DNA from: Novosphingobium barchaimii LL02
GTDB lineage: Bacteria; Pseudomonadota; Alphaproteobacteria; Sphingomonadales; Sphingomonadaceae
Assembly (NCBI RefSeq): GCF_001046635.1
Contig: NZ_KQ130455.1
Location: 418,477 to 482,476, forward strand
Length of the DNA stretch: 64,000 nucleotides
Reading direction: 5' to 3'
Shown: positions 1-64,000 of the stretch, one piece after another
Numbering within the stretch: the stretch's first letter is position 1
Layout of the letters: every line of letters starts with the position of its first letter
Notes under the pieces: generated by a model
Database searches by the model: none
What the model saw: only the letters and a program-made list of their open reading frames with translations
Told to the model about the DNA's origin: nothing
Program-made: the position numbers and the translations under genes

Positions 1-485
1 CGAACCTTCGACCAGGCGCCATCAGCGCCGACTAGCAGATCGACCGTGGCTTTGGTCCCGTCGCTGAAGGCGATAGCGTGCCGTCCCTCGCCGAGGGGAG
101 TCAGTGCAGTCGCTTTTCGATCCCAGCGGATCGCACCGCCGGGCAGCGATCCGATCAGCATCGTGCGAAGATCAGTGCGGTCAACTTCCGGTCGCGGCGA
201 AGCCGGATCGCCCGGTTTGTCGAACAAGAGACTGCCGTCCGGTTCGACGATACGCTTGGCGTCCTCGCCGGGACGCACAAGGCGCAGAAAGGCGTCGTGC
301 AGGCCTGCCGCCTTCAGCGCGCTCTGGCCGCTATGCTCGTGGATATCGAGCAGGCCGCCCTGCGTCCGTGCCAGGGCAGATGCCTCCCCCTCGAAGATTG
401 TCGCCTTGATCCCGTGCTGATGGAGCACGCGCGCGAGCGTCAAGCCGCCGAGGCCTGCGCCGATGATGCCGATTGTATGGTTCAC
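1..485 (-). CDS. FAD-dependent monooxygenase, TetX-like (partial, N-terminal part only)
   Basis: The gene runs off the left edge, so about 161 N-terminal residues are visible. The protein opens with an FAD-binding Rossmann motif ([16 protein letters not shown]) and an acidic residue ending the second strand (TIFEGE). Further in come DRTDLRTML and a [10 protein letters not shown] motif, which corresponds to the DG motif of class A flavoprotein hydroxylases. The order and wording resemble the TetX/TetX-like group, which hydroxylates antibiotics or aromatic substrates using NADPH and FAD. The start is a GTG preceded by GGGAG eight bases upstream; no ATG fits the conserved N-terminus. The substrate cannot be assigned from this fragment. 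Confidence 0.85.
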
Positions 486-766
486 GATAGCGCTCCCGTC
501 GACGCATCGACCATACCGACACGTATGATGGTTGGAGACGCTGGTCGGTCTTGCCTGGACATGTCCGACTTATGCGCGACCCGGCGGGGCTTGTTCGCCT
601 CGCTCAGTCGTCTTTCGCGACAAGCGCTACATATTCTTCGCCACTAAGTATAGCAAGAGCCGACCAACTCGCGTCGTTCCGACGCTGGCTCCTGAACGAC
701 AGGTTGTGTCGGGAGCTGACGTACCGGATTTCACCTGATTTTCGTGTGACTGTGACGGTTCGAACG

Positions 767-1123
767 CTATTCCCCGCCGCGCAAAGTTTTCGCGATCAGC
801 CAAAGATGCAAAATCTGAACTGCGAGGAAAATGCCCCCAATGAATATCAGGGATGGGATCAACATCCCTTCCTGCCCGGGTCTCGGTGTCAGAGTTATGG
901 AGCCAATCGCGAACAGCGTCAGTACGAAGATCGCCAGAGCAGGAACGAGGCTGAGAGCGAGAATGCGCGGGGCGTACCAGATCACGGTGCTGGAAAGGGG
1001 CCGTGATCGCGAAAGCATCCATTGCATGGGAAGCTTCTGCTCTTGCCGGAAGCGCGAATTGGCGCGAACGGACAGCACGATCATTGTCAGCCCTATGGCA
1101 GCGGCCAAAATTATAACGATCAT
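767..1123 (-). CDS. Small integral membrane protein, unknown function
   Basis: This is a 118-residue protein with three hydrophobic stretches, near residues 1-18, 50-70 and 82-108. A basic loop (RANSRFRQEQK) lies after the first one. I chose the internal ATG because it places the first membrane helix at the N-terminus; the open frame continues 35 codons upstream in unconvincing sequence that overlaps the next gene. I recognise no family. It lies downstream of the 2H phosphoesterase gene on the same strand, 67 bases away, so the two may be co-transcribed. Confidence 0.55.
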   Translation of the reverse strand: MIVIILAAAIGLTMIVLSVRANSRFRQEQKLPMQWMLSRSRPLSSTVIWYAPRILALSLVPALAIFVLTLFAIGSITLTPRPGQEGMLIPSLIFIGGIFLAVQILHLWLIAKTLRGGE

Positions 1124-1190
1124 GCGTCGGTCCTTTCGTCCCGACAGATAGCATGGTGCCTGAAGGTCGCAAGCTGACGACGGGTATCGC

Positions 1191-1715
1191 CTATTTTTCG
1201 GCCAACGCCCGTTCAGTGATAATCGCAATCGGCGGTGAGGACACGCTGTCTAACACGTCGAATGCCATCGTGAATGGAGTGAAATCAGCCGCCAGCATTT
1301 GATGTGCGGCATCACGATGGCTGTCGGCCACTCGTAGTGCGATCGAGCAATGAGGCGTCCAGCTACCCGGACGATATGGCGGCTTACATCGAACCGGATC
1401 TATGATGGTGTGCAGTCGATTATGTAGGCCTAGCAGCGCTTCATGCGGCTTTGGGGAAGCCCAGAGGATCAAGAACCCCGGATCGAAAGCCCCGAGACGG
1501 TCGAAGGAGATTGTCAACGCAGGTACATCCCCGAGTTCGGCAACGGCAGCTTCAAGTTCTTCAACATCGGCATCGTCATATTTGGCGAGCGTGATGTGCG
1601 GTGGATAGCCTAATGCGCGGATTGAAGGCTCAATCTCTAATGCCGAAGCGCGTTCGACAAGCTCCCAATAAGGTGTGGCGTCGCCGCTGGCGCGAATGTT
1701 GATTCCGAAAGGCAT
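1191..1715 (-). CDS. 2H phosphoesterase superfamily protein (2'-5' RNA ligase-like)
   Basis: This 174-residue protein has the two H-x-(T/S) motifs that define the 2H phosphoesterase fold: PPHITLA near residue 40 and PHCSIAL near residue 125. The paired histidines act on 2',3'-cyclic or 2'-5' phosphodiester bonds in this superfamily. The length fits a single-domain member, and it is probably cytosolic. The actual substrate, such as an RNA end or a cyclic nucleotide, cannot be told from sequence. The gene is followed on the same strand by a small membrane protein gene. Confidence 0.75.
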   Translation of the reverse strand: MPFGINIRASGDATPYWELVERASALEIEPSIRALGYPPHITLAKYDDADVEELEAAVAELGDVPALTISFDRLGAFDPGFLILWASPKPHEALLGLHNRLHTIIDPVRCKPPYRPGSWTPHCSIALRVADSHRDAAHQMLAADFTPFTMAFDVLDSVSSPPIAIITERALAEK

Positions 1716-2043
1716 ACTTGTTCAATATCCGGTATAGTGTCGTAAATCACATGAAACACGCCGGTCCGTTCTGGCGGTCGCGGCCAGGTGCCAGATCAGC
1801 GCCGACGCCCCCTGACGGAAAACCCTGCCACCGGCGTTGTCGGACACTTTCTCAATCCGACAGTGATTTTCGGACATTCCACGGATGAAAGGACCGCGCA
1901 ATTCCGTACGCGCCGGATTTTCGGGGGAACCGCGCAACGACTGCCTGAGATTCATGTGATTGCCGTCAGGTCAGAAACGAACGGAAGCTTACGGCCCAAA
2001 AGTGGGCGTGGAAAACTGACTGGCCAGTGGCTACAAATTGGGG
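1716..2043. other. Intergenic region, no gene recognised
   Basis: This 328-base gap separates a leftward and a rightward gene, so it should hold two divergent promoters. I see no conserved coding sequence, tRNA or clear operator here. Open frames on either strand have no recognisable motif. Confidence 0.5.
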
Positions 2044-2556
2044 ATGGTAGAGATACGAACAGAGAAGCTTTTGCTTCGAAAAGCCCTCCATGATGACCTC
2101 GGCGCGTTCCACGCCATACTCAGCGACGCTAGAGCCATGGCGTTTTGGTACCGCCCGCCACACGAAGACCTCGCGGTCACGCAAGCATGGCTGGCCGACA
2201 TGATTGAAATCGCGCCCAATATCGGCGAGGATTTTGCGGTTGAGTTTGAAGGTAAACTGATCGGCAAGGCAGGGCTGCGAAAATTCCCAACGATTGGGCT
2301 TATCTTTCACCCGGATGTGTGGGGCCGCGGCCTCGCATCGGAATCTCTCCGACCCATCATTGATAGGGCATTCACCGAACATGGCCTACCGATGATCGAG
2401 GCTGACGTTGATCCACGGAACGAATCTTCATTGCGATTGCTCAGCCGGCTCGGCTTTGTGGAGACGAGACGTGAAAGAAGAACGAGCCTCGCCGGAGACG
2501 AATGGTGCGATAGCGTCTTTCTGCGCGCGCACTCACCACATACGAAAGGCCACTAG
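2044..2556 (+). CDS. GNAT family N-acetyltransferase (RimJ/RimL-like)
   Basis: This acetyltransferase of about 170 residues matches the RimJ/RimL-type GNAT fold. It begins with RTEKLLLR (first strand). The acetyl-CoA loop region is DVWGRGLASESL, and the C-terminal DPRNESSLRLLSRLGF motif is typical of this subgroup. These enzymes move acetyl groups from acetyl-CoA to amino termini or small amines; the target here is unknown. I took the ATG at 2044; an in-frame TTG lies two codons upstream. No strong ribosome-binding site is visible for either. The gene stands alone, with no operon partner. Confidence 0.85.
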   Translation: MVEIRTEKLLLRKALHDDLGAFHAILSDARAMAFWYRPPHEDLAVTQAWLADMIEIAPNIGEDFAVEFEGKLIGKAGLRKFPTIGLIFHPDVWGRGLASESLRPIIDRAFTEHGLPMIEADVDPRNESSLRLLSRLGFVETRRERRTSLAGDEWCDSVFLRAHSPHTKGH

Positions 2557-2662
2557 CTACCCATCATCGCCGTCCCTCCCAATGCCTGACAATCAGGCCA
2601 TTCCCGACGCTGCCCCTCGACCCGCGTTCCATTGACCACTACCAGTCGGAAAAGCAGCGTGC

Positions 2663-3679
2663 CTAGCTACCGCGCTGCCCTAAGCGCCAGACAAGCAGCC
2701 GGATGAACGGCTCAGGGTCATCAAGGCGGAATGCGACCCTGCTAAATGCAACACGCTTCTTCAGAAACGAACGACGCGGCAGCGAACGGTCCAACCGCAG
2801 CATGATGTTGGGCCAAGCGAACAGCGCTGCGTTCAGCGTCACGGTGTCGCGCACCTCCTCGCCGGTAAAGCCGCTTTCGACGGCAACAATTGCTTCGAAC
2901 GGAACCAGTTGGTCAATCAGGAAGCCAGCCCGGACACGGACTCCCTCCGGGGTCAGCAGCACCGGCCTAAACCGGAACGACTTGATGAGGCCGAGCAGAT
3001 ACACGAATCCTACATCGCTCAGGATAAACATGACGATCGAGGCGATGCGGCTCCAATGTCCGACCAGCAGATGGTAGACACCAATTTCGATCGCCGACAG
3101 GATCAGCAGCGTGGCGCATATCGGCGTCAGGTGCTTGTGATAAGCGAAGGCGCGTGCGCTCGTCGGCACGTCCGCTGCCCCTCCCCAGCGGAAACAGGCC
3201 ATGTGGATCACGGTCAGTTCCGCTACAGCTAACCTCACAAGCGCACGCGGGAATATTTCCGATACGGCGGAGAGCCACTGCTCCCTTCGATCGCTGGTCG
3301 GCCTGCTTAGCACTCGACCCGCTCGTGCCGTGGCCCCCGCCATATGGCTGAGAACGAAAACCACCATCATGAGCGCCAATATTGGCGTTTCGACGAGCAA
3401 GCCACGCAACGGCGAGGGTAATCCCAGCCATACGGTCAAGCTCGCTCCGGCTAGCACGCCCAAAACGGCGCGCCACTCCGGTTTCCCCGATGAACGGGCA
3501 ACTAGCGCCAGCATGAGCGTGTCCGAGACAATCCAGAGAAAAAGCAGCAAGGCGACGAAAGGATGGGATGCGGCCAGCGGTGTTCGTACCGCCATTCCGG
3601 CCAAGATTATGATGACGAAGGGTGCCGCCTTCGTAGCGATCTGCCGACCATAGAACCCGTTGTTGGTCTGGGTTGTCAT
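2663..3679 (-). CDS. Multi-pass membrane protein with C-terminal soluble domain, unknown function
   Basis: The protein has 338 residues and about six or seven hydrophobic helices, grouped at residues 20-105 and 150-235. They are followed by a soluble tail of about 100 residues (from LLTPEGVRVR to the end) that is predicted to be beta-rich. An HMAC..WGG stretch in the middle resembles membrane proteins that are common and uncharacterised in sphingomonads. I can assign no enzymatic motif. It is transcribed alone, away from the katG side. Confidence 0.65.
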   Translation of the reverse strand: MTTQTNNGFYGRQIATKAAPFVIIILAGMAVRTPLAASHPFVALLLFLWIVSDTLMLALVARSSGKPEWRAVLGVLAGASLTVWLGLPSPLRGLLVETPILALMMVVFVLSHMAGATARAGRVLSRPTSDRREQWLSAVSEIFPRALVRLAVAELTVIHMACFRWGGAADVPTSARAFAYHKHLTPICATLLILSAIEIGVYHLLVGHWSRIASIVMFILSDVGFVYLLGLIKSFRFRPVLLTPEGVRVRAGFLIDQLVPFEAIVAVESGFTGEEVRDTVTLNAALFAWPNIMLRLDRSLPRRSFLKKRVAFSRVAFRLDDPEPFIRLLVWRLGQRGS

Positions 3680-4146
3680 TAAAACCCCCTGTCCGCGTGC
3701 GTGAATGGCCGAGTGGTCAGCGCTATCGTTACTTCAACTCTGCTAACAGCCCCAAACGAGAAGTCGATGTGATAACGAAGATCAGGTGTTTTTCAGAGGC
3801 CTCCGCTACCGGGATTTTGTCGACAGCGCGGCAGCCGCAATGATTATCACGGCGCCGCTGGCCATTCGGCATGGCAACCGGCAGGTTTATCCGAAACCCG
3901 ACACTCACCGTCGTGTGCAGGAACGGCGGTTTTGTCCCAAATTCGGCGGGTTATTGGCATGGTACAAGATTACTTTTTATTGCCTTTCAACAAAAAAGCG
4001 GGCGCTTTTGATTAGGTAATGGCTTCATTTATAACGCGCTTTGACGTCCGCCGTTTGAACGGATGGAAGCGACTGTGGGACTCAGTGTGGGACTGGGGCC
4101 GGGCGACGGCTTCAGATCGGGCCGGTTCGATCCTTAATTCCCTGAC
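3680..4146. other. AT-richer intergenic region with a hairpin
   Basis: About 470 bases without a convincing gene. The stretch from about 3960 to 4040 is clearly more AT-rich than its surroundings and holds a short symmetric hairpin. It lies directly in front of an integrase stub, so it is probably junction DNA left by a former integrative element. Confidence 0.45.
3994..4009. terminator. Symmetric hairpin AAAAGCG-GG-CGCTTTT
   Basis: A perfect 7-bp inverted repeat around GG, flanked by A residues on one side and T residues on the other, could end transcription on both strands. No active gene abuts it closely, so its role is uncertain. Confidence 0.4.
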
Positions 4147-4281
4147 ATGGGGAAGCTCAACGCCACGATCATCAAAGAGCTTGTTGAACCCGGCCGCTGT
4201 CCGGACGGGGAAGGGCCCTATCTCAAGTTTTTGCCGCAGACATCTTCGCAGCGCATGTCAGCCAAAACCCCATCGCACTGA
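4147..4281 (+). pseudogene. Phage-type tyrosine integrase, N-terminal stub
   Basis: An ATG opens a 44-codon frame reading MGKLNATIIKELVEPGR and then CPDGEGPYLKF. This is the arm-type DNA-binding start of P4-family (DUF4102) integrases, whose usual wording is MGKLTA...K..GRY.DG.GLYL. The reading frame becomes unrelated after about 29 residues and then stops, and the catalytic domain is missing. It is the relic of an integrated element whose remainder has been deleted. The next gene, katG, is convergent. Confidence 0.55.
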
Positions 4282-4330
4282 TCTCGGATTTGGCACAACG
4301 TACCATCGTGTAGAAAGCTAAGGGATACTT

Positions 4331-4368
4331 TGCGGGGAGCGGAGCGCGCACCGGCACCGCCCCCCGCA
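4331..4368 (-). terminator. Possible terminator of katG
   Basis: TGCGGGG and CCCCGCA form a 7-bp inverted repeat six bases beyond the katG stop codon. There is no clear T-tract, so this is tentative. Confidence 0.3.
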
Positions 4369-4373
4369 TTCGG

Positions 4374-6600
<2,227 letters not shown>

Positions 6601-6624
6601 ATTCAACACTCCTTTTTTGGATAA

Positions 6625-6926
6625 TCATGCGTTGAGGTGCTTCCTGTAGAAGGGCGCCAACCGGTTCATTGCATCGGTGACGTACTCAGGCATATCATAA
6701 AGCTCGTAATGCCCCGCGCCGTCGACGACATGGAAAGTCTCCTTGTGGCGCGCGCGCTCCCAGAGCGTCTTGCCGTCCTGGTAGGAGAAGGTAGTGCCGA
6801 GCCTGCCGGCGACGACGACCTGCAACGGCTGGGTCAGCAGCTCGGGTACGAGGTGGAAAGAGTGGATGAAGGTGGCAGCGCCATCATGCTTCCGGCAAGC
6901 GCCATCGCAACTAGCTTGAGGTCGCT
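6625..6926 (-). pseudogene. Alpha/beta hydrolase, C-terminal remnant
   Basis: About 90 codons match the end of a small alpha/beta hydrolase of the YcjY/dienelactone type. They read DGAATFIHSFH, LVPELLTQPLQVVVAG, then VVDGAGHYELYDMPEYV with the catalytic His in GAGHYELYD, and FYRKHLNA at the end. The nucleophile elbow and the whole N-terminal half are absent. A piece reading SDLKLVA in another frame (about 6905-6926) suggests a further frameshift before the break. The remnant abuts the 3' end of the TetR gene. In related genomes such hydrolases often sit beside TetR genes, so this may once have been a regulated target. Confidence 0.6.
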
Positions 6927-6975
6927 GCCTGAACTTCGCTCTGCAGGTCAGGGGGAAGCGCGGCGCGCTTGAACG

Positions 6976-7569
6976 CTATGCAAGTCCCAGCATACGACGA
7001 GTGACCTGGAGCGCGGTCTCGAACGGGTCGTGCGTGCGCACAATCTTCACCATTACGCTGGCACCCAGCCACTGATAGTAGAGCACGGCAGCCATGTCGC
7101 CGGAAGCGCCGTCGATGCGCACCGAGCCATCGTCGATCCCACCGTCCATCATCGCCTTCATCCGGGCGATAATGCCGTTGGTGCCCGTTTTGAGCGCAAC
7201 GCGCATAATCTCGGACAAATCCGAGACTTCGGCCCCCAGCTTGACCGCCAGGCATCGGCCCTGACAATCATACGCGCCCTGGTTTTCACGCCATATGGCA
7301 AAATACATCATCAGCCGTTCGGCCCCGGTCAGCCCCGGCTTTGCCATCAGCGCATCCATATCAGCGAGGTACTGCTCGAAGTAGGCAGCGAGCATGGCTT
7401 CGCCGAACGCATCCTTGGAACCGAAATAGTGGTAGAAGGATCCTTTCGGTACGCCGGCACTGGACAGAATCTCGGTCAGCCCCACAGCCGAGAAGCCTTT
7501 TTGGCTCATGATCTTCTGGCCCGTTGCCAGGATCACAGCGCGCGTATCTTTTTCCAAAAGCGTTGTCAT
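6976..7569 (-). CDS. TetR family transcriptional regulator (NemR/AcuR-like)
   Basis: A 197-residue TetR-type repressor. The N-terminal helix-turn-helix is clear: VGLTEILSSAGVPKGSFYHYFGSKDAF at residues 28-54. The C-terminal half carries the YDCQGRCLAVKLGAEVSDLSE signature of the NemR/AcuR-like group, where cysteines often sense electrophiles; two cysteines are present in that segment. It is divergent from the PfpI-led operon. Three palindromes of one type lie between the two start codons, one of them 21 bases from this gene's start, so autorepression and control of the operon are both likely. The ligand is inferred to be a reactive aldehyde or quinone-like compound from the neighbouring genes. 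Confidence 0.88.
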   Translation of the reverse strand: MTTLLEKDTRAVILATGQKIMSQKGFSAVGLTEILSSAGVPKGSFYHYFGSKDAFGEAMLAAYFEQYLADMDALMAKPGLTGAERLMMYFAIWRENQGAYDCQGRCLAVKLGAEVSDLSEIMRVALKTGTNGIIARMKAMMDGGIDDGSVRIDGASGDMAAVLYYQWLGASVMVKIVRTHDPFETALQVTRRMLGLA

Positions 7570-7590
7570 GACCCAAACATACTCAACGAC

Positions 7591-7605
7591 AGACCAGTCG
7601 TCTAG
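7591..7605. promoter_or_regulatory. Candidate TetR operator 1
   Basis: AGACCAGTCGTCTA reads on the other strand as TAGACGACTGGTCT. It is one mismatch from the second copy at 7675. Its position just in front of the TetR start suggests autoregulation. Confidence 0.55.
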
Positions 7606-7674
7606 AATTTTTAAAGACTTTCATCCATCTGACGCGCGGCATTTGCAAAAATTCCGGGACGCCAGTTTTTTCAC

Positions 7675-7689
7675 TAGACGACCGGTCTA
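7675..7689. promoter_or_regulatory. Candidate TetR operator 2
   Basis: TAGACGACCGGTCTA is a near-perfect inverted repeat (TAGAC, ACCGGT centre, GTCTA). It lies midway between the divergent genes. Confidence 0.6.
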
Positions 7690-7769
7690 TGTGAGGATAG
7701 GTAGGGGGCAGACGCAGCGCTGAACCGCTTAACGGGTTGCAGCGAGAGTGGAAACTCAGCGCCTGATAC

Positions 7770-7789
7770 TAAACCGACCGGTCTATTTA
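7770..7789. promoter_or_regulatory. Candidate TetR operator 3
   Basis: TAAACCGACCGGTCTATTTA shares the GACCGGTCTA core with operator 2, with one extra base in the left arm. It sits 35 bases before the PfpI start codon, where it would block transcription of the operon. Confidence 0.5.
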
Positions 7790-7823
7790 AGGTCGCGAAG
7801 ATTTCAAACGAAGGAGATATTAC

Positions 7824-8528
7824 ATGAAGGTTCTGATGGTACTCACGTCGCATGACACGCTGGGCGACACTGGCCGCAAGACCGGGTTCTGGCTCGAAGA
7901 ACTCGCAGCACCCTATTATGCGTTCCGTGAAGCCGGCGCGGAGATCACGCTTGCATCGCCGCTCGGCGGCCAGCCCCCGCTGGACCCCAAGAGTAATGAG
8001 CCGGCCAACCAGACCGACGCCACTCGCCGGTTTGAGGTCGATGCCAACGCCATGGCGCAGCTTGCCAGCACGGTAAAGTTGGCGTCGGTTTCGCAGGACC
8101 AGTTCGACGCAGTCTTCTACCCGGGCGGCCATGGCCCGCTATGGGATCTTGCCGAGGACGAGACATCGATAGCCCTGATCGAGAACTTCCTGGCCGCCCG
8201 GAAGCCGGTCGCTTTTGTCTGCCATGCACCCGGCGTGCTGCGCCATGTAAAGACCGCCGAAGGCCGCCCGCTGGTTCAAGGCAAGAAGGTCACCGGGTTT
8301 GCCAATAGCGAGGAAGACGGCGTCGGTCTCACCGACATCGTACCGTTCCTGGTCGAGGATGAGCTGAAGGCCAAGGGCGGCATCTACTCGCGTGGTCCCG
8401 ACTGGGGTTCGTATGTCATCCAGGACGGCCTGCTCATCACCGGTCAGAACCCTGGCTCATCGCCCGCCACGGCACGCGCTCTCATCGATGCCGTCAAGGT
8501 CATCGACGCGGTCAAGAGTGACGCATGA
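7824..8528 (+). CDS. DJ-1/PfpI family protein (Hsp31/glyoxalase III-like)
   Basis: A 234-residue member of the DJ-1/PfpI superfamily, closest in layout to yeast Hsp31-type proteins. It has GxWLEELAAPYY with the conserved Glu, PGGHGPLWDL, and the nucleophile elbow FVCHAPG with the reactive Cys near residue 133. Family members handle methylglyoxal or protect thiols from reactive carbonyls. It is the first gene of the TetR-controlled operon and has a strong ribosome-binding site (AAGGAG). The next gene overlaps its stop codon by four bases (ATGA). With two aldehyde dehydrogenases downstream, carbonyl detoxification is the most likely role. Confidence 0.85.
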   Translation: MKVLMVLTSHDTLGDTGRKTGFWLEELAAPYYAFREAGAEITLASPLGGQPPLDPKSNEPANQTDATRRFEVDANAMAQLASTVKLASVSQDQFDAVFYPGGHGPLWDLAEDETSIALIENFLAARKPVAFVCHAPGVLRHVKTAEGRPLVQGKKVTGFANSEEDGVGLTDIVPFLVEDELKAKGGIYSRGPDWGSYVIQDGLLITGQNPGSSPATARALIDAVKVIDAVKSDA

Positions 8529-8830
8529 GCGCCTACTTAGTCCTTGTGCGCGAACGCACGACCGATGCCGCTGCTCTGCAGCGGTATCGGGACCGGGCCC
8601 CGCTCGCCCGAGAAGCGCATCCCTCTCAGCCGATCGCTTTCTACGAAGAGCATGAGACGCTCGAGGGTGACGACGCCGAAGGCGTCGCCATCCTGCGCTT
8701 TCCGTCGATGGCCGCAGCGCGCGCCTGGTACGCGAGTCCCGAGTATCAGGCCGCGCTGCCCCACCGGCAGGACGGCAGCGTTTCGCGCGTCATCCTCGTC
8801 GCTGGTAGCGACGAACCGCCCACCGCCTAG
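8525..8830 (+). CDS. DUF1330 family protein
   Basis: A 101-residue protein beginning MSAYLVLVRERTTD with the later motif ILRFPSMAAARAWYASPEYQ. This is the standard signature of the DUF1330 dimeric alpha/beta-barrel (ferredoxin-like) family. Its biochemical function is not established. It is translationally coupled to the PfpI gene through an ATGA overlap, so the two products are probably needed together. Confidence 0.85.
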   Translation: MSAYLVLVRERTTDAAALQRYRDRAPLAREAHPSQPIAFYEEHETLEGDDAEGVAILRFPSMAAARAWYASPEYQAALPHRQDGSVSRVILVAGSDEPPTA

Positions 8831-8849
8831 CAGACCCAGGGACATCACC

Positions 8850-8981
8850 ATGCGCAACCTGTTGCACTGGATAGCCGCTGCCATCGACACCCAGCCTTTC
8901 TACTCGGAAGAAATCCGCATGGTCCGGCTTACGATCGCGATCTGGCGTTTCAGGTTGCCGGGTGTGCCTCGCCTGGGCTGA
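8850..8981 (+). CDS. Possible small protein (43 aa)
   Basis: An ATG 20 bases after DUF1330 opens a 43-codon frame (MRNLLHWIAAAIDTQPFY...), preceded by AGGGAC at a workable distance. It fits the operon order, but I recognise no family and the sequence is too short for a firm call. Confidence 0.3.
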   Translation: MRNLLHWIAAAIDTQPFYSEEIRMVRLTIAIWRFRLPGVPRLG

Positions 8982-9084
8982 TCGCCGACCTTTTCAAGCA
9001 AATCTCCCAACTATCCCTCACGTGTCGCGGCCTTGCGGTCGACGAGCGAACCACCGCGCACGCCTTCCTTACGGAGCATCCCCC

Positions 9085-10539
9085 ATGGCCACCGCCTTCA
9101 AGACCGAAGCCGACACGGACTTTTTCACCGCCCCTTACCACCTCAGCATCGCCGGCAAGCTCGTCGAAGCCGATACAGGCTTCGACGTCATCAACCCCGC
9201 GACGGGGCAGGTCTTCGCCCAGGCGCCGGCCGCAACCGCCGCGCAAATGGAACAGGCGATCGCCGGCGGCAAGGCCGCCTTCAAAGGCTGGGCCGCGCTT
9301 TCCGATGAAGAGCGCCAGAGTTACCTGAACGCCTTCGCCGATGCTCTGGAGGCGAACCGCGACGACCTGATCCGCCTGCTGGTGCTGGAACAGGGCAAGC
9401 CGGCACAGACGATGGCCGCGCCCGAAGTCGACCAGTCGATCTCGTGGATCCGCCAGATTGCCACGCGCCGAATTCCCGTCGAGATCGTCGAGGAGACCGC
9501 CGATCACGTTGTCGAGTTGCACCATACTCCGCTCGGTGTCGTCGGCGCGATCACCCCCTGGAACTTCCCCGTCTTGCTTTCGCTTTGGAAAGTCGCGCCA
9601 GCGCTCATCGCCGGCAACACCATGGTGGTGAAACCTTCGCCGTTCACCCCACTGACCTCGCTACGCTACGGCGAGATCGCCCAGAGCGTGCTGCCTGCCG
9701 GCGTGCTCTCGGTGGTCTCCGGTCTCGACGAGCTGGGTCCGCAGATGACCGCGCATCCGGACATCGCCAAGATCAGCTTCACCGGTTCGACTGCGACGGG
9801 CCGGCATGTGCTGCGCTCGGCTGCCGGCACGATCAAGCGCGTCACCGCCGAACTGGGTGGCAACGACGCTGCCATCGTCATGCCTGATGCCGACTACAAG
9901 GCGATCATCCCCCAGCTGTTCTGGGGCGCGTTCGGTCATCAGGGTCAGTGGTGCGTGGGCATCAAGCGGCTCTACGTCCACCGCTCGTTCCATGCGGATT
10001 TCGTCAACGAATTCGTCGCCTATGCCAGGACCGTGAAGGTAGGCGATGGCCTTGACCCGAGCGTGGGCGTCGGACCGGTGCAAAACAAGATGCAGTTCGA
10101 CAAGCTCAAGGGCTTCCTGGCCGACATCAAGGCAAACGGGCAAAAGATCGTGCTGGGCGGCGAGATCGACGACATGCAGGCCGGCTACTTCTTCCCGATC
10201 ACCGTCGTCGACAATCCCCCCGAGGACAGCATGATCGTCCAGGAAGAGCAGTTCGGTCCGATCTGCCCGATCATCGCCTACGACGATGTCGACGATGTCG
10301 TGGAACGCGCCAACGCCAGCATCTACGGCCTGGGCGGTTCAGTCTGGGGCCGCGATACGCAAGCTGCCGTGGCCGTCGCCAACCGGCTCGAGACCGGCAT
10401 GGTGTGGGTGAACGAGATCCACACCCAAGGCGTCGATGTGCCCTTTGGCGGGCACAAGCAGTCGGGCCTCGGCACCGAGCATGGCCGCGAAGGGCGCGAG
10501 CTCTTCACCAATCCCAAGACCGTGCTCATCCGCAAGTGA
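9085..10539 (+). CDS. NAD(P)-dependent aldehyde dehydrogenase
   Basis: A 484-residue aldehyde dehydrogenase that oxidises an aldehyde to the acid with NAD(P). It has the cofactor-binding TPWNFPVLLSLWK, the FTGSTATG loop, the general base Glu near residue 256 in ELGGND, and the catalytic Cys near residue 290 in GQWCVG. It ends with the usual PFGGHKQSGLG. GQWC replaces the more common GQxC context with a Trp. The ATG at 9085 has GGAG upstream; the frame is open further back but without conserved sequence. It belongs to the TetR-controlled operon and is distantly related to the second dehydrogenase at 12198. Confidence 0.93.
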   Translation: MATAFKTEADTDFFTAPYHLSIAGKLVEADTGFDVINPATGQVFAQAPAATAAQMEQAIAGGKAAFKGWAALSDEERQSYLNAFADALEANRDDLIRLLVLEQGKPAQTMAAPEVDQSISWIRQIATRRIPVEIVEETADHVVELHHTPLGVVGAITPWNFPVLLSLWKVAPALIAGNTMVVKPSPFTPLTSLRYGEIAQSVLPAGVLSVVSGLDELGPQMTAHPDIAKISFTGSTATGRHVLRSAAGTIKRVTAELGGNDAAIVMPDADYKAIIPQLFWGAFGHQGQWCVGIKRLYVHRSFHADFVNEFVAYARTVKVGDGLDPSVGVGPVQNKMQFDKLKGFLADIKANGQKIVLGGEIDDMQAGYFFPITVVDNPPEDSMIVQEEQFGPICPIIAYDDVDDVVERANASIYGLGGSVWGRDTQAAVAVANRLETGMVWVNEIHTQGVDVPFGGHKQSGLGTEHGREGRELFTNPKTVLIRK

Positions 10540-10627
10540 CGTGAGTCAGGCGGTCCCTTGCGGCCGCCTGCCCCCTCTGGCCATCCATCGAGCAACCCTC
10601 GCAACAGCATCATCATGGAGAACTCCT

Positions 10628-11389
10628 ATGAAAAAGACCCCTCTGCTGTCCGCTGCTATCGCCGCCCTGATCGCCGCTCCCTGCGCGGCCGTCGCGGCGT
10701 CACCCGCCGCTCCGATCCGCAACATCGTGCTCGTCCACGGCGCCTTCGCCGACGGATCGGGCTGGAAGCCGGTCGCCGACATTCTCACCCATGACGGCTA
10801 CACCGTCAGCGTCGTCCAGGAGCCGCTCACCTCGCTGGAAGACGACGTTACCGCGACCAACCGTATCCTCGACCGCCAGGACGGACCGGCGGTGCTGGTC
10901 GGCCACAGCTATGGCGGCGCGATCATCACCGAAGCTGGAAACAACAGCCGTGTCGCTGCCCTCGTATACGTCGCCGGCTTCGTGCCGGACGAAGGCGAAA
11001 CGGTGATCGCGCAGATCAAGTCCAACCCGCCTGCAGCTGACAGCATCGCGCCCACTGCCGATGGTTATCTCCTGGTCGATCAGGCCAAGTTCCCCGCCGA
11101 CTTTGCAGCAGACCTGCCGCTGTCCGACGCGAAGTTCATGGCGCTCTCGCAGGTGCCCTGGAACAGCAAGATCGTCTCCACCCCGATCGCCGCGCCGGCC
11201 TGGAAGACCAAGCCCGTCTACGCAATCGTCGCGAAGCAAGACCGCATGATCAACCCCGATCTCGAGCGCTCCATGTACGCCCGGGCCAAGGCAAAGGTGA
11301 CCGAGATCGAGGGCAGCCATGCCGTCTTCATCTCGCAGCCGCGTGCCGTCGCCAGGGTCATCGAACAGGCAGCGCGCGCCGGCGGCTGA
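10628..11389 (+). CDS. Exported alpha/beta hydrolase
   Basis: A 253-residue alpha/beta hydrolase with an N-terminal signal peptide (MKKTPLLSAAIAAL, cleavage near AVAAS), so it acts in the periplasm. The oxyanion region is VLVHGAFADGSGW and the nucleophile is Ser94 in GHSYGG. The catalytic His is in IEGSHAVFIS, with an Asp in AKQDRMINPD as the likely acid. This wording is typical of the small esterase/lactonase-like hydrolases that are common in proteobacteria. The substrate is unknown. It is the only exported member of its operon, which hints that the operon also treats compounds arriving from outside. Confidence 0.9.
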   Translation: MKKTPLLSAAIAALIAAPCAAVAASPAAPIRNIVLVHGAFADGSGWKPVADILTHDGYTVSVVQEPLTSLEDDVTATNRILDRQDGPAVLVGHSYGGAIITEAGNNSRVAALVYVAGFVPDEGETVIAQIKSNPPAADSIAPTADGYLLVDQAKFPADFAADLPLSDAKFMALSQVPWNSKIVSTPIAAPAWKTKPVYAIVAKQDRMINPDLERSMYARAKAKVTEIEGSHAVFISQPRAVARVIEQAARAGG

Positions 11390-11432
11390 GCCGGCCCGCA
11401 AACCACAGACAAGCTGATCAAAGGATATCGAA

Positions 11433-12173
11433 ATGAACCAGGAAATCGAAGGCAAGGTCGTCCTCATCACCGGCGGCAGCACCGGCATCGGCGCCGAGAC
11501 GGCACGCCTGCTCGCCGCTCGCGGCGCCAAGGTCGCCATCGCGGCTCGGCGCAAGGACAAGCTCGACGAGGTTGTCACCGGTATCGCCGACCAGGGCGGC
11601 ACGGCCAGGGCCTATGCACTGGACGTGACCGACAAGCACCAAGTGGAAGCGGTGGTCGCCGCGATCGTTGCGGACTTCGGCCAGCTCGACGTGCTGGTCA
11701 ACAATGCCGGCCTGATGCCGATCCGTCCGATGGCGGAAGTCAACACCGATGAGTGGGACGCGATGATCGACGTCAACCTCAAAGGCACGCTATACGGCAT
11801 CGCAGCGGCGCTTCCCCGCTTTCTCGGCCAGGGCAGCGGGCACATCATCAACCTGAGCTCTGTCGCCGGTATCAAGGTCTTCGCGCCGGGCGGCACCGTC
11901 TATTCGGGTACGAAGTTCGCCGTCAGCGCCATCTCCGAAGGGCTGCGGCAGGAAGTGGGCGACAAGGTGCGCGTCACCTCGATCGAGCCCGGCGCAGTCG
12001 AAAGCGACCTCAAGTTCACCACCTCCGGCACTGCGACCGACAGCGTGATGGACTTCTACAAGCTCGCGATCCCCGCCAGTGCCGTGGCCCGCGCCATCGC
12101 CTTCGCGATCGAACAGCCTGCGGAAGTGGACGTCAATGCCATCGTCATTCGCCCGACCGCGCAGCAGTTCTGA
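11433..12173 (+). CDS. Short-chain dehydrogenase/reductase (SDR)
   Basis: A 246-residue classical SDR. It has the cofactor loop TGGSTGIGAE, the NNAG motif in VLVNNAGLMPI, and the catalytic Ser, Tyr and Lys in NLSSVAG and YSGTKFA. An Arg pair after the first strand (AARRKDKL) favours NADP(H). These enzymes interconvert carbonyls and alcohols. It lies in the operon between the exported hydrolase and the second aldehyde dehydrogenase, with gaps of 43 and 24 bases. Confidence 0.92.
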   Translation: MNQEIEGKVVLITGGSTGIGAETARLLAARGAKVAIAARRKDKLDEVVTGIADQGGTARAYALDVTDKHQVEAVVAAIVADFGQLDVLVNNAGLMPIRPMAEVNTDEWDAMIDVNLKGTLYGIAAALPRFLGQGSGHIINLSSVAGIKVFAPGGTVYSGTKFAVSAISEGLRQEVGDKVRVTSIEPGAVESDLKFTTSGTATDSVMDFYKLAIPASAVARAIAFAIEQPAEVDVNAIVIRPTAQQF

Positions 12174-12197
12174 GCGCTCTTTTTTCAAGGAAATATC

Positions 12198-13616
12198 ATG
12201 CCTTATTCGTCCTCGAACGATCCTGCCGTCGTCTATGCGTCCGGCGGTGTGTCTCGCAATCCCGCGACCGGCGAAACCATTGCTACCTACCCCTACCAGA
12301 CCGTCGACGAGGTGGAGGCGACGATGCAGGCCAGCGCAGAGGCGTTCCGCGTGTGGCGCGACACACCGATGGAGCAGCGCGTCGCTGCTTATCGCCGCCT
12401 TGCCGAAACGTTGCGCGAACGGTCGGACACGCTCGCGGCGCTGATCACTGCGGAGATGGGCAAGACCATCGGCGCGGCTCGCTCCGAGATCGAGAAGAGC
12501 GCTGGAACCCTTGATTGGCTCGCTGAGCATGGCCCTGCCATCCTCGCCGACGAGCCGGTATCGGTCGACGGCGACGATGAGGTCCACGTATCGTACCTGC
12601 CGATCGGAACGATCCTCGGCGTTATGCCCTGGAACCTGCCGATCTGGCAGGTGATCCGGGCATCGGGCCCAATCATGCTGTCAGGCAACGGCTTCCTGCT
12701 GAAGCACGCGCCCAACGTGATGGGGTCGGCCTATGCGCTGCAGCAGGCGTACGAGGCGTCAGGCTTCCCCAAGGGGCTGTTCGGCAATCTCAACACCGAT
12801 AACGAAACCGTCGCGCGGGTCATCGAGGATCCCCGCATCGCCGCCGTCACGCTAACAGGCAGCATGCGGGCCGGCGCCGCCGTGGCCGCAACCGCAGCCA
12901 GGGCGCTCAAGAAGAGCCTGCTTGAGTTGGGGGGAAGCGACGCCTTCATCGTGCTGGCGGATGCGAACCTCGATCTCGCGGTCGCAGCGGGAATTCAGGC
13001 TCGCTTCGGCAACAGCGGCCAGGTCTGCCTCGCCGCCAAGCGCTTCCTTCTGGAGCGACCCATTGCACAAGAGTTCACGCGCAAGTTCGTCGAAGCTGCA
13101 AGCAAGCTCAAGGTCGGCGATCCTCTGGACGCATCGACGGCGCTGGGACCGATGGCGCGGCATGACCTGCGCGATGAACTGCACGAGCAGGTCGAACGCA
13201 CGCTGGCGCAAGGCGCCAAGCTCCTGCTCGGAGGGCAGAAGGTTGAGGGGCCCGGCAACTTCTATGCGCCGACTGTCCTCGCCGATGTTGCGCCCGGCAT
13301 GGCGGCTTTCGAAGAGGAAACCTTCGGCCCGGTCGCCGCGATCACGATGGTCGAAGATGTCGAACACGCAATCGCCCTCACCAACGCCAGCGAATACGGG
13401 CTTGGCGGCAGCCTCTGGACCGCCGACACCGCGCGGGCCCAGCGCATCGCGCGGCGCCTGGAAACGGGCGGCGTCTTCATCAACGGTTTCAGCGCTTCGA
13501 ATCCGCGTATTCCCGTCGGGGGCGTCAAGAAGAGCGGCTACGGCCGTGAGCTTTCGCACTTCGGTCTGCGTGAATTCACCAACCCGCAGGCGGTCTGGAC
13601 AAAGTTCGTCGCCTGA
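12198..13616 (+). CDS. NAD(P)-dependent aldehyde dehydrogenase (succinate-semialdehyde dehydrogenase-like)
   Basis: A 472-residue aldehyde dehydrogenase. It has GVMPWNLPIWQ, TLTGSMRAG in place of the usual TGS loop, the general base Glu near residue 243 in LLELGGSD, and the catalytic Cys near residue 277 in SGQVCLAAKR. It ends with PVGGVKKSGYGRELS. This pattern resembles the succinate-semialdehyde/short-chain branch and differs clearly from the other dehydrogenase in the operon. Two enzymes of different branches suggest that the operon deals with a range of aldehydes, or with two steps of one pathway. Confidence 0.93.
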   Translation: MPYSSSNDPAVVYASGGVSRNPATGETIATYPYQTVDEVEATMQASAEAFRVWRDTPMEQRVAAYRRLAETLRERSDTLAALITAEMGKTIGAARSEIEKSAGTLDWLAEHGPAILADEPVSVDGDDEVHVSYLPIGTILGVMPWNLPIWQVIRASGPIMLSGNGFLLKHAPNVMGSAYALQQAYEASGFPKGLFGNLNTDNETVARVIEDPRIAAVTLTGSMRAGAAVAATAARALKKSLLELGGSDAFIVLADANLDLAVAAGIQARFGNSGQVCLAAKRFLLERPIAQEFTRKFVEAASKLKVGDPLDASTALGPMARHDLRDELHEQVERTLAQGAKLLLGGQKVEGPGNFYAPTVLADVAPGMAAFEEETFGPVAAITMVEDVEHAIALTNASEYGLGGSLWTADTARAQRIARRLETGGVFINGFSASNPRIPVGGVKKSGYGRELSHFGLREFTNPQAVWTKFVA

Positions 13617-13657
13617 ACCTGCTGCGACCGGCCTTTGCAAACAAGAGGATACATACG

Positions 13658-14080
13658 ATGAGCACTGAAACCCCCACATTCCCAGCAGGCATACAAGTCG
13701 TCAATCAGCTCTATGCAGCGTTCGTGCGCGAGGATCCCGCAGCGATCATGGCTCTGCTGAACGATGATCTGGACTGGCGAGAATCCGAAAACTTCATGCT
13801 GTCCGATCGCAATCCCTACCGTACACCTGCGGCAGTCGCAGACGGCGTGTTTCGCCGCCTTGCTACCGACGTGCAAGGCTATGAGGCCCTGCCGTCCGAA
13901 ATCTTCGATGCCGGAAGTGTGGTCATCGCGCTTGGCCGTTCAAAGGGTACGATAGTCGCCACTGGCAAGACTTTCGATGCGCAATATGCTCATGTCTGGC
14001 GCGTGACCAAGGGCAAGATTACGGGATTTCAGCAGATCATCGACACGTTGGAAGTGTGGCGCGCGCAGCGAGATGAGTGA
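13658..14080 (+). CDS. SnoaL/ketosteroid isomerase-like (NTF2 fold) protein
   Basis: A 140-residue protein with the NTF2-like layout: QLYAAFVREDPAAIMALLNDDLDWRE at the start, then GVFRRLATDV and HVWRVTKGKITGFQQIIDT at the end. Members are small cone-shaped isomerases, cyclases, or binding proteins without enzyme activity. It is the last gene of the TetR-controlled operon, 41 bases after the second aldehyde dehydrogenase. Its specific function cannot be read from sequence. Confidence 0.8.
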   Translation: MSTETPTFPAGIQVVNQLYAAFVREDPAAIMALLNDDLDWRESENFMLSDRNPYRTPAAVADGVFRRLATDVQGYEALPSEIFDAGSVVIALGRSKGTIVATGKTFDAQYAHVWRVTKGKITGFQQIIDTLEVWRAQRDE

Positions 14081-14189
14081 CCCTTACCGTCGCTCGCGCC
14101 GTTAGCGTACGTGCGAATCGGCTATCCCGCTCTAGCTCGAAAAAGGCGGCGGCATCCGCCATGGCAGGCCTTAGCGCAGCGGGTACAGA

Positions 14190-14203
14190 ATTGCCTCGGC
14201 AAT
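14190..14203. promoter_or_regulatory. Inverted repeat ATTGCC-TC-GGCAAT upstream of gntR
   Basis: The arms ATTGCC and GGCAAT equal those of the larger palindrome at 15064-15081, with a shorter spacer. It lies about 155 bases before the GntR start and could be an autoregulatory site; coincidence is possible. Confidence 0.3.
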
Positions 14204-14358
14204 GCACGGATGCCGCGCCGATCGGTGCGGCGGGCTTGAACGAAGAACGCTGGGCAGACCTAGCCAGAGTTCGAGTGCCATTTTTTGAAGCAAGCGCCAA
14301 TTCCGCTTGCAACCATCATTCGTTTCGGTATTCTGAATTCAGTAACAGGGCTAAATCG

Positions 14359-15048
14359 ATGGTCGAAACTTCTACATTACCAGGTTTATTGCTCGAATCC
14401 GTTGATTCCGATGTATATCTTGCGGTTTTGCGGCGCATTCAGAGTGGTGAAATGGCAATGGATGATCGGATCGTCGACTCCCAGCTTGCTGTTGAATTCA
14501 GTCTATCGCGAATGCCGGTCCGGCAGGCTTTGCTGCGGCTGGTACACGAAGGTTACCTCGTCGGGACTACCCGAGGTTTCGTCCTCCCTCGGCTTAGTCC
14601 GCAGGACATTGAGGAGATCTTTGAAGTCAGGCTGCTGATCGAACCGCGCGCCGCCGCGTCGGCCTGCCAGGTCCTGGTTGAAAACGACATTACTGCGCTG
14701 CGAACTGCGTTCAGCGATGCGCAGCAGGCCGTCTTGTCAAAGAATGCAGACGCCATGATGGGTGCGAACGAGCGATTTCGGCAAGTTTGGCTGCAGGCGG
14801 TGCCGAATCGGCGCTTGGCCGCGTCAATCCGCAGGCACGTCGATCACGTCCAGATCGTGCGTCGGGCCACTGTGGTGGATGGTCCTACTCAGCAGTTGAT
14901 CCTTACGCTTCTGGCCGCATTGCTCATCGGCTTTGAAAAGCGGGATGCGCTGCAGGTGTTTGATGCGACGGTTCAGTTCGTGGCTCGCGCGCGCGAGTGT
15001 TTTTTTGCAGCCCCGGCCGTGCTTGAGCGGGGGCAGGACGCCGCCTGA
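14359..15048 (+). CDS. GntR family transcriptional regulator (FadR/FCD subgroup)
   Basis: A 229-residue regulator. The winged-helix part (about residues 15-80) includes LAVEFSLSRMPVRQALLRLVHEGYL, the standard GntR recognition helix. The rest is an all-helical FCD domain beginning IEEIFEVRLLIEPRAA. FCD regulators usually respond to organic acids or acyl compounds. The gene precedes the TonB receptor to M20 cluster in the same direction and is the obvious candidate regulator for it. A perfect 18-bp palindrome lies just after its stop and ahead of the receptor gene. The ATG at 14359 begins the conserved domain; the frame is open upstream without family sequence. Confidence 0.9.
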   Translation: MVETSTLPGLLLESVDSDVYLAVLRRIQSGEMAMDDRIVDSQLAVEFSLSRMPVRQALLRLVHEGYLVGTTRGFVLPRLSPQDIEEIFEVRLLIEPRAAASACQVLVENDITALRTAFSDAQQAVLSKNADAMMGANERFRQVWLQAVPNRRLAASIRRHVDHVQIVRRATVVDGPTQQLILTLLAALLIGFEKRDALQVFDATVQFVARARECFFAAPAVLERGQDAA

Positions 15049-15063
15049 TACTTTGTCGTGACG

Positions 15064-15081
15064 ATTGCCCTGCAGGGCAAT
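15064..15081. promoter_or_regulatory. 18-bp perfect palindrome, candidate GntR operator
   Basis: ATTGCCCTGCAGGGCAAT is its own reverse complement. It sits in the 175-base gap between gntR and the TonB receptor gene, about 140 bases before the receptor start. It has no T-tract, which argues against a terminator and for a protein-binding site. Confidence 0.5.
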
Positions 15082-15223
15082 GGATACGCTTGCCTATTTA
15101 AGGAGTTGCTACAGGCCTAAAATGAATTCTGCATGCAGCCCTTCCGCATGCCGTTGCATATCCTTCCCTCCAGAGGCGGGTGCGACGTTCTCGGGCAAAA
15201 GATCCAAAACACAGGGAATAGAT

Positions 15224-17422
15224 ATGAGGAATTCCGTTTTCTATTTGGTTGCCGTGTCCGCATTCGCTGTTGCGGCGGCGAGCGGTACGCCCGCGATTGC
15301 CCAGGACACAGCGGCCGACGAAGCCGTGGATACGTCGAACGACATCGTCGTCACCGCTCAACGCAAGCCCGAACTGCTGTCGAAGGCCGCGCTTTCGATC
15401 TCGGCCGTCACGGGCAATGACCTGAAGGCCGCAGGCGTGGTCGATGCAACGTCGCTGACGATCGCAGTACCTACCGTGAAGATCGACCAGGCGAACGGCC
15501 TACAGATCACCATTCGCGGCGTGTCGAGCGCGGATGGCACTGAAAAAGGCGATCCTTCCGCGGCTTTCATGCTCAACGGCGTATATCTTGCGCGCCAGCA
15601 GTCGCTGTCCGGCGCCTTTTTCGACCTTGATCGTATCGAGGTTTTACGCGGTCCGCAGGGGACGCTGTATGGCCGCAATGCCACGGCGGGCGTTGTCAAC
15701 GTCCTGACCAAGCGTCCCACCGACAAGTTCGAGGGTGCGATCAACGGCGAGATCGGGAACTACGGCACCTACCGCACCGATGCGATGCTGAACATCCCGG
15801 TTTCGGACAATTTCTCGCTTCGCGCCGCAGGTGCCTACAACAAGCATGACAGCTTTCTGGTCGCCGCACCGGGCGTCACCAGCCGGCTGGGGCAGGACCA
15901 GGACGAATACGCTGCGCGCCTCAGCGCCGAGCTGAAATTCGGCGGCGAAGGACAGGGCAATTTGCTGCTCGTCGGTGACTACGCACACCAGGGCGGTGCC
16001 GGCCCACAGGGTGTGCGGCTCGCGAACTTCTATTCCGGTTTCGCTACTACCAGACCGCTTTACCTAGCGCCGTCTTCGGCCGAGGCGCGCACGGTCGATT
16101 ACGCCATCGTCAGCGATCCCTACCAGGACAACAAGATTTACGGCGTCACCGGCGAACTCAACTGGGACTTCGGGCCGGTCAACTTGACGTACCTGGGTTC
16201 GTACCGGGTCTTCGATCGCGACAGCCGCAGCACTTACATCAGCGCCAATTCGGGCCGCTTCGCGGAGCAGTACGTTTCGGGCAAGTCTGCGGCGAATTCG
16301 CAGGAACTGCGTCTGGCGACGTCAGGCGACGGTCCGCTCGAAGCGGTCGCGGGCCTCTATTACTTCCGTGAACACGCGACGCATATGAACACGGTCCTGC
16401 ACGACTACGTAGGCTACGCGCTTTACGCATTTCTGCAAAACCCGGTGAACAGCGAATCAAAGGCCGTGTTCGGCCAGGCGACCTACCATCTGACCGATAC
16501 CCTGCGCGTCACCGGAGGTGTGCGTTACTCGAAGGATTTGAAGTCTCGCGATGGCGTGACGATCTTCAACCGTACTTCGCAGGTTCTCGATCCGAACACC
16601 TACACGGTAGCGTCCGTCAACGATGCCAAGCGCAGCTTCTCCAAGGTCACCTGGAAAGCGGGGGTCGAATACGATGTATCGAAGTCCATCCTGTTCTACG
16701 CCAATGCGGCGACAGGCTACAAGGCGGGTGGCTTCAATGACGGCTGTAGGTCCGGTTCGGATGCTTGCACGTCGCCGGTTGCGGACGACGCGCTGTATTA
16801 CAAGCCGGAAGAGCTGAATTCTTACGAGGCGGGCATCAAGGGGCGTTTCCTGGGTAACGCAGTGACGTTCTCCGCCGCCGGCTTCTATTACGACTACACC
16901 AACATGCAGCTAAGCTCGCCCGGCCCTCTGGGCCAGACGACGCTCAATGCGGGCAAGGCGAAGATCAAGGGCGTGGAAACGTCCGCCACGATAACGCCTT
17001 CTTCGCGCAATCGCTTCGATATCTCGTTCAATTATCTCGATGCCTATTACACTGAATACCGCCCCACCGCAGCGCTGGATTTTGCCGGAAAGTCGCTCGA
17101 CAATGCGCCGAAGTGGGTCGTCGGCGCCGGATATACCTACACCGCGCCACTGGGTAACGGCGGTGATCTGTCCGCCCATGTCGATACGCGGTTGAGCGAT
17201 GACTACGTGCTCACCAATTTTGCCAACGGGACGCAGTTTCGCAACCCCAGCACCACTAAGACAAATGCGACACTGACCTATAACGCACCGGAAAATCGCT
17301 GGTTCGTGCAGGCATTCGTCAAGAATGCGGAGAACACGATTACGTTCTCTGGCTATGGAAGCGGTCGCGTCTACGTTTCCGAACCGCGCCTTTACGGTGC
17401 GCGTGCAGGCGTCCGCTTCTGA
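15224..17422 (+). CDS. TonB-dependent outer-membrane receptor
   Basis: A 732-residue receptor that imports a bulky or scarce substrate through the outer membrane using TonB energy. It has a signal peptide (cleavage near AIAQD), a TonB-box-like NDIVVTAQRK, and a plug domain with ITIRGVSS and the IEVLRGPQGTLYGRNATAG motif. The beta-barrel follows and ends in an aromatic residue (ARAGVRF). It starts at an ATG with AGGGAA upstream. It heads the glycosidase, CoA-ligase and thiolase cluster, and so probably brings in the glycoside or conjugate handled by those genes. Confidence 0.95.
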   Translation: MRNSVFYLVAVSAFAVAAASGTPAIAQDTAADEAVDTSNDIVVTAQRKPELLSKAALSISAVTGNDLKAAGVVDATSLTIAVPTVKIDQANGLQITIRGVSSADGTEKGDPSAAFMLNGVYLARQQSLSGAFFDLDRIEVLRGPQGTLYGRNATAGVVNVLTKRPTDKFEGAINGEIGNYGTYRTDAMLNIPVSDNFSLRAAGAYNKHDSFLVAAPGVTSRLGQDQDEYAARLSAELKFGGEGQGNLLLVGDYAHQGGAGPQGVRLANFYSGFATTRPLYLAPSSAEARTVDYAIVSDPYQDNKIYGVTGELNWDFGPVNLTYLGSYRVFDRDSRSTYISANSGRFAEQYVSGKSAANSQELRLATSGDGPLEAVAGLYYFREHATHMNTVLHDYVGYALYAFLQNPVNSESKAVFGQATYHLTDTLRVTGGVRYSKDLKSRDGVTIFNRTSQVLDPNTYTVASVNDAKRSFSKVTWKAGVEYDVSKSILFYANAATGYKAGGFNDGCRSGSDACTSPVADDALYYKPEELNSYEAGIKGRFLGNAVTFSAAGFYYDYTNMQLSSPGPLGQTTLNAGKAKIKGVETSATITPSSRNRFDISFNYLDAYYTEYRPTAALDFAGKSLDNAPKWVVGAGYTYTAPLGNGGDLSAHVDTRLSDDYVLTNFANGTQFRNPSTTKTNATLTYNAPENRWFVQAFVKNAENTITFSGYGSGRVYVSEPRLYGARAGVRF

Positions 17423-17427
17423 TCTTC

Positions 17428-17456
17428 GTCGCGGCCTCCTTTTCGGGGGCCGCGAC
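17428..17456 (+). terminator. Hairpin after the TonB receptor gene
   Basis: GTCGCGGCC and GGCCGCGAC form a perfect 9-bp stem six bases after the receptor stop codon, with an 11-base loop. The T-run is poor, so it may only partly reduce transcription into the next gene. Confidence 0.5.
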
Positions 17457-17499
17457 TTCCCCGCAGCGGGATCATGAAATTGGAAGGTTTTTAAAAAAC

Positions 17500-19119
17500 G
17501 TGCTGTCATCACCTGAGTTCTCGTCCGCAGCGACGATCTACGGCGCCTTCTGCCGGGCCGTCGAAGCATGGCGTGATCACGAGTTTCTTCACGCTCCCGC
17601 CGAGGCGCTGGGCGGCGCGGCCGCAATCACGCTGACTTACGGCGAGGCAGACCGCAGGGTTCAGCAGCGCACGGCGGTCTATGCATCGGCAGGCTTCGGA
17701 CCCGGACACCGGGTGGGGCTGATGCTGGCGAACCATCCCGAATTCTTCATTCATTTCCTGGCGCTCAACGCGATCGGCGCCAGCATCGTGCCGCTCAACG
17801 AAGCCATGCGCGACGTCGAACTGTGCGAGCTCGTCGCCCAGGCCGACATGGATCTTATCGTGACCTGGCAGGCCCAGCGCAGCCGCCTTGCCGCCATTGC
17901 CGCCGACGCGATGCCTATCGGTGATGCGCTTGCTGACGCCATGCCACGGGCGCAGCGCCCCTCAACCGGCTTCGCGCCCGATGAGACGAGCGAGGCGGCG
18001 ATGCTGTTTACCTCCGGCACCACCGGCAAGCCTAAGGGCTGCATCCTGTCGAACGCTTATTTCACTGGCATTGGCGCACTGTACATCGGCTTGGGCGGGC
18101 ATTGTGCCTTCGTGCCGGGGCAGGACCGCATCCTTACTCCGCTACCGGTCACCCATATGAATGCGCTTGCGTGTTCGTTCATGGCGGCGATGCTGTCGGG
18201 GGGCTGCCTCGTCCAACTGGACCGCTTTCACGCCTCGAGTTGGTGGCATACCGTGCGCGAGACCGGTGCCACGATCGTGCACTACCTTGGCGTCATGCCG
18301 GCGATCCTCCTGCAGCGCGATGACGCGAAGGACGCCTGGGAGGGTCATGCGATCCGCTTCGCCTTCGGCGCCGGCGTCGATCCACGCCACCACGCGGTAT
18401 TCGAAGAGCGTTTCGGCTTCCCGCTTATTGAGGCTTGGGCGATGAGCGAAACCGGTGCGGGGGCCTGGATCACCGCGAACCACGAGCCGCGTCACGTTGG
18501 CACACGCTGCTTCGGGCGTCCGCAGGAAGATCTCGAATACCGGCTGATCGATGAAAATGGGCGCGACGTCGCGGTTGGCACAGCGGGAGAACTGCTGGTT
18601 CGTGCGAGCGGCAGCGACCCGCGACGGTATTTCTTTTCGGGATATTACAAGGACGCCTCCGCCACCGAAGCCGCGTGGCGGGGTGGGTGGTTCCATACCG
18701 GCGACATCGTTCGCCGTGATCACGAAGGCAGCCTGTTCTTCGTGGATCGCAGCAAGAACATCGTACGGCGCAGTGGTGAGAATATCGCGGCGGTCGAGGT
18801 GGAAGGCGTGCTGATGCTTCACGATGCGGTGCGGGCCTGCGCGGTCATGCCGGTAGCAGACGAAATCCGCGGCGAGGAGGTCATGGCGCTGGTCGAGACG
18901 GCTTGTACAGGCGATGCCGAGGAAGCCCGCGACATCGCGGCGTTCTGTCTCGAAAAGCTGCAGTATTTCAAAATTCCGGGCTACATCGCTTTCGTCGATG
19001 CGTTGCCCACCACCGCATCGCAGAAGCTCCAGCGCGGGGCGATCCGCGCGTTGGGGCGCGACCTGCTCGAAGGTGGCCTCGCACACGATTTGCGCGCGCT
19101 GAAGCGCAGCCGGGGCTGA
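17500..19119 (+). CDS. AMP-binding acyl-CoA synthetase/ligase
   Basis: A 539-residue member of the ANL adenylating family that activates a carboxylic acid with ATP and CoA. It has the P-loop-like LFTSGTTGKPKGCIL, the AWAMSETGAG motif, the GGWFHTGDIV core with its Asp, and a C-terminal hinge with KNIVRRSGENIAAVEV. The late Lys in TTASQKLQRG is the expected catalytic lysine. It appears to start with GTG (GGAAGG 12 bases upstream), since the nearby ATG is out of frame and soon stops. In this cluster it would activate the acid released by the glycosidase or the M20 hydrolase. Confidence 0.92.
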   Translation: MLSSPEFSSAATIYGAFCRAVEAWRDHEFLHAPAEALGGAAAITLTYGEADRRVQQRTAVYASAGFGPGHRVGLMLANHPEFFIHFLALNAIGASIVPLNEAMRDVELCELVAQADMDLIVTWQAQRSRLAAIAADAMPIGDALADAMPRAQRPSTGFAPDETSEAAMLFTSGTTGKPKGCILSNAYFTGIGALYIGLGGHCAFVPGQDRILTPLPVTHMNALACSFMAAMLSGGCLVQLDRFHASSWWHTVRETGATIVHYLGVMPAILLQRDDAKDAWEGHAIRFAFGAGVDPRHHAVFEERFGFPLIEAWAMSETGAGAWITANHEPRHVGTRCFGRPQEDLEYRLIDENGRDVAVGTAGELLVRASGSDPRRYFFSGYYKDASATEAAWRGGWFHTGDIVRRDHEGSLFFVDRSKNIVRRSGENIAAVEVEGVLMLHDAVRACAVMPVADEIRGEEVMALVETACTGDAEEARDIAAFCLEKLQYFKIPGYIAFVDALPTTASQKLQRGAIRALGRDLLEGGLAHDLRALKRSRG

Positions 19120-19210
19120 TGACAACGATACAACCGGGAATGCAAAAGATGCCGTTTATGCTCGATGCAGCGGCCTTGTCTTGTACCGGGAAGTTCAAGA
19201 GGAACCGTCC

Positions 19211-21778
19211 ATGACGATCAAGAATACGCAGCTTTCGCGCCGTGGCTTGCTTCTCGCCAGTGCCGCCGTCGCGGTTTGCGCCGCATCTTCGCGCGTTTCC
19301 GCGGCGACGCGCGCACTCGCGCCGGCGCCGACGCTCGATCCTCGGGAAGAGGCGCATATCGAGGCGCTGATCGCACGCATGACCATCCCCGAGAAGGTTT
19401 CGATGCTGTCGGGCGCCAACCGCTTTTCGACAGCAGCGGTGGAACGCCTGGGCATCCGCTCCATGCGTATGGCCGATGGCCCCAACGGCGTCCGCACCGA
19501 CGACACGACGCCCGCATCGGTATTCCCTGCCAGCATCGCCCTGGCGGCTACGTGGAACCCGGAAGCGGCGGCGCGCGTAGGTCGCGCCATCGGCGAGGAG
19601 GCTATCGTCAAGGACTACCAGGTCGTGTTCGGCCCGGCGATGAACATCCAGCGCGTACCGGTCGGCGGTCGCAACTTCGAGTATTTCTCGGAGGATCCCC
19701 ATCTGACCGGTGAGATGGCAGTTGGCTGGACCAAGGGCGTGCGCAGTACCGGTCGCCTTGTATCGCCCAAGCATTTCGCGGCGAACAACCAGGAATACGA
19801 GCGGCGCTCGATGAATGCCAACGTATCCGAGCGGGCGTTACGGGAAATCTACCTTCCTGCGTTCCGCGAAGTCGTCGATCGGGGCGATCCGGTGATGTTC
19901 ATGAGCGCCTACAATAAGGTCAACGGCACTTTCGCGTCCGAGAACAGCTGGCTCTTGCGCAAAGTGCTGAAGGAAGAGTGGGGCTTTACCGGTGCCGTGA
20001 TGTCCGACTTTGGCGCCGTGCACTCGACCGCGCCCGCCATCAACGGTGGCCTCGATCTGGAGATGCCCGGGCCGCCGGTTCAGCTGGGGCCCAAGCTCAT
20101 CGCGGCGATCAGCGCCGGCGAAGTGACGGTGGCTACGCTGGACGATGCGGTGCGCCGGATGCTGCGCGCGGTATCGCGTGCGGGTAAGCTAGACGCCGGC
20201 AAGAGCCGTGTCCGCGGCTCTTTCGATACGCCGCAACACCGCGCCGCCTCCCGCGCGGCGGCGACCGAGGCCATCACTTTGGTGCGCAACGAAGACAACG
20301 TGTTGCCGCTCGACCTGGCCCGTGTACGCTCGATCGCGGTGATCGGACCCAATGCGGACGTACGCGTCATCCAGGGCGGCGGCAGTTCCGAGGTCAACCC
20401 GATCCGTGCCGTCACCGCCCTCGACGGCTTGCGTGCTGCCTTGCCCTCGTCGGTTGCCCTCAACGTGGCGGACGGCGTCGACAACAACCGTTATCCGCCG
20501 ATCGCCGACCCGCGCCATTTCTCGACCACTGCGCAGAGCCGGGACGGCAAGCTGCAGACCGGTTTCTGGGTCCATGGCGGGTTTGAGGGCTCGCCCGTCA
20601 AGAGCTTCGCGGACGACGTATTCATGAAGTTCCGCTTCGGCGACGAAGTGACTGTCCGTCCGGCGGACAACCTGGCGGTACGCTCGGAGGGCTGGTTCTG
20701 GCCGCCCCGCGATGGCGAATACGAGTTCCAGCTGCTCGATCTGGGCACCTCCACGGTCCTGCTTGATGGCAAGCCGATCATCACGCCCCAGTCCGCAGCA
20801 GGTCCGGCGCCGGTGTTCGACATGCTCAAATGGAAGGCTCGCAGCGCCAAGGTGACGCTGCAGGCGGGCAAGCCTTGCCGCTTCGCGTTCGAGATGCTGC
20901 CAGCCCATGGCAAGGCCCCGGCCTACCGTCTGGGCATGCGTCTGCCGACCGGGACCATCGAGCAGGCCGTTACGGCGGCTCGTGAAAGTGACGTCGCGCT
21001 GGTCTTCGTGGGCAGTTCCAACACGTCGGAAAGCGAGACCAACGATCGTGCCTCGCTCGACCTGTTCGGCGAACAGAACGCATTGGTCGAGGCCGTCGTG
21101 GCCGCCAACCCGCGCACGGCGGTGATCCTCAACAACGGGGGGCCGCTGCTCATGCCATGGGCGGACAAGGTGCCTGCCATCGTGGAAGCCTGGTTTCTGG
21201 GCGGCGAGACGGGCCATGCCATCGCCGATATCGTGCTCGGTCACGCCAACCCCTCGGGCAAGCTGCCGTGCACGTTCCCGAAACGGAACGAGGATAATCC
21301 GACGTTCGCATTTTATCCCGGCGGACTGGAAGCCCAGTATGGGGAGGGCATCTTCGTGGGCTATCGCTGGTACGACCATAAGCAGATCGAGCCGCTGTTC
21401 CCGTTCGGCCACGGCCTTTCCTACACCACGTTCGCATTTGATGACCTGAAGGTCGTGCCGGCCGGCGATGGTTGGAAGGCAACAGTTCTCCTGCGCAACA
21501 CCGGCCAGCGGACCGGCGCCGAAGTGGCGCAGCTGTACCTGAGCCTTCCGGCAGCGACCGGATCGCCGCCGCGTCAGCTCAAGCGCTTCGCGAAAGTCAC
21601 GCTCAAGCCCGGCGAGAGCCGCAAGATCGAATTCGAACTGACGAACGCCGACCTCAGCTATTGGGACGAAGCCAGATCCGGCTGGGCGATGGCGCCTGGC
21701 GAATATGCCCTTGGTGTCGGCAGTTCTTCGCGGGCGATCGGCGCCGCAGCCTCGTTTGCCGTCGCGAAAGAGGCCTAG
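19211..21778 (+). CDS. Glycoside hydrolase family 3 beta-glucosidase with PA14 domain, Tat-exported
   Basis: An 855-residue exported GH3 enzyme that removes beta-linked sugars. The N-terminus carries a twin-arginine signal (LSRRGLLLASAA). The GH3 barrel runs to about residue 330, with ADGPNGVR, KHFAANNQE and the nucleophile Asp near residue 266 in VMSDFGA, where most relatives have SDW. A PA14-like insertion covers about residues 450-580 and includes EGWFWPPRDGEYEF. The second GH3 domain has SSNTSESETNDR, a candidate for the acid/base Glu, and a fibronectin-III-like end follows. Tat export means folding in the cytosol before transport to the periplasm. It sits between the CoA ligase and the thiolase, so a glucoside of the catabolised acid is a plausible substrate. 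Confidence 0.93.
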   Translation: MTIKNTQLSRRGLLLASAAVAVCAASSRVSAATRALAPAPTLDPREEAHIEALIARMTIPEKVSMLSGANRFSTAAVERLGIRSMRMADGPNGVRTDDTTPASVFPASIALAATWNPEAAARVGRAIGEEAIVKDYQVVFGPAMNIQRVPVGGRNFEYFSEDPHLTGEMAVGWTKGVRSTGRLVSPKHFAANNQEYERRSMNANVSERALREIYLPAFREVVDRGDPVMFMSAYNKVNGTFASENSWLLRKVLKEEWGFTGAVMSDFGAVHSTAPAINGGLDLEMPGPPVQLGPKLIAAISAGEVTVATLDDAVRRMLRAVSRAGKLDAGKSRVRGSFDTPQHRAASRAAATEAITLVRNEDNVLPLDLARVRSIAVIGPNADVRVIQGGGSSEVNPIRAVTALDGLRAALPSSVALNVADGVDNNRYPPIADPRHFSTTAQSRDGKLQTGFWVHGGFEGSPVKSFADDVFMKFRFGDEVTVRPADNLAVRSEGWFWPPRDGEYEFQLLDLGTSTVLLDGKPIITPQSAAGPAPVFDMLKWKARSAKVTLQAGKPCRFAFEMLPAHGKAPAYRLGMRLPTGTIEQAVTAARESDVALVFVGSSNTSESETNDRASLDLFGEQNALVEAVVAANPRTAVILNNGGPLLMPWADKVPAIVEAWFLGGETGHAIADIVLGHANPSGKLPCTFPKRNEDNPTFAFYPGGLEAQYGEGIFVGYRWYDHKQIEPLFPFGHGLSYTTFAFDDLKVVPAGDGWKATVLLRNTGQRTGAEVAQLYLSLPAATGSPPRQLKRFAKVTLKPGESRKIEFELTNADLSYWDEARSGWAMAPGEYALGVGSSSRAIGAAASFAVAKEA

Positions 21779-21798
21779 GTAATGCGGCAGGTCGGCAA

Positions 21799-22986
21799 AT
21801 GGTTGTGGCGGTCGTGATAGCGCCATTCGCCTATGGAGGAGTTGCGGTCGCCTGTCCGGTAACCGTGCCGTATCAGCGCACCAGCGATCGGCAGGCGCAC
21901 TGGTTCATCGGCCGTGCGCTCAAGGCCCTGGTTGACGCGTCGGGGATCGACAAGTCTGGAATCGACGGCCTGGCGGTGTCCTCCTTCACGCTGGGCAGCG
22001 ATACCACCGTGGCGTTGACCGAGCATTTCGACATGTCCCCACGTTGGATTGAGTGGTTGCCGACGGGCGGCGCCAGCGGCGTCATGGCCTTGCGGCGTGC
22101 GGCCCGTGCCGTACAGTGCGGTGATGCCGAAGTCGTCGCCTGCATCGCCGGGGACACGTCCGGGACGGGGGATTTCGCTGCGCTTGTGCGTGATTTCAGT
22201 CGCTTTTCCTCCCAAGCGACTTATCCTTTCGGAGCTGCGGGACCGAACGGTGTGTTTGCGCTTATCACCGATCACTACATGCGGCGTTTCGGCGCCACGC
22301 GGGAGGATTTTGGGCGGATCGCCGTAGCGCAGCGCGCCAATGCCGCCGCCAACCCGAACGCCCTGCTCGGCCACAAGCCGCTGACGATGGAAACCTATCT
22401 CGGTGCCGCACCAGTGGCGGAACCGCTCCATTTGTTCGATTGCGTGATGCCTTGTGCGGGAGGCGAGGCATTTCTGGTGATGAGCGAGGACCGCGCCCGG
22501 CGCCAAGGTCTGCGTCATGCCCGCCTGGCAGGTGCCATCGAACGTCACAATGCGTGGTTCGAAGATCCGGTGGCCACGCGCGGCGGCTGGGCAAGCGATG
22601 CGCCGATGCTCTGGGAGCAGGCGGGCATGGCCCCCGCCGACATGGACTGCCTGCAGACGTATGATGATTACCCCGTGATCGTGGCGATGCAGATCGAGGA
22701 CCTGGGTTTCTGCGCCAAGGGGGAAGCTGCAGCGTTCCTGAGGGCGCACGATTTGACTGTGGATGGCGATTTCCCCCAGAACACGAGTGGCGGCCAGCTG
22801 TCGTGCGGGCAGGCGGGGGCGGCCGGGGGATTCCTGCCGGTCGTCGAGGCGCTGCGGCAGGTTACCGGGCAGACGTTAGGGCGGCAGGTCCAGGGTGCCC
22901 GTACCGCGCTCGCAAGCGGGTATGGCATGGTCACTTACGACCGCTGCCTTGCCACTGGCGCCGTAGTCCTGGAAGGTGTGTCGTGA
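21799..22986 (+). CDS. SCP-x type thiolase/aldolase-like protein
   Basis: A 395-residue thiolase-superfamily protein of the sterol-carrier-protein x/lipid-transfer branch. It has GGASGVMAL, ACIAGDTSGTGDF, CVMPCAGGEAF, LQTYDDYPVIVAMQIEDLGFC and NTSGGQLSCGQAGAAGG. The next gene encodes a DUF35 OB-fold partner and overlaps it, exactly the pairing seen for the steroid side-chain aldolase Ltp2 with the ChsH2 DUF35 domain. That makes a retro-aldol cleavage of a beta-hydroxyacyl-CoA at least as likely as thiolysis. The start at 21799 lies 20 bases after the glycosidase gene and matches the usual length. Confidence 0.88.
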   Translation: MVVAVVIAPFAYGGVAVACPVTVPYQRTSDRQAHWFIGRALKALVDASGIDKSGIDGLAVSSFTLGSDTTVALTEHFDMSPRWIEWLPTGGASGVMALRRAARAVQCGDAEVVACIAGDTSGTGDFAALVRDFSRFSSQATYPFGAAGPNGVFALITDHYMRRFGATREDFGRIAVAQRANAAANPNALLGHKPLTMETYLGAAPVAEPLHLFDCVMPCAGGEAFLVMSEDRARRQGLRHARLAGAIERHNAWFEDPVATRGGWASDAPMLWEQAGMAPADMDCLQTYDDYPVIVAMQIEDLGFCAKGEAAAFLRAHDLTVDGDFPQNTSGGQLSCGQAGAAGGFLPVVEALRQVTGQTLGRQVQGARTALASGYGMVTYDRCLATGAVVLEGVS

Positions 22987-23351
22987 GCATCGACTTGCAG
23001 ATCTGCGGCGCCTGCGGAGCGGCGCAGTATCCTTCGCGCGATACATGCCGTCGGTGCCTTTGCGATAAGCTGGAAATGCGGACAATGGCCGTCGAAGGCT
23101 ACGTTCTGGCGGCGACGTCGTTGTGCCGTTCTCTCGAGCCCGATCGGTTGAGCGGCGGTCCTTTGCGGATCGGCGTGGTCGCAAGCGACGTTGGAATCCG
23201 CGTGATCGCTGCGCTTGACGCCGATGTCGAGGTCGGATCTGCGGTGCGTCTGGTGGTATCGAAGGGGCCTGCCGGACCAATTCTCGCGGTGCCGGTCTCT
23301 TATGTCGAACAGCCCGAACTGCCTCATGCTGGGAACACTCATGAAAACTGA
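22983..23351 (+). CDS. DUF35 OB-fold protein with zinc ribbon (thiolase partner)
   Basis: A 122-residue acyl-CoA-binding accessory protein. The N-terminal zinc ribbon has two Cys pairs (CGACG and CRRC), followed by a beta-rich OB-fold segment (GPLRIGVVASDVGIRVIAALDA..., VGSAVRLVV). Such proteins form complexes with SCP-x type thiolases or aldolases and supply part of the acyl-CoA binding surface. Translation starts with GTG, overlapping the stop codon of the thiolase gene by two bases, so the two are translationally coupled. Confidence 0.85.
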   Translation: MSIDLQICGACGAAQYPSRDTCRRCLCDKLEMRTMAVEGYVLAATSLCRSLEPDRLSGGPLRIGVVASDVGIRVIAALDADVEVGSAVRLVVSKGPAGPILAVPVSYVEQPELPHAGNTHEN

Positions 23352-24660
23352 TACGATCACGGCATCGGGATCCGCGCGAGTTGGGACACCGCCTGCCAAC
23401 GGGCGCTGGGTAAATGTCGTCACCGTGATCTGCTGGTTCGGCTTCTTTTCCGAAGGGTACGATATGGGGTCGCTGGGCGCAGTCCTGCCTACGCTAATGG
23501 CCGACCCGGTATGGCGGTTAAGCGCGGCGAGCGCTGGCCTCATCGCCAGTGCGGCACTGCTGGGCATGGCGATCGGGGCATACAGCTTCGGCCTGCTTAG
23601 CGACAGGATCGGGCGCAGGCGCTGCTATCTGACGTGCCTGGCCCTGTTTTCGACGGCGAGCGGCTTCGCTGCTCTTGCACCTGCGCCATGGCTGCTCGGT
23701 GCGTTGCGCTTCGTTGCCGGGGTCGGGATTGGCGGTATAATTCCGGTCTGCGCTGCGCTGACGACCGAGTTCGCTGGCAAAGATGGCGTGAACCGCCAGT
23801 TTGCGATCATGTATTCCGGCTATTCGCTGGGCATCTTCGCATCGGCGCTGGTATCCTATTTCCTCGCCGCGGAGATGGGATGGCGCATCGTTATTGGTCT
23901 GGGCGCGGTGCCGCTGCTGCTTCTTCCGTTCATTGCCCGCGCCCTGCCGGAATCGCTGGTATTTCTGGTGCGCAAGGGCCTGTCCGCCAAGGCAGCCGAT
24001 CTGGCACTGCGCTTTGGGATTGAATTGCCCAGCGCAGAGCAAGCCGCGCCGTCGAGCGTGGAAAAGCCCGGCCTGCGTGCCTTGTTTTCGGCTGGGCGCT
24101 CGCGCGCGACGATCGGTTTCTGGCTCGCGACGTTTTTCAGCATGATCCTGGTCTATGGCCTGAATACGTGGCTACCCAAGATCATGCGCGATAGCGGTTA
24201 CGAACTTGGGTCCAGCATCATGTTCCTGGGCGTCTTCGCACTCGCGTCGTCGGCGGGCGGGGTAATCCTGGGATGGCTCGCCGATCGCATCGGGCGATCG
24301 AGCGCGATCATTCTGGCGTTCAGCGCAGGCGCCGTGGCGATCCTGCTACTCTCGATGCACTGGCCGTTGGCGGTCACATACGGCGTCGTCGCCTTGGCCG
24401 GATTGGGAACAGTCGCGGCGGCTGTGATGGTCACCAGCTACTTGTCCAGCTATTTCCCGGCGGGACTGCGGGCGACGGCAGTGGGCTGTTGCGTCAGCTT
24501 TTCGCGGCTGGGTGCGGTGTGCGGGCCCCTGATCGGTGCCGCCATCGTCCAGGCTGGTCTGCCGGTAGCGTGGAATTTCTATGCCTTCGCCCTGATTGCC
24601 CTGTTCACCGGTGCGTCAATCTTGATCGTCCCGCAGATTGCGGTGCAGCGGGCGCACTGA
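23341..24660 (+). CDS. MFS transporter, aromatic acid:H+ symporter (AAHS)-like
   Basis: A 439-residue major facilitator with about 12 membrane helices. The loop between helices 2 and 3 is SDRIGRRRCYLTC, and the start of helix 1 is FGFFSEGYDMGSLG. The FxEGYD motif with the acidic pair is typical of the AAHS group (PcaK, BenK, MhpT), which imports aromatic carboxylates with protons. I used the ATG at 23341, which overlaps the DUF35 gene by 11 bases; an in-frame ATG lies 15 bases upstream. It fits uptake of the acid that the neighbouring CoA ligase would activate. Confidence 0.88.
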   Translation: MKTDTITASGSARVGTPPANGRWVNVVTVICWFGFFSEGYDMGSLGAVLPTLMADPVWRLSAASAGLIASAALLGMAIGAYSFGLLSDRIGRRRCYLTCLALFSTASGFAALAPAPWLLGALRFVAGVGIGGIIPVCAALTTEFAGKDGVNRQFAIMYSGYSLGIFASALVSYFLAAEMGWRIVIGLGAVPLLLLPFIARALPESLVFLVRKGLSAKAADLALRFGIELPSAEQAAPSSVEKPGLRALFSAGRSRATIGFWLATFFSMILVYGLNTWLPKIMRDSGYELGSSIMFLGVFALASSAGGVILGWLADRIGRSSAIILAFSAGAVAILLLSMHWPLAVTYGVVALAGLGTVAAAVMVTSYLSSYFPAGLRATAVGCCVSFSRLGAVCGPLIGAAIVQAGLPVAWNFYAFALIALFTGASILIVPQIAVQRAH

Positions 24661-24747
24661 CTTCCCGCTGACCAAGCGTAGGTGAGGGGCGGGGGGGACT
24701 GCGAAATGGATGTAGGGGCAACCCTCCCGAACAATGAATGAGGTATT

Positions 24748-26040
24748 ATGGGCAGGCGCCTGACTCTCTACATTCTGGCCGGCATGGTGCTTGGCATTCT
24801 TGCGGGCTGGGTCTTGCATGCCAGCTTGCCGGCGACTGACTCGCGGCTGATGCAATGGGTTGATTACTTCCAGCTGCTGCCGGACGTTTTCCTCAAGCTC
24901 ATCAAGATGATCCTGGCGCCGCTGGTATTCGCCACGATCGTAACCGGCATCGCCGGTATGGGGGACAGCGCCGCGCTGGGCCGGATCGGCAGCAAGGCGC
25001 TGGCCTGGTTCGTCACTGCCAGCCTGGTGTCGCTGGGCATGGGCCTCGTGATGGTCAACCTCTTCAAGCCCGGTGTCGGCGTGGGGCTCGATGTCGCTAC
25101 CGATGTCGGCGATCTCAATGTGGCGGAACTGACGCTCCGCCACTTCATCCTCGAGATATTCCCGTCCAGTCCGTTCGATGCGATGGCGAACAACAACATC
25201 CTGCAGATCCTCGTGTTCTCGTTGTTCGTTGGCGTCGGCCTCACCGCCATCGGCGAGCACGGTGCACCGATCGTACGCGCGGCCGGGGCATTGGCAGAGT
25301 TGATGCTGCAGGTTACCGGCTACGTCATGCGCTTCGCGCCGTTTGCTGTGTTCGGCGCACTGGCCGGCGTGATCGGCACGCGGGGCCTTGGCATCGTCGT
25401 TACCTACGGCGTGCTGGTGAGCGAGTTCTACTTCGCCATGTTCCTGCTGTGGGTTCTGCTGTTCTGCGTGGGTGGGCTGTTCCTGGGCAAGCGCGTGGTT
25501 ACGCTGTTCCGCTACATCCGAGAGCCGCTGCTCCTTTCATTCTCGACGGCCTCGTCGGAAGCGAGCCTGCCCAAGCTTTTCGAGCAACTAGACCGCTTTG
25601 GCGTGCCCCGCCGGATCTCGGGCTTCATTCTGCCGCTGGGCTACAGCTTCAATCTCGACGGCTCTATGATCTACATGAGCTTCGCGTCGATCTTCATAGC
25701 GCAAGCCTATGGCATCCATGTACCGATCGGGGCTCAGATCCTTATGCTGTTGACGCTGATGGTCAGCTCGAAGGGCATCGCCGGCGTGCCCCGCGCCAGC
25801 TTGGTGGTCATCGCCGCCACGCTCTCGCAGTTCGGTCTGCCGGTTGAAGGCATCGCGTTGCTGCTGGGGGTCGATACGTTCCTCGACATGGGACGCTCGG
25901 CCACCAACGTGGTCGGCAATGCCGTCGCCACTGCCGTCATCACGCGGTCGGAAGGTATGCTCCAGCCGCTGGCCGACCCCGATGCCGGCAATTCCTACCT
26001 GCAACAGCCTAACCGAACGTCAGCCGCTGCCCTGTCCTGA
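24748..26040 (+). CDS. Dicarboxylate/amino acid:cation symporter (DAACS family)
   Basis: A 430-residue symporter of the GltP/DctA family. It shows the family's substrate-binding parts: the serine-rich reentrant loop with SFSTASSEASLPKL, the GYSFNLDGSMIYMS motif, and DTFLDMGRSATNVVGNAVAT near the end. These proteins import glutamate, aspartate or C4-dicarboxylates with Na+ or H+. It lies directly before an M20 hydrolase. Together they suggest cleavage of an amino-acid conjugate in the periplasm and uptake of the freed dicarboxylic amino acid. Confidence 0.92.
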   Translation: MGRRLTLYILAGMVLGILAGWVLHASLPATDSRLMQWVDYFQLLPDVFLKLIKMILAPLVFATIVTGIAGMGDSAALGRIGSKALAWFVTASLVSLGMGLVMVNLFKPGVGVGLDVATDVGDLNVAELTLRHFILEIFPSSPFDAMANNNILQILVFSLFVGVGLTAIGEHGAPIVRAAGALAELMLQVTGYVMRFAPFAVFGALAGVIGTRGLGIVVTYGVLVSEFYFAMFLLWVLLFCVGGLFLGKRVVTLFRYIREPLLLSFSTASSEASLPKLFEQLDRFGVPRRISGFILPLGYSFNLDGSMIYMSFASIFIAQAYGIHVPIGAQILMLLTLMVSSKGIAGVPRASLVVIAATLSQFGLPVEGIALLLGVDTFLDMGRSATNVVGNAVATAVITRSEGMLQPLADPDAGNSYLQQPNRTSAAALS

Positions 26041-26078
26041 AAGCCGCCACCCGTTTTTGCCAGAAGAGAGATCACGCC

Positions 26079-27344
26079 ATGACCCTTTCGATCGCGCTGC
26101 TCGCCGCAGCCAGCATGACCGCCGGCCCCGTTAAGCCGGCCATCGTGACCCAGACAGTAAATTCACCGGCGTTCAAAGCGGCCGAGACTATCCTCCGCAA
26201 CGACCATGACCGTTTCGTCAGCGAGATCATCGCCATCACGCAGACACCGTCGTGGCCATTCGGTGAAAGCGGGCGGGCCAGCGTCTATGCGGAAATGATG
26301 CGGCGCAGCGGCTTTGCAGACGTGACGATCGACGGCATCGGCAACGTAGTCGCACTGCGTCCCGGCAAGAACCGCAAGCTGCCTGCTGTGGTGGTATCGG
26401 CCCATCTGGACACCGTGTTCCCCAAAGGCACGGATGTCACAGTTCGGCGGGAGGGCACCCGGTTGATGGCGCCGGGAATCGGCGATGATTCACGCGGGCT
26501 AGCGACGCTCCTTGCCCTGTCGCGCGCGATGGATACGGCGGGAATCCGTACCGATCGGGATATCCTGTTTGTGGGGAACGTGGGGGAAGAGGGACCGGGC
26601 GACCTGCGCGGCGTACGCTACCTGTTCGAACACGACGTCCGGGCCAAGGGAGCCGCATCCTTCATCAGCATCGATAGTTCGGGTTCGGGCGGCATCGTGA
26701 CGCGCGGTGTGGGATCGAACCGGTATCACATCGTGTTCAATGGGCCGGGCGGGCACAGTTACGACAAATTCGGAATCGTCAATCCGATGGTGCCGATGGC
26801 CAAGACCGTGGTCGGGCTCTACTCGATCAAGACGCCCGCCGAACCAAAGGTAACTTATTCGGCGAGCATCGCGGGTGGCGGCACGTCGGTGAACACGATT
26901 CCGCCGCAGGTCTTCATCGACGTCGACATGCGCTCGACCTCGCCGACCGAAGTGGAGCGAGTGGATCGCGAACTGCGCGCCATCGCCGCGCAGGCGGTCG
27001 CCGAGGAGAACGCTGCGCGATCAACGGAACGAGGAAAGGTAAGCGTCGATTTCCAGGTAATTGGCAAGCGGCCAGCGGGACAGACGAATGAAACATCGGG
27101 CCTCGCCGCGATCGCGGCAGCCAGCGCCCAGGCCTTCGGGTATGAAAGCCGTTTCATCGCGGTCTCTACAGATGCCAATGTGGCGATGAGCTTGGGTATC
27201 CCCGCCATCACCATCGGGTCCGGCGGCAAAGGTGGGGCGGAGCACTCGCCAGACGAGTGGATCGACGTCGCAACCGACGACAGCGTTCGCGGGCTAAGCG
27301 TGGACCTGGCCACCATCATCGTGGCAGCTACGACCACGCATTGA
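26079..27344 (+). CDS. M20 family metallopeptidase/amidohydrolase
   Basis: A 421-residue zinc hydrolase with a possible signal peptide (MTLSIALLAAASMTAGP). The metal ligands are visible: VSAHLDTVF, GIGDDSRGLA, GNVGEEGPGDLRG with the catalytic Glu pair, ISIDSSGSG and GGAEHSPDEW. The dimerisation (lid) domain follows GPGGHSYDKFG. Family members are carboxypeptidases or aminoacylases that split amino acids from acyl or peptide partners. It is the last gene of the cluster, 38 bases after the DAACS symporter gene, and likely releases an amino acid from an acyl conjugate in the periplasm. Confidence 0.9.
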   Translation: MTLSIALLAAASMTAGPVKPAIVTQTVNSPAFKAAETILRNDHDRFVSEIIAITQTPSWPFGESGRASVYAEMMRRSGFADVTIDGIGNVVALRPGKNRKLPAVVVSAHLDTVFPKGTDVTVRREGTRLMAPGIGDDSRGLATLLALSRAMDTAGIRTDRDILFVGNVGEEGPGDLRGVRYLFEHDVRAKGAASFISIDSSGSGGIVTRGVGSNRYHIVFNGPGGHSYDKFGIVNPMVPMAKTVVGLYSIKTPAEPKVTYSASIAGGGTSVNTIPPQVFIDVDMRSTSPTEVERVDRELRAIAAQAVAEENAARSTERGKVSVDFQVIGKRPAGQTNETSGLAAIAAASAQAFGYESRFIAVSTDANVAMSLGIPAITIGSGGKGGAEHSPDEWIDVATDDSVRGLSVDLATIIVAATTTH

Positions 27345-27394
27345 GGGACCGCTGACGCGAGGCCCGATGTTGGGCTCAGGACCCATTGATTGGC

Positions 27395-27444
27395 AGGTCG
27401 CTTCATGCTCAGGCTCCGCGAGGAGACGGAGCATGAAGCGACCT
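27395..27444. repeat. 16-bp perfect inverted repeat at the left end of an IS relic
   Basis: AGGTCGCTTCATGCTC and its exact reverse complement are separated by 18 bases. The right arm overlaps the first codons of the IS5-like transposase remnant, so this is probably part of the element's left end or a translation-blocking hairpin. Confidence 0.6.
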
Positions 27445-27826
27445 GTACTGGCTGACGGACGAGCAGATGGCCTATCTAACGCCGTATTTTCTCAAGAGCC
27501 ACGGCAAGCCACGGGTCGACGATCGATGGGTTTTGAGCGGGATCACCTTCGTCAATCGCAACGGTCTGCGCTGGCGGGATGCTCCGAGGGAATACGGGCC
27601 GCACAAGAGGGCCTGTCCGCGCAGCGGGCCCAACCCCAGACTGTCACGATCGATGCGACCTATGTCCAGGTGACGTCTCGCCGCACGGCTTCCAGCCTTG
27701 GGGTAGAAAAGGGATCTTGGCCGCCTGATCGGACGGACAAAGGGCGGTATGAACACCAAGCTTCACGCCGTTACCGAAGCCAACGGTCGCCCGCTGAGCT
27801 TCTTCATCACGGCTGGCCGGGTCAGC
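27437..27826 (+). pseudogene. IS5-family transposase remnant
   Basis: The left part reads SDLYWLTDEQMAYL, KSHGKPRVDDRWVLSG and NGLRWRDAPREYGPHK, a typical IS5-family N-terminus. After an internal deletion the frame shifts to VTIDATYVQVTSRRTASSLG, then shifts again to GGMNTKLHAVTEANGRP and FFITAGRVS. The DDE catalytic C-terminal part is lost. An ATG four bases before the first matching codon is out of frame by one base. The copy is dead and cannot move by itself. Confidence 0.75.
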
Positions 27827-27884
27827 GTTGCCGCGGACGGTGACGTTGAGCCTCGACTACTCTTTCTAAATGCAAGCTATGCAG

Positions 27885-27911
27885 ACCAGCCCGATCCCGG
27901 ATGCGGCTGGT
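27885..27911. repeat. Hairpin ACCAGCC ... GGCTGGT
   Basis: A 7-bp perfect stem with a 13-base loop, followed by TTGTT. It could be a weak terminator for transcription coming from the left. Confidence 0.35.
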
Positions 27912-28101
27912 TTGTTCGGTCTTTCAGACCGAGCGCATGTGAGCGGGTCCGGGCATCCATCTCTCACTTTCGTATCGGGAGTGGCGGCTTCCAAGGTCGT
28001 GTAGATGAGCCGGGAGCGACTGATTGTGAGGCGCTTTGCCGCCTTGCAGTTGCCAAATGTGGGAATCGCCGGCTGCGGTGTGCCCTCAATCCCGCAAAAA
28101 G

Positions 28102-28129
28102 AAAGGGCCAGTCGGCAGACCAGCCCTTT
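28102..28129. terminator. Terminator-like hairpin AAAGGGC ... GCCCTTT
   Basis: A 7-bp perfect stem with a 14-base loop and a short T-run after it; A residues precede it, so it could work in both directions. It probably insulates the plus-strand cluster from the minus-strand sulfur cluster. Confidence 0.5.
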
Positions 28130-28421
28130 TGTAAGTTTTGGGAGAGGATGCCTGAAAGGCACGGCCGTTATGTTGACGTATACGTAATGCTGCAAGCGCG
28201 AAGAATGCAGCAGCCTGTGCTGATTTTTGCAACACCCACATTTCAAGTTGGGAGAAGCCCTTTGTGCATGTCGGCTCAGATGAGGGTTGGCAGTCGTGAA
28301 AAGCTCGTGGAATAAACCCGATATGGGTGAAGGCAGCGCCTAACGGCGGCTTCACGCCGAACCGTTGACGTTGAGCGACGCCGAGGTGAACTTCATGACT
28401 TTCTCCTCATGCCGCGAACCC

Positions 28422-28485
28422 GTCGAGGGTGTGCGCGGCAACGCCTGAACAAGTTTTTCTGCGAGCGCGGCCGCGCACCCTCGAT
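28422..28485. repeat. GC-rich imperfect inverted repeat
   Basis: TCGAGGGTGTGCGCGG and CCGCGCACCCTCGA pair over 14 bases with a two-base bulge. It sits about 55 bases downstream of the stop codon of the minus-strand symporter gene and may end its transcript. Confidence 0.35.
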
Positions 28486-28540
28486 CGCTGAGTCGAGCTG
28501 ACGCCAGATCGCACGCGGGGGTGCGCGGTGTCGTATAAGG

Positions 28541-29872
28541 TCATCTAATGTAGTCGTATATTTGCTCATGTGACGCGGCAGCGCTGCGTTCCGATTGCAT
28601 CAACCCGAGCCGCTTTGCGACGATCAGCGGCACCAGCACCTGTCCAGCGACGTTCACTGCGGTGCGTCCCATGTCGAGGATTGGGTCGATCGCCAGCAGT
28701 AGGCCGGCCCCTTCGAGCGGCAATCCGAGCGTCGAAAGAGTGAGCGTCAGCATGACGACGGCCCCGGTCAAACCTGCGGTGGCCGCCGAACCCAGTACGC
28801 TGACCACCGCGATCAGGGCGTAGTCCGATGGGTGCAGGGCGATGCCGTAAAACTGAGCGACGAAGATGGCCGAGATCGCCGGATAGATCGCCGCGCAGCC
28901 GTCCATCTTGGTGGTGGACCCCAGCGGTACCGCGAACGCGGCGTAGGAGCGCGGCACGCCGAGCCGCTCGGTGACCTCCTCGGTAACCGGCATCGTCCCG
29001 ACCGAAGAGCGGGACAGGAAACCCAGCTGGATCGCCGGCCAGGCCGCCGCGAAGAACCGCAAGGGGTTGATCCGGTGGATCAGCAGCAAGGCCGGATAAA
29101 CGCCCAGCAACACGAGCGCGAGCCCCAGATACACGGCTCCCGCGAAGGCGCCGAGGGCAGACAGCGCGTCCCAGCCGTAACTCACCACCGCATCGGCGAT
29201 CAGCGCGGCCGAGCCGAGCGGCGTAAGCGCGATGAGCCAGCGCAGCAGCTGGCGCAGCACCTGGTTGGCCGAGGTCATGAATGTCAGGAACGGCTCGGCC
29301 TTCGCCCCGACCTTCACCGCCGCCGCGCCAACGGCGACTGCTGCCACGATGATCTGCAGCACGTTGAAAGATACGCTGGTAGTAGCGGCGCCGTCTGCGA
29401 TCTGCGTCGCAGCGCCGATGCCAAGGTAGTTCGCGGGCACCAGACCCTTGAGAAAGTCGAGCCATCCGCCCACTGCTCCCGGCGCCTGCGCCGTGTCCGC
29501 AGCCACACCGGCATGAAGGCCAGGCTGGATCACCAGACCCAGCACGATGCCGATCACTACAGCGATCAGCGCAGTGATCGCGAACCACACGAGCGTATGG
29601 GCTACCAGTCGCACCGCGTTGTCCAGCCCGCGTATTGCCGCCACCGAGGCGACGATCGCGGTGAACACCAGCGGCGGCACGAGAGTGCGCAACAACTGCA
29701 CGAAAATCTGTGCGACCGTATGGAACGTCGCGGTTGCTCCTGTCGCCGCGGCGCCTATCGGATCGAGGCCTTTGATGACAAGGCCCGCTACAAGCCCAAG
29801 CACCATGCCCAGCATGACTTGCGTTCCGAAGCCGGGGAGGTAGCCGCGATGCGGGTAGGTTTTCGGGTTCAT
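28541..29872 (-). CDS. Cation:dicarboxylate symporter family transporter (TcyP/cystine-type candidate)
   Basis: A 443-residue member of the same broad family as the symporter at 24748, but clearly diverged. It has SRSSVGTMPVTEEV in the serine loop, VPLGSTTKMDGCAAIYPA in place of the NxDG motif, and DPILDMGRTAVNVAGQV. This STTKMDG wording and the large hydrophobic N-terminus resemble the cystine carrier branch (TcyP/YdjN). It lies 25 bases after a serine acetyltransferase gene and is probably co-transcribed with it. Together with the FMN monooxygenases upstream, this supports a role in sulfur amino acid uptake, though the substrate is inferred. Confidence 0.82.
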   Translation of the reverse strand: MNPKTYPHRGYLPGFGTQVMLGMVLGLVAGLVIKGLDPIGAAATGATATFHTVAQIFVQLLRTLVPPLVFTAIVASVAAIRGLDNAVRLVAHTLVWFAITALIAVVIGIVLGLVIQPGLHAGVAADTAQAPGAVGGWLDFLKGLVPANYLGIGAATQIADGAATTSVSFNVLQIIVAAVAVGAAAVKVGAKAEPFLTFMTSANQVLRQLLRWLIALTPLGSAALIADAVVSYGWDALSALGAFAGAVYLGLALVLLGVYPALLLIHRINPLRFFAAAWPAIQLGFLSRSSVGTMPVTEEVTERLGVPRSYAAFAVPLGSTTKMDGCAAIYPAISAIFVAQFYGIALHPSDYALIAVVSVLGSAATAGLTGAVVMLTLTLSTLGLPLEGAGLLLAIDPILDMGRTAVNVAGQVLVPLIVAKRLGLMQSERSAAASHEQIYDYIR

Positions 29873-29897
29873 GCTTTTCCCTTTGAACGCCGTGCGG

Positions 29898-30875
<978 letters not shown>

Positions 30876-30892
30876 GACGAAAGCCCTCCGAT

Positions 30893-31055
30893 GTCGATCA
30901 ATTCCATGCGGTCGGCCCGGAAACAGCCGGCAACGACGAGTCCGTGCTTGCGGCTTGGTTGCCTGAGAGCGGAGCGGTTGGCTCGGGGTGAGGCGTGCAT
31001 GGCGATGGTGGGCTTTGCGATGACGAAGAACCCGGTGCAGTTGCCGGCCGACTGA
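30893..31055 (+). CDS. Possible small protein (54 aa)
   Basis: The frame [20 protein letters not shown]... ends at a TGA at 31055. It is rich in Arg and Cys, and 44 of 54 codons end in G or C, which is coding-like for this genome. However, it has no good ribosome-binding site and begins 17 bases from the divergent acetyltransferase gene, so it would occupy that gene's promoter. An overlapping 71-codon frame exists on the other strand. I give it as a weak candidate. Confidence 0.25.
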
Positions 31056-31438
31056 AGCAGGCAATCGACCGGATCCTGGAACAACAAGGATATCTCAACT
31101 AATCCGGTAGATAAATACGGTCAAGCGAAGCCGGGGGTTTGATGACCAAGAAAACATGCGCGCTCGGGAAGATCGCCTTTGCCGACGGTTTTTCGAAAAA
31201 CGCCCTGGATTGATCGTCCCGGCGGCGGTGTCACGAAGGGTTGGCAGGGGAGTGCCGCAATGCCAGCCCCGCCGGGGACATGGCACAGCAACGCTTCGTC
31301 ATCGCCATGCCGAGCGGCTTAATCCGGTTTTATCCCGACATCCTGATCTGTTTCCAGATGAAGGCGACATGTCCTGGTCTGGCGGCTTCCGACCAAGAGG
31401 CCGTGGCTTGCCGCTTTGCAGATTAGATGGCTGTGATG
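31056..31438. other. Intergenic region, no gene recognised
   Basis: About 380 bases upstream of the serine acetyltransferase gene and downstream of an FMN monooxygenase gene. It is the likely place for the promoter of the acetyltransferase/symporter pair. I see no clear operator or conserved coding sequence. Confidence 0.4.
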
Positions 31439-32779
31439 TTATGCAAATGCAGCGGCAGTTCGATCATCCCGCATGTGTTGGTTGGCGACGGGAGGCAGAC
31501 CGAGATTTCCGCGAAGCGTCTCGGCGGTATACTCATCCCGATATAGCCCACGGCCCACGAGGATAGGTAGAACGTCGGCGCGGAACCTGTCCCAATCGGC
31601 GGGGTGCTGGACGAACAGGTTGAAGCCGTCGGCGGCGCCGCTTTCATACCAGTGCTCCAGCGTGTCGGCGATAGTTCCGGGCGAACCGGCGATCCGTAGC
31701 CAGGTCGCGACCTGCGTTTCAAGCACCTGCCGCAGGCTCGCGCCTTCGCGCTTGGCATGGTCGATTTCCTCGTGAAAGCGGCTGATACCGGCGGCTTCGG
31801 GGAGCACGATGTCGGGGAACGGGGCGTCCAGGTCGTAAGCGTTGAAGTCATGGCCGGCGAACTGGCGCGAAAGATTGGCGAGCGCGGTGCGAATGTCGCC
31901 GTCCGAGGTGCGCGCCCGTTCGATGGCTCGCGCCTCCTCATCGGTGTCGGCGATGGTCACGCTGAGCGCGGGGATGAACAGCAGTTCCGCCGGATCACGG
32001 CCGACTGCCTCGGCGCGGGCGCGGATGTCGTTCGCGAGGTCCAGCGATTCCTGCGGGGTGCGCGCGAAGCTGAACGCGATGTCGGCGTAGCGCGCGCTAA
32101 GTTCCCGCCCCTGCGGCGAAGTCCCCGCCTGCACCAGCGGAGGCTGGCCCTGCGGTGATCGCTGAATGTTGAGCGGGCCCGTTACCGAGAAGAACTCGCC
32201 GCGATGATCAAGCCGGTGCAGTTTGGCGGGGTCGAGAAAACGCGCAGCGGTACGGTCACGGGTGAAGGCATCCTCTTCGTAGGAATGCCATAGGCCCTGC
32301 ACCACCTCCACCGACTCGGTCGCGCGGCGGTAGCGGGTTTCATAATCGCCGTGACGACTGCCGCTGAAGTTGCCCGCCGTGCCCGGATCCTGGCTGGTGA
32401 CGATGTTCCACCCCGCCCGGCCACGGCTGATGAGGTCGAGCGAGGCGAGGCGGCGGGCGATGTCGAAAGGCTCCGAATAGGTGGTGCTGATCGTCGCCAC
32501 CAGGCCGATGCGACTGGTCGCGGCCGCCACGGCTGACAGCAGGGTCAGGGGTTCCAGGCGGTTGAGGTGGTGATTGGGAAAGTCGGGCGTGATGTACTGA
32601 CTGTCGACGATGAACACGAAGTCGAACTTGGCCTCCTCCGCTTCGCGTGCCTGCTTGACGTACCAGTCGATATCCACGCTGGCGTCCAGTGGCACCGCGG
32701 GGTCGCGCCACAGGCCTTTGCCCGAGGCGTCGCCGATGCCGATGAGGACGGCTCCCAGCTTCAATAGCTCGCGTGGCAT
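31439..32779 (-). CDS. FMN-dependent monooxygenase, NtaA/SnaA/DszA family (copy 1)
   Basis: A 446-residue bacterial-luciferase-type enzyme that uses reduced FMN and oxygen. Family hallmarks are FDFVFIVDSQYI, NRLEPLTLLSAVA, SLDLISRGRAGWNIVTS, ARFLDPAKLHRLDHRGEFF and NIQRSPQGQPPLVQAG. Relatives oxidise nitrilotriacetate, dibenzothiophene sulfone or alkyl sulfones. Here it is the last gene of a unit with an ABC importer and a second, similar monooxygenase, close to cysteine synthesis genes. Cleavage of C-S bonds for sulfur is therefore favoured. No flavin reductase gene is visible in the window to supply reduced FMN. Confidence 0.9.
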   Translation of the reverse strand: MPRELLKLGAVLIGIGDASGKGLWRDPAVPLDASVDIDWYVKQAREAEEAKFDFVFIVDSQYITPDFPNHHLNRLEPLTLLSAVAAATSRIGLVATISTTYSEPFDIARRLASLDLISRGRAGWNIVTSQDPGTAGNFSGSRHGDYETRYRRATESVEVVQGLWHSYEEDAFTRDRTAARFLDPAKLHRLDHRGEFFSVTGPLNIQRSPQGQPPLVQAGTSPQGRELSARYADIAFSFARTPQESLDLANDIRARAEAVGRDPAELLFIPALSVTIADTDEEARAIERARTSDGDIRTALANLSRQFAGHDFNAYDLDAPFPDIVLPEAAGISRFHEEIDHAKREGASLRQVLETQVATWLRIAGSPGTIADTLEHWYESGAADGFNLFVQHPADWDRFRADVLPILVGRGLYRDEYTAETLRGNLGLPPVANQHMRDDRTAAAFA

Positions 32780-32792
32780 GTCGAGGGTTCCT

Positions 32793-34469
32793 TCAATATA
32801 CGGTGAAAAGGCTGCGCGTGGCCGGGGCCGCGACGGCGAGGCGGGGCGCGGAGTCAAGCAATTTGCGCGTGTAGGGATGCGAAGGGTTGGCCAGCAGTGC
32901 GCCGGCCGGTCCCGTTTCGACGACTTGTCCGCGATACAGCACGGCCACCCGGTCGGCGATGCCCGCGACCGAACCGAGATCATGCGAGATGAAGATCTGC
33001 GCGATACCGCGCTCGTCCGCGAGGCGGCGCAGCAGCTTGAGGACATGGAGCCGATTCACCGCGTCGAGGGCGCTGACCGGCTCGTCGAGCAGCAGCACCT
33101 TGGGTTCCAGCGCGAGGGCGCGGGCGATGACGGCGCGCTGGCGCTGGCCTCCCGACAACAGGCGCGGCAGACGGGTGGACAGTTCAGGTTCGAGGCCGAC
33201 GGCGCGCAGCGCCGCCGTCACCGAGGCGTCGATGGCCGACACACCCAGCCGGCCTTCGCGCAAGTACAGGCCCTCGGCGATCGAGGCGCCGATGGTAAGG
33301 TCCGGGTCTAGGCTGCGCAGCGGATCCTGGAACACGTATTGCAGCGCGCCCGAGCGGCGCAAATCGCGCAAGGGTTTGCCGGTCAGACCGTCGATCCGCT
33401 GGCCGTCCAGTTCGATCGCCCCCGTGGCGGCGGGGATCAGGCCGAGCACCGTGCGCAGCAGGGTGGTCTTGCCCGAGCCTGTCTCACCGATAAGCCCAAG
33501 AATTTCTCCGGGGGCGACCTGGAGGTCGATGTCCTGCACGACCGTACGGATGCCGTAGCCGGCGTGGAGGCCCCGGACGCTTAGTATCGGGACGCGTTGG
33601 GGCGCATCGGCGGATTGTGGCCGGTTCACGGCGATGGGGTGGACGGCGTGGTCGTCGATCAGGCTGCGGGTATAGGCGCTTTTTGGGTGGTGCAGGATTT
33701 CGCGGGTGGAGCCCGCTTCCACGATCTCGCCCGAGCGCATGACGATCACATGGTCGCAGACCTGCGAGACGACCGCCAGGTCGTGCGAGACCAGGATGAG
33801 CGTCAGGCCTTCCTCGCGGCGCAACGTGTCGATCAGGGCAAGGATTTCGGCCTGTACCGTCACGTCGAGGGCGGTGGTCGCCTCGTCCGCGATCAGCAGG
33901 CTGGGGCCGGCGCAGATGGCAAGTGCGATGAGCACGCGCTGGGCCATGCCGCCGGACAGCTCATAGGGATATTGGTGATAGACGGCTGTGGCATCGGCGA
34001 ACCCAACCCGGCCAAGGAGATCGAGAGCGCGATCGCGGGCGGCTTTGCGCTGCATTTTCAGATTGGCGCGGATCGCTTCGGCAAGCTGGCGGCCGACAGG
34101 TATCGAGGGGTTGAGGTAGGAGCCGGGGTCCTGGAACACCGCCGACAGCTCGACGCCGCGCAGCGCTCGCCATGATGTCGCGTCGAGCCGCGAGAGATCG
34201 ACGTCGCGGTAGCGGATCGAGCCCGAGGCGACGCTCAGCCCCGGTGGCAGCACGTCGAGGATGGCGCGGCACGTGAGCGATTTGCCGCTGCCCGATTCCC
34301 CGACGATGCCAAGGGTGCCGCCGCGCGGGAGGTTGAAGTGCATGTCACGCACCAGTTCGCGCCCGTCGGCGGCGATGATGCGCAGGCCGTTGACCGATAG
34401 GATCGGGTCGGCAGGCTCGGCCCGGCGTGCGCGGCGATCGAGGCTGACGACATTATCGAGAGTGGTCAT
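32793..34469 (-). CDS. ABC transporter ATP-binding protein, fused OppD-OppF type
   Basis: A 558-residue protein with two complete nucleotide-binding domains. The first has Walker A GESGSGKS, signature YELSGGMAQR and Walker B LLIADEATTALD. The second has GETGSGKTTL, LLSGGQRQR and VLLLDEPVSALD. Such fusions power Opp/Dpp-type importers, with each half specific to one permease. It overlaps the permease gene upstream by four bases (ATGA), and the FMN monooxygenase gene follows after 13 bases. Confidence 0.94.
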   Translation of the reverse strand: MTTLDNVVSLDRRARRAEPADPILSVNGLRIIAADGRELVRDMHFNLPRGGTLGIVGESGSGKSLTCRAILDVLPPGLSVASGSIRYRDVDLSRLDATSWRALRGVELSAVFQDPGSYLNPSIPVGRQLAEAIRANLKMQRKAARDRALDLLGRVGFADATAVYHQYPYELSGGMAQRVLIALAICAGPSLLIADEATTALDVTVQAEILALIDTLRREEGLTLILVSHDLAVVSQVCDHVIVMRSGEIVEAGSTREILHHPKSAYTRSLIDDHAVHPIAVNRPQSADAPQRVPILSVRGLHAGYGIRTVVQDIDLQVAPGEILGLIGETGSGKTTLLRTVLGLIPAATGAIELDGQRIDGLTGKPLRDLRRSGALQYVFQDPLRSLDPDLTIGASIAEGLYLREGRLGVSAIDASVTAALRAVGLEPELSTRLPRLLSGGQRQRAVIARALALEPKVLLLDEPVSALDAVNRLHVLKLLRRLADERGIAQIFISHDLGSVAGIADRVAVLYRGQVVETGPAGALLANPSHPYTRKLLDSAPRLAVAAPATRSLFTVY

Positions 34470-35287
34470 GCGCGCTGCTCCTGTGTGCCTGCATCCCGCA
34501 TCGCATCGGCCAGCGCGTTGAGCGCCCAGACCGTCGCGACGATCAGCAGGGCGGGGGCGATGGGGCCGAAGGGGCGATCGTAGAGGGCGGAAAGATCTGT
34601 CGCCAGCAGGCCGCCCCAGGTCGGGTCGGGCGGAACGACACCGATGCCAAGGAACGTCAGCGAGGCGACGATGGACAGGCAGGCGCCGGTCATCGACGCG
34701 GCCGAAACCGCCACGGCTGGCAGGACCTTGGAGACGACATGATGGCGGATGGTCGAGGCGGTCGAGGCGCCCATCAGCCGGGCCGCCTCGATGTACTCGG
34801 CATTGGCGACGGACAGCGCGGCGGCGCGGCTGACGCGAAAGAAGGCGGGGGTGATGAGAATGCCCACGGCGAACATCGCCTGGGTTAGGCCGTTGCCGAG
34901 CATCGCCGTCATGGCGATGGCGAAGACCAGGAAAGGCAGCATCATCAAGGCGTCGATAAGGCGCAGGCTCACCCATTCGAACCGCTTTCCAAGGAATACC
35001 GACAACAGGCCCGGAACCACACCCAGCAGCATCCCGATCGACACCGAGAGCAGACTGGCGAGCACCGAGACGGTGGAGCCGGCGAGGAGGCGGCTGAAGA
35101 CGTCGCGGCCCAGTGCGTCGGTGCCCAGCCAGTAGGCCGCGCTGGGTCCCTGGAGCAGCGCAGACGAATCCTGCGCAAGCGGATCGTGCGGCGCCAGCGA
35201 CGGGCCAAACGCGGCAAGCATTGCGACCACCGCCAGGATGACGATGGCGGCACGGGCGCTGGGGTAGCGCAGGAGGTTTCGGATCAT
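34466..35287 (-). CDS. ABC transporter permease (DppC/OppC-like)
   Basis: A 273-residue inner-membrane permease. It has the N-terminal helix and LAPHDPLAQD of the DppC group, WLGTDALGRDVFSRLL, and the EYIEAARLMGAS coupling loop that contacts the ATPase. It ends with LTFLGIGVVPPDPTWGGLLA, typical of this family. I used the internal ATG at 35287, which follows the other permease gene by four bases. Confidence 0.92.
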   Translation of the reverse strand: MIRNLLRYPSARAAIVILAVVAMLAAFGPSLAPHDPLAQDSSALLQGPSAAYWLGTDALGRDVFSRLLAGSTVSVLASLLSVSIGMLLGVVPGLLSVFLGKRFEWVSLRLIDALMMLPFLVFAIAMTAMLGNGLTQAMFAVGILITPAFFRVSRAAALSVANAEYIEAARLMGASTASTIRHHVVSKVLPAVAVSAASMTGACLSIVASLTFLGIGVVPPDPTWGGLLATDLSALYDRPFGPIAPALLIVATVWALNALADAMRDAGTQEQRA

Positions 35288-35291
35288 CGGC

Positions 35292-36296
35292 TCAGCTCCT
35301 TCGCCGGGCAGCGGGTTGCAGCACGCCGAGCAGGACATTGACGCACAGGTTGCAGGCGAGAATCAGCACGATCGAGACGACCAGCGTCCCCTGGACTACC
35401 GGCACGTCCCCGCGCAGGGCGCTGTCGGCCGCCAGCTTGCCCATACCGGGCATGTTGAAGATCGCCTCGGTGACGACGGCGCCGCCGATCAGCATCGGCA
35501 CACGCAGGGCCACCACCGTCAATGCCGGGCCGGCAGCGTTGCGCAGGACGTGGACGAACAAGATGCGCCTGCGCGATAGCCCGCGTACCACCGCGCCCGT
35601 CACGTAGTTTTCGGATAGCGCGCTGACGAGCCCGGTGCGCAATTGCCGGGCGAGGTCGGCGACCACATCGACGCTCAGCGCCACTGCCGGAATGCCGATG
35701 GCGGCAAGCCAGCCCGCCGGGTCCTCGGAAAACGGCACGTAACCCGACGAAGGCAGCCATCCCAGCCACAGGCTGAACACCAGGATCAGGCCGAAGGCGA
35801 CTACGAAGGGCGGCAGCGAGGAGACGATCGCGGCGAACAGTGTAATCGCGCGGTCGATCCGCGTGCCGCTGCGCACGCCGGCGACCAGGCCGAGCCCGGT
35901 GCCGAACACCAGCCCCATCAGCAGCGCCATGCCGGCGATAGAGAGGCTGATCGGCAGGCGCTGGGCAATCAACTCGCTTGCGGAAATGCCGTTGAACCAC
36001 GAGGTGCCAAGGTCTCCGCGCAGAAGCTGGCCCATCCATTGCAGGTATTGCAGCGCGATCGGCTGGTCGAGGCCAAGGTCCGCGCGGATGCGCGCGATGA
36101 TTTCGGGCGAGGCGGCGTCGCCGGCGATCCCCGCCGCCGGATCAAGCCCCGAGACCACCCCCAGCAGAAAGGTGATGAGCGTGGCGACGAGGAACACCGG
36201 CACCGCGATGGACAGCGTCGATCGGACGAAGCGCGCCGCCGCGCGGGCGTGGCGCAATTGCACCACCTGCGCGCCTTGTTGCAGGGCTGGGGTCAT
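35292..36296 (-). CDS. ABC transporter permease (DppB/OppB-like)
   Basis: A 334-residue inner-membrane permease with about six helices. Typical motifs are RADLGLDQPIALQYLQWMGQ, LLRGDLGTSW and the EAA-type loop SENYVTGAVVRGLSRRRILF. It overlaps the substrate-binding protein gene by four bases. With the DppC-like permease and the fused ATPase it makes a complete importer. Confidence 0.93.
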   Translation of the reverse strand: MTPALQQGAQVVQLRHARAAARFVRSTLSIAVPVFLVATLITFLLGVVSGLDPAAGIAGDAASPEIIARIRADLGLDQPIALQYLQWMGQLLRGDLGTSWFNGISASELIAQRLPISLSIAGMALLMGLVFGTGLGLVAGVRSGTRIDRAITLFAAIVSSLPPFVVAFGLILVFSLWLGWLPSSGYVPFSEDPAGWLAAIGIPAVALSVDVVADLARQLRTGLVSALSENYVTGAVVRGLSRRRILFVHVLRNAAGPALTVVALRVPMLIGGAVVTEAIFNMPGMGKLAADSALRGDVPVVQGTLVVSIVLILACNLCVNVLLGVLQPAARRRS

Positions 36297-37819
36297 TCGA
36301 CGGTCACTCCTTCCCAGCGGAGCTGCGAGGGCACGATGTTGAGGTTCTTCACCCGTGAGCGCGACGCGATCACGATTGGCGTGCTGAACAGCCAGACGCT
36401 GGGCCCTTGTTCGACGCCCAGGCGGGTCGCGCGGTGCAGGCGTTCGGCGTAATGCGGATCGTCGATCGGGGTGGCGCGCACTTCATCGATGGCTTTGAGG
36501 AAAGCGGGCGCCGAATAAGGCCCGCTCAGGTTCATGATCCCCTGCGGGCCATAGACCGCCAACAGGTTCTGGATCGGCGATTCACGCCCGACCGTGCCGT
36601 CCACGGCGATGGCCGGGCGCTTGGCGATATAGACTTCGCTCTGCCAGCTGGAGGAACCCGGCGGAATGAGCCGCAGTTTCGACTTGATCCCCACGCGCGC
36701 AAGCTGCGCCTGGAGCAATTCGGGCAGTCCTTCATTTGAGATCGGATTGATGACGATTTCCACCGTCAGGCTGCCGGGCGCATAGCCGGCCTGGGCGAGC
36801 AGCGCCTTGGCGCGCGCCGGATCGTAGCCCCACCGGTCCTCGGTCTCGGGATCGAAGGCGAAGTAATGCGGCGGGAACGGCTGGTTGGAGGGAGTGCCCA
36901 GACCCGCCGTCAGCGTCCTGACCAGCTCGTTCCGGTCGATCGCATAGCGGACCGCCTCGGCCACGCGGGGATCGTTGAACGGCGTCTTGTTGCGGTTGAT
37001 CATCAAGTCGGACGAGATCAGCGAAGGCGCGGTCGTAACCTGAAGGCCGCGCGCCCGCGCTTCTTCAACCCGCTTGGGCGCGATCGGAGCGACGTCGATC
37101 GCGCCCGACATCAGCGAGGCGATGAGCGTCGAAGGATCGGACAGAGTGGTGAGTTCCAACCGCTGGATATGGATGTTCGCCGCGTCCCAGTAATCGGGGT
37201 TCTTCACGAAGTAGGCGTGCGATTCCGGTACGAACTCCACCATCTTGAACGGCCCCGCGCCGACCGGCCACAGAGCCAGCTTCGCGGGATCCTTCGCGGC
37301 GGCGGTGGGGCTGGCGATGGCGCCGACGCGCCCCGCCATGACGTAAGGCAACTGATAGTCGGGCCGGGCGAGGTGGAACACCACACGGCGCGGGCCGTCG
37401 GCGGTGAAGCTGGCGATGCTTTCGATCTCGGCTCGCAGGAACGAATCCTTCTGCGTCTTGCCGCGTTCGAAGAAGGCTTTCACAGCGCTGGCATCGAGAG
37501 GCGTGCCGTCGGTGAACTTCAGCCCGTCACGCAGTTCGAACGTCAGCGTTTTGCCATCGGACGAATAGGCCCAGCTTTTCGCCAGCGCGGGCTGGACGTT
37601 GCCCTGCTTGTCGAGGCGGGTCAGCGAGGCGTAGGCGATGCTCACCGGATTGATATCCGCGCCGGTACGGCTGGTAACCGGGTCCCACGAGGTCGGCAGC
37701 ATATACGCCCAGCGGACCCGCGCATTGCCCTTGGCGTCACCGCCCGAGCCGCTGCATCCCGCCACCGCGAGCGCGGCGGCCAGGATGACGGTCCATTGCT
37801 TTAATAAGTTGCGGATCAC
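36293..37819 (-). CDS. ABC transporter substrate-binding lipoprotein (family 5)
   Basis: A 508-residue periplasmic binding protein with a lipoprotein signal (LAVAGC, lipid-anchored Cys22). Family 5 features include LAKSWAYSSDGKTLTFELRDGLKFTDGTP, the FNDPRVAEAVRYAIDRNELV region and WGYDPARAKALLAQAGY. These proteins bind peptides, nickel, glutathione or other small organic molecules. Its position between two FMN monooxygenases suggests it captures their substrate, perhaps an organosulfur compound; the ligand cannot be read from sequence. It overlaps both neighbouring genes by four bases. Confidence 0.93.
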   Translation of the reverse strand: MIRNLLKQWTVILAAALAVAGCSGSGGDAKGNARVRWAYMLPTSWDPVTSRTGADINPVSIAYASLTRLDKQGNVQPALAKSWAYSSDGKTLTFELRDGLKFTDGTPLDASAVKAFFERGKTQKDSFLRAEIESIASFTADGPRRVVFHLARPDYQLPYVMAGRVGAIASPTAAAKDPAKLALWPVGAGPFKMVEFVPESHAYFVKNPDYWDAANIHIQRLELTTLSDPSTLIASLMSGAIDVAPIAPKRVEEARARGLQVTTAPSLISSDLMINRNKTPFNDPRVAEAVRYAIDRNELVRTLTAGLGTPSNQPFPPHYFAFDPETEDRWGYDPARAKALLAQAGYAPGSLTVEIVINPISNEGLPELLQAQLARVGIKSKLRLIPPGSSSWQSEVYIAKRPAIAVDGTVGRESPIQNLLAVYGPQGIMNLSGPYSAPAFLKAIDEVRATPIDDPHYAERLHRATRLGVEQGPSVWLFSTPIVIASRSRVKNLNIVPSQLRWEGVTVE

Positions 37820-39192
37820 GAGTTCACCAGCGTCCGTTCTTCGCGGCCGGCCGGTTCGGCCAGCGCGGCGGGGGTGCGGATGTTGGTGGGCGTGGGCAGG
37901 CCCAAGTTTCCGCGCAGCGTGGTATCGTCGTAGTCGGTGCGATAGACGCCGCGCGCCTGCAGGATCGGCACTACTTCGTTGACGAAACGATCGAACTGGT
38001 CGGGATGGCCAAGCATGACGTTGAGCCCATCCAGCGCACCGGCTTCGAACCAGCGGATGATTTCACCGGCCACGGTGTCGGCGCTGCCGGTGAAGGGGCT
38101 CTTGTGAGAAGCGGCGATGCTTTCAACGGTCTGGCGCAAGGTCAGCCCGCCCTCAGTGGCGAGCTGGACGATGCGCTGCGCCTGTGTGAAGAAGCTGCGC
38201 CGCGCATGTTCCAGCGCTTCGACGGGGAAGGGCGCGTCGAGGTCGTACTGGCGGAAATCGTGCCATCCGAACGAACGCCCGAACTCAGCCAGCGCCAGCT
38301 CGAAGCTGGTGTCGGCGCGCCGGGTTTCCTGCTCGATGCGGGCCGCGTCCTCGTCGGTGTCGCCGACGTAGATGCTCACGCCCGGAAGGATCAGCACATC
38401 GCCGGGCCCGCGTCCCGCCGCGACCGCGCGCTGGGTGATATCCTGCTTGAACGCAGCGCCGGCCTCGATCGAGGCGGCGTGGGTGAAGATCGCATCCGCG
38501 GTCTGCGCCCCCAGGTTGCGGCCCTGATCGCTGTCGCCGGCCTGGAAGATCACCGGCTGGCCCTGGGGTGAGCGCTGCAGGTTGAGCGGGCCGATGACGG
38601 AGAAATACTTACCCTTGTGGTTCAGCGTGTGCAGCTTGTCGGGATCGAGGAACACGCCGGTCTCGCGGTTGCGCACGAAAGCGTCGTCTTCGTAGGAGCG
38701 CCAGAGGCCCTGCACGACGTCGAGATATTCGAAAGCGCGGCCATAGCGGGTTTCGTAGTCGTAATGCTCGTCGAGGCCGAAGTTGCCCGCTGCGCCCGGA
38801 TCGCCGCTGGTCACCACGTTCCAGCCTGCGCGGCCCTTGCTGATGAGGTCGAGCGAGGCAAGCCGGCGCGCCAGATTGAAGGGCGAGTTGAACGAGGTCG
38901 TCAGCGTCCCCACCAGGCCGATGTGACTGGTCGCCACCGCCAGCGCCGAAAGCAGCGTCAGCGGCTCAAGCCGGTTAAGATAGTGCGGCGGCGAATCCTT
39001 TGTGATGTACTGGCTGTCGACGATGAACACGAAGTCGAACTTGGCGGCTTCCGCCTTGCGGACCTGCTCGATGTACCAGTCCACATCGACGCTGGCGTCC
39101 GCGGGAATGTTCGGGTCCAGCCAGCGGTTGTGCTGGCCGGGGCCGCCGACCCCGGTGGTGACGAGACCGAGCTTCAGGGTGCGCTTCGTCAT
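37816..39192 (-). CDS. FMN-dependent monooxygenase, NtaA/SnaA/DszA family (copy 2)
   Basis: A 458-residue paralogue of the enzyme at 31439. It has FDFVFIVDSQYI, NRLEPLTLLSALA, SLDLISKGRAGWNVVTSGD, GVFLDPDKLHTLNHKGKYF and NLQRSPQGQPVIFQAGDSDQ. The two copies differ strongly in the middle and C-terminal parts, so they probably act on different substrates or successive intermediates. It is the first enzyme gene after the TonB receptor (38 bases), is preceded by GGAG and overlaps the binding-protein gene. Same cofactor note as copy 1: no linked flavin reductase. Confidence 0.9.
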   Translation of the reverse strand: MTKRTLKLGLVTTGVGGPGQHNRWLDPNIPADASVDVDWYIEQVRKAEAAKFDFVFIVDSQYITKDSPPHYLNRLEPLTLLSALAVATSHIGLVGTLTTSFNSPFNLARRLASLDLISKGRAGWNVVTSGDPGAAGNFGLDEHYDYETRYGRAFEYLDVVQGLWRSYEDDAFVRNRETGVFLDPDKLHTLNHKGKYFSVIGPLNLQRSPQGQPVIFQAGDSDQGRNLGAQTADAIFTHAASIEAGAAFKQDITQRAVAAGRGPGDVLILPGVSIYVGDTDEDAARIEQETRRADTSFELALAEFGRSFGWHDFRQYDLDAPFPVEALEHARRSFFTQAQRIVQLATEGGLTLRQTVESIAASHKSPFTGSADTVAGEIIRWFEAGALDGLNVMLGHPDQFDRFVNEVVPILQARGVYRTDYDDTTLRGNLGLPTPTNIRTPAALAEPAGREERTLVNS

Positions 39193-39230
39193 GATCGTAA
39201 CTCCTTTGCCGAATGGGGTTGGTGGCGAAT

Positions 39231-41615
39231 TCAAAGGCGTCCCTTGAGCGTCAGGCCGTACATGCGCGGTTCGCCGACGGCCCCTTGGACGATGCCGTTC
39301 GCGGCGCTCACCGACAGGGTGTTGAAATAGTCCTTGTTGAACAGGTTGCGGACCCACAGGGACGCTTCCCAGCGGTCGTCGGGCGCGCGCACGCCGCCGT
39401 GCAGGCCGACCAGCGTATAGCCGCGCACATAGCTGAAGGGGTCGAGGTTGACTGCCGCGTAGAAGCCCGAGCGGTAGCTGAGGTCGCCGCCGACATAGGC
39501 GTCCACGGTGCCTAGGCCGAGCGTATATTCGAAGTTACCGGTCGCCGCATACTTCGATGCTCCCGAGGCGCGCTGGCCGGACAGGTCCTGCGAAGGCAGG
39601 TAGGAATAGAGATACTGCGACGGCGCGTTCTTGTACGAGACGTACTCGGCATCGTTGTACGTGCCGGCAACGCCCAAGGTCAGCCCTGCAAGCGGCTGGG
39701 CGCGGGCATCCACCTCGACCCCGCGCGAGCGCACTTTGCCGACGTTGCTGATGTAGCCGACTGCCGGCGTCACCGCATAGTTCACGAAGTTGGCCTGGTA
39801 GTTGCTGACATCAGCCCAGAACAGGGCGAGGTTGAACTCTGCTTTGCCGCCTAGCAGCCGGGTCTTGATACCGATTTCGTAGTTGTCGACCTTCTCTGGC
39901 TTCACGAAAATGTCGACACCAAGCGACTGGCGCACCAGGTTGATACCCGGCGACTTGTATCCGCGCGAATAGGACGCGTAAGTGTGTACGTCGTCCGACA
40001 AATCGTAGGCCGCGATGGCCGTGCCGGACAGGTTGTTGGTATTTTTCGACGCAGTGTACGACCCGGCAGGGGCATAGGCCGCGCGCAGGGCTGCGACCTG
40101 CGCCTGGATCGCGGGTGCGAAGCTGGAAAGCGGCGCGTAGTCGCCGGTGGCGTAAGCGTCGTAGATGCCGGTCTTGTGCTCGTAGGTGTAGCGCAGACCG
40201 CCTGTCACCCGCAGCGATGGCGAGATGTTCCACGTCGCCTGGCCATAGGCGGCGTAGCTGTAGGTGGCCGGCACGACGCGGGCGTAAGACACCAGACCGT
40301 TGAACACCGATGCGGGCAAGGTGGAGACCGCCGCCGTGGGCGTATTCGCGGTGGTCAGCCAGGCCGTCGCGTCACGGCCATAGAGATTGATCGTATCATC
40401 GTCGGCTTCCTGCCAGAAGAAGTAGAGGCCGGCGGTGTAGTCGATGGTCTGCCCGCCCTTGGACGCAGCGCGCAGTTCCTGGCTGAATTGTTGCTGCTTG
40501 GTGGCGACGACGGAGTTGGTGATGATGTTGGCGCCGAACTGGTCGCCGTCATAATTTGGCACCCATTTCCAGTTGCGGTAGGCCGTGATCGAAGTGAGGT
40601 TCACTGGCCCCACGTCCCAGTCCGCGCGCGCCTGCAGGCCCCAGCTGGGCATCTCGTCGTATTGCGAACTGTCGATGTCGGTCTTGCGGTCAAAGGCGTT
40701 GACGGTGCCCGGCACGTATCCGACATCGGCAGCGCGTCGGTAGAAGCCGCGCACTTCGGAACCATTGGCCCTGACCGTTGGCAGCACGCCGGCCACGCTG
40801 GTGAAGCCAACGTCGCCCTTCTGGATCGAATAGTCGGCGATCAGGCGCACTTTGAACGCGTCGGTCGGCTTGTAGAGCAGGTCGAACCGGGCGGCGTGGT
40901 TGTCGAGATTGTCCCAGTCCTTGTGCTGGGTGGTATTGTAGATCAGGCCGTCGCGCTGCGTGCGCAGGTACGACAAGCGAAAGGCGATGTCGTCACCCAC
41001 CACCCCGTTATACGAGAAATAGCCGCGCAGCTGATTGTAGTTGCCATAGCTCAGCTCGGCGCGGGCCAGTGTGTCGAACTCGGGCTCGCGGGTCTTTATG
41101 TCGATAGCGCCGGCAACGGTGTTCTTGCCGAACAGAGTGCCCTGCGGCCCGCGAAGCACCTGGATGCTTTCGATGTCAATCAGGTCGGTGATGACCGAAC
41201 CCGTGCGCGGGCGGTAGACACCGTCGACGTATAGGCCGACGCCCTGTTCCAGACCGTCGTTGGTACCGCCGGCATTGGTGCCTATGCCGCGAATGGTGAT
41301 CGTCTGGTTGCGACCGCTGAAGCCCTGGATGTTGAGGCTGGGAAGTTGCTGGACGATTTGCTTGAGTGACGTAGCGCCCTGCGCCTCCAACTGTCGGCTG
41401 GAAATGCTGGAAATCGCGATCGGCACTTCCTGCGCGGTTTCGGTGCGATAGCGTGCCGTAACCGTAATTTCGGTAATGTCGGCAGCTTCTGACGTATCGG
41501 CTTCGGCTTCGGCTGCGTGCGCGGGATAAGCTGCTACCAGCGCGATGGTCATCGCCGGTCCAATGAAGGAGCCGCGCCGCTGCGCCGGGAATGTCGGAGA
41601 ATGAAACCGCTTCAA
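39231..41615 (-). CDS. TonB-dependent outer-membrane receptor
   Basis: A receptor of about 794 residues. It has a signal peptide ending near AYPAHAAEA, an ITEITVTARYRT TonB-box region, a plug with NQTITIRGIGTNAGG and IQVLRGPQGTLFGKNTVAG, and a barrel ending LTLKGRL. I prefer the TTG start at 41615 because AAGGGGG stands in front of it and the signal peptide follows. An in-frame ATG at 41678 would add 21 residues but has no ribosome-binding site. It leads the FMN monooxygenase and ABC importer unit and likely supplies the same substrate across the outer membrane. Confidence 0.93.
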   Translation of the reverse strand: MKRFHSPTFPAQRRGSFIGPAMTIALVAAYPAHAAEAEADTSEAADITEITVTARYRTETAQEVPIAISSISSRQLEAQGATSLKQIVQQLPSLNIQGFSGRNQTITIRGIGTNAGGTNDGLEQGVGLYVDGVYRPRTGSVITDLIDIESIQVLRGPQGTLFGKNTVAGAIDIKTREPEFDTLARAELSYGNYNQLRGYFSYNGVVGDDIAFRLSYLRTQRDGLIYNTTQHKDWDNLDNHAARFDLLYKPTDAFKVRLIADYSIQKGDVGFTSVAGVLPTVRANGSEVRGFYRRAADVGYVPGTVNAFDRKTDIDSSQYDEMPSWGLQARADWDVGPVNLTSITAYRNWKWVPNYDGDQFGANIITNSVVATKQQQFSQELRAASKGGQTIDYTAGLYFFWQEADDDTINLYGRDATAWLTTANTPTAAVSTLPASVFNGLVSYARVVPATYSYAAYGQATWNISPSLRVTGGLRYTYEHKTGIYDAYATGDYAPLSSFAPAIQAQVAALRAAYAPAGSYTASKNTNNLSGTAIAAYDLSDDVHTYASYSRGYKSPGINLVRQSLGVDIFVKPEKVDNYEIGIKTRLLGGKAEFNLALFWADVSNYQANFVNYAVTPAVGYISNVGKVRSRGVEVDARAQPLAGLTLGVAGTYNDAEYVSYKNAPSQYLYSYLPSQDLSGQRASGASKYAATGNFEYTLGLGTVDAYVGGDLSYRSGFYAAVNLDPFSYVRGYTLVGLHGGVRAPDDRWEASLWVRNLFNKDYFNTLSVSAANGIVQGAVGEPRMYGLTLKGRL

Positions 41616-41862
41616 GAAAACCCCCTTGTCGATCGAACCGATCGTGGGGGATACTAAGGCCGAATATTGTCTACTCATTCAATAGAGTTTTATCCACCCG
41701 CATATGACTTTCTCTGATAGGGGCGGGCTGGTGGAACCACCGCTGAAAGGCGCTCGCGCTCTGCGGCCTTCCGATCGCGAGCGCTCGATGCAGGTTAGTG
41801 GATGCAGGGCGCGTGAATTCAATTGAACGGGGGGGGCAGCCGGGTTCGGAGCATTAGCCGAG

Positions 41863-42273
41863 ATGCCGGGCAGTTCGTCGCCCCGGGGGCGGCCACGGAT
41901 CGACTTGCTGATCGTGAAGGAAGCGGCCTGCGCGGTGGCCATGATCTCGCCGAGTGACGGCCTCGTTTCGCTCGACGTGATCGCTCTGAACGGCGACCGC
42001 GTCTATTTCGAGTGTGAGGACTTCGGCGGTCCCGAAATCGCTATCTTCGCGGATCGGGTGGCAGCGGTGATCGAGGGCGCGATTCGCCGCAACGGCGTCC
42101 CGCGCAGCCTCATGCGCCATGCGGCGGTCGTGCTTCCGGCGCAGGTGGACCGGCATCGCGGCGTCGTCCACTGGATGCCGCAATACGGATGGCACGAAGC
42201 CCAGGCTGTAGGCCCATGCGTCGCGGAGCGGCTCGGACTTCCGGTCACCGTCGATAACCGCGCCACATCGCCG
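41863..42273 (+). pseudogene. ROK-family regulator, internal fragment
   Basis: The readable part begins SPRGRPRIDLLI, the linker that in NagC/XylR-type regulators follows the DNA-binding domain. It continues with the ATPase-like fold (GDRVYFECEDFGG, FADRVAAVIEGAIRR) to HRGVVHWMPQYG and LGLPVTVDNRA. The helix-turn-helix domain and the whole second half of about 200 residues are missing. After VDNRA the frame runs into unrelated sequence. It is a dead regulator, presumably once controlling a sugar or receptor gene nearby. Confidence 0.65.
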
Positions 42274-42329
42274 ACGACTTCTCGTGCAACGCCCCAATGG
42301 GCGGCACTGCCCTGTGTCCCGGCGCCGCG

Positions 42330-42482
42330 CTGGCACAGCAGGCAGCGGCGGAAAGCGAAGCGGGCAACCAAGGGTCCGAATCCTCAGTCTCGACAGTCAT
42401 CGACGGCATCGTCATGGCGCGCCAGGCGCAAGGTTTCGTCGATCTCGCGGACCTCGAACGGGTCGAGGCCCTGCGCGGGCCG
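42330..42482 (+). pseudogene. TonB-dependent receptor, plug-domain fragment
   Basis: About 50 codons read AAAESEAGNQGSESSVST, VIDGIVMARQAQGFVDL and ADLERVEALRGP. This is the plug segment of sphingomonad TonB receptors, where ERVEVLRGPQGTLFG would follow. Here sequence identity ends at LRGP. The fragment lies directly after the ROK relic in a different frame, so a large deletion fused two former genes. Confidence 0.7.
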
Positions 42483-42599
42483 CGTATGTCGGCAATGAGG
42501 GTTAACCGCCGGGATCGGACAGTCCGCAGACGGGAGCCCGAACTCCTATTCTGAATGTCTTGGCGGCCGCCTGTATCCGGCGACCGCCCACACGCGTAC

Positions 42600-43346
42600 T
42601 TAGCGTGCGAGATAGGCTCCATCGACAGGGTAATAGGTGCCGGTCATAAACGAAGCGCGATCCGATAGCAGGAAGCTGGTGAATGCCGCGATCTCTTCGG
42701 GCCGAGCGAGTCGGTTGAACGCGTGCAGTCCGGCCAGGACGGAACGCTCCTCGTCGGTCATCGTCTTGCCAAGGGCCGGGGTTTCCACGAAGGCTGGCCC
42801 CACCGCATTCACCCGTATGCCCTGACCGGCGTAATCAAGCGCTGCGGTCTTGGTCATGCCGACGACGGCATGCTTGGAGGTCACATAAGCCGCCGAGCCT
42901 GCCCAGCCGGCCGCACCGAGGATCGAGGCCATGTTGACGATAGCGCCGCCGCCCGATTTCAGCATGGCGGGGATCTGGTACTTCATGCCGTAAAAGACGC
43001 TGTGGAGGTCCACGCCAACTACGCGGTGCCAATCGTCGATGGCAATATCGGCCAGAGGCGTGGAAGGGGCGCCGATGCCGGCGTTGTTGACGGCCAGATG
43101 CAGGGCCCCGAAAGTCTCGACTGCGAAGGCGACGCTCGCCTCGACTGCTTCGGCGTCACTCACGTCTACCTTGAAGGCGCGAGCGCGATCCGCCCCGTAG
43201 GTGTCGGCAAGGCGTGTCGCACCATCCAGGTCGAAGTCCGCGATGACGACCTTTGCGCCTTCGGCCAGCAGGTCCTTGACGACCGCTTCGCCTATGCCTG
43301 AAGCCCCGCCGGTCACGATGGCTACACGGTCCTGAAAAAACGCCAT
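42600..43346 (-). CDS. Short-chain dehydrogenase/reductase (SDR)
   Basis: A 248-residue classical SDR with TGGASGIGEAVV (cofactor loop), VIADFD (acidic residue favouring NAD), LAVNNAGIGAP, the Ser in NMASILG and the catalytic YVTSKHA. It ends with the common YYPVDGAYLAR. The start ATG has AAGGAG upstream. It is divergent from a TetR gene, with an inverted repeat in the gap, so that regulator probably controls it. The substrate is unknown. Confidence 0.92.
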   Translation of the reverse strand: MAFFQDRVAIVTGGASGIGEAVVKDLLAEGAKVVIADFDLDGATRLADTYGADRARAFKVDVSDAEAVEASVAFAVETFGALHLAVNNAGIGAPSTPLADIAIDDWHRVVGVDLHSVFYGMKYQIPAMLKSGGGAIVNMASILGAAGWAGSAAYVTSKHAVVGMTKTAALDYAGQGIRVNAVGPAFVETPALGKTMTDEERSVLAGLHAFNRLARPEEIAAFTSFLLSDRASFMTGTYYPVDGAYLAR

Positions 43347-43426
43347 TTTAATCTGCTCCTTGATCTTTGCCGGCCTGAGGCGGCTATGAAGGTCGACAAG
43401 CATAACTCGACTAAAAGTATCCGGTT

Positions 43427-43441
43427 CCGTATCCTTTACGG
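43427..43441. promoter_or_regulatory. Inverted repeat CCGTA-N5-TACGG, candidate TetR operator
   Basis: It lies in the 121-base gap between the divergent SDR and TetR genes, 26 bases before the TetR start. A related GTATCCGG half-like element stands just to its left. Confidence 0.35.
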
Positions 43442-43467
43442 ATTGATAGCCGGCAGGGAAGGCATTC

Positions 43468-44118
43468 ATGAGCGGCGATGATACGCGAACCGGGGACAAG
43501 GCCAGGCCGATCGGTCGTCCCTCACTCGAAGCTGCCGGGCAGCTGGAGCAGGCATTGCTCGCTGCGGCGCTGAAAGTATTCATCGAAGCGGGTTTTCAGG
43601 CCGCAAGCATGGAGGCTATCGCCAGGGAGGCCGGCGTCACGAAGCGCACGCTGTATCGGCGCGCCCGAAACAAGGGCGAACTCTTCGTCGATGTCGTTGA
43701 TCGACTGGCGCAGCAGGCGGGCATGCCGCAGCTGTCATGCATTGCCCCCGGACCATTGAAACAGCGCCTGACTTCGGCGAGCGAAATTCTGCTGGGATGG
43801 CTGCTCGAACCAAAGGCCCTGGCTCTGTACAGGTTGATCGTGGCCGATGCCGCCCGGCATCCCGGTCTGGCCCGAACGGTGGATGGGCCTTTTCAGCGCG
43901 CCAGCGATGCGGTGGCGGCGATTTTGGCGCTCGATGATCCCCGGCCCGCTCCCACCGTAAGACTGGGGGCCGACATGTTCGTCAGGCTGGTCGCGGGAGA
44001 GGCTCTGGACCGTGCCGCGCAGGGCATCGAACCGGCCGCCGTGACTCAACAGGTGCGCGAAAGATCGATTGCCGCCGTCGAATTCTTCCTGGCCGGTTGG
44101 CGTACCTGGCGGGTCTGA
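43468..44118 (+). CDS. TetR family transcriptional regulator
   Basis: A 216-residue regulator. It has an Arg- and Pro-containing N-terminal arm (ARPIGRPSLEAAG), then the helix-turn-helix MEAIAREAGVTKRTLYRRARNKGELF with the usual Y-x-x-F-like pattern changed to YRRARNK. The C-terminal domain resembles the TetR_C_7/AefR-like group. It is divergent from an SDR gene that it probably represses. The inducer is not known. Confidence 0.88.
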   Translation: MSGDDTRTGDKARPIGRPSLEAAGQLEQALLAAALKVFIEAGFQAASMEAIAREAGVTKRTLYRRARNKGELFVDVVDRLAQQAGMPQLSCIAPGPLKQRLTSASEILLGWLLEPKALALYRLIVADAARHPGLARTVDGPFQRASDAVAAILALDDPRPAPTVRLGADMFVRLVAGEALDRAAQGIEPAAVTQQVRERSIAAVEFFLAGWRTWRV

Positions 44119-44215
44119 CCGGCGTGGCTCGGAAATGGCGGATCGCCCCCGGCTGAGGCCCCAAGCTCAGCAATGCCGCTCGACCTGTGTGTCTTGACGC
44201 TCTACCTGCCAAGCC

Positions 44216-45127
44216 ATGCTTCATGTCGTCCATCATCCCGGTTACGTGGTCGAAACCGATGGCACCGGCACTTTTCCCCATGACAAATACGCGCTGGTCA
44301 TGCGTTTGCTGGGCGAAAGTGGCGTTGAAATGACGGTCCATGCACCCGAAGTCATGCCGCGAGAATGGCTCGAGGCTGTCCACGAACCGGCCTATGTCGA
44401 CGAAGTCATCGCTTGCTCGGTGCCGGCGGCCAAGCAGCGCCGGATCGGCTTTGCGATCGACGAGCGGATATCCCGGCGATCGCAGCTCTCCCCCGGTGGA
44501 ACATGGCTCGCGGCGAAGCTGGCGCTGCAGCACGGGTATGCAGCAAATTCCGCTGGTGGCAGCCATCATGCCCTCGCCGATTCCGGCGCGGGCTACTGTG
44601 TGTTCAATGATCTGGCGCTCGCCGCCAACAGGCTGATCGAGGAGGGCGAGGTTTCGCGCATCCTGATCCTCGATCTCGACGTGCACCAGGGCGATGGCAC
44701 GGCGGCCCTGACCGCAGGGCGCGGCGACATCTTCACGCTTTCCATTCATGCAGAGAAGAACTTCCCCACACGCAAGGCGCGCTCTTCACTGGATGTCGCA
44801 CTACCCGATGCAACGGGCGATGCGGGCTATCTGGAAGCGCTGGCCGGATCGCTGCCGATGGTCCTCGATCATTTCGTGCCCGAACTGATCCTGCTGCAGG
44901 CAGGCGTCGACGCCCATGCGGACGACAAGCTTGGCCGGCTGTCATTGACTGATGAAGGTCTCGCGAACCGCGATCGCTTTGTGGCGAGAGAGGCGAAGCG
45001 GCGCGGCATTCCCTTGGCGAGTACGCTGGGCGGTGGTTATGGCGCGGACCGGGAAGCCGTGGCCTTGCGGCACGCGCGCACGATCCTTGCCCTTGCCGCC
45101 ACGATCAGTGCAGGTGATGCCGCCTGA
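44216..45127 (+). CDS. Histone deacetylase-fold family protein (class II-like)
   Basis: A 303-residue zinc amidohydrolase with the HDAC fold. It shows the GGSHHAL His pair, the metal-binding LDLDVHQGDGT, FTLSIHAEKNFP, and GVDAHADDKLG with the third metal ligand. The late LGGGYG supplies the loop near the active-site Tyr. In bacteria such proteins deacetylate small molecules (polyamines, acetoin-related) or proteins. It stands 97 bases after the TetR gene and may be independent. The physiological target cannot be inferred. Confidence 0.88.
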   Translation: MLHVVHHPGYVVETDGTGTFPHDKYALVMRLLGESGVEMTVHAPEVMPREWLEAVHEPAYVDEVIACSVPAAKQRRIGFAIDERISRRSQLSPGGTWLAAKLALQHGYAANSAGGSHHALADSGAGYCVFNDLALAANRLIEEGEVSRILILDLDVHQGDGTAALTAGRGDIFTLSIHAEKNFPTRKARSSLDVALPDATGDAGYLEALAGSLPMVLDHFVPELILLQAGVDAHADDKLGRLSLTDEGLANRDRFVAREAKRRGIPLASTLGGGYGADREAVALRHARTILALAATISAGDAA

Positions 45128-45135
45128 TAGGGGGG

Positions 45136-45387
45136 CTACCGGGCAGCGGCCCTCTCGGCCTTGAGCCGCTCGACCAGTTGTTCGATGTCGCCGGGATTAA
45201 GAATCCAGGTTCGGGTCTTGCGTCCTTCTACGAACACGGGCCGCGTCAGCAGGATGCGCGCTTGTTCCTTTGCGAAAGGCTTGAAGAGCGAGAAGTGCAT
45301 CACGCATTCAAGCATCACTCCGATTACCGGCGTTTTGCCATCCAGATCGATCAGCGTTGCGGGCTGGTCCCAGGGAATATTCATCAT
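45136..45387 (-). CDS. Small conserved-type protein, unknown function
   Basis: An 83-residue soluble protein (start M-M-N-I-P-W-D) with a beta-rich centre (ATLIDLDGKTPVIGVML) and a charged helical end (IEQLVERLKAERAAAR). The sequence is well structured and codon use is normal, so it is probably real. I recognise no domain. It is convergent with the HDAC-fold gene, with only eight bases between the stops, and lies 98 bases downstream of an SDR gene on the same strand. Confidence 0.6.
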   Translation of the reverse strand: MMNIPWDQPATLIDLDGKTPVIGVMLECVMHFSLFKPFAKEQARILLTRPVFVEGRKTRTWILNPGDIEQLVERLKAERAAAR

Positions 45388-45485
45388 GGATCGCGCCTAT
45401 CGCGGGTTGTGACGAATGCAAAGGCTGGATGCTCGACAAAGGCAGGCTTTACCAGCCGCGCCTCTACGCCCGGCGTGGGCTTGCT

Positions 45486-46226
45486 CTACGGCATGTAAAA
45501 GCCGCCGTTCACGTCGATTACCGTACCTGTCACGAAGGCTCCGCCATCGGAGATCAAATACTCCACGCCTGCGACGATGTCGTCCGGGCGGCCAAGGCGT
45601 CCGGCAGGGATGTCGTCCACGTAACTTGCCTTATCCCCGAAGCTCTCGCTTTGCGGGGTCACGATGCGGCCAGGCGCGAGGCAGTTGGCGGTAATGCCAT
45701 CGGCGCCGACCTGTCCCGCCAGCACGCGCGTGAAGCCGATCACACCTGCCTTGCTCGCGCCGTAATGCGCGCCTGAAAGGCGCGAGCGCATGCGTCCGCC
45801 CTGCGAGGAAAAATTGACGATCCGGCCCCATTTGCGTGGCTTCATCACCGGCAGTACGGCGCGGCACATCAGGAAAGTGCCCGTCAGGTTGATCGCGATC
45901 ACGCAGTGCCATTCGTCGATATCGGTTTCCTCCACCGGCAGGGAGCGCCCGCCGTGGCTGGGGCTGATGCCGGCGTTGTTGATCAGGATGTCGATATGGC
46001 CCCACTGCGCGACAATCCGCTTTACGGCATTTTCTATGCTGGCGGGATCGGCGACGTCGCAGGCCAGCGCGAGGCTGCCGGGCACCTGGGCGGCTGCGGC
46101 TTCCAGTTCGGCCGCTTTCACGTCAAGCATCGCAACGCGGTGGCCGGTCGCGGCCAATTTTGCGGCGATCGCCAGTCCGATCCCCTGCGCGGCGCCTGTG
46201 ACGACGGCGACTTTGTCTTCGGTCAT
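45486..46226 (-). CDS. Short-chain dehydrogenase/reductase (SDR)
   Basis: A 246-residue classical SDR: VVTGAAQGIGLAIA, ILINNAGISPSHGG, the catalytic NFSSQGG and YGASKAG, and a C-terminal GTVIDVNGGFYMP. An Asp after the second strand (AMLDVKAAE) favours NAD. The wording is close to 3-oxoacyl reductase or sugar/terpenoid alcohol dehydrogenase-like members. It has a GGGAG ribosome-binding site and is divergent from the TetR gene at 46385. Confidence 0.92.
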   Translation of the reverse strand: MTEDKVAVVTGAAQGIGLAIAAKLAATGHRVAMLDVKAAELEAAAAQVPGSLALACDVADPASIENAVKRIVAQWGHIDILINNAGISPSHGGRSLPVEETDIDEWHCVIAINLTGTFLMCRAVLPVMKPRKWGRIVNFSSQGGRMRSRLSGAHYGASKAGVIGFTRVLAGQVGADGITANCLAPGRIVTPQSESFGDKASYVDDIPAGRLGRPDDIVAGVEYLISDGGAFVTGTVIDVNGGFYMP

Positions 46227-46384
46227 CTATCTTCACTCCCATAAATCGGTTTTCGGGCGGGTCCATTGGGACGGGCCGGGTTCACGGATTGCCTGTCAAC
46301 GGCTAAACTGCCCTGTTGGAAATTCGCCTGCGAAGGCGATAGCGGGTTGCGCAAAACCCAGCAGCGCGCGAGGAGGGGCGGCTC

Positions 46385-47128
46385 ATGGACGAAATGACCG
46401 GCATCCTTACCGACAGCGCCAACGCCCCGCAGGGGCGTGGACGACGCCGCCACGTCACCTCGGTCGTCACACGCGTCAAGATCATCGAGGCTGCGGAAAA
46501 GCTGTTCGCCGATCGCGGCATCGACGGCGTCGCCTTGCGCGAGATCGCGGCCGCCGCCGATCAGGGCAACAACACTGCGGTGCAGTACCACTTCGGCAGC
46601 AAGGAAGCGCTGGTCTATGCGATCTTCGACTATCGCACACAGATGTTCGAGCCGCTGCGCGTGGCGATGCTGGATCGCGCGGAATCGGCGGGGCAGCTTG
46701 GCGATGCGCGGACCCTGCTGGAAATCCTGGTACTGCCGCACCTGACGATCAGCGACGAGAACGGGCGCCACCCCTACTCGGCGTTTCTGGCGCAATATCT
46801 CACCCGCTCGCGCGCGGAAGGGATCCCTCATCCCTACGATGACCCGGAAGTGATGATGCCTGCGCTGCGCCGGGTACGCGCGCTCATCAATCAGCGCATC
46901 GGCTACGTGCCGCCCGTGGAGCAGCGGCTGCGTGTGGGGCTGTGCAAGCTGATGTTTCTCAACATGCTCATGCGACGCGACAGTGGCTTTCCCCATTTCG
47001 ACCAGGGTATCTCTCTCGACGCCCTCGTGGACGACACGCTGGTCCAGATGACCGTAGCGCTTACGGTTCCCTATAACCATCAACGTTCGCCGCTGTTCAC
47101 CGACCTGATCCAGCCGCCGAAAGTCTGA
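46385..47128 (+). CDS. TetR family transcriptional regulator
   Basis: A 247-residue regulator with a strong GAGGAGGGG ribosome-binding site. The DNA-binding helices are VALREIAAAADQGNNTAVQYHFGSKEALVYAIF; the NNTAVQYHFGSK wording is typical of the TetR branch linked to P450 and lipid/terpenoid catabolism in sphingomonads and actinobacteria. Its 3' end meets the MFS gene of the P450 cluster tail to tail. It is a reasonable candidate regulator for the SDR beside it and perhaps for the P450 cluster. Confidence 0.88.
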   Translation: MDEMTGILTDSANAPQGRGRRRHVTSVVTRVKIIEAAEKLFADRGIDGVALREIAAAADQGNNTAVQYHFGSKEALVYAIFDYRTQMFEPLRVAMLDRAESAGQLGDARTLLEILVLPHLTISDENGRHPYSAFLAQYLTRSRAEGIPHPYDDPEVMMPALRRVRALINQRIGYVPPVEQRLRVGLCKLMFLNMLMRRDSGFPHFDQGISLDALVDDTLVQMTVALTVPYNHQRSPLFTDLIQPPKV

Positions 47129-47129
47129 A

Positions 47130-48509
47130 TCACGTCTGCTCTTCAAGCATGCGGCGATAAGTGGGAAGGGCGCGCGCGATGAAGAAAGCGCTGCCCGCCG
47201 CCGCAAGGGCGCAGGTGATGGCCAGGGAATCCCCGACCCGGCCCTCGTCGGCGAAGACATGGTCGGTGATCAGCGCGACGAACGTCGGCGCCAGCGCAAG
47301 GCCCGCCACACTGACCACGAACACATAGACCGACGAGGCGACGCCGCGCATGCGGTTGGGCGTCACCATCTGCAGCGCCGAGGAGGATAGCGCCTGCGGC
47401 AGGCTGTAGGCCACGCTGGCGGCCGTCGCCACGGCGAAGGCGCTCCAGTAGGTATTCGCGAACATCAAGCTCAGGCTGAGCAGAACCAGCACTACCGAGC
47501 AGGCCAGCGCGACGATCAGGAGGTTGTCGCGCCGACCGCCAAAGCGCTCTATCGCGCGGGCGACCCAGGGGCTGACCAGCACGCTGAGCGATCCGGTGAC
47601 CAGCACCGCGATGCCGTACTGCACGCCGACCTGACCGGCGGACACGCCGAATTTGCGGATCAACACGGTCGGCATCCACGCCGGGAAGGCGTAGAGCGTG
47701 ATGATGAATAGCGGCATGCCCAGGTAGAAGTTGCCGTAAAAGCCTTTGTACTTGCGGAACGTCTCCCAGATTTCGGCGCCAGACATGTGGCGCGCGGCTT
47801 CGTTGGCCTTGGCCGCGCGGCGAGCCGGTTCCTTCACGAACAGCAGCAGCAGTGCGATCAGGATGCCGGGCGCGCCGGCGAGGAAGAACACCATCTGCCA
47901 CGGCTTGAGCGAGGCGAGCAGCGGATAGTCCGAAAGGTCCCATGTCGCGGCGCCGTCCAGCAGCAGGCCGCCGAAAATCAGGGCAAGACCGCCGCCGAGG
48001 TACGGCCCCATCATGTAGACGCTGAACGCACGCGGGATCAGCCGCGTCGGGAAGGCGTCGGCGATGATCGACCATGCGGCGGGCGTCAGGCAGGCCTCGG
48101 CTCCGCCGACCCCGAAGCGGGCGGCGAACAGCTGCCAGTAGCTGCGTGCCAGCCCGCAGCAGCTGGTGCCGATGCTCCACAGCATGATGCCGAATACCAG
48201 CACGCCCTTGCGGCTGCCGGTATCAGCCACGCGCCCGAAGATCGGGCTGAGGATGATGTAGGCGGAGGTGAACGCCAGCCCCTGAAGCAGGCTGAGGCGA
48301 GTGTCGTCGAGTCCGAACTCCGCCTTGATTGGCCCGACCAGAAGGTTGAGCACCTGCCTGTCGATGAAGCTGCAGGTATAGGCCAGCGTCAGGACAATGA
48401 TGAGATACCAGCCAGCGAGCGACCCACGACCTTCCTCGGCTTCCAGCCCCGGGGTGCCATTGGCAGCCGGCTCCAGCATTTCGTCTCCGACGGGCGCAAC
48501 GACGGTCAT
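47130..48509 (-). CDS. MFS transporter, spinster-like
   Basis: A 459-residue transporter with about 12 membrane helices. Helix 1 has the spinster-type TYTCSFIDRQVLNLLVGPIK, and the loop 2-3 motif is GRVADTGSRKGVL. A further family feature is ARFGVGGAEACLTPAAWSII. Such carriers are common in sphingomonad catabolic clusters and may import the substrate or export products. It overlaps the CoA ligase gene by four bases (ATGA) and is the last gene of this unit. Confidence 0.9.
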   Translation of the reverse strand: MTVVAPVGDEMLEPAANGTPGLEAEEGRGSLAGWYLIIVLTLAYTCSFIDRQVLNLLVGPIKAEFGLDDTRLSLLQGLAFTSAYIILSPIFGRVADTGSRKGVLVFGIMLWSIGTSCCGLARSYWQLFAARFGVGGAEACLTPAAWSIIADAFPTRLIPRAFSVYMMGPYLGGGLALIFGGLLLDGAATWDLSDYPLLASLKPWQMVFFLAGAPGILIALLLLFVKEPARRAAKANEAARHMSGAEIWETFRKYKGFYGNFYLGMPLFIITLYAFPAWMPTVLIRKFGVSAGQVGVQYGIAVLVTGSLSVLVSPWVARAIERFGGRRDNLLIVALACSVVLVLLSLSLMFANTYWSAFAVATAASVAYSLPQALSSSALQMVTPNRMRGVASSVYVFVVSVAGLALAPTFVALITDHVFADEGRVGDSLAITCALAAAGSAFFIARALPTYRRMLEEQT

Positions 48510-50194
48510 ACGCGCGGCTTCGCGGAAGGATCGATCTTTCCATCGGCCTTGAAGCCGCGCAGCAGTTCGAACTTCTGGACCTTGGTGGCGCTCATCGGCC
48601 AGCTTTCCACGAAACGCACGTAGCGCGGGATTTTGTAGCTGGCGATGCGGCCCGCGCAGTGGGCAATAACGTCCTGCGTTTCAAGCGAGGCACCGGGATT
48701 CAGCTCGATGAATGCGGCAGCGACTTCCATCAGCCGTTCGTCGGGCACGCCGACGACCTGCGCCATGCGAATGGCGGGGTGCGTGGCGAGGAAGCTCTCC
48801 AGTTCCACCGCCGCGACGTTCTCGCCGCCGATCTTGAGCATGTCCTTGAGGCGGCCCTCGTAGACGAGGCGTCCCATCGGGCCGATGCGGCCCAGGTCGC
48901 CGGTGTGCAGCCAGTCGTCGGTATCGACGGCGGCGGCGGTGGCGACATCATCGTCGAAGTAGCCGGCGAACACGCCGAAGCCGCGCACGCGAATCTCGCC
49001 CGGCGCACCATCGGGCACCTTCACGCCGTCTTCATCGAAGATGGCGACGTCCATGCCCTCGCAGATCGGGCCGGACGTGGCGAACAGGACATCGTCGGGA
49101 TCGTCGATGTTGCTGTAACATGGAACGCCGGTGGCCTCGGTAAGGCCGTAGCTGTTGACGTACTTGGCGCCTGGAAACAGCGTCCCGTAGCGGCGCATCA
49201 GGTCTACCGGGCCGACGACGTGGTTGATGCGCAGCGCCGACTGGTCGTAGCGCGCGAAATCGGGATGGGTGACAAGCGCGGAGATGATCGTCGGGAAACC
49301 GGCGTAGTGCACGGTGGGGCTGCGCTCGATCAGCAGTTCCATCGCCGCGTCGGGGGAAAAGTGGCTCATGCCGACAAAGCAGGCGCCAGTCGCGCGGCAG
49401 CCTGCCATCGGCAGGATAGTGGACATGTGGAACAGCGGGAGCGGGTCCCACACCCTGTCTTCTTCGGTGAGGCGGAAGCTGCCCGCCATCGCCTTGCCCA
49501 TGCGCGAAAGCGAGAGGTGTGTGAGCATGCAGGCCTTGGGCCGCGAGGTGGTGCCCGAAGAGAAGATGATGAGGCCGATGTCCTCGGGGCGCACAGCGGC
49601 GGCGCGCTCCAGCACGGTCTGGCGGTCCACCGCGGCGGCCGCCTGTTCGAGCACGGCGATCGTAGGCCAGGGGCCGGGGCGATCGTCACCTACTTCGACG
49701 ATCATGCGCAGCGCCGGGGCCGCTGCCACCTTGAGTTCACCCCCGCTCCAGTCGGCAAGTTCGGGGAAGACTTCCGTCAGCATCGGGCGATAGTCGCAGA
49801 AGTCGTGGGCATGGCCGCCGACCAGCAGCAGTTCGATCCGCGACTTGGGGATCACGTAGGACAAATCGTCCGGCCGGTACCGCGCGTTCAGCAGAACCGC
49901 GCAGGCACCGACCAGATCGATCGCATAATAGAGGACCACGTAATCCCAGCAGTTGGGTGCCAGGATGCCCACATGATCGCCCGCCTTGACGCCGAGGCCG
50001 ATCAGGCCGCGCGCGCGCTCGATCACCTGCTCGAACAGCTCAGCATACGTCGCCTCCTGCCCGTCGTAGACCAGCGCGGGCCGGTCGGCGAAGCGCTTCG
50101 CTGCGGCCTGGAGTGTGCCCCCCACCGTCATCGGATGGGGGGCAGCATTGCCATCGGGTTCGAGAAGGGCGGTGTTGGCCACGGTGGTCTCCAT
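48506..50194 (-). CDS. AMP-binding acyl-CoA synthetase/ligase
   Basis: A 562-residue ANL-family ligase with IIFSSGTTSRPKACMLTH (P-loop-like), YVNSYGLTEATG, DDWLHTGDLGRI and the hinge RLKDMLKIGGENVAAVEL. The late Lys in MSATKVQKFEL is the catalytic residue. It activates a carboxylic acid to its CoA thioester. Following the P450, alcohol dehydrogenase and aldehyde dehydrogenase genes on the same strand, it would take the acid formed by them into a beta-oxidation-like route. It starts 11 bases downstream of the TonB receptor gene. Confidence 0.92.
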   Translation of the reverse strand: METTVANTALLEPDGNAAPHPMTVGGTLQAAAKRFADRPALVYDGQEATYAELFEQVIERARGLIGLGVKAGDHVGILAPNCWDYVVLYYAIDLVGACAVLLNARYRPDDLSYVIPKSRIELLLVGGHAHDFCDYRPMLTEVFPELADWSGGELKVAAAPALRMIVEVGDDRPGPWPTIAVLEQAAAAVDRQTVLERAAAVRPEDIGLIIFSSGTTSRPKACMLTHLSLSRMGKAMAGSFRLTEEDRVWDPLPLFHMSTILPMAGCRATGACFVGMSHFSPDAAMELLIERSPTVHYAGFPTIISALVTHPDFARYDQSALRINHVVGPVDLMRRYGTLFPGAKYVNSYGLTEATGVPCYSNIDDPDDVLFATSGPICEGMDVAIFDEDGVKVPDGAPGEIRVRGFGVFAGYFDDDVATAAAVDTDDWLHTGDLGRIGPMGRLVYEGRLKDMLKIGGENVAAVELESFLATHPAIRMAQVVGVPDERLMEVAAAFIELNPGASLETQDVIAHCAGRIASYKIPRYVRFVESWPMSATKVQKFELLRGFKADGKIDPSAKPRV

Positions 50195-50205
50195 TCTTGT
50201 CCGGT

Positions 50206-52710
50206 TCAGGGCATGCGCCAGGTCAGTTGCAAAGCCACGGTGCGCGGCATGGCGCCAAAGCCTGCCTGATCGGCAATGCGGTTGACATTGGTGCCCGTGC
50301 CGCTGCCGGTGCCAGCAGCGTCGGTGACGCCGGTGACCACGAACTTGTTGGTCAGGTTCTTCGCGAGCAGAGCCAGCTCCCAGCGCTCGTCGCTACTGCG
50401 GACGTGAATTTGCGCGTCGAGGTTCACGTAGGAGCCTTGACGGGACAGCGGCGAACCGAAGGCGGAGGTCAGGTAGCTGGAACTGTAGCGGCTATCGATA
50501 CCGAACCCGGCGGTGAAGCCGCTGGTGACCTCGGTGTCGTACTTGACGCCCAATGTTGCGGTCCAGCGCGGCGCGGTGAAGGTTGGCACGCCGTCCAGAT
50601 TCTGGCCCGGCGTTCCGGCACTGGCGCCCGAAGCCGGCACCAGCAGGCCGGGAACACAGCCGTCATTCAGCGACTGGCCGCCGTAGCACGGCGCGATCGT
50701 GTCACCGTAGTTGGCCTTGCTGTAGTTGAGCGAGCCGTTCAGCCCGAAGCCATGCAGCGCGCGGGGCTGGAAGTCGAACTCGACCTCGGCGCCGCGCGTC
50801 CGCGCGGAACCGGCGTTGACCGAATTGTAGCTGAGCGCGCGCGAATCGAGATAAGTGATCTGTAGGTCGGTGTACTTGTAGCTGTACAGGCTCAGATTCA
50901 GGCGCAGCTGGCGGTCCAGCAGCATCGTCTTCACACCGGCTTCGAAGCCTCGGCCCTTTTCGGGGGCGAAAGTGAAGAAGTCCGGCGCGGTCAGCGGCGT
51001 CAGGATCGAGCTGTTGGAGAAGCCGCCCGACTTGTAGGCGGTCTTGTACGCGCCGTAGACGTTGACGTCCGGCGATACTTTCCACGCGACGGTGGCTTCG
51101 GGCGACCAGTTGGTGAAGGTCTGGTTTGCCGTTACCCGGTCTGTGACGTTATAGTTGATCCCGGCGAAGCGCGGGTTCGCGTAAGGCTGGAAGAAGTCGC
51201 TGTCCTTGGTCTCATGGATGTAGCGCACGCCGCCGGTCAGCTCGACCGAGGGCACAACCTTCCAGATCACCTGGCCGTAGCCCGACAGGGTTTCGCCTTT
51301 GGTGGTCGATTCCTTGGCGTACTGGACGTAGCGGTAGCCTTCCGGCGCCGCGCTGTTTTCCGCGTTGGCGTTGATCACCACCTGGTCGAAGTTGCGCTTG
51401 GTGTTCTGGTAGTAGCCGCCGACCATGAAGTTGACCGGACTGTCGAATTCGGTCAGTGCGCGCAGTTCCTGGCTGAACGCTTTCCATTTGCTGATTTCGG
51501 CGCCCCAGATATTGACCGTCGGCGACGACTGGTAATCAATGTCCGCCACCCAGTGGTTGCGATTCTGATTGTAGTTGGTGATCGAGGTGAGCGCGACGTT
51601 GCCCAACTGGTAGTCGATGTTTCCGGTGACACCCCACGAGGTGTACTTGTTGAAGTTCTTGTCGGCAGCCATCACCGTCGCGTCGGCGATGTCTGCGGGC
51701 AGGTCGTTCATGTAATTGTGAAAGCCCGGCTCGCACGCCGTTCCCGGCATGGTCGTGCTGGTGCCGCCGTCGCAGGCGAAGACGTTGTAGTTCCACGCAC
51801 CGCCTGCCGTGCGGTTGTAGCCGTAGTTGGCTTTCAGCGTTGCAGTCAGGTCGTCGACCGGTTCCCAGCGCAAGGTGCCGCGCACCAGGAAATCGCGCTC
51901 ACGCGGGCCGGACTTGCTGGCGGGCGCAACGTGAGGGGTATTGGGCGCGACGGTGGTGGCGGTCGGCGTATCGCGAGTGTTGTAGGTCACGTCACCAGCG
52001 CGATTGGTGAATAGCGAGCCGTAATCCTTCGACCCACGAACGGCGACGCGAAAGCCGGCCGTGTCGCCGATCGGACCCGAGACGAAGCCTTCGCCGTAGA
52101 CCTTGCGCGCGTTGAATTCGTAGCCGGTCCGGATTTGCGCCGTCAGGTGGTCTGTCGGGTTCGCGGTGGTGATGGAAATCACGCCGGCGGTGGCATTCTT
52201 GCCGAAGAACAGGGACTGCGGGCCCTTGAGAATTTCCATGGAAGCGAGGTCGAAGAAGCCCTCGTTGATGGTGCGGCCCTGGCCATAATAGACGCCGTCG
52301 ACGATCACCGCGACGGACTGTTCCATGCCGATCGACAGCGAGTTCGAGCCGATGCCGCGCAAGCTAAGCTGCGCGCCTGAACCCGAGACGTTGCGGCCGA
52401 TGACCAGCTGCGGGGTGGCGGCGGCAATGCGCTCGAGGCTGGTGAGGTCACGGCGGGCAATGTCCTCGCCCGAGATGACGGTCACGGCGACCGGTACATC
52501 CTGCGCGGATTCCGCGCGGCGGCGGGCGGTAACGATGATGTCGTTGCCAGTGGGAACCGCTTCCCGTGCCTGTGGGGGCTGCTGCGGAGCGGGACCTTCC
52601 TGCGCGTGCAGAGCGGCGCCTGGCCACATTGCGGGCAGGAGAATGCTTCCGGTCACGAGGAGCGTGCGGCGAATCCGCGAACGACGGGTATCGGTTTTGC
52701 CGATCGGCAT
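50206..52710 (-). CDS. TonB-dependent outer-membrane receptor
   Basis: An 834-residue receptor. The signal peptide (RRTLLVTGSILLPAMWPGAA) ends near ALHAQEG, and NDIIVTARRRAES is the TonB-box region. The plug has LSLRGIGSNSLSIGMEQSVA and MEILKGPQSLFFGKNATAG, where KGPQSLFFG varies from the usual RGPQGTLFG. The barrel ends VALQLTWRMP with a terminal Pro instead of an aromatic residue. It belongs to the P450/alcohol-oxidation region and precedes the CoA ligase gene, so it may import the hydrophobic compound oxidised there. Confidence 0.93.
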   Translation of the reverse strand: MPIGKTDTRRSRIRRTLLVTGSILLPAMWPGAALHAQEGPAPQQPPQAREAVPTGNDIIVTARRRAESAQDVPVAVTVISGEDIARRDLTSLERIAAATPQLVIGRNVSGSGAQLSLRGIGSNSLSIGMEQSVAVIVDGVYYGQGRTINEGFFDLASMEILKGPQSLFFGKNATAGVISITTANPTDHLTAQIRTGYEFNARKVYGEGFVSGPIGDTAGFRVAVRGSKDYGSLFTNRAGDVTYNTRDTPTATTVAPNTPHVAPASKSGPRERDFLVRGTLRWEPVDDLTATLKANYGYNRTAGGAWNYNVFACDGGTSTTMPGTACEPGFHNYMNDLPADIADATVMAADKNFNKYTSWGVTGNIDYQLGNVALTSITNYNQNRNHWVADIDYQSSPTVNIWGAEISKWKAFSQELRALTEFDSPVNFMVGGYYQNTKRNFDQVVINANAENSAAPEGYRYVQYAKESTTKGETLSGYGQVIWKVVPSVELTGGVRYIHETKDSDFFQPYANPRFAGINYNVTDRVTANQTFTNWSPEATVAWKVSPDVNVYGAYKTAYKSGGFSNSSILTPLTAPDFFTFAPEKGRGFEAGVKTMLLDRQLRLNLSLYSYKYTDLQITYLDSRALSYNSVNAGSARTRGAEVEFDFQPRALHGFGLNGSLNYSKANYGDTIAPCYGGQSLNDGCVPGLLVPASGASAGTPGQNLDGVPTFTAPRWTATLGVKYDTEVTSGFTAGFGIDSRYSSSYLTSAFGSPLSRQGSYVNLDAQIHVRSSDERWELALLAKNLTNKFVVTGVTDAAGTGSGTGTNVNRIADQAGFGAMPRTVALQLTWRMP

Positions 52711-52932
52711 GGCTTGTGATCCTCTCCACCAATTAGCGCCCTTATGCTGGACGCTTTCTTTGGCTCGTGCCGCTTTCGGCCCGAGGGAACGGTATTATCT
52801 CGGGATTATTCTAAGGCAAGTGACTTTTATAATTTCGCTGCGATTGGCGGGAAAATCCCCGGAATCCGGTCGTAATGGCACGCCCGCCTGCGGTACGTCA
52901 GGCCTATCAGTGCTTAAAAGTAAGCGAATCGC

Positions 52933-53772
52933 TTATTCGACTTCGCGCGCGGAACGCGCCCATTCGCGGCCGTCGTCGGATGCGACCCACCGCAAGGCGT
53001 TACCTACAAGTTGACGGTAGGTCGGGTCCGCATAGGTGGCCGGGCTGTCGCCGGGCTGGATATAGACCAGGGGACTGTTGCCGGCGGGCTTGGCCCAGGC
53101 GAGCAGCGGATTGAGCGCTTCGGGCACCCACGGGGCGCCTTCGCCGTCCGCCAGTCGTTGGACCGCGCGCCGGGCCGACTGAAATCGCGCGGGGTCGATC
53201 GTGTCGTCCAGATAGAGCAGCGGCTGGATGGAAGGATCCTCGAACACCTGCTGCAGGTAGAGTTCATCGGTCAGCGCAAAACGCGGCGGCAGCCCTTGCG
53301 TCACGGGATGCGGCGTATCGGCCACACGCGCCGTATAGGCGACGTCGGCCAGATAGCCCGAGCCCGGCCGGGCCTCGCCCCCGATAACGGCATCGCGGTA
53401 CAGGAATTGCCCGCCGATCGCCTGCGCATAGCGTGGCCAGGCGGGCCATCCTGCGGCGGCATGATGCAGCATGACCATGCCCTTGCCCTCGGCCATCAGG
53501 GCTTCGAAACCGGCCCTGAACGCGTCCGTCGGCTCGGCGAAGCCCGGGCGTTCGGCGATGGGCGCGCGAAAATCGAGGCCCGGCATGTCGTAGAACAGGA
53601 TCGCGTCGTAGCGGCGCATCTGTTCGGGATTGAGCAGGACGGCGGCGGCGGGTTGATCCACCATCGTCGGCTCACTGCCCGCCGCGCGCAGCATCGCCTC
53701 CAATCCGTCGCGCGAAAAGGCGTGACCTTTGGTGACGACGAAAAGCTCGATGCGGTCTTCCTTGCGGATCAT
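52933..53772 (-). CDS. ThuA-like protein (glutamine-amidotransferase fold)
   Basis: A 279-residue ThuA-family protein with FVVTKGHAFSRDGLEAML at the start, DAILFYDMPGLDF, GKGMVMLHHAAAGWPAWP, and HPVTQGLPPRFALTDELY. The fold is that of class I glutamine amidotransferases, but the nucleophile Cys is replaced (LHHAAAG), as usual in ThuA proteins. ThuA was linked to trehalose/sugar use in rhizobia; the biochemical role is unsettled. It lies eight bases after the P450 gene, so it is co-transcribed with it. Confidence 0.85.
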   Translation of the reverse strand: MIRKEDRIELFVVTKGHAFSRDGLEAMLRAAGSEPTMVDQPAAAVLLNPEQMRRYDAILFYDMPGLDFRAPIAERPGFAEPTDAFRAGFEALMAEGKGMVMLHHAAAGWPAWPRYAQAIGGQFLYRDAVIGGEARPGSGYLADVAYTARVADTPHPVTQGLPPRFALTDELYLQQVFEDPSIQPLLYLDDTIDPARFQSARRAVQRLADGEGAPWVPEALNPLLAWAKPAGNSPLVYIQPGDSPATYADPTYRQLVGNALRWVASDDGREWARSAREVE

Positions 53773-53780
53773 GCGGGTTC

Positions 53781-55043
53781 TCAGCGCGTTCTGGCGCGGA
53801 AGCGGATCGGCAGTTCGCGCAAGGGAAGGGTCAGGAAGTTGGCGCGATGGATCGGTTCAACGAGCGGACGGGCAAGCTCGATATCCTCCAACCGATCAAG
53901 GATCGCCTGGGTGCCGATGGCGATTTCCTGCCGCGCCAGCACCGCGCCGACGCAGAAATGGGTGCCGGCCCCGAAGGCGAGGTGAGTTCCGGCATTGCCG
54001 CGCTCCATGTCGAACATGTGCGGGCAGGCGAACTTCGCCGGATCGCGGTTAGCCGCGCCATACCGCACGATCACCACCGAACCTTCCGGGATGAGCGTGC
54101 CGCTCAGTTCAACGTCTCGGGTGGTGCGCCGGCGCAGGCCCTGCGTCGGGCTTTCGAAGCGGATGACTTCCTCGACGAAGCCCTTCATCCGCTTGGGCTC
54201 CTCGCGCAGCTTGGCCATCTGGTCCGGGTGGTTCAGCAACTGCATCAGCGCGTGGCCGATCGAGGTCATCGTCGATTCGAAGCCGCCGCCGATCAGTTGG
54301 CTCATCACGCTTTGTAGCTCCGCCATCGTCAGCGGTTCCTCGCCGTCACGCTGCGCGGTGACGAGGGCGGAAATCCAGTCGCCCGTAGGGTTGGCGCGGC
54401 GCTCGTCGAACAGGCGACCAAGGTGATGCTGTGCTTCCAGTTCGATGTCGGCATTACGCAGCAGCGCGTCCTCGTCCATCACGTAGGACGCAGGCGCGAG
54501 CATCGAATCCGCCCACTTCTTGAATGTGGCGACTTGGCCTGCCGGCAGACCCATCTCTTCGGCCAGGATCGTACCGGGCAGCAGCATTGCATATTCGCTG
54601 ATGAACTCGCACTCGCCGCGATCGATGAAACCGTCGATCAGGGCGTGGGCAACCTCCTCGATATGCGGGGTCATCTCGCGCACCCGCCCGACCGTGAACA
54701 CGCGGTCTACGAGACGGCGGTAGCGGGCGTGGTCGGGCGCATCGGTGCGCTGGAGCGTGGCGATATGCGGCCAGCCCTTCGCCTCCATATATTCGCGCAG
54801 CCTGGCCGCATTCTCCGGACCCTGCAGTGATGCCCGGTCCACCTTGTTCGAAAATGTCACCGGATCGGTCAGCACCGCGCGCAGGTCGGCATAGCGCGAG
54901 ACGATGTAGAATCCCGTTTCAGGCATCCGATAGATGCCGGGCGCGTCCTGCATTGCCTCATACATGGCGAAAGGGTCGCTCTGCGTCGTTGGATCGAGAA
55001 GGCTGAAGCCTTCCAGCTTTTCCCTGGCGTCGAGGTCGGCCAT
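53781..55043 (-). CDS. Cytochrome P450
   Basis: A 420-residue soluble bacterial P450 that inserts one oxygen atom into an organic substrate. The I-helix oxygen-binding region is IGGGFESTMTSIGHAL, giving G-G-x-E-S in place of the commoner A-G-x-E/D-T. The K-helix reads EEVIRFESP, and the haem loop is LAFGAGTHFCVGAVLARQE with the axial Cys near residue 364. I prefer the ATG at 55043 because GGGAG stands 10 bases before it; another ATG lies six codons upstream. No ferredoxin or ferredoxin reductase gene is near, so electrons must come from elsewhere. The next genes in the ladder are a PQQ alcohol dehydrogenase and an aldehyde dehydrogenase. Confidence 0.93.
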   Translation of the reverse strand: MADLDAREKLEGFSLLDPTTQSDPFAMYEAMQDAPGIYRMPETGFYIVSRYADLRAVLTDPVTFSNKVDRASLQGPENAARLREYMEAKGWPHIATLQRTDAPDHARYRRLVDRVFTVGRVREMTPHIEEVAHALIDGFIDRGECEFISEYAMLLPGTILAEEMGLPAGQVATFKKWADSMLAPASYVMDEDALLRNADIELEAQHHLGRLFDERRANPTGDWISALVTAQRDGEEPLTMAELQSVMSQLIGGGFESTMTSIGHALMQLLNHPDQMAKLREEPKRMKGFVEEVIRFESPTQGLRRRTTRDVELSGTLIPEGSVVIVRYGAANRDPAKFACPHMFDMERGNAGTHLAFGAGTHFCVGAVLARQEIAIGTQAILDRLEDIELARPLVEPIHRANFLTLPLRELPIRFRARTR

Positions 55044-55170
55044 TGCTTGTCCATCTCCCATATGTCTTTGCGCTTATTATTAACGCATCTGCCTTATAAA
55101 TGAAGCGCCAGTCTAGCGTTTGTCACAGGTCGGAGGATTTTTTCGGAGGAAATGGCAGGCAGGCGCCTGA

Positions 55171-57303
55171 TTATGGCTCGCCCTTCGCCTTAGCCTCGCG
55201 GGCGCGGGCATTGAGGTAGGCGCGGATCGCTTCGGCATCCTGCGGCGTCAGGTATCTGCTGAAGGACACCATGCCCTGATCGGCGAGCACGCCGTCGATC
55301 ACGACCTGCCGGAACACCCTGGCATCTCCGATCGCGCCCGAGCGGCGCAGATCCGGCAGTACCCCGGAGGACAGCCCTTCCGAGCCGTGGCATACCGCGC
55401 AGGTGGCGGAGAACAGGTGCGACCCCCGCGCGACCTGTTGCGCCGAGAATCTCTCGGCCGAAGGCGCATAGGGCGGCGGCGGCGCCTTCTCGCGCGCGGG
55501 CAGCTTTGCGGTGCCGCCCAGTCTGAATGCCAGGATGCGGCCTGGCACCCGAGCCTGGGGTGCGGCGTAGCTGGGCATCGCCAGGTTGTAAGCGCCGCCC
55601 TTACCCGCCATCACCGCGACGTACTGTGCGCCGTTGACCCTGTAAGATACCGGGCCTGCCATGATCGGCTCCTGCGCATCGAACTGCCAGCGCTGCTCGC
55701 CGCTGCGCGCATCGTAGCTGTGGAAGGTGCCTTCGGCGTCGCCCTGGAACACCAGGTCGCCGCCAGTCGCCAGCACGCCGCCGTTCCATGGCCCCTTGTA
55801 GGGCGCACGCCACACTTCCTTGCGCGCCACCGGGTCCCACGCGATCAGACGCCCTTCGAATGACTGCAGCATCGCTTCTATCGCCGCCTTGTCCTTGGGC
55901 AAATTGCCCGGCTCGGCAAGGCCCATGTTGAGCAGGCCGGGGCGGTATTTGAATGCGCCGTCGGGCGTGTAGACTGCGGGGATTTGCTGCGCCGGGATGT
56001 AGACGAGCCCGGTCTGCGATGAAAACGCCATCGGGTGCCAGTTATGCGCACCCCACGGCCCCGAGGTGGCGATGAAGTTGCCCGACTTGTCGTAACGGGC
56101 CCGCGGGTCGATGACTGGTCGCCCGGTCTTGAGGTCGACGCGGTCCGCCCAGTTCACCGGCACGTACTTGTCGGCGGAGAGAGGCTTTCCGGTCTCCCGG
56201 TCAATCACGTAGAAGAAGCCGTTCTTGGGCGCGTGGAGGATGACCTTGCGGCTGCGTCCGCCGATGGTAAGGTCGGCCAGTGTCATTTGCTGGGTCGAGG
56301 TGAAATCCCACTGATCGCCCGGCGTCTCCTGATAATGCCACAGGTATTTGCCGGTATCGGGATCGAGCGCGACGATCGAACCGATGAAAAGGTTGTCGCC
56401 CTTGCCGGCGGAACGGATGCCTCGGTTCCACGGGCCGCCGTTGCCGACGCCGATGTAGAGGCGGTTCATCGCCGCATCGTAGACGATCGAGTCCCATACG
56501 GTGCCGCCCCCGCCGATCGTCCACCACTCGCCCGCCCAGGTCGGTCCGGCCATGCGTTCGAGCACGTCGTCGGACGCCGCGCCGTCCTTTTCGCCGGGCT
56601 TGCCGGGGACGGTGTAGAAGCGCCAGGCAAGCCGCCCGGTCTTCTCGTCGTAGGCCGAGACATAGCCGCGCATGCCCTGGTCGGCGCCGCCAAAGCCGAT
56701 GAACACCTTGCCCCTGGCTACGCGCGGCGCGCCCGAGATCGCCATTGGTTGCTTGGGATCGGTGGTCTGCACTCGCCAGATCTGCTTGCCGGTCCGGGCG
56801 TCGAGTGCGATCAGGCGGCCGTCCACGGTGCCGAAGAAGAGCCGCCCGTCGCTATAGGCCGCGCCCCGGTTGACGACGTCGCAGCAGGCATGGATTGCGC
56901 TGTCGCCCGGCACCTTGGGATCGAATTCCCACAACCGCTTGCCGGTCGCCGCATCAAGCGCGACGACCTTGCTCCACGCGGTGGTGGCATACATCACCCC
57001 GTCGACCACCAGCGGCGTGCCTTCCTGCCCCCGGAACGTGTCCAGATCGGCATACCAGGCAAGGCCCAGTTGCCCGGCATTCCCGCCGTTGATCTGGGTG
57101 AGGGGGGAAAAGCGCGTCTCGTCGTAAGTGCGCCCGTGGCTCAGCCAGTTGTCGGCGTCCCTGGTCGCCGACAGCAGCCGGGCGTCGCTCTTGTTCACAT
57201 CGGCGCGCTCGGCCCGGCACCCGGCCAGAGCCAGGGCGAGCGTTAGCGTGCACGAAAGGGCTGCGCCGACGTTGCGGCGCGAAACTGCGATCCCGATGGT
57301 CAC
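55171..57303 (-). CDS. PQQ-dependent quinohaemoprotein alcohol dehydrogenase (lipoprotein)
   Basis: A 710-residue periplasmic enzyme that oxidises alcohols and passes electrons to cytochrome c. The N-terminus has a lipobox (LALAGC, Cys29). The eight-bladed propeller shows repeated A-x-D-x-x-T-G-K-x-x-W docking motifs (ALDAATGKRLWEF, ALDARTGKQIWRV, ALDPDTGKYLWHY), the vicinal Cys pair in IHACCDVVNRG, and GAHNWHPMAF. A C-terminal cytochrome c domain carries CAVCH near residues 633-637 and a Met in GMVSFSRYL as a likely second ligand. It starts with GTG, AAGGG upstream, two bases after the aldehyde dehydrogenase stop. It would oxidise the alcohol produced by the P450. Confidence 0.93.
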   Translation of the reverse strand: MTIGIAVSRRNVGAALSCTLTLALALAGCRAERADVNKSDARLLSATRDADNWLSHGRTYDETRFSPLTQINGGNAGQLGLAWYADLDTFRGQEGTPLVVDGVMYATTAWSKVVALDAATGKRLWEFDPKVPGDSAIHACCDVVNRGAAYSDGRLFFGTVDGRLIALDARTGKQIWRVQTTDPKQPMAISGAPRVARGKVFIGFGGADQGMRGYVSAYDEKTGRLAWRFYTVPGKPGEKDGAASDDVLERMAGPTWAGEWWTIGGGGTVWDSIVYDAAMNRLYIGVGNGGPWNRGIRSAGKGDNLFIGSIVALDPDTGKYLWHYQETPGDQWDFTSTQQMTLADLTIGGRSRKVILHAPKNGFFYVIDRETGKPLSADKYVPVNWADRVDLKTGRPVIDPRARYDKSGNFIATSGPWGAHNWHPMAFSSQTGLVYIPAQQIPAVYTPDGAFKYRPGLLNMGLAEPGNLPKDKAAIEAMLQSFEGRLIAWDPVARKEVWRAPYKGPWNGGVLATGGDLVFQGDAEGTFHSYDARSGEQRWQFDAQEPIMAGPVSYRVNGAQYVAVMAGKGGAYNLAMPSYAAPQARVPGRILAFRLGGTAKLPAREKAPPPPYAPSAERFSAQQVARGSHLFSATCAVCHGSEGLSSGVLPDLRRSGAIGDARVFRQVVIDGVLADQGMVSFSRYLTPQDAEAIRAYLNARAREAKAKGEP

Positions 57304-57305
57304 GT

Positions 57306-58367
57306 TCAACCCTTGAGATAGACGAAGACGGACTTGGTTTCCTGATAGGCGCGGATGCCGTCCTCGGCGTTCTCGCGGCCCCAGCCCGATTCCTTGTATC
57401 CTCCGAACGGCATCGCCGGGTGCATCATGCCGTAGCCGTTGATCCACACGTTGCCCGCCTGCAGTCGCGCGGCGGTGAGGTGCGCCTTGTTGACGTCGGA
57501 CGTGTAGATTCCGGCGCCAAGCCCGTAGCGGGTGTCGTTCGCGGCCTGCACGAGGTCGTCGATGTCATCCACCGGTGTCGCGACCAGAACCGGGCCGAAG
57601 ATTTCCTCGCGCACGATGCGCATGTCCTTGTTGACGTTGGCGAACACCGTCGGCTCGATGTAGTAGCCCTGGTTACCCACCGCGCTGCCGCCGGTCACGA
57701 CATGCGCCCCTTCCGACACGCCGGTTTCCAGATAGCGGGCTACCTTGTCACGCTGGCCTTCGGAAATCAGGGGGCCGATCGCATTGTCGGGATCGAAGCC
57801 GTGGCCGATTTTGAGGCCCTTGGCGAAGTCGGTGATGCCCGCGACCACCTTGTCGAAGGACTTCTTCTGCACGAACAGGCGCGATCCGGCGAAGCAGACC
57901 TGGCCGGTATTGGCGAAGATGCCCATCGCGGCGCCAGGGATGGTCACTTCGGGATCGGCATCGTCGAACACGATCACCGGCGACTTGCCCCCCAGTTCCA
58001 GCGTCACGCGCTTGAGCGTCTCGGCGGCGGACTGGACGATTTTCTTACCGGTGGCGGTGGAGCCGGTGAAGCTGATCTTGTCCACCTGCGGGTGATCCAC
58101 CAGCGCCTGGCCGGCCGTGGCGCCAAAGCCCGGCACGATGTTTACGACGCCTGCGGGAATGCCCGCTTCGACCATCAGGTTGGCGGCGTAGAGCGCCGAG
58201 AGCGGGGTCAGTTCGGCGGGCTTGACGACCACCGAGCAGCCGGCCGCCAGGGCAGGCGCCAGCTTGATCATCATCACCCCGATAGGGCCGTTCCACGGGA
58301 TGATCGTGCCGACCACTCCCACCGGCTCGACGCTGGTATAGGCGTGCATCTTGAGCGCATCGCTAGC
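57306..58367 (-). pseudogene. Aldehyde dehydrogenase, cut off at its 5' end by a transposon
   Basis: The visible 353 residues start inside the protein at SDALKMHAYTSVEPVGVVG and run to the normal end (AYQETKSVFVYLKG). They include TIIPWNGPIGVMM, FTGSTATGKK, the general base in LELGGKSP and the catalytic Cys in TGQVCFAGSR. About 130-140 N-terminal residues, part of the cofactor domain, are missing. The break is exactly where the transposon's TGTAGGCG end begins. The catalytic residues are intact, but the gene has lost its promoter and start. It was the first gene of the alcohol dehydrogenase/P450 unit, so the insertion may also affect those genes. Confidence 0.9.
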
Positions 58368-58505
58368 TGTAGGCGCTTGCAACCGTAGCAGCTTCTGCTC
58401 GCAAACAGCGCCTTTTCCTGCCCAGATTACCTGACAACGAGCCGACTATGCTGCTCACGCTATCCGACAATGTGCTCGCCATCATCCGCGTCTGCTCGCA
58501 AACGG
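58368..58505 (+). repeat. Left terminal inverted repeat, 138 bp
   Basis: It aligns without gaps to the reverse complement of 63863-64000. Identity is concentrated in three blocks: the outer 15 bp (one mismatch), an 18-bp block TCTGCTCGCAAACAGCGC (no mismatch), and the inner 58 bp at 58448-58505 (two mismatches). CTGCTCGCAAAC occurs twice, at 58395 and 58492, and is the likely transposase-binding motif. Confidence 0.9.
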
Positions 58506-58546
58506 CAAAGGGCCGCTCATGGTATCTGCCAACTACAAAGTCGAGA

Positions 58547-58999
58547 TTAGCAGTCATTTGCTGATGCGCGATGCTCACGCAGCTTTGTGGAACCCAAGAT
58601 CAGAAAGTACACGATGGGGCAAACCACCATCAGCATCACTGCTGGATCGGTAGCCCATCTCGTTGGGCCATCGCTGTCCGGCTCACTTGCTACCGCGAGC
58701 ATGAGCGCGATTGATCCTCGCACAGCGGCGTAGGTGGCAGGAACAAGCAGGATGTGGAGAAGCCACCCGTAGCGGAACCGCATGGCGCCAAACCAGCAGA
58801 GTACAGCTATGGCGGGTGGAGCGAGTGTGGCGGCTACGAAGCCGCAGAACCAAATGGCAAACCCTGCCGGAGTCAGCGTATCGCGATAGTAGCTGGCGAT
58901 CCCATCCGGTCGCAATCCGAGAGCGACGAAAGAGCCTGCGACGACAACGGCACCCAAAGCCGTCAGTCCGACGCCACGCAATGTCCCGTGTCTCGGCAT
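58547..58999 (-). CDS. Transposon cargo: four-helix membrane protein, unknown function
   Basis: About 150 residues with four hydrophobic segments (near residues 9-28, 44-70, 72-100 and 122-142). The loops are short, and the C-terminus is charged and soluble (STKLREHRASANDC). No known motif is visible. The chosen ATG begins MPRHGTLRG, 28 bases after the stop of the gene before it on the same strand; the frame is open 25 codons further up and would overlap that gene. The two genes form a cargo operon inside the transposon. The function is unknown; a partner role for the larger protein is inferred only from linkage. Confidence 0.6.
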   Translation of the reverse strand: MPRHGTLRGVGLTALGAVVVAGSFVALGLRPDGIASYYRDTLTPAGFAIWFCGFVAATLAPPAIAVLCWFGAMRFRYGWLLHILLVPATYAAVRGSIALMLAVASEPDSDGPTRWATDPAVMLMVVCPIVYFLILGSTKLREHRASANDC

Positions 59000-59027
59000 C
59001 AATCTATGCAATCCAGTAAGCCATTGA

Positions 59028-59720
59028 TCAGGCTGCTCGCACTTTGGCTCGGAAGAAGGTCGTTTCCGACCCAATCAGATCGGGGTCGATCCCGCTCTCC
59101 TCGGCGGCCAGTTGCTGGATGATCCGCCAAATCTCGGGGGCGGTGAGGCGCGCGCCGTCGCGGGCAAGCCTGCCACGGTTCTGCTCCGTGACCAGTCGGG
59201 CGAGATCGCCGATAGTGTCGCACCTCCGAGGTAATCGCCGGCGGTCGAGGTGCCGTAACCATAGCCCCGCGTAGGCGCTCGCTCCAGCAGCGAAGATGCG
59301 AAGGGGAGGTGCCAGCGTCGTGAAGGCGAGGATCGCGACCGCGACAGCGAAGCAGAGACCACTGACAATCCCAAGCCATCCGGCTCGCGTCGCCGGCATC
59401 TTGAGGTCGGTATCGGCTTCCAGGTCGCTGAACGCTTGGCGCAGCTTCCCACCGATCAGCGGCGCCAACGGCGCATCCGGCCCGACGTGCCGGCCAAGCC
59501 CGAGCGCGCGTCGAAGCCTGTAGAACGTCATCTGCGTGGCGCATGTCGTGCCGCCCCCGCTGTAGGCTGCGACATGCGCGACGACATGGTCACGCACCTC
59601 GCCGAACGTTGTCCAAGGCAGGTTCGAGCGCAGGCGCAGATCGAAGGTGCGCTCGATTGCGAGGAAGAAGTCGGTGTCGTCGCCATCACCGACCCAGCCA
59701 ACCGTATCGAGCACCTGCAT
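59028..59720 (-). CDS. Transposon cargo: membrane protein with two acyl-carrier-like segments
   Basis: A 230-residue protein. Residues about 10-50 (GDGDDTDFFLAIERTF...TTFGEVRDHVVAHV) follow the helix pattern of acyl carrier proteins of the DUF1493 style, with Asp where the carrier Ser would be expected. Two adjacent membrane helices lie near 114-145. The C-terminal part (PEIWRIIQQLAAEESGIDPD, IGSETTFF) looks like the first helix and loop of another carrier domain and then ends abruptly. These resemblances are my inference; no phosphopantetheine site (DSL-type) is visible. It is the first gene of a two-gene cargo operon. Confidence 0.6.
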   Translation of the reverse strand: MQVLDTVGWVGDGDDTDFFLAIERTFDLRLRSNLPWTTFGEVRDHVVAHVAAYSGGGTTCATQMTFYRLRRALGLGRHVGPDAPLAPLIGGKLRQAFSDLEADTDLKMPATRAGWLGIVSGLCFAVAVAILAFTTLAPPLRIFAAGASAYAGLWLRHLDRRRLPRRCDTIGDLARLVTEQNRGRLARDGARLTAPEIWRIIQQLAAEESGIDPDLIGSETTFFRAKVRAA

Positions 59721-59734
59721 GAACCCGGCTCCTC

Positions 59735-59860
59735 AGCGGTTCTGCAAAACGACCGTTTCTGACGAGCCGATCGCCTTGCTGGGCCGGCAACGTAAATCTG
59801 CGGGCCGCACTTTGTCAAAACTGTTCTGGAAACCCGCGTCGCAAAACGGTATGCCCCGCA
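59735..59860. promoter_or_regulatory. Candidate resolution (res) site of the transposon
   Basis: Between the cargo operon and the resolvase gene lie three related short motifs: GCAAAACGACCGTTT, GTCAAAACTGTTC and GCAAAACGGTATGC. Spaced inverted half-sites of this kind in front of a resolvase gene are what a res site looks like. Promoters for both divergent transcripts must also be here. This is an inference from position and repetition. Confidence 0.4.
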
Positions 59861-59885
59861 CGAGTTTGGAGAAGATCAGACGCTC

Positions 59886-60482
59886 ATGCGGGTCGGCTAT
59901 GCCAGGGTCAGCACCAGCGACCAGAACCCCGAGCTCCAGCTCGATGCGCTGCGGCGGGCCGGCTGCGAGCGGGTGTTCACCGAAAAGGCGTCGGGCGCGC
60001 GCGATGACCGGCCCGAACTGGCGCGCATTCTGGAAGACGTGCTGCGCGCAGGCGACACGCTGGTTGTTTGGAAGCTCGACCGCCTCGCCCGCTCGCTCAA
60101 GAAGTTGATCGCCACGGCCGAGGATCTGGAGCGCGAGAAGATCGGGCTGGTGTCGCTGACCGAGAGCATCGACACGACAACGCCGGGTGGCATGCTCACC
60201 TTTCACGTGTTCGGCGCCATCGCGCAGTTCGAGCGTGCCCTGATCCGCGAGCGAACTACCGCGGGGCTAGTGGAGGCGCGCCGGCAGGGTCGCAAGGGTG
60301 GCCGCCCATCGGCAATGCGCCCGAGCGACGTCGCCGCGGCACGGGCGATGATGAAGGAGGGCACGTTGCCGGTGCGCGACATCGCCAAGCGCATGGGCGT
60401 GTCGGTCGCGACCCTCTATCGCTATGCAGGCAAGCGCGGCAGCGGTGCATCGATCAAGGAGGCTGCAACAGCCCATGGCTGA
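59886..60482 (+). CDS. Serine recombinase/resolvase
   Basis: A 198-residue resolvase-invertase family protein. The N-terminal catalytic domain begins MRVGYARVSTSDQ, with the nucleophile Ser9. It continues with KLDRLARSLKKLI (Arg residues of the active site), GGMLTFHVFGAIAQFERALIRERT and a C-terminal helix-turn-helix RDIAKRMGVSVATLYRYA. It resolves cointegrates formed when the element moves by replication. Its stop codon overlaps the transposase start by eight bases, so the two are coupled. Confidence 0.93.
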   Translation: MRVGYARVSTSDQNPELQLDALRRAGCERVFTEKASGARDDRPELARILEDVLRAGDTLVVWKLDRLARSLKKLIATAEDLEREKIGLVSLTESIDTTTPGGMLTFHVFGAIAQFERALIRERTTAGLVEARRQGRKGGRPSAMRPSDVAAARAMMKEGTLPVRDIAKRMGVSVATLYRYAGKRGSGASIKEAATAHG

Positions 60483-62127
60483 CCGGGCGAAGCGACCGCC
60501 TGGAGAGGCGCTGATCGATCTTCGCCGACGGTTGTCGCTGTTGCCCCCACGCGACCCCGGTCGCACCGAGATCATCGCCCGTGCGGCCGAGGCCTATGGC
60601 ATCTCCATCTGGACCCTTTACCGGGCGTTGCGCGAGCTGAACCGCCCCAAGTCGGTGCGCCGGTCCGACCATGGTGCGACGCGGGTTGCCCCGCAGGCCG
60701 AGATGGAGCGCTACGCCGAGATCGTCGCCGCACTGAAGATCAGGACCACCAACAAGAAGGGCCGGCACGTTTCGACCGCCCGCGCCATCGAGTTCCTGGA
60801 AACCGATGGCGTCGAGACGCCGGAGGGCCTGGTCAAGGTAGCACCCGGCCTGCTGAAGCGGGCGACCATCGACCGGCTGCTCCGCTCATCAGGGCTGGAC
60901 TATGCCCGCGTGACCCGCCCCCACGCAGCCGTTCGTTTTCAGGCGCGGCGATCCAACGAGCTGTGGCACTTCGACATGAGCCCGTCCGACCTCAAGCAGG
61001 TCGAGGCGCCGCTCTGGATCGAGCAGGGTCGCGGCAAACCCACGCTGATGCTGTTCTCGGCCGTCGATGACTGCTCGGGCGTGGTCTACCAGGAATATCG
61101 CAGCGTCTATGGCGAGGATGCCGAGTCCGCGCTGCGCTTTCTATTCAACGCCTTCGCCGCCAAGCCTGAGCCCGAACTGCCGTTCCAGGGCCTGCCGGTC
61201 ACGATCTACATGGACAACGGCCCGGTCAGCCGGTCGCGCGTGTTCCAGTCGGTGATGGGCAGCCTCGGCGTGCGCGTCCTCACCCATCTGCCGCCGAAGG
61301 CCGACGACCGGCACACCGCGGCCCGCGCCAAGGGCAAGGTCGAGCGGCCGTTCCGCACGGTGAAGGAGGTGCACGAGACGTTGTACCACTTCCACAAACC
61401 CAAGGACGAGGCGGAAGCCAATCTGTGGATGCGGCGTGCGCTGGTCACCTACAACAACGGCGACCATCGTTCCGAGCCACACGCGCGGATCGAGCACTGG
61501 CTGCGGCACCTGCCCGGCGATGGCGTGCGGGCCATGTGTTCATGGGAGCGGTTCTGCGCCTTCGCTCGTGAGCCCGAGCGGCGCACCGTTGCGGGCGACG
61601 CGACCGTCTCGGTTGAGGGCGCTTCCTACGAGGTCGAGCCCGAGCTCGCCGGCGAGACGGTGACGCTGCTCTGGGGGCTGTTCGACCAGCAGCTCTTCGT
61701 GGAGCATGACGGCAAGCGGCATGGCCCTTACGAGCCGTCGCGCGGCGCCGTGCCGCTCTACCGCTATCGCAAGTATCAGAAGAGCCGCGCCGAGGAGCGG
61801 CTCGACAAGGTGGTCCGGCTCGCTGACCAGCTGGGGCTGCCCCGCGCGACCGTGACGGGCGGCGACCGGCCGCTGCCGTCGCTGCCGCCCTCCACCGCAG
61901 GGCTCGCGGTGCGGCAAACACCTTTTCCGGAGCCGGCGGTCGAGACGGCATACCCGACCGGGCTCGCGGCGCGCCACGCCATCGTCGACCAGCTCCGGCG
62001 ACCGCTCGGCTCGCTGCCTGAGGCAGACCGCGCCTTCATCGACGCGCTGCTGGGCGAAACGCTCGACAAGACCATCATCGCTGACCGCATCCGAGAGCGG
62101 TTCCAGTCAAGACGGGGGACAAGCTGA
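60475..62127 (+). CDS. DDE (rve-type) transposase with Mu-like C-terminal domain
   Basis: A 550-residue transposase. An N-terminal helix-turn-helix region (YGISIWTLYRALRELNRP) binds the ends. The integrase core has the catalytic triad Asp167 in WHFDMSPSD, Asp247 in TIYMDNGPV and Glu290 in KGKVERPFRTVKE. A Mu-transposase C-terminal-like beta-barrel follows (VEGASYEVEPELAGETVTLLWG), then a basic tail for contact with the ATPase. A strong AAGGAGG ribosome-binding site lies inside the resolvase gene. It is the strand-cutting enzyme of the element. Confidence 0.93.
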   Translation: MADRAKRPPGEALIDLRRRLSLLPPRDPGRTEIIARAAEAYGISIWTLYRALRELNRPKSVRRSDHGATRVAPQAEMERYAEIVAALKIRTTNKKGRHVSTARAIEFLETDGVETPEGLVKVAPGLLKRATIDRLLRSSGLDYARVTRPHAAVRFQARRSNELWHFDMSPSDLKQVEAPLWIEQGRGKPTLMLFSAVDDCSGVVYQEYRSVYGEDAESALRFLFNAFAAKPEPELPFQGLPVTIYMDNGPVSRSRVFQSVMGSLGVRVLTHLPPKADDRHTAARAKGKVERPFRTVKEVHETLYHFHKPKDEAEANLWMRRALVTYNNGDHRSEPHARIEHWLRHLPGDGVRAMCSWERFCAFAREPERRTVAGDATVSVEGASYEVEPELAGETVTLLWGLFDQQLFVEHDGKRHGPYEPSRGAVPLYRYRKYQKSRAEERLDKVVRLADQLGLPRATVTGGDRPLPSLPPSTAGLAVRQTPFPEPAVETAYPTGLAARHAIVDQLRRPLGSLPEADRAFIDALLGETLDKTIIADRIRERFQSRRGTS

Positions 62128-63104
62128 TGCTCGCCGACGTTCAATCCAGCTACGGGCTCGCCCGCCCGTTCCAAGGCGTCGGCAACTTCGAGACAGAGCA
62201 TCAGCGCAACCTCGTGCGCGAGGTCTGTGCGGCCGTGCAGACCGGCAGGTTGATCGTCGTCTCCGGCCTGGTCGGATCGGGCAAGACGCACCTGCTGCGC
62301 CGCATCGAGGACGAGCTGGCCCGGGCGGGCAAGGTCGCCGTCGCCAAGTCGCTTGCGGTCGACAAGCGCCGCACCTCGTTGCCCTCGCTGATCGAGGCGC
62401 TGTTCTACGATCTCTCGCCCGGTGACCGTGCCCAGGTGAAGATTCCCAAGCAGGCCGAGCGCCGCGAGCGCGACCTGCGCGACATCATGCGCAAGGGCAA
62501 GCGCCCGGTCGTACTGGTGGTCGACGAGGCGCATGACCTGCACCACAAGACGCTGACCGGCCTCAAGCGGTTGATGGAGGTGGTGGCTGATGCCGGCGTG
62601 CTGCTGTCGGTCCTTCTGGTCGGCCATCCTCGGCTACGCAACGACCTGCGCCGCCCGCAAATGGAAGAGATCGGCTACCGCACGACCACCTTCGACTATG
62701 AGGGCATCGGCGCCGAACGCCGCGACTATGTTGCCTGGCTGCTCGGCGCCTGTGCGGCCGAGGGGGTCAAGGTTGCCGACTTGATGAACGAGGACGCGAT
62801 CGACCTCATCGCCGAGCGCCTGCGCACCCCGCTCCAGATCGAGATGCACCTGACACTCGCCTTCGAGCAGGGCTTCCGCTTCGCTGCCAAGCCCGTCACG
62901 GCCGAGATCGTCGAGCAGGTGCTGTCGCGGGCGATTGACGACCTCGAACCCACGCTGACGCGCAACGGTTACGATGCGGGCGCGCTCGCCAGCCAGCTCA
63001 ACACCCGGCCGTCCGACATACGCGCGTTCCTCGCCGGAACGCTGGACGCCGAACACACCCGCGACCTGACCGAGCGGCTCCGCGAAGCCGGTGTGCCGAT
63101 ATGA
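62127..63104 (+). CDS. AAA+ ATPase, transposition partner (TniB/TnsC/ExeA-like)
   Basis: A 325-residue ATPase with Walker A VSGLVGSGKTHL near residue 46, Walker B VVLVVDEAHDL near residue 130, a sensor-like LLSVLLVGHPRLRNDL and a helical C-terminal lid. In this class of elements the ATPase chooses the target DNA and activates the transposase. Its ATG overlaps the transposase stop codon by one base (TGATG), so the two proteins are made together. Confidence 0.93.
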   Translation: MLADVQSSYGLARPFQGVGNFETEHQRNLVREVCAAVQTGRLIVVSGLVGSGKTHLLRRIEDELARAGKVAVAKSLAVDKRRTSLPSLIEALFYDLSPGDRAQVKIPKQAERRERDLRDIMRKGKRPVVLVVDEAHDLHHKTLTGLKRLMEVVADAGVLLSVLLVGHPRLRNDLRRPQMEEIGYRTTTFDYEGIGAERRDYVAWLLGACAAEGVKVADLMNEDAIDLIAERLRTPLQIEMHLTLAFEQGFRFAAKPVTAEIVEQVLSRAIDDLEPTLTRNGYDAGALASQLNTRPSDIRAFLAGTLDAEHTRDLTERLREAGVPI

Positions 63105-63204
63105 TACTGGCTGTCCTCGCCTTGGTATCTCCCGCACGCGGACGCAACGCATGTCGTCTGTGCCACCGATTGTGGACGTTGCGCTTCTCTCATAGCCTGC
63201 CGGC

Positions 63205-63774
63205 ATGAACAGGCATCTTACCGCAGCTTCTTTATCGATCGTCAGCTTGCTCAGCGCGTGCTCGGCCTCGGCCGAGAGGAGGTTGGAGGGACGAGTCTTC
63301 GACATCCCGAGAGCCAACGACATATCCGACAATGATAAGCCGTTCTTTCTACCAGCGCTCGATCCCAGCGACGGGTTCTCGTTCTACCTAAATCCGAGCG
63401 CAAGCTTGCCGGAGCGAAACTTGGTGGGCGTGGCAAGCAAGAAGCGGATGTGTGCCCGCGCAGCGGGAACAGAGGCGCTTGTCAACTCGACTGTCTGCGC
63501 AAGTCGCCCGCTTTCATGGCGCGGCCGAACACTGCGCAAGGTAAGTGATGGTGTTTTCTGGACATACCAGTTGCCAGCCGAAGCAGGTCAGAAGCGTCCT
63601 CCATCGCTGGCGAGTTGCTCCGCCATGGGCGGAGGCTCGCGGCCGGGGCTCTGCACGGCCAATCTGCCGTATGACAATCTCGTGCTGACGATTCACTTCC
63701 GAGACAATCAGGTCGGCTCGCTCCAGGCATTATACGATCAATCCGTTGCTAGCCTGAGGAAGTGGGAGCGCTGA
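63205..63774 (+). CDS. Transposon cargo: lipoprotein, unknown function
   Basis: A 189-residue protein with a lipoprotein signal (SLLSACSAS, Cys19), so it is anchored at the periplasmic face of a membrane. The mature part has few repeats and at least five further Cys residues (CARAAG, VCASRP, ASCSAM, LCTANL), which suggests disulfides. The motif PFFLPALDPSDGFSFYLNP is distinctive, but I cannot tie it to a named family. It lies alone between the ATPase gene and the right end. A self-protection or immunity-like role is possible but is only inferred from its place on a mobile element. Confidence 0.65.
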   Translation: MNRHLTAASLSIVSLLSACSASAERRLEGRVFDIPRANDISDNDKPFFLPALDPSDGFSFYLNPSASLPERNLVGVASKKRMCARAAGTEALVNSTVCASRPLSWRGRTLRKVSDGVFWTYQLPAEAGQKRPPSLASCSAMGGGSRPGLCTANLPYDNLVLTIHFRDNQVGSLQALYDQSVASLRKWER

Positions 63775-63862
63775 TGCTTACGGCAAACCCGGCGGGAACG
63801 ATCGCTGCCAGACCGCTCACCGGCACTCCTCGCTATTGGCAGAAAGCGAGAACAGGCCTTCT

Positions 63863-64000
63863 CCGTTTGCGAGCAGGCGCGGATGATGGCGAGCACATTG
63901 TCGCATAGCGTGAGCAGCATGGCCCACCTGCTGTCAGCAAATCTGAGCAGAAATCCGCGCTGTTTGCGAGCAGAGGCCAGTATCTTTGCAATCGCCTACA
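63863..64000 (-). repeat. Right terminal inverted repeat, 138 bp
   Basis: This is the counterpart of the left repeat and ends with the final base of the window (reading TTGCAATCGCCTACA). It carries the CTGCTCGCAAAC motif twice on the minus strand, at about 63863-63876 and 63960-63973. Confidence 0.9.

Follow-up and report, generated by a model that had tools for sequence, protein, structure and literature searches.

Known elements related to the locus

Canonical IS481 elements are short, single-gene insertion sequences whose terminal repeats are also short. Transposons of the Tn402/Tn5053 type are characterized by TniQ, 25-bp repeats and a 5-bp duplication, and Tn7-like elements by TnsA and TnsD/TniQ genes and a fixed attachment site. 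TniB, TnsC, MuB and IstB are thought to select or activate the target, and a resolvase with a three-part res site is typical of the replicative Tn3 and Tn402 families. The element analyzed here, found in a 64,000-nucleotide stretch of Novosphingobium barchaimii LL02 DNA (the window), is not a canonical IS481, Tn402 or Tn7 element. It differs from canonical IS481 in its three-gene module and 165-bp ends. With Tn402/Tn5053 it has in common a DDE transposase, an AAA+ partner and a resolvase, but its family gave no clear match to the one TniA compared. Unlike Tn7-like elements, it contains no TnsA or TnsD/TniQ genes and its target sites vary; the sole TnsD match was to the HTH part of the resolvase, at 12.2 bits versus a cut-off of 32.4. 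IS481 and TnRErm46 resemble the element in having a 6-bp target with central TA (NCTAGN in their case), a TGT terminus and the possibility of cargo, but TnRErm46 has a 20-nt terminal repeat and no resolvase among its seven described ORFs.

Judging from sequence comparison, the element is not of an unknown kind either, as it shares its gene order and ends with a relative that already has a name, ISAzs36 of Azospirillum sp. B510 (annotated as 'IS481-like element ISAzs36'). The resolvase, transposase and ATPase genes of ISAzs36 follow in the same order and orientation, the transposase and ATPase are 62% and 54% identical, respectively, and its ends were found by the family end profile; however, the resolvase is only 41% identical, the flanks show no duplication, and ISAzs36 contains genes for a VapC-family toxin and for plasmid stabilization as well as an inserted ISAzs10. 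Phosphite-operon elements of Hyphomicrobiales (e.g. that of Pannonibacter p.p-1, 8,892 bp) have the module at 83-90% protein identity, the same ends and a 6-bp duplication, TGTAGC, whereas their cargo consists of phnCDE, a phosphonate dehydrogenase gene and a LysR regulator gene. In ISArsp14 (Arthrobacter pA2H2), the recombinase-transposase-ATPase order and the presence of passenger genes are similar and the resolvases are 39% identical, but the transposases share only 24% identity over 146 aa (E 2e-5) and the ATPase match was not significant. ISArsp14 has been assigned to ISNCY, and its tabulated ends and duplication differ from those of our element (PMC6305408).

Organization of the element

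The transposon is complete: its inverted ends, three-gene module and three cargo genes make up 5,633 bp and fill positions 58368-64000 of the window. It is inserted into an aldehyde dehydrogenase gene, which is split by the insertion. The left boundary was set independently, by the homology to the gene of Novosphingobium resinovorum pSA1, which encodes an intact 497-aa aldehyde dehydrogenase homologue; this homology ends exactly at 58367, just before TGTAGG. The final base of the window is the final base of the element, so the right flank and the element's own target duplication fall outside our view. The features are as follows.

57306-58367, minus strand: aldehyde dehydrogenase gene, truncated by the insertion and outside the element (PF00171, profile positions 117-461 only; the 5' part is presumably beyond the window)
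58362-58367, no strand: target sequence GCTAGC, taken to be the left-hand copy of the 6-bp duplication (matches NNTANN; the right copy is beyond the window)
58368-58532, plus strand: left end, 165-nt inverted repeat with a TGT terminus and an array of TGCTC-type motifs
58547-58999, minus strand: cargo 2, membrane protein with multiple transmembrane segments, 150 aa according to the pMI1 annotation (the ORF reaches 59074)
59028-59720, minus strand: cargo 1, 230-aa protein with an acyl-carrier-like N-terminal region followed by a hydrophobic hairpin (sequence comparison, model)
59741-59875, no strand: res-like site with subsites I (59747-59762), II (59811-59830) and III (59839-59873), conserved 5' of the resolvase gene in relatives
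59886-60482, plus strand: serine resolvase, 198 aa (PF00239, 3e-45; HTH_7)
60475-62127, plus strand: DDE transposase, 550 aa, with D167, D247 and E290 (profile matches, alignment)
62127-63104, plus strand: ATPase helper of the AAA+ type, 325 aa, with Walker motifs A and B at residues 50 and 131 (AAA_22, 4e-17)
63205-63774, plus strand: cargo 3, protein of 189 aa whose start is lipoprotein-like (lipobox-like)
63836-64000, minus strand: right end, 165-nt inverted repeat with an ACA terminus

A complete transposon at these positions had been proposed in the preliminary description, and the ends, the module and the independently fixed left boundary bear this out. The PF00239, rve/IS481 and AAA_22 matches likewise confirmed the coupled resolvase-transposase-ATPase module proposed there. 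For the transposase, the Pfam rve match (1.7e-5) was under the cut-off, and the best NCBIfam model was IS481 at 3e-19, yet its 69.5 bits fall far short of the cut-off, 224; the catalytic triad was kept in all 10 aligned family members. Matches to resolvase, transposase and ATPase fell within one locus in 47 of 54 related loci, and three cargo-free relatives (3,722, 3,749 and 3,739 bp) consisted of just the ends and these three genes. A search of solved structures by sequence returned no useful match for the transposase or the ATPase, and no relatives were found in the viral contigs searched. The Rfam scan of positions 57000-64000 gave no match at the gathering score, the promoter scan no promoter-like site, and the terminator scan terminators at chance level only.

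Ends, target sites and the res-like site

The two arms are identical at 132 of 165 positions (80% complementary), compared to a maximum of 62 of 165 for random pairs of 165-mers from the window (n=200). The matching inverted ends reported earlier were thus real, but their length, given as 138 bp, had been underestimated. When only the two ends from the window went into a profile, ends were found in 40 of 48 loci of an earlier, smaller set; this profile also served to gather the 37 ends that make up the family end profile. Since these 37 were picked for a profile match from the first or second position, their uniform TGT start is partly a matter of choice. The family profile matched the ends of L051 at 7e-32, as ISAzs36-type ends. 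The preliminary description had stated that related copies lacking such ends would speak against it; in our end-profile search, ends of the same kind, one or both, were kept in 48 of 54 related loci, while none was detected in six, including L007 despite about 8 kb on either side.

A perfect 6-bp duplication, six being the length for which the flanks were scored, was present in 11 of 23 distinct flank pairs and absent in 12. Omitted from these pairs were L042 (same site as L041), L006 (right flank only one base long), L003, L005 and L034 (at the ends of contigs), L011 (damage in the right end, bases past the assigned end without TA) and L038 (left boundary misplaced, preceding bases without TA at positions 3-4). 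With 24 extra flanks, from the omitted pairs, single-ended loci and the window, TA occupied positions 3-4 in all 70 scored flanks (TA background 2.2%), although these are partly dependent: the L043 junction recurs in L047 and the right junction of L041 in L002, and L040 has one flank in common with each of L041 and L043. Position 2 was C in 36 of the 70 and position 5 was G in 28; CTAG is therefore not required, although the 6 bp and the central TA hold.

In the res-like site, the outer limits of which were drawn by eye, 30 distinct upstream regions were examined, of which 25 contain subsite I and 23 subsite II, with hardly any variation in distance (mononucleotide shuffles, 0.5% and 0.1%), as counted with patterns derived from the very same alignment. 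Elements IIIa and IIIb are short and weak, and shuffles reach 7% and 19%.

Cargo genes and related elements

None of the three cargo genes matched a Pfam family at E<=1 or a PADLOC family at E<=0.1, and NCBIfam gave just two meaningless matches (E 0.06 and 0.096), in agreement with the earlier view that the cargo resembles no known function. Its predicted association with membranes also holds, given the hydrophobic hairpin of cargo 1, several hydrophobic segments in cargo 2 (150-175 aa) and the start of cargo 3. In cargo 1, the PP-binding family was matched at E<=1 in six of 12 members (best 0.0029), the window's own copy not being among them; its AlphaFold model (mean pLDDT 76) consists mainly of helices, two of which form a long hairpin, whereas the cargo 3 model is of low quality (mean pLDDT 48). 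The only matches of cargo 2 in the plasmid records searched were at least 99% identical (10 records). A defence role was dropped because PADLOC gave generic ATPase matches only for five of the six element proteins (resolvase left out), and the contexts of cargo 3 homologues offered no support for an immunity lipoprotein.

The relatives retain the module, the ends and the three-part res-like site, while their cargo differs or is absent. As the preliminary description had suggested, we compared related copies for their cargo, which does not travel as a fixed set with the module; since it changes from relative to relative, we regard it as a passenger. No named transposon with this cargo was found in the records and literature, ISfinder lying outside this search, and the literature covered, with few subscription papers, does not describe the element or the end structure of its group. 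Nevertheless, to call it an undescribed system was too strong: close relatives are already annotated in plasmid records, where the transposase is labelled 'IS481 family', ISAzs36 is named, and the cargo varies.

Proposed mechanism and alternative explanations

Taken together, the element is quite likely a complete transposon belonging to an IS481-like group of the ISAzs36 type; it combines an ATPase helper and a resolvase with exchangeable cargo and probably moves by replication. The sequences themselves show the ends, the module, the 6-bp duplications, the TA rule, the conservation of the res-like site, the exchange of cargo and the presence of identical copies at several sites; from these features we infer binding of the motif array, the role of the ATPase, replicative movement and resolution. 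The transposase would bind the array of short sites within each symmetric 165-bp end, cut at TGT/ACA and join the ends to the two target strands at points 6 bp apart, around a central TA; the ATPase may select or activate this target. Joining would probably be replicative and give a cointegrate, which the resolvase could separate at the res-like site 5' of its own gene. The cargo occupies two slots with interchangeable contents, one bounded by the left end and the res-like site and the other by the ATPase gene and the right end.

The same transposon could alternatively move by cut-and-paste, its resolvase only resolving dimers of the host plasmid or acting in regulation; the 12 flank pairs (of 23) in which no duplication was present would fit this. 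We consider this unlikely, as a conserved resolvase with a three-part res-like site is typical of replicative elements and identical copies occur at two places in one strain. It is less likely still that the cargo is a coherent system selected together, e.g. for envelope lipid modification. All three products look membrane-associated, and in L006 the acyl-carrier-like cargo 1 adjoins a fatty acid desaturase-like gene and an SRPBCC-like gene; however, in four related elements cargo 1 is present but neither cargo 2 nor cargo 3 can be detected, the cargo 1 and cargo 3 homologues located elsewhere than in the transposon have unrelated surroundings, and the serine typical of a phosphopantetheine site is not evident in cargo 1.

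The logic of a DDE transposase, AAA+ partner, resolvase and TGT/ACA ends, together with a weak PF22483 (Mu-transpos_C_2) match (E 0.004, under the cut-off), could also suggest a Tn402/Tn5053-type transposon with TniA, TniB, TniQ and TniR. This is very improbable, since no TniQ-like gene is among the six element genes, the duplications are of 6 and not 5 bp, the family profile barely detects the sole TniA compared (E 0.028 and 0.017), and a PF09299 (Mu-transpos_C) match is absent. We give the least credence to a plain IS481 insertion sequence lying by chance beside resolvase and ATPase genes: IS481 is the top NCBIfam model and the label in the records, but its score is under the cut-off, the three genes co-occur in most loci, and the minimal relatives hold all three between their ends.

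Within the preferred reading of an ISAzs36-type transposon, we tentatively suggest, while leaning somewhat against it, that these elements may be a separate lineage in which an IS481-like core arrived at a Tn402/Tn7-like plan. That plan comprises a DDE transposase and AAA+ partner, multi-site ends and a resolvase. The lineage would be marked by symmetric 165-bp ends, each offering the transposase six to seven sites, by strict NNTANN targets and the absence of a TniQ-type selector, and by two slots for cargo, which in alpha- and gammaproteobacteria has included a phosphite operon, a peptide-export system and effector-like genes. A group so far labelled only 'IS481 family transposase' gains well-marked ends, a rule for its targets and a res-like site, so that whole units can be identified automatically together with their cargo.

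Spread of the element

All compared copies (8 of 8, in six Sphingobium strains) match the element identically over 5,633 bp. They occupy different sites, and their flanks are shuffled between copies, as expected of recombination or cointegrate resolution. Among the relatives, one engine moves genes for phosphite use, peptide export and effector-like proteins. With identical copies in several soil bacteria and relatives with quite different genes, the element looks like a general-purpose gene shuttle, as far as its sequence can tell. The perfect identity across several Sphingobium strains, known pesticide degraders among them, speaks for recent plasmid-borne spread.

Place among known elements and the conserved module

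The element belongs to a kind that is already known and is hardly described in the literature searched. Its six genes are:

58547-58999, minus strand: cargo 2, multi-TM protein
59028-59720, minus strand: cargo 1, 230 aa
59886-60482, plus strand: resolvase (Resolvase family, 3e-45, with its HTH domain)
60475-62127, plus strand: transposase (rve, 1.7e-5, below the cut-off)
62127-63104, plus strand: ATPase (AAA_22, 4e-17)
63205-63774, plus strand: cargo 3, 189 aa

The three module genes lie on the same strand and overlap, the resolvase and transposase by eight bases and the transposase and ATPase by one base. The top NCBIfam model for the transposase was IS481, at 69.5 bits against a curated cut-off of 224; its acidic triad (D167, D247, E290) was present in all ten aligned family members, and the ATPase kept its Walker motifs in all nine compared. 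The element's six genes yielded no TniQ-, TnsA- or TnsD-like candidate. The nearest named relative found was ISAzs36 of Azospirillum sp. B510 (L051); the transposase of ISArsp14 from Arthrobacter matched that of the element at 24% over 146 aa. When the transposase profile was scored against ten reference proteins (the E-values apply to that small set), the best scores were those of two Mu-transpos_C-bearing IS481-like transposases from sphingomonad genomes (1.9e-10 and 1.9e-8), followed by the sole protein above the IS481 cut-off (2.8e-4), another IS481-like protein (0.012) and a TniA (0.028).

We compared 54 related loci, 39 from a genome scan and 15 more from plasmid records. All three module genes were detected in 47 of them, the exceptions being L021, L035, L036, L037, L039, L047 and L048. 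Some of the 47 had a resolvase match that was partial, and in L029 the match lay 2.8 kb away from the transposase. In Novosphingobium EMRT-2 (L044:4838-7078) a single 746-aa frame joins the N-terminal part of the resolvase to the transposase.

Cargo of the element and its relatives

The cargo of other relatives, named by annotation or Pfam, differed from one element to the next. Three relatives (L024, L025, L027) were cargo-free. L010 carried a GNAT acetyltransferase, L011 a C39-type ABC exporter with HlyD-like and aspartyl-protease-like genes, L049 (Serratia) a Tle1-like lipase and an S66 peptidase, L051 a VapC-family toxin and a plasmid stabilization gene, and L006 fatty acid desaturase-like and SRPBCC-like genes adjoining cargo 1. 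In L023 (Erwinia mallotivora), an element within a 6-bp duplication, a YopJ-family acetyltransferase gene (5932-6987, PF03421, 1e-79) sits between the left end and the resolvase. Pannonibacter p.p-1 (L050) and Agrobacterium pAtCFBP6623b (L046) shared phnCDE, a phosphonate dehydrogenase and a LysR regulator; the frames of L034 matched this cargo in beginnings and lengths, and the elements of L012, L017 and L022 are likewise 8,892 bp, a likeness by length. The preliminary description had left it to related copies to show whether the cargo travels with the module or varies; comparison of the relatives settles that the cargo varies while the module stays.

As a separate observation, the operon of phnCDE, phosphonate dehydrogenase and LysR, a phosphite/phosphonate operon, is carried by a sister transposon, and elements of that length have differing target sites and several Hyphomicrobiales hosts.

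Cargo 1 was present in four related elements at 84-90% identity. Among 298 genomes drawn evenly from the family, 31 gave a match at E<=0.001: two had the element itself and seven a nearly full-length homologue (26-30% alignment identity) in unrelated gene contexts, while the other 22 matches were short and weak and were left out of the count. PP-binding was matched at E<=1 in six of 12 cargo 1 members (best 0.0029), with no match at that threshold for the window's own cargo 1. A serine of the kind expected at a phosphopantetheine site was not evident; a hydrophobic hairpin follows the PP-binding-like region. Cargo 2 had near-identical copies only, among the plasmid records and related elements compared. 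Cargo 3 has a lipoprotein-like start and was matched in eight of the 298 genomes, two via the element itself; one homologue, at 69%, had a broken frame and others were at about 26-41%.

Ends and boundaries

The inverted-repeat arms (58368-58532 and 63836-64000, 165 nt each) were identical at 132 of 165 positions, against a maximum of 62 for 200 random 165-mer pairs drawn from the window. The element starts with TGTAGGCG and ends with CGCCTACA; TGT/ACA ends are described as common to Tn7-like and IS481 elements (PMC11406308). The left neighbour matched the intact gene for a 497-aa aldehyde dehydrogenase on Novosphingobium resinovorum pSA1 at 89% across its final 567 bases. This homology halts at 58367, which fixes the left boundary independently of the element itself; the window does not reach the right flank.

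When the profile contained only the two ends in the window, it detected ends in 40 of 48 loci, the set at that stage; rebuilt from 37 distinct ends, it found at least one end in 48 of the 54 loci and none in L007, L014, L015, L016, L019 and L054. TGCTC or TGCTT recurred at end columns 29, 52, 85, 106 and 126 in 30-34 of the 37 ends, and at column 146 or 147 in 28, an array which suggests several transposase sites in each end.

Res-like site and proposed mechanism

The subsites of the res-like site (59741-59875) were counted in 30 distinct regions preceding the resolvase gene. Subsite I was found in 25, at a median of 139 bp upstream (range 128-142), and not in L018, L029, L033, L038 and L052; subsite II was found in 23, 75 bp upstream (range 71-79), and was missing from the same five regions and from L032 and L054. 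Subsites IIIa and IIIb were found in 20 and 27 regions. Mononucleotide shuffles matched in 0.5% (I), 0.1% (II), 7% (IIIa) and 19% (IIIb) of cases; as the patterns were taken from the same alignment in which they were counted, the counts describe conservation and are not an independent prediction. The cargo 1 and resolvase genes diverge on either side of this site, so control of both genes by the resolvase is a further possibility.

By analogy with families that have the same parts, joining would be replicative, the ATPase would act as it does there, and resolution would fall to the resolvase.

Target site and flanks

A perfect 6-bp repeat was present in 11 of 23 distinct flank pairs and absent from 12. 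TA occupied positions 3-4 in all 70 scored flanks (background 2.2%); the commonest other bases, C at position 2 (36/70) and G at position 5 (28/70), were not required. NCTAGN is reported as the target used by TnRErm46 (PMC6794481), and 6-bp duplications are attributed to most IS481 members in ISfinder (PMC10045372). The 6-bp flanks of L026, CTTAGG and CCTAAG, are mutual reverse complements, possibly a trace of inversion and possibly chance.

The copy on plasmid pMI1 (L040) had no repeat: its left flank is as in pTK6 (L041) and pSRL3, and its right flank as in pMI3 (L043), where the element is bordered by the repeat GCTACA. Such a pairing of flanks would be expected if two copies had recombined, or if a cointegrate of different molecules had been resolved. 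IS elements are described as losing duplications through recombination and adjacent deletion (PMC11708052). Because the pMI1, pMI3 and pTK6 copies have exchanged flanks, the element may help plasmids to recombine.

Copies and distribution

Eight end-to-end copies (two in S. ummariense RL-3, one each in S. arseniciresistens and S. quisquiliarum P25, two in MI1205, and one each in TKS and B90A) showed no difference from the window across 5,633 bp. The element was full-length in four of 41 matching plasmid records, from Sphingobium sp. MI1205 (two plasmids), Sphingobium sp. TKS and S. indicum B90A; other copies were truncated, and an IS6100 gene adjoins the break in MM-1 pISP4 and UT26S pUT1. For the window's flank (45000-58367), N. 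resinovorum was nearest in the plasmid collection (82% over 85%). A transposase match at E<=1e-30 was found in two of 385 genomes drawn evenly from the class, one being S. ummariense itself; in this sample of the class the element is therefore rare.

The Sphingobium ummariense contigs of L003 and L005 break precisely at the element end, and the GCTAGG flank seen in L005 and that in L001 resemble both sides of a single insertion. Of 828 plasmid records in which the transposase was matched, 391 were from Salmonella; among the matches listed, its records matched at about 54%, and most had an ExeA family protein annotated beside the transposase.
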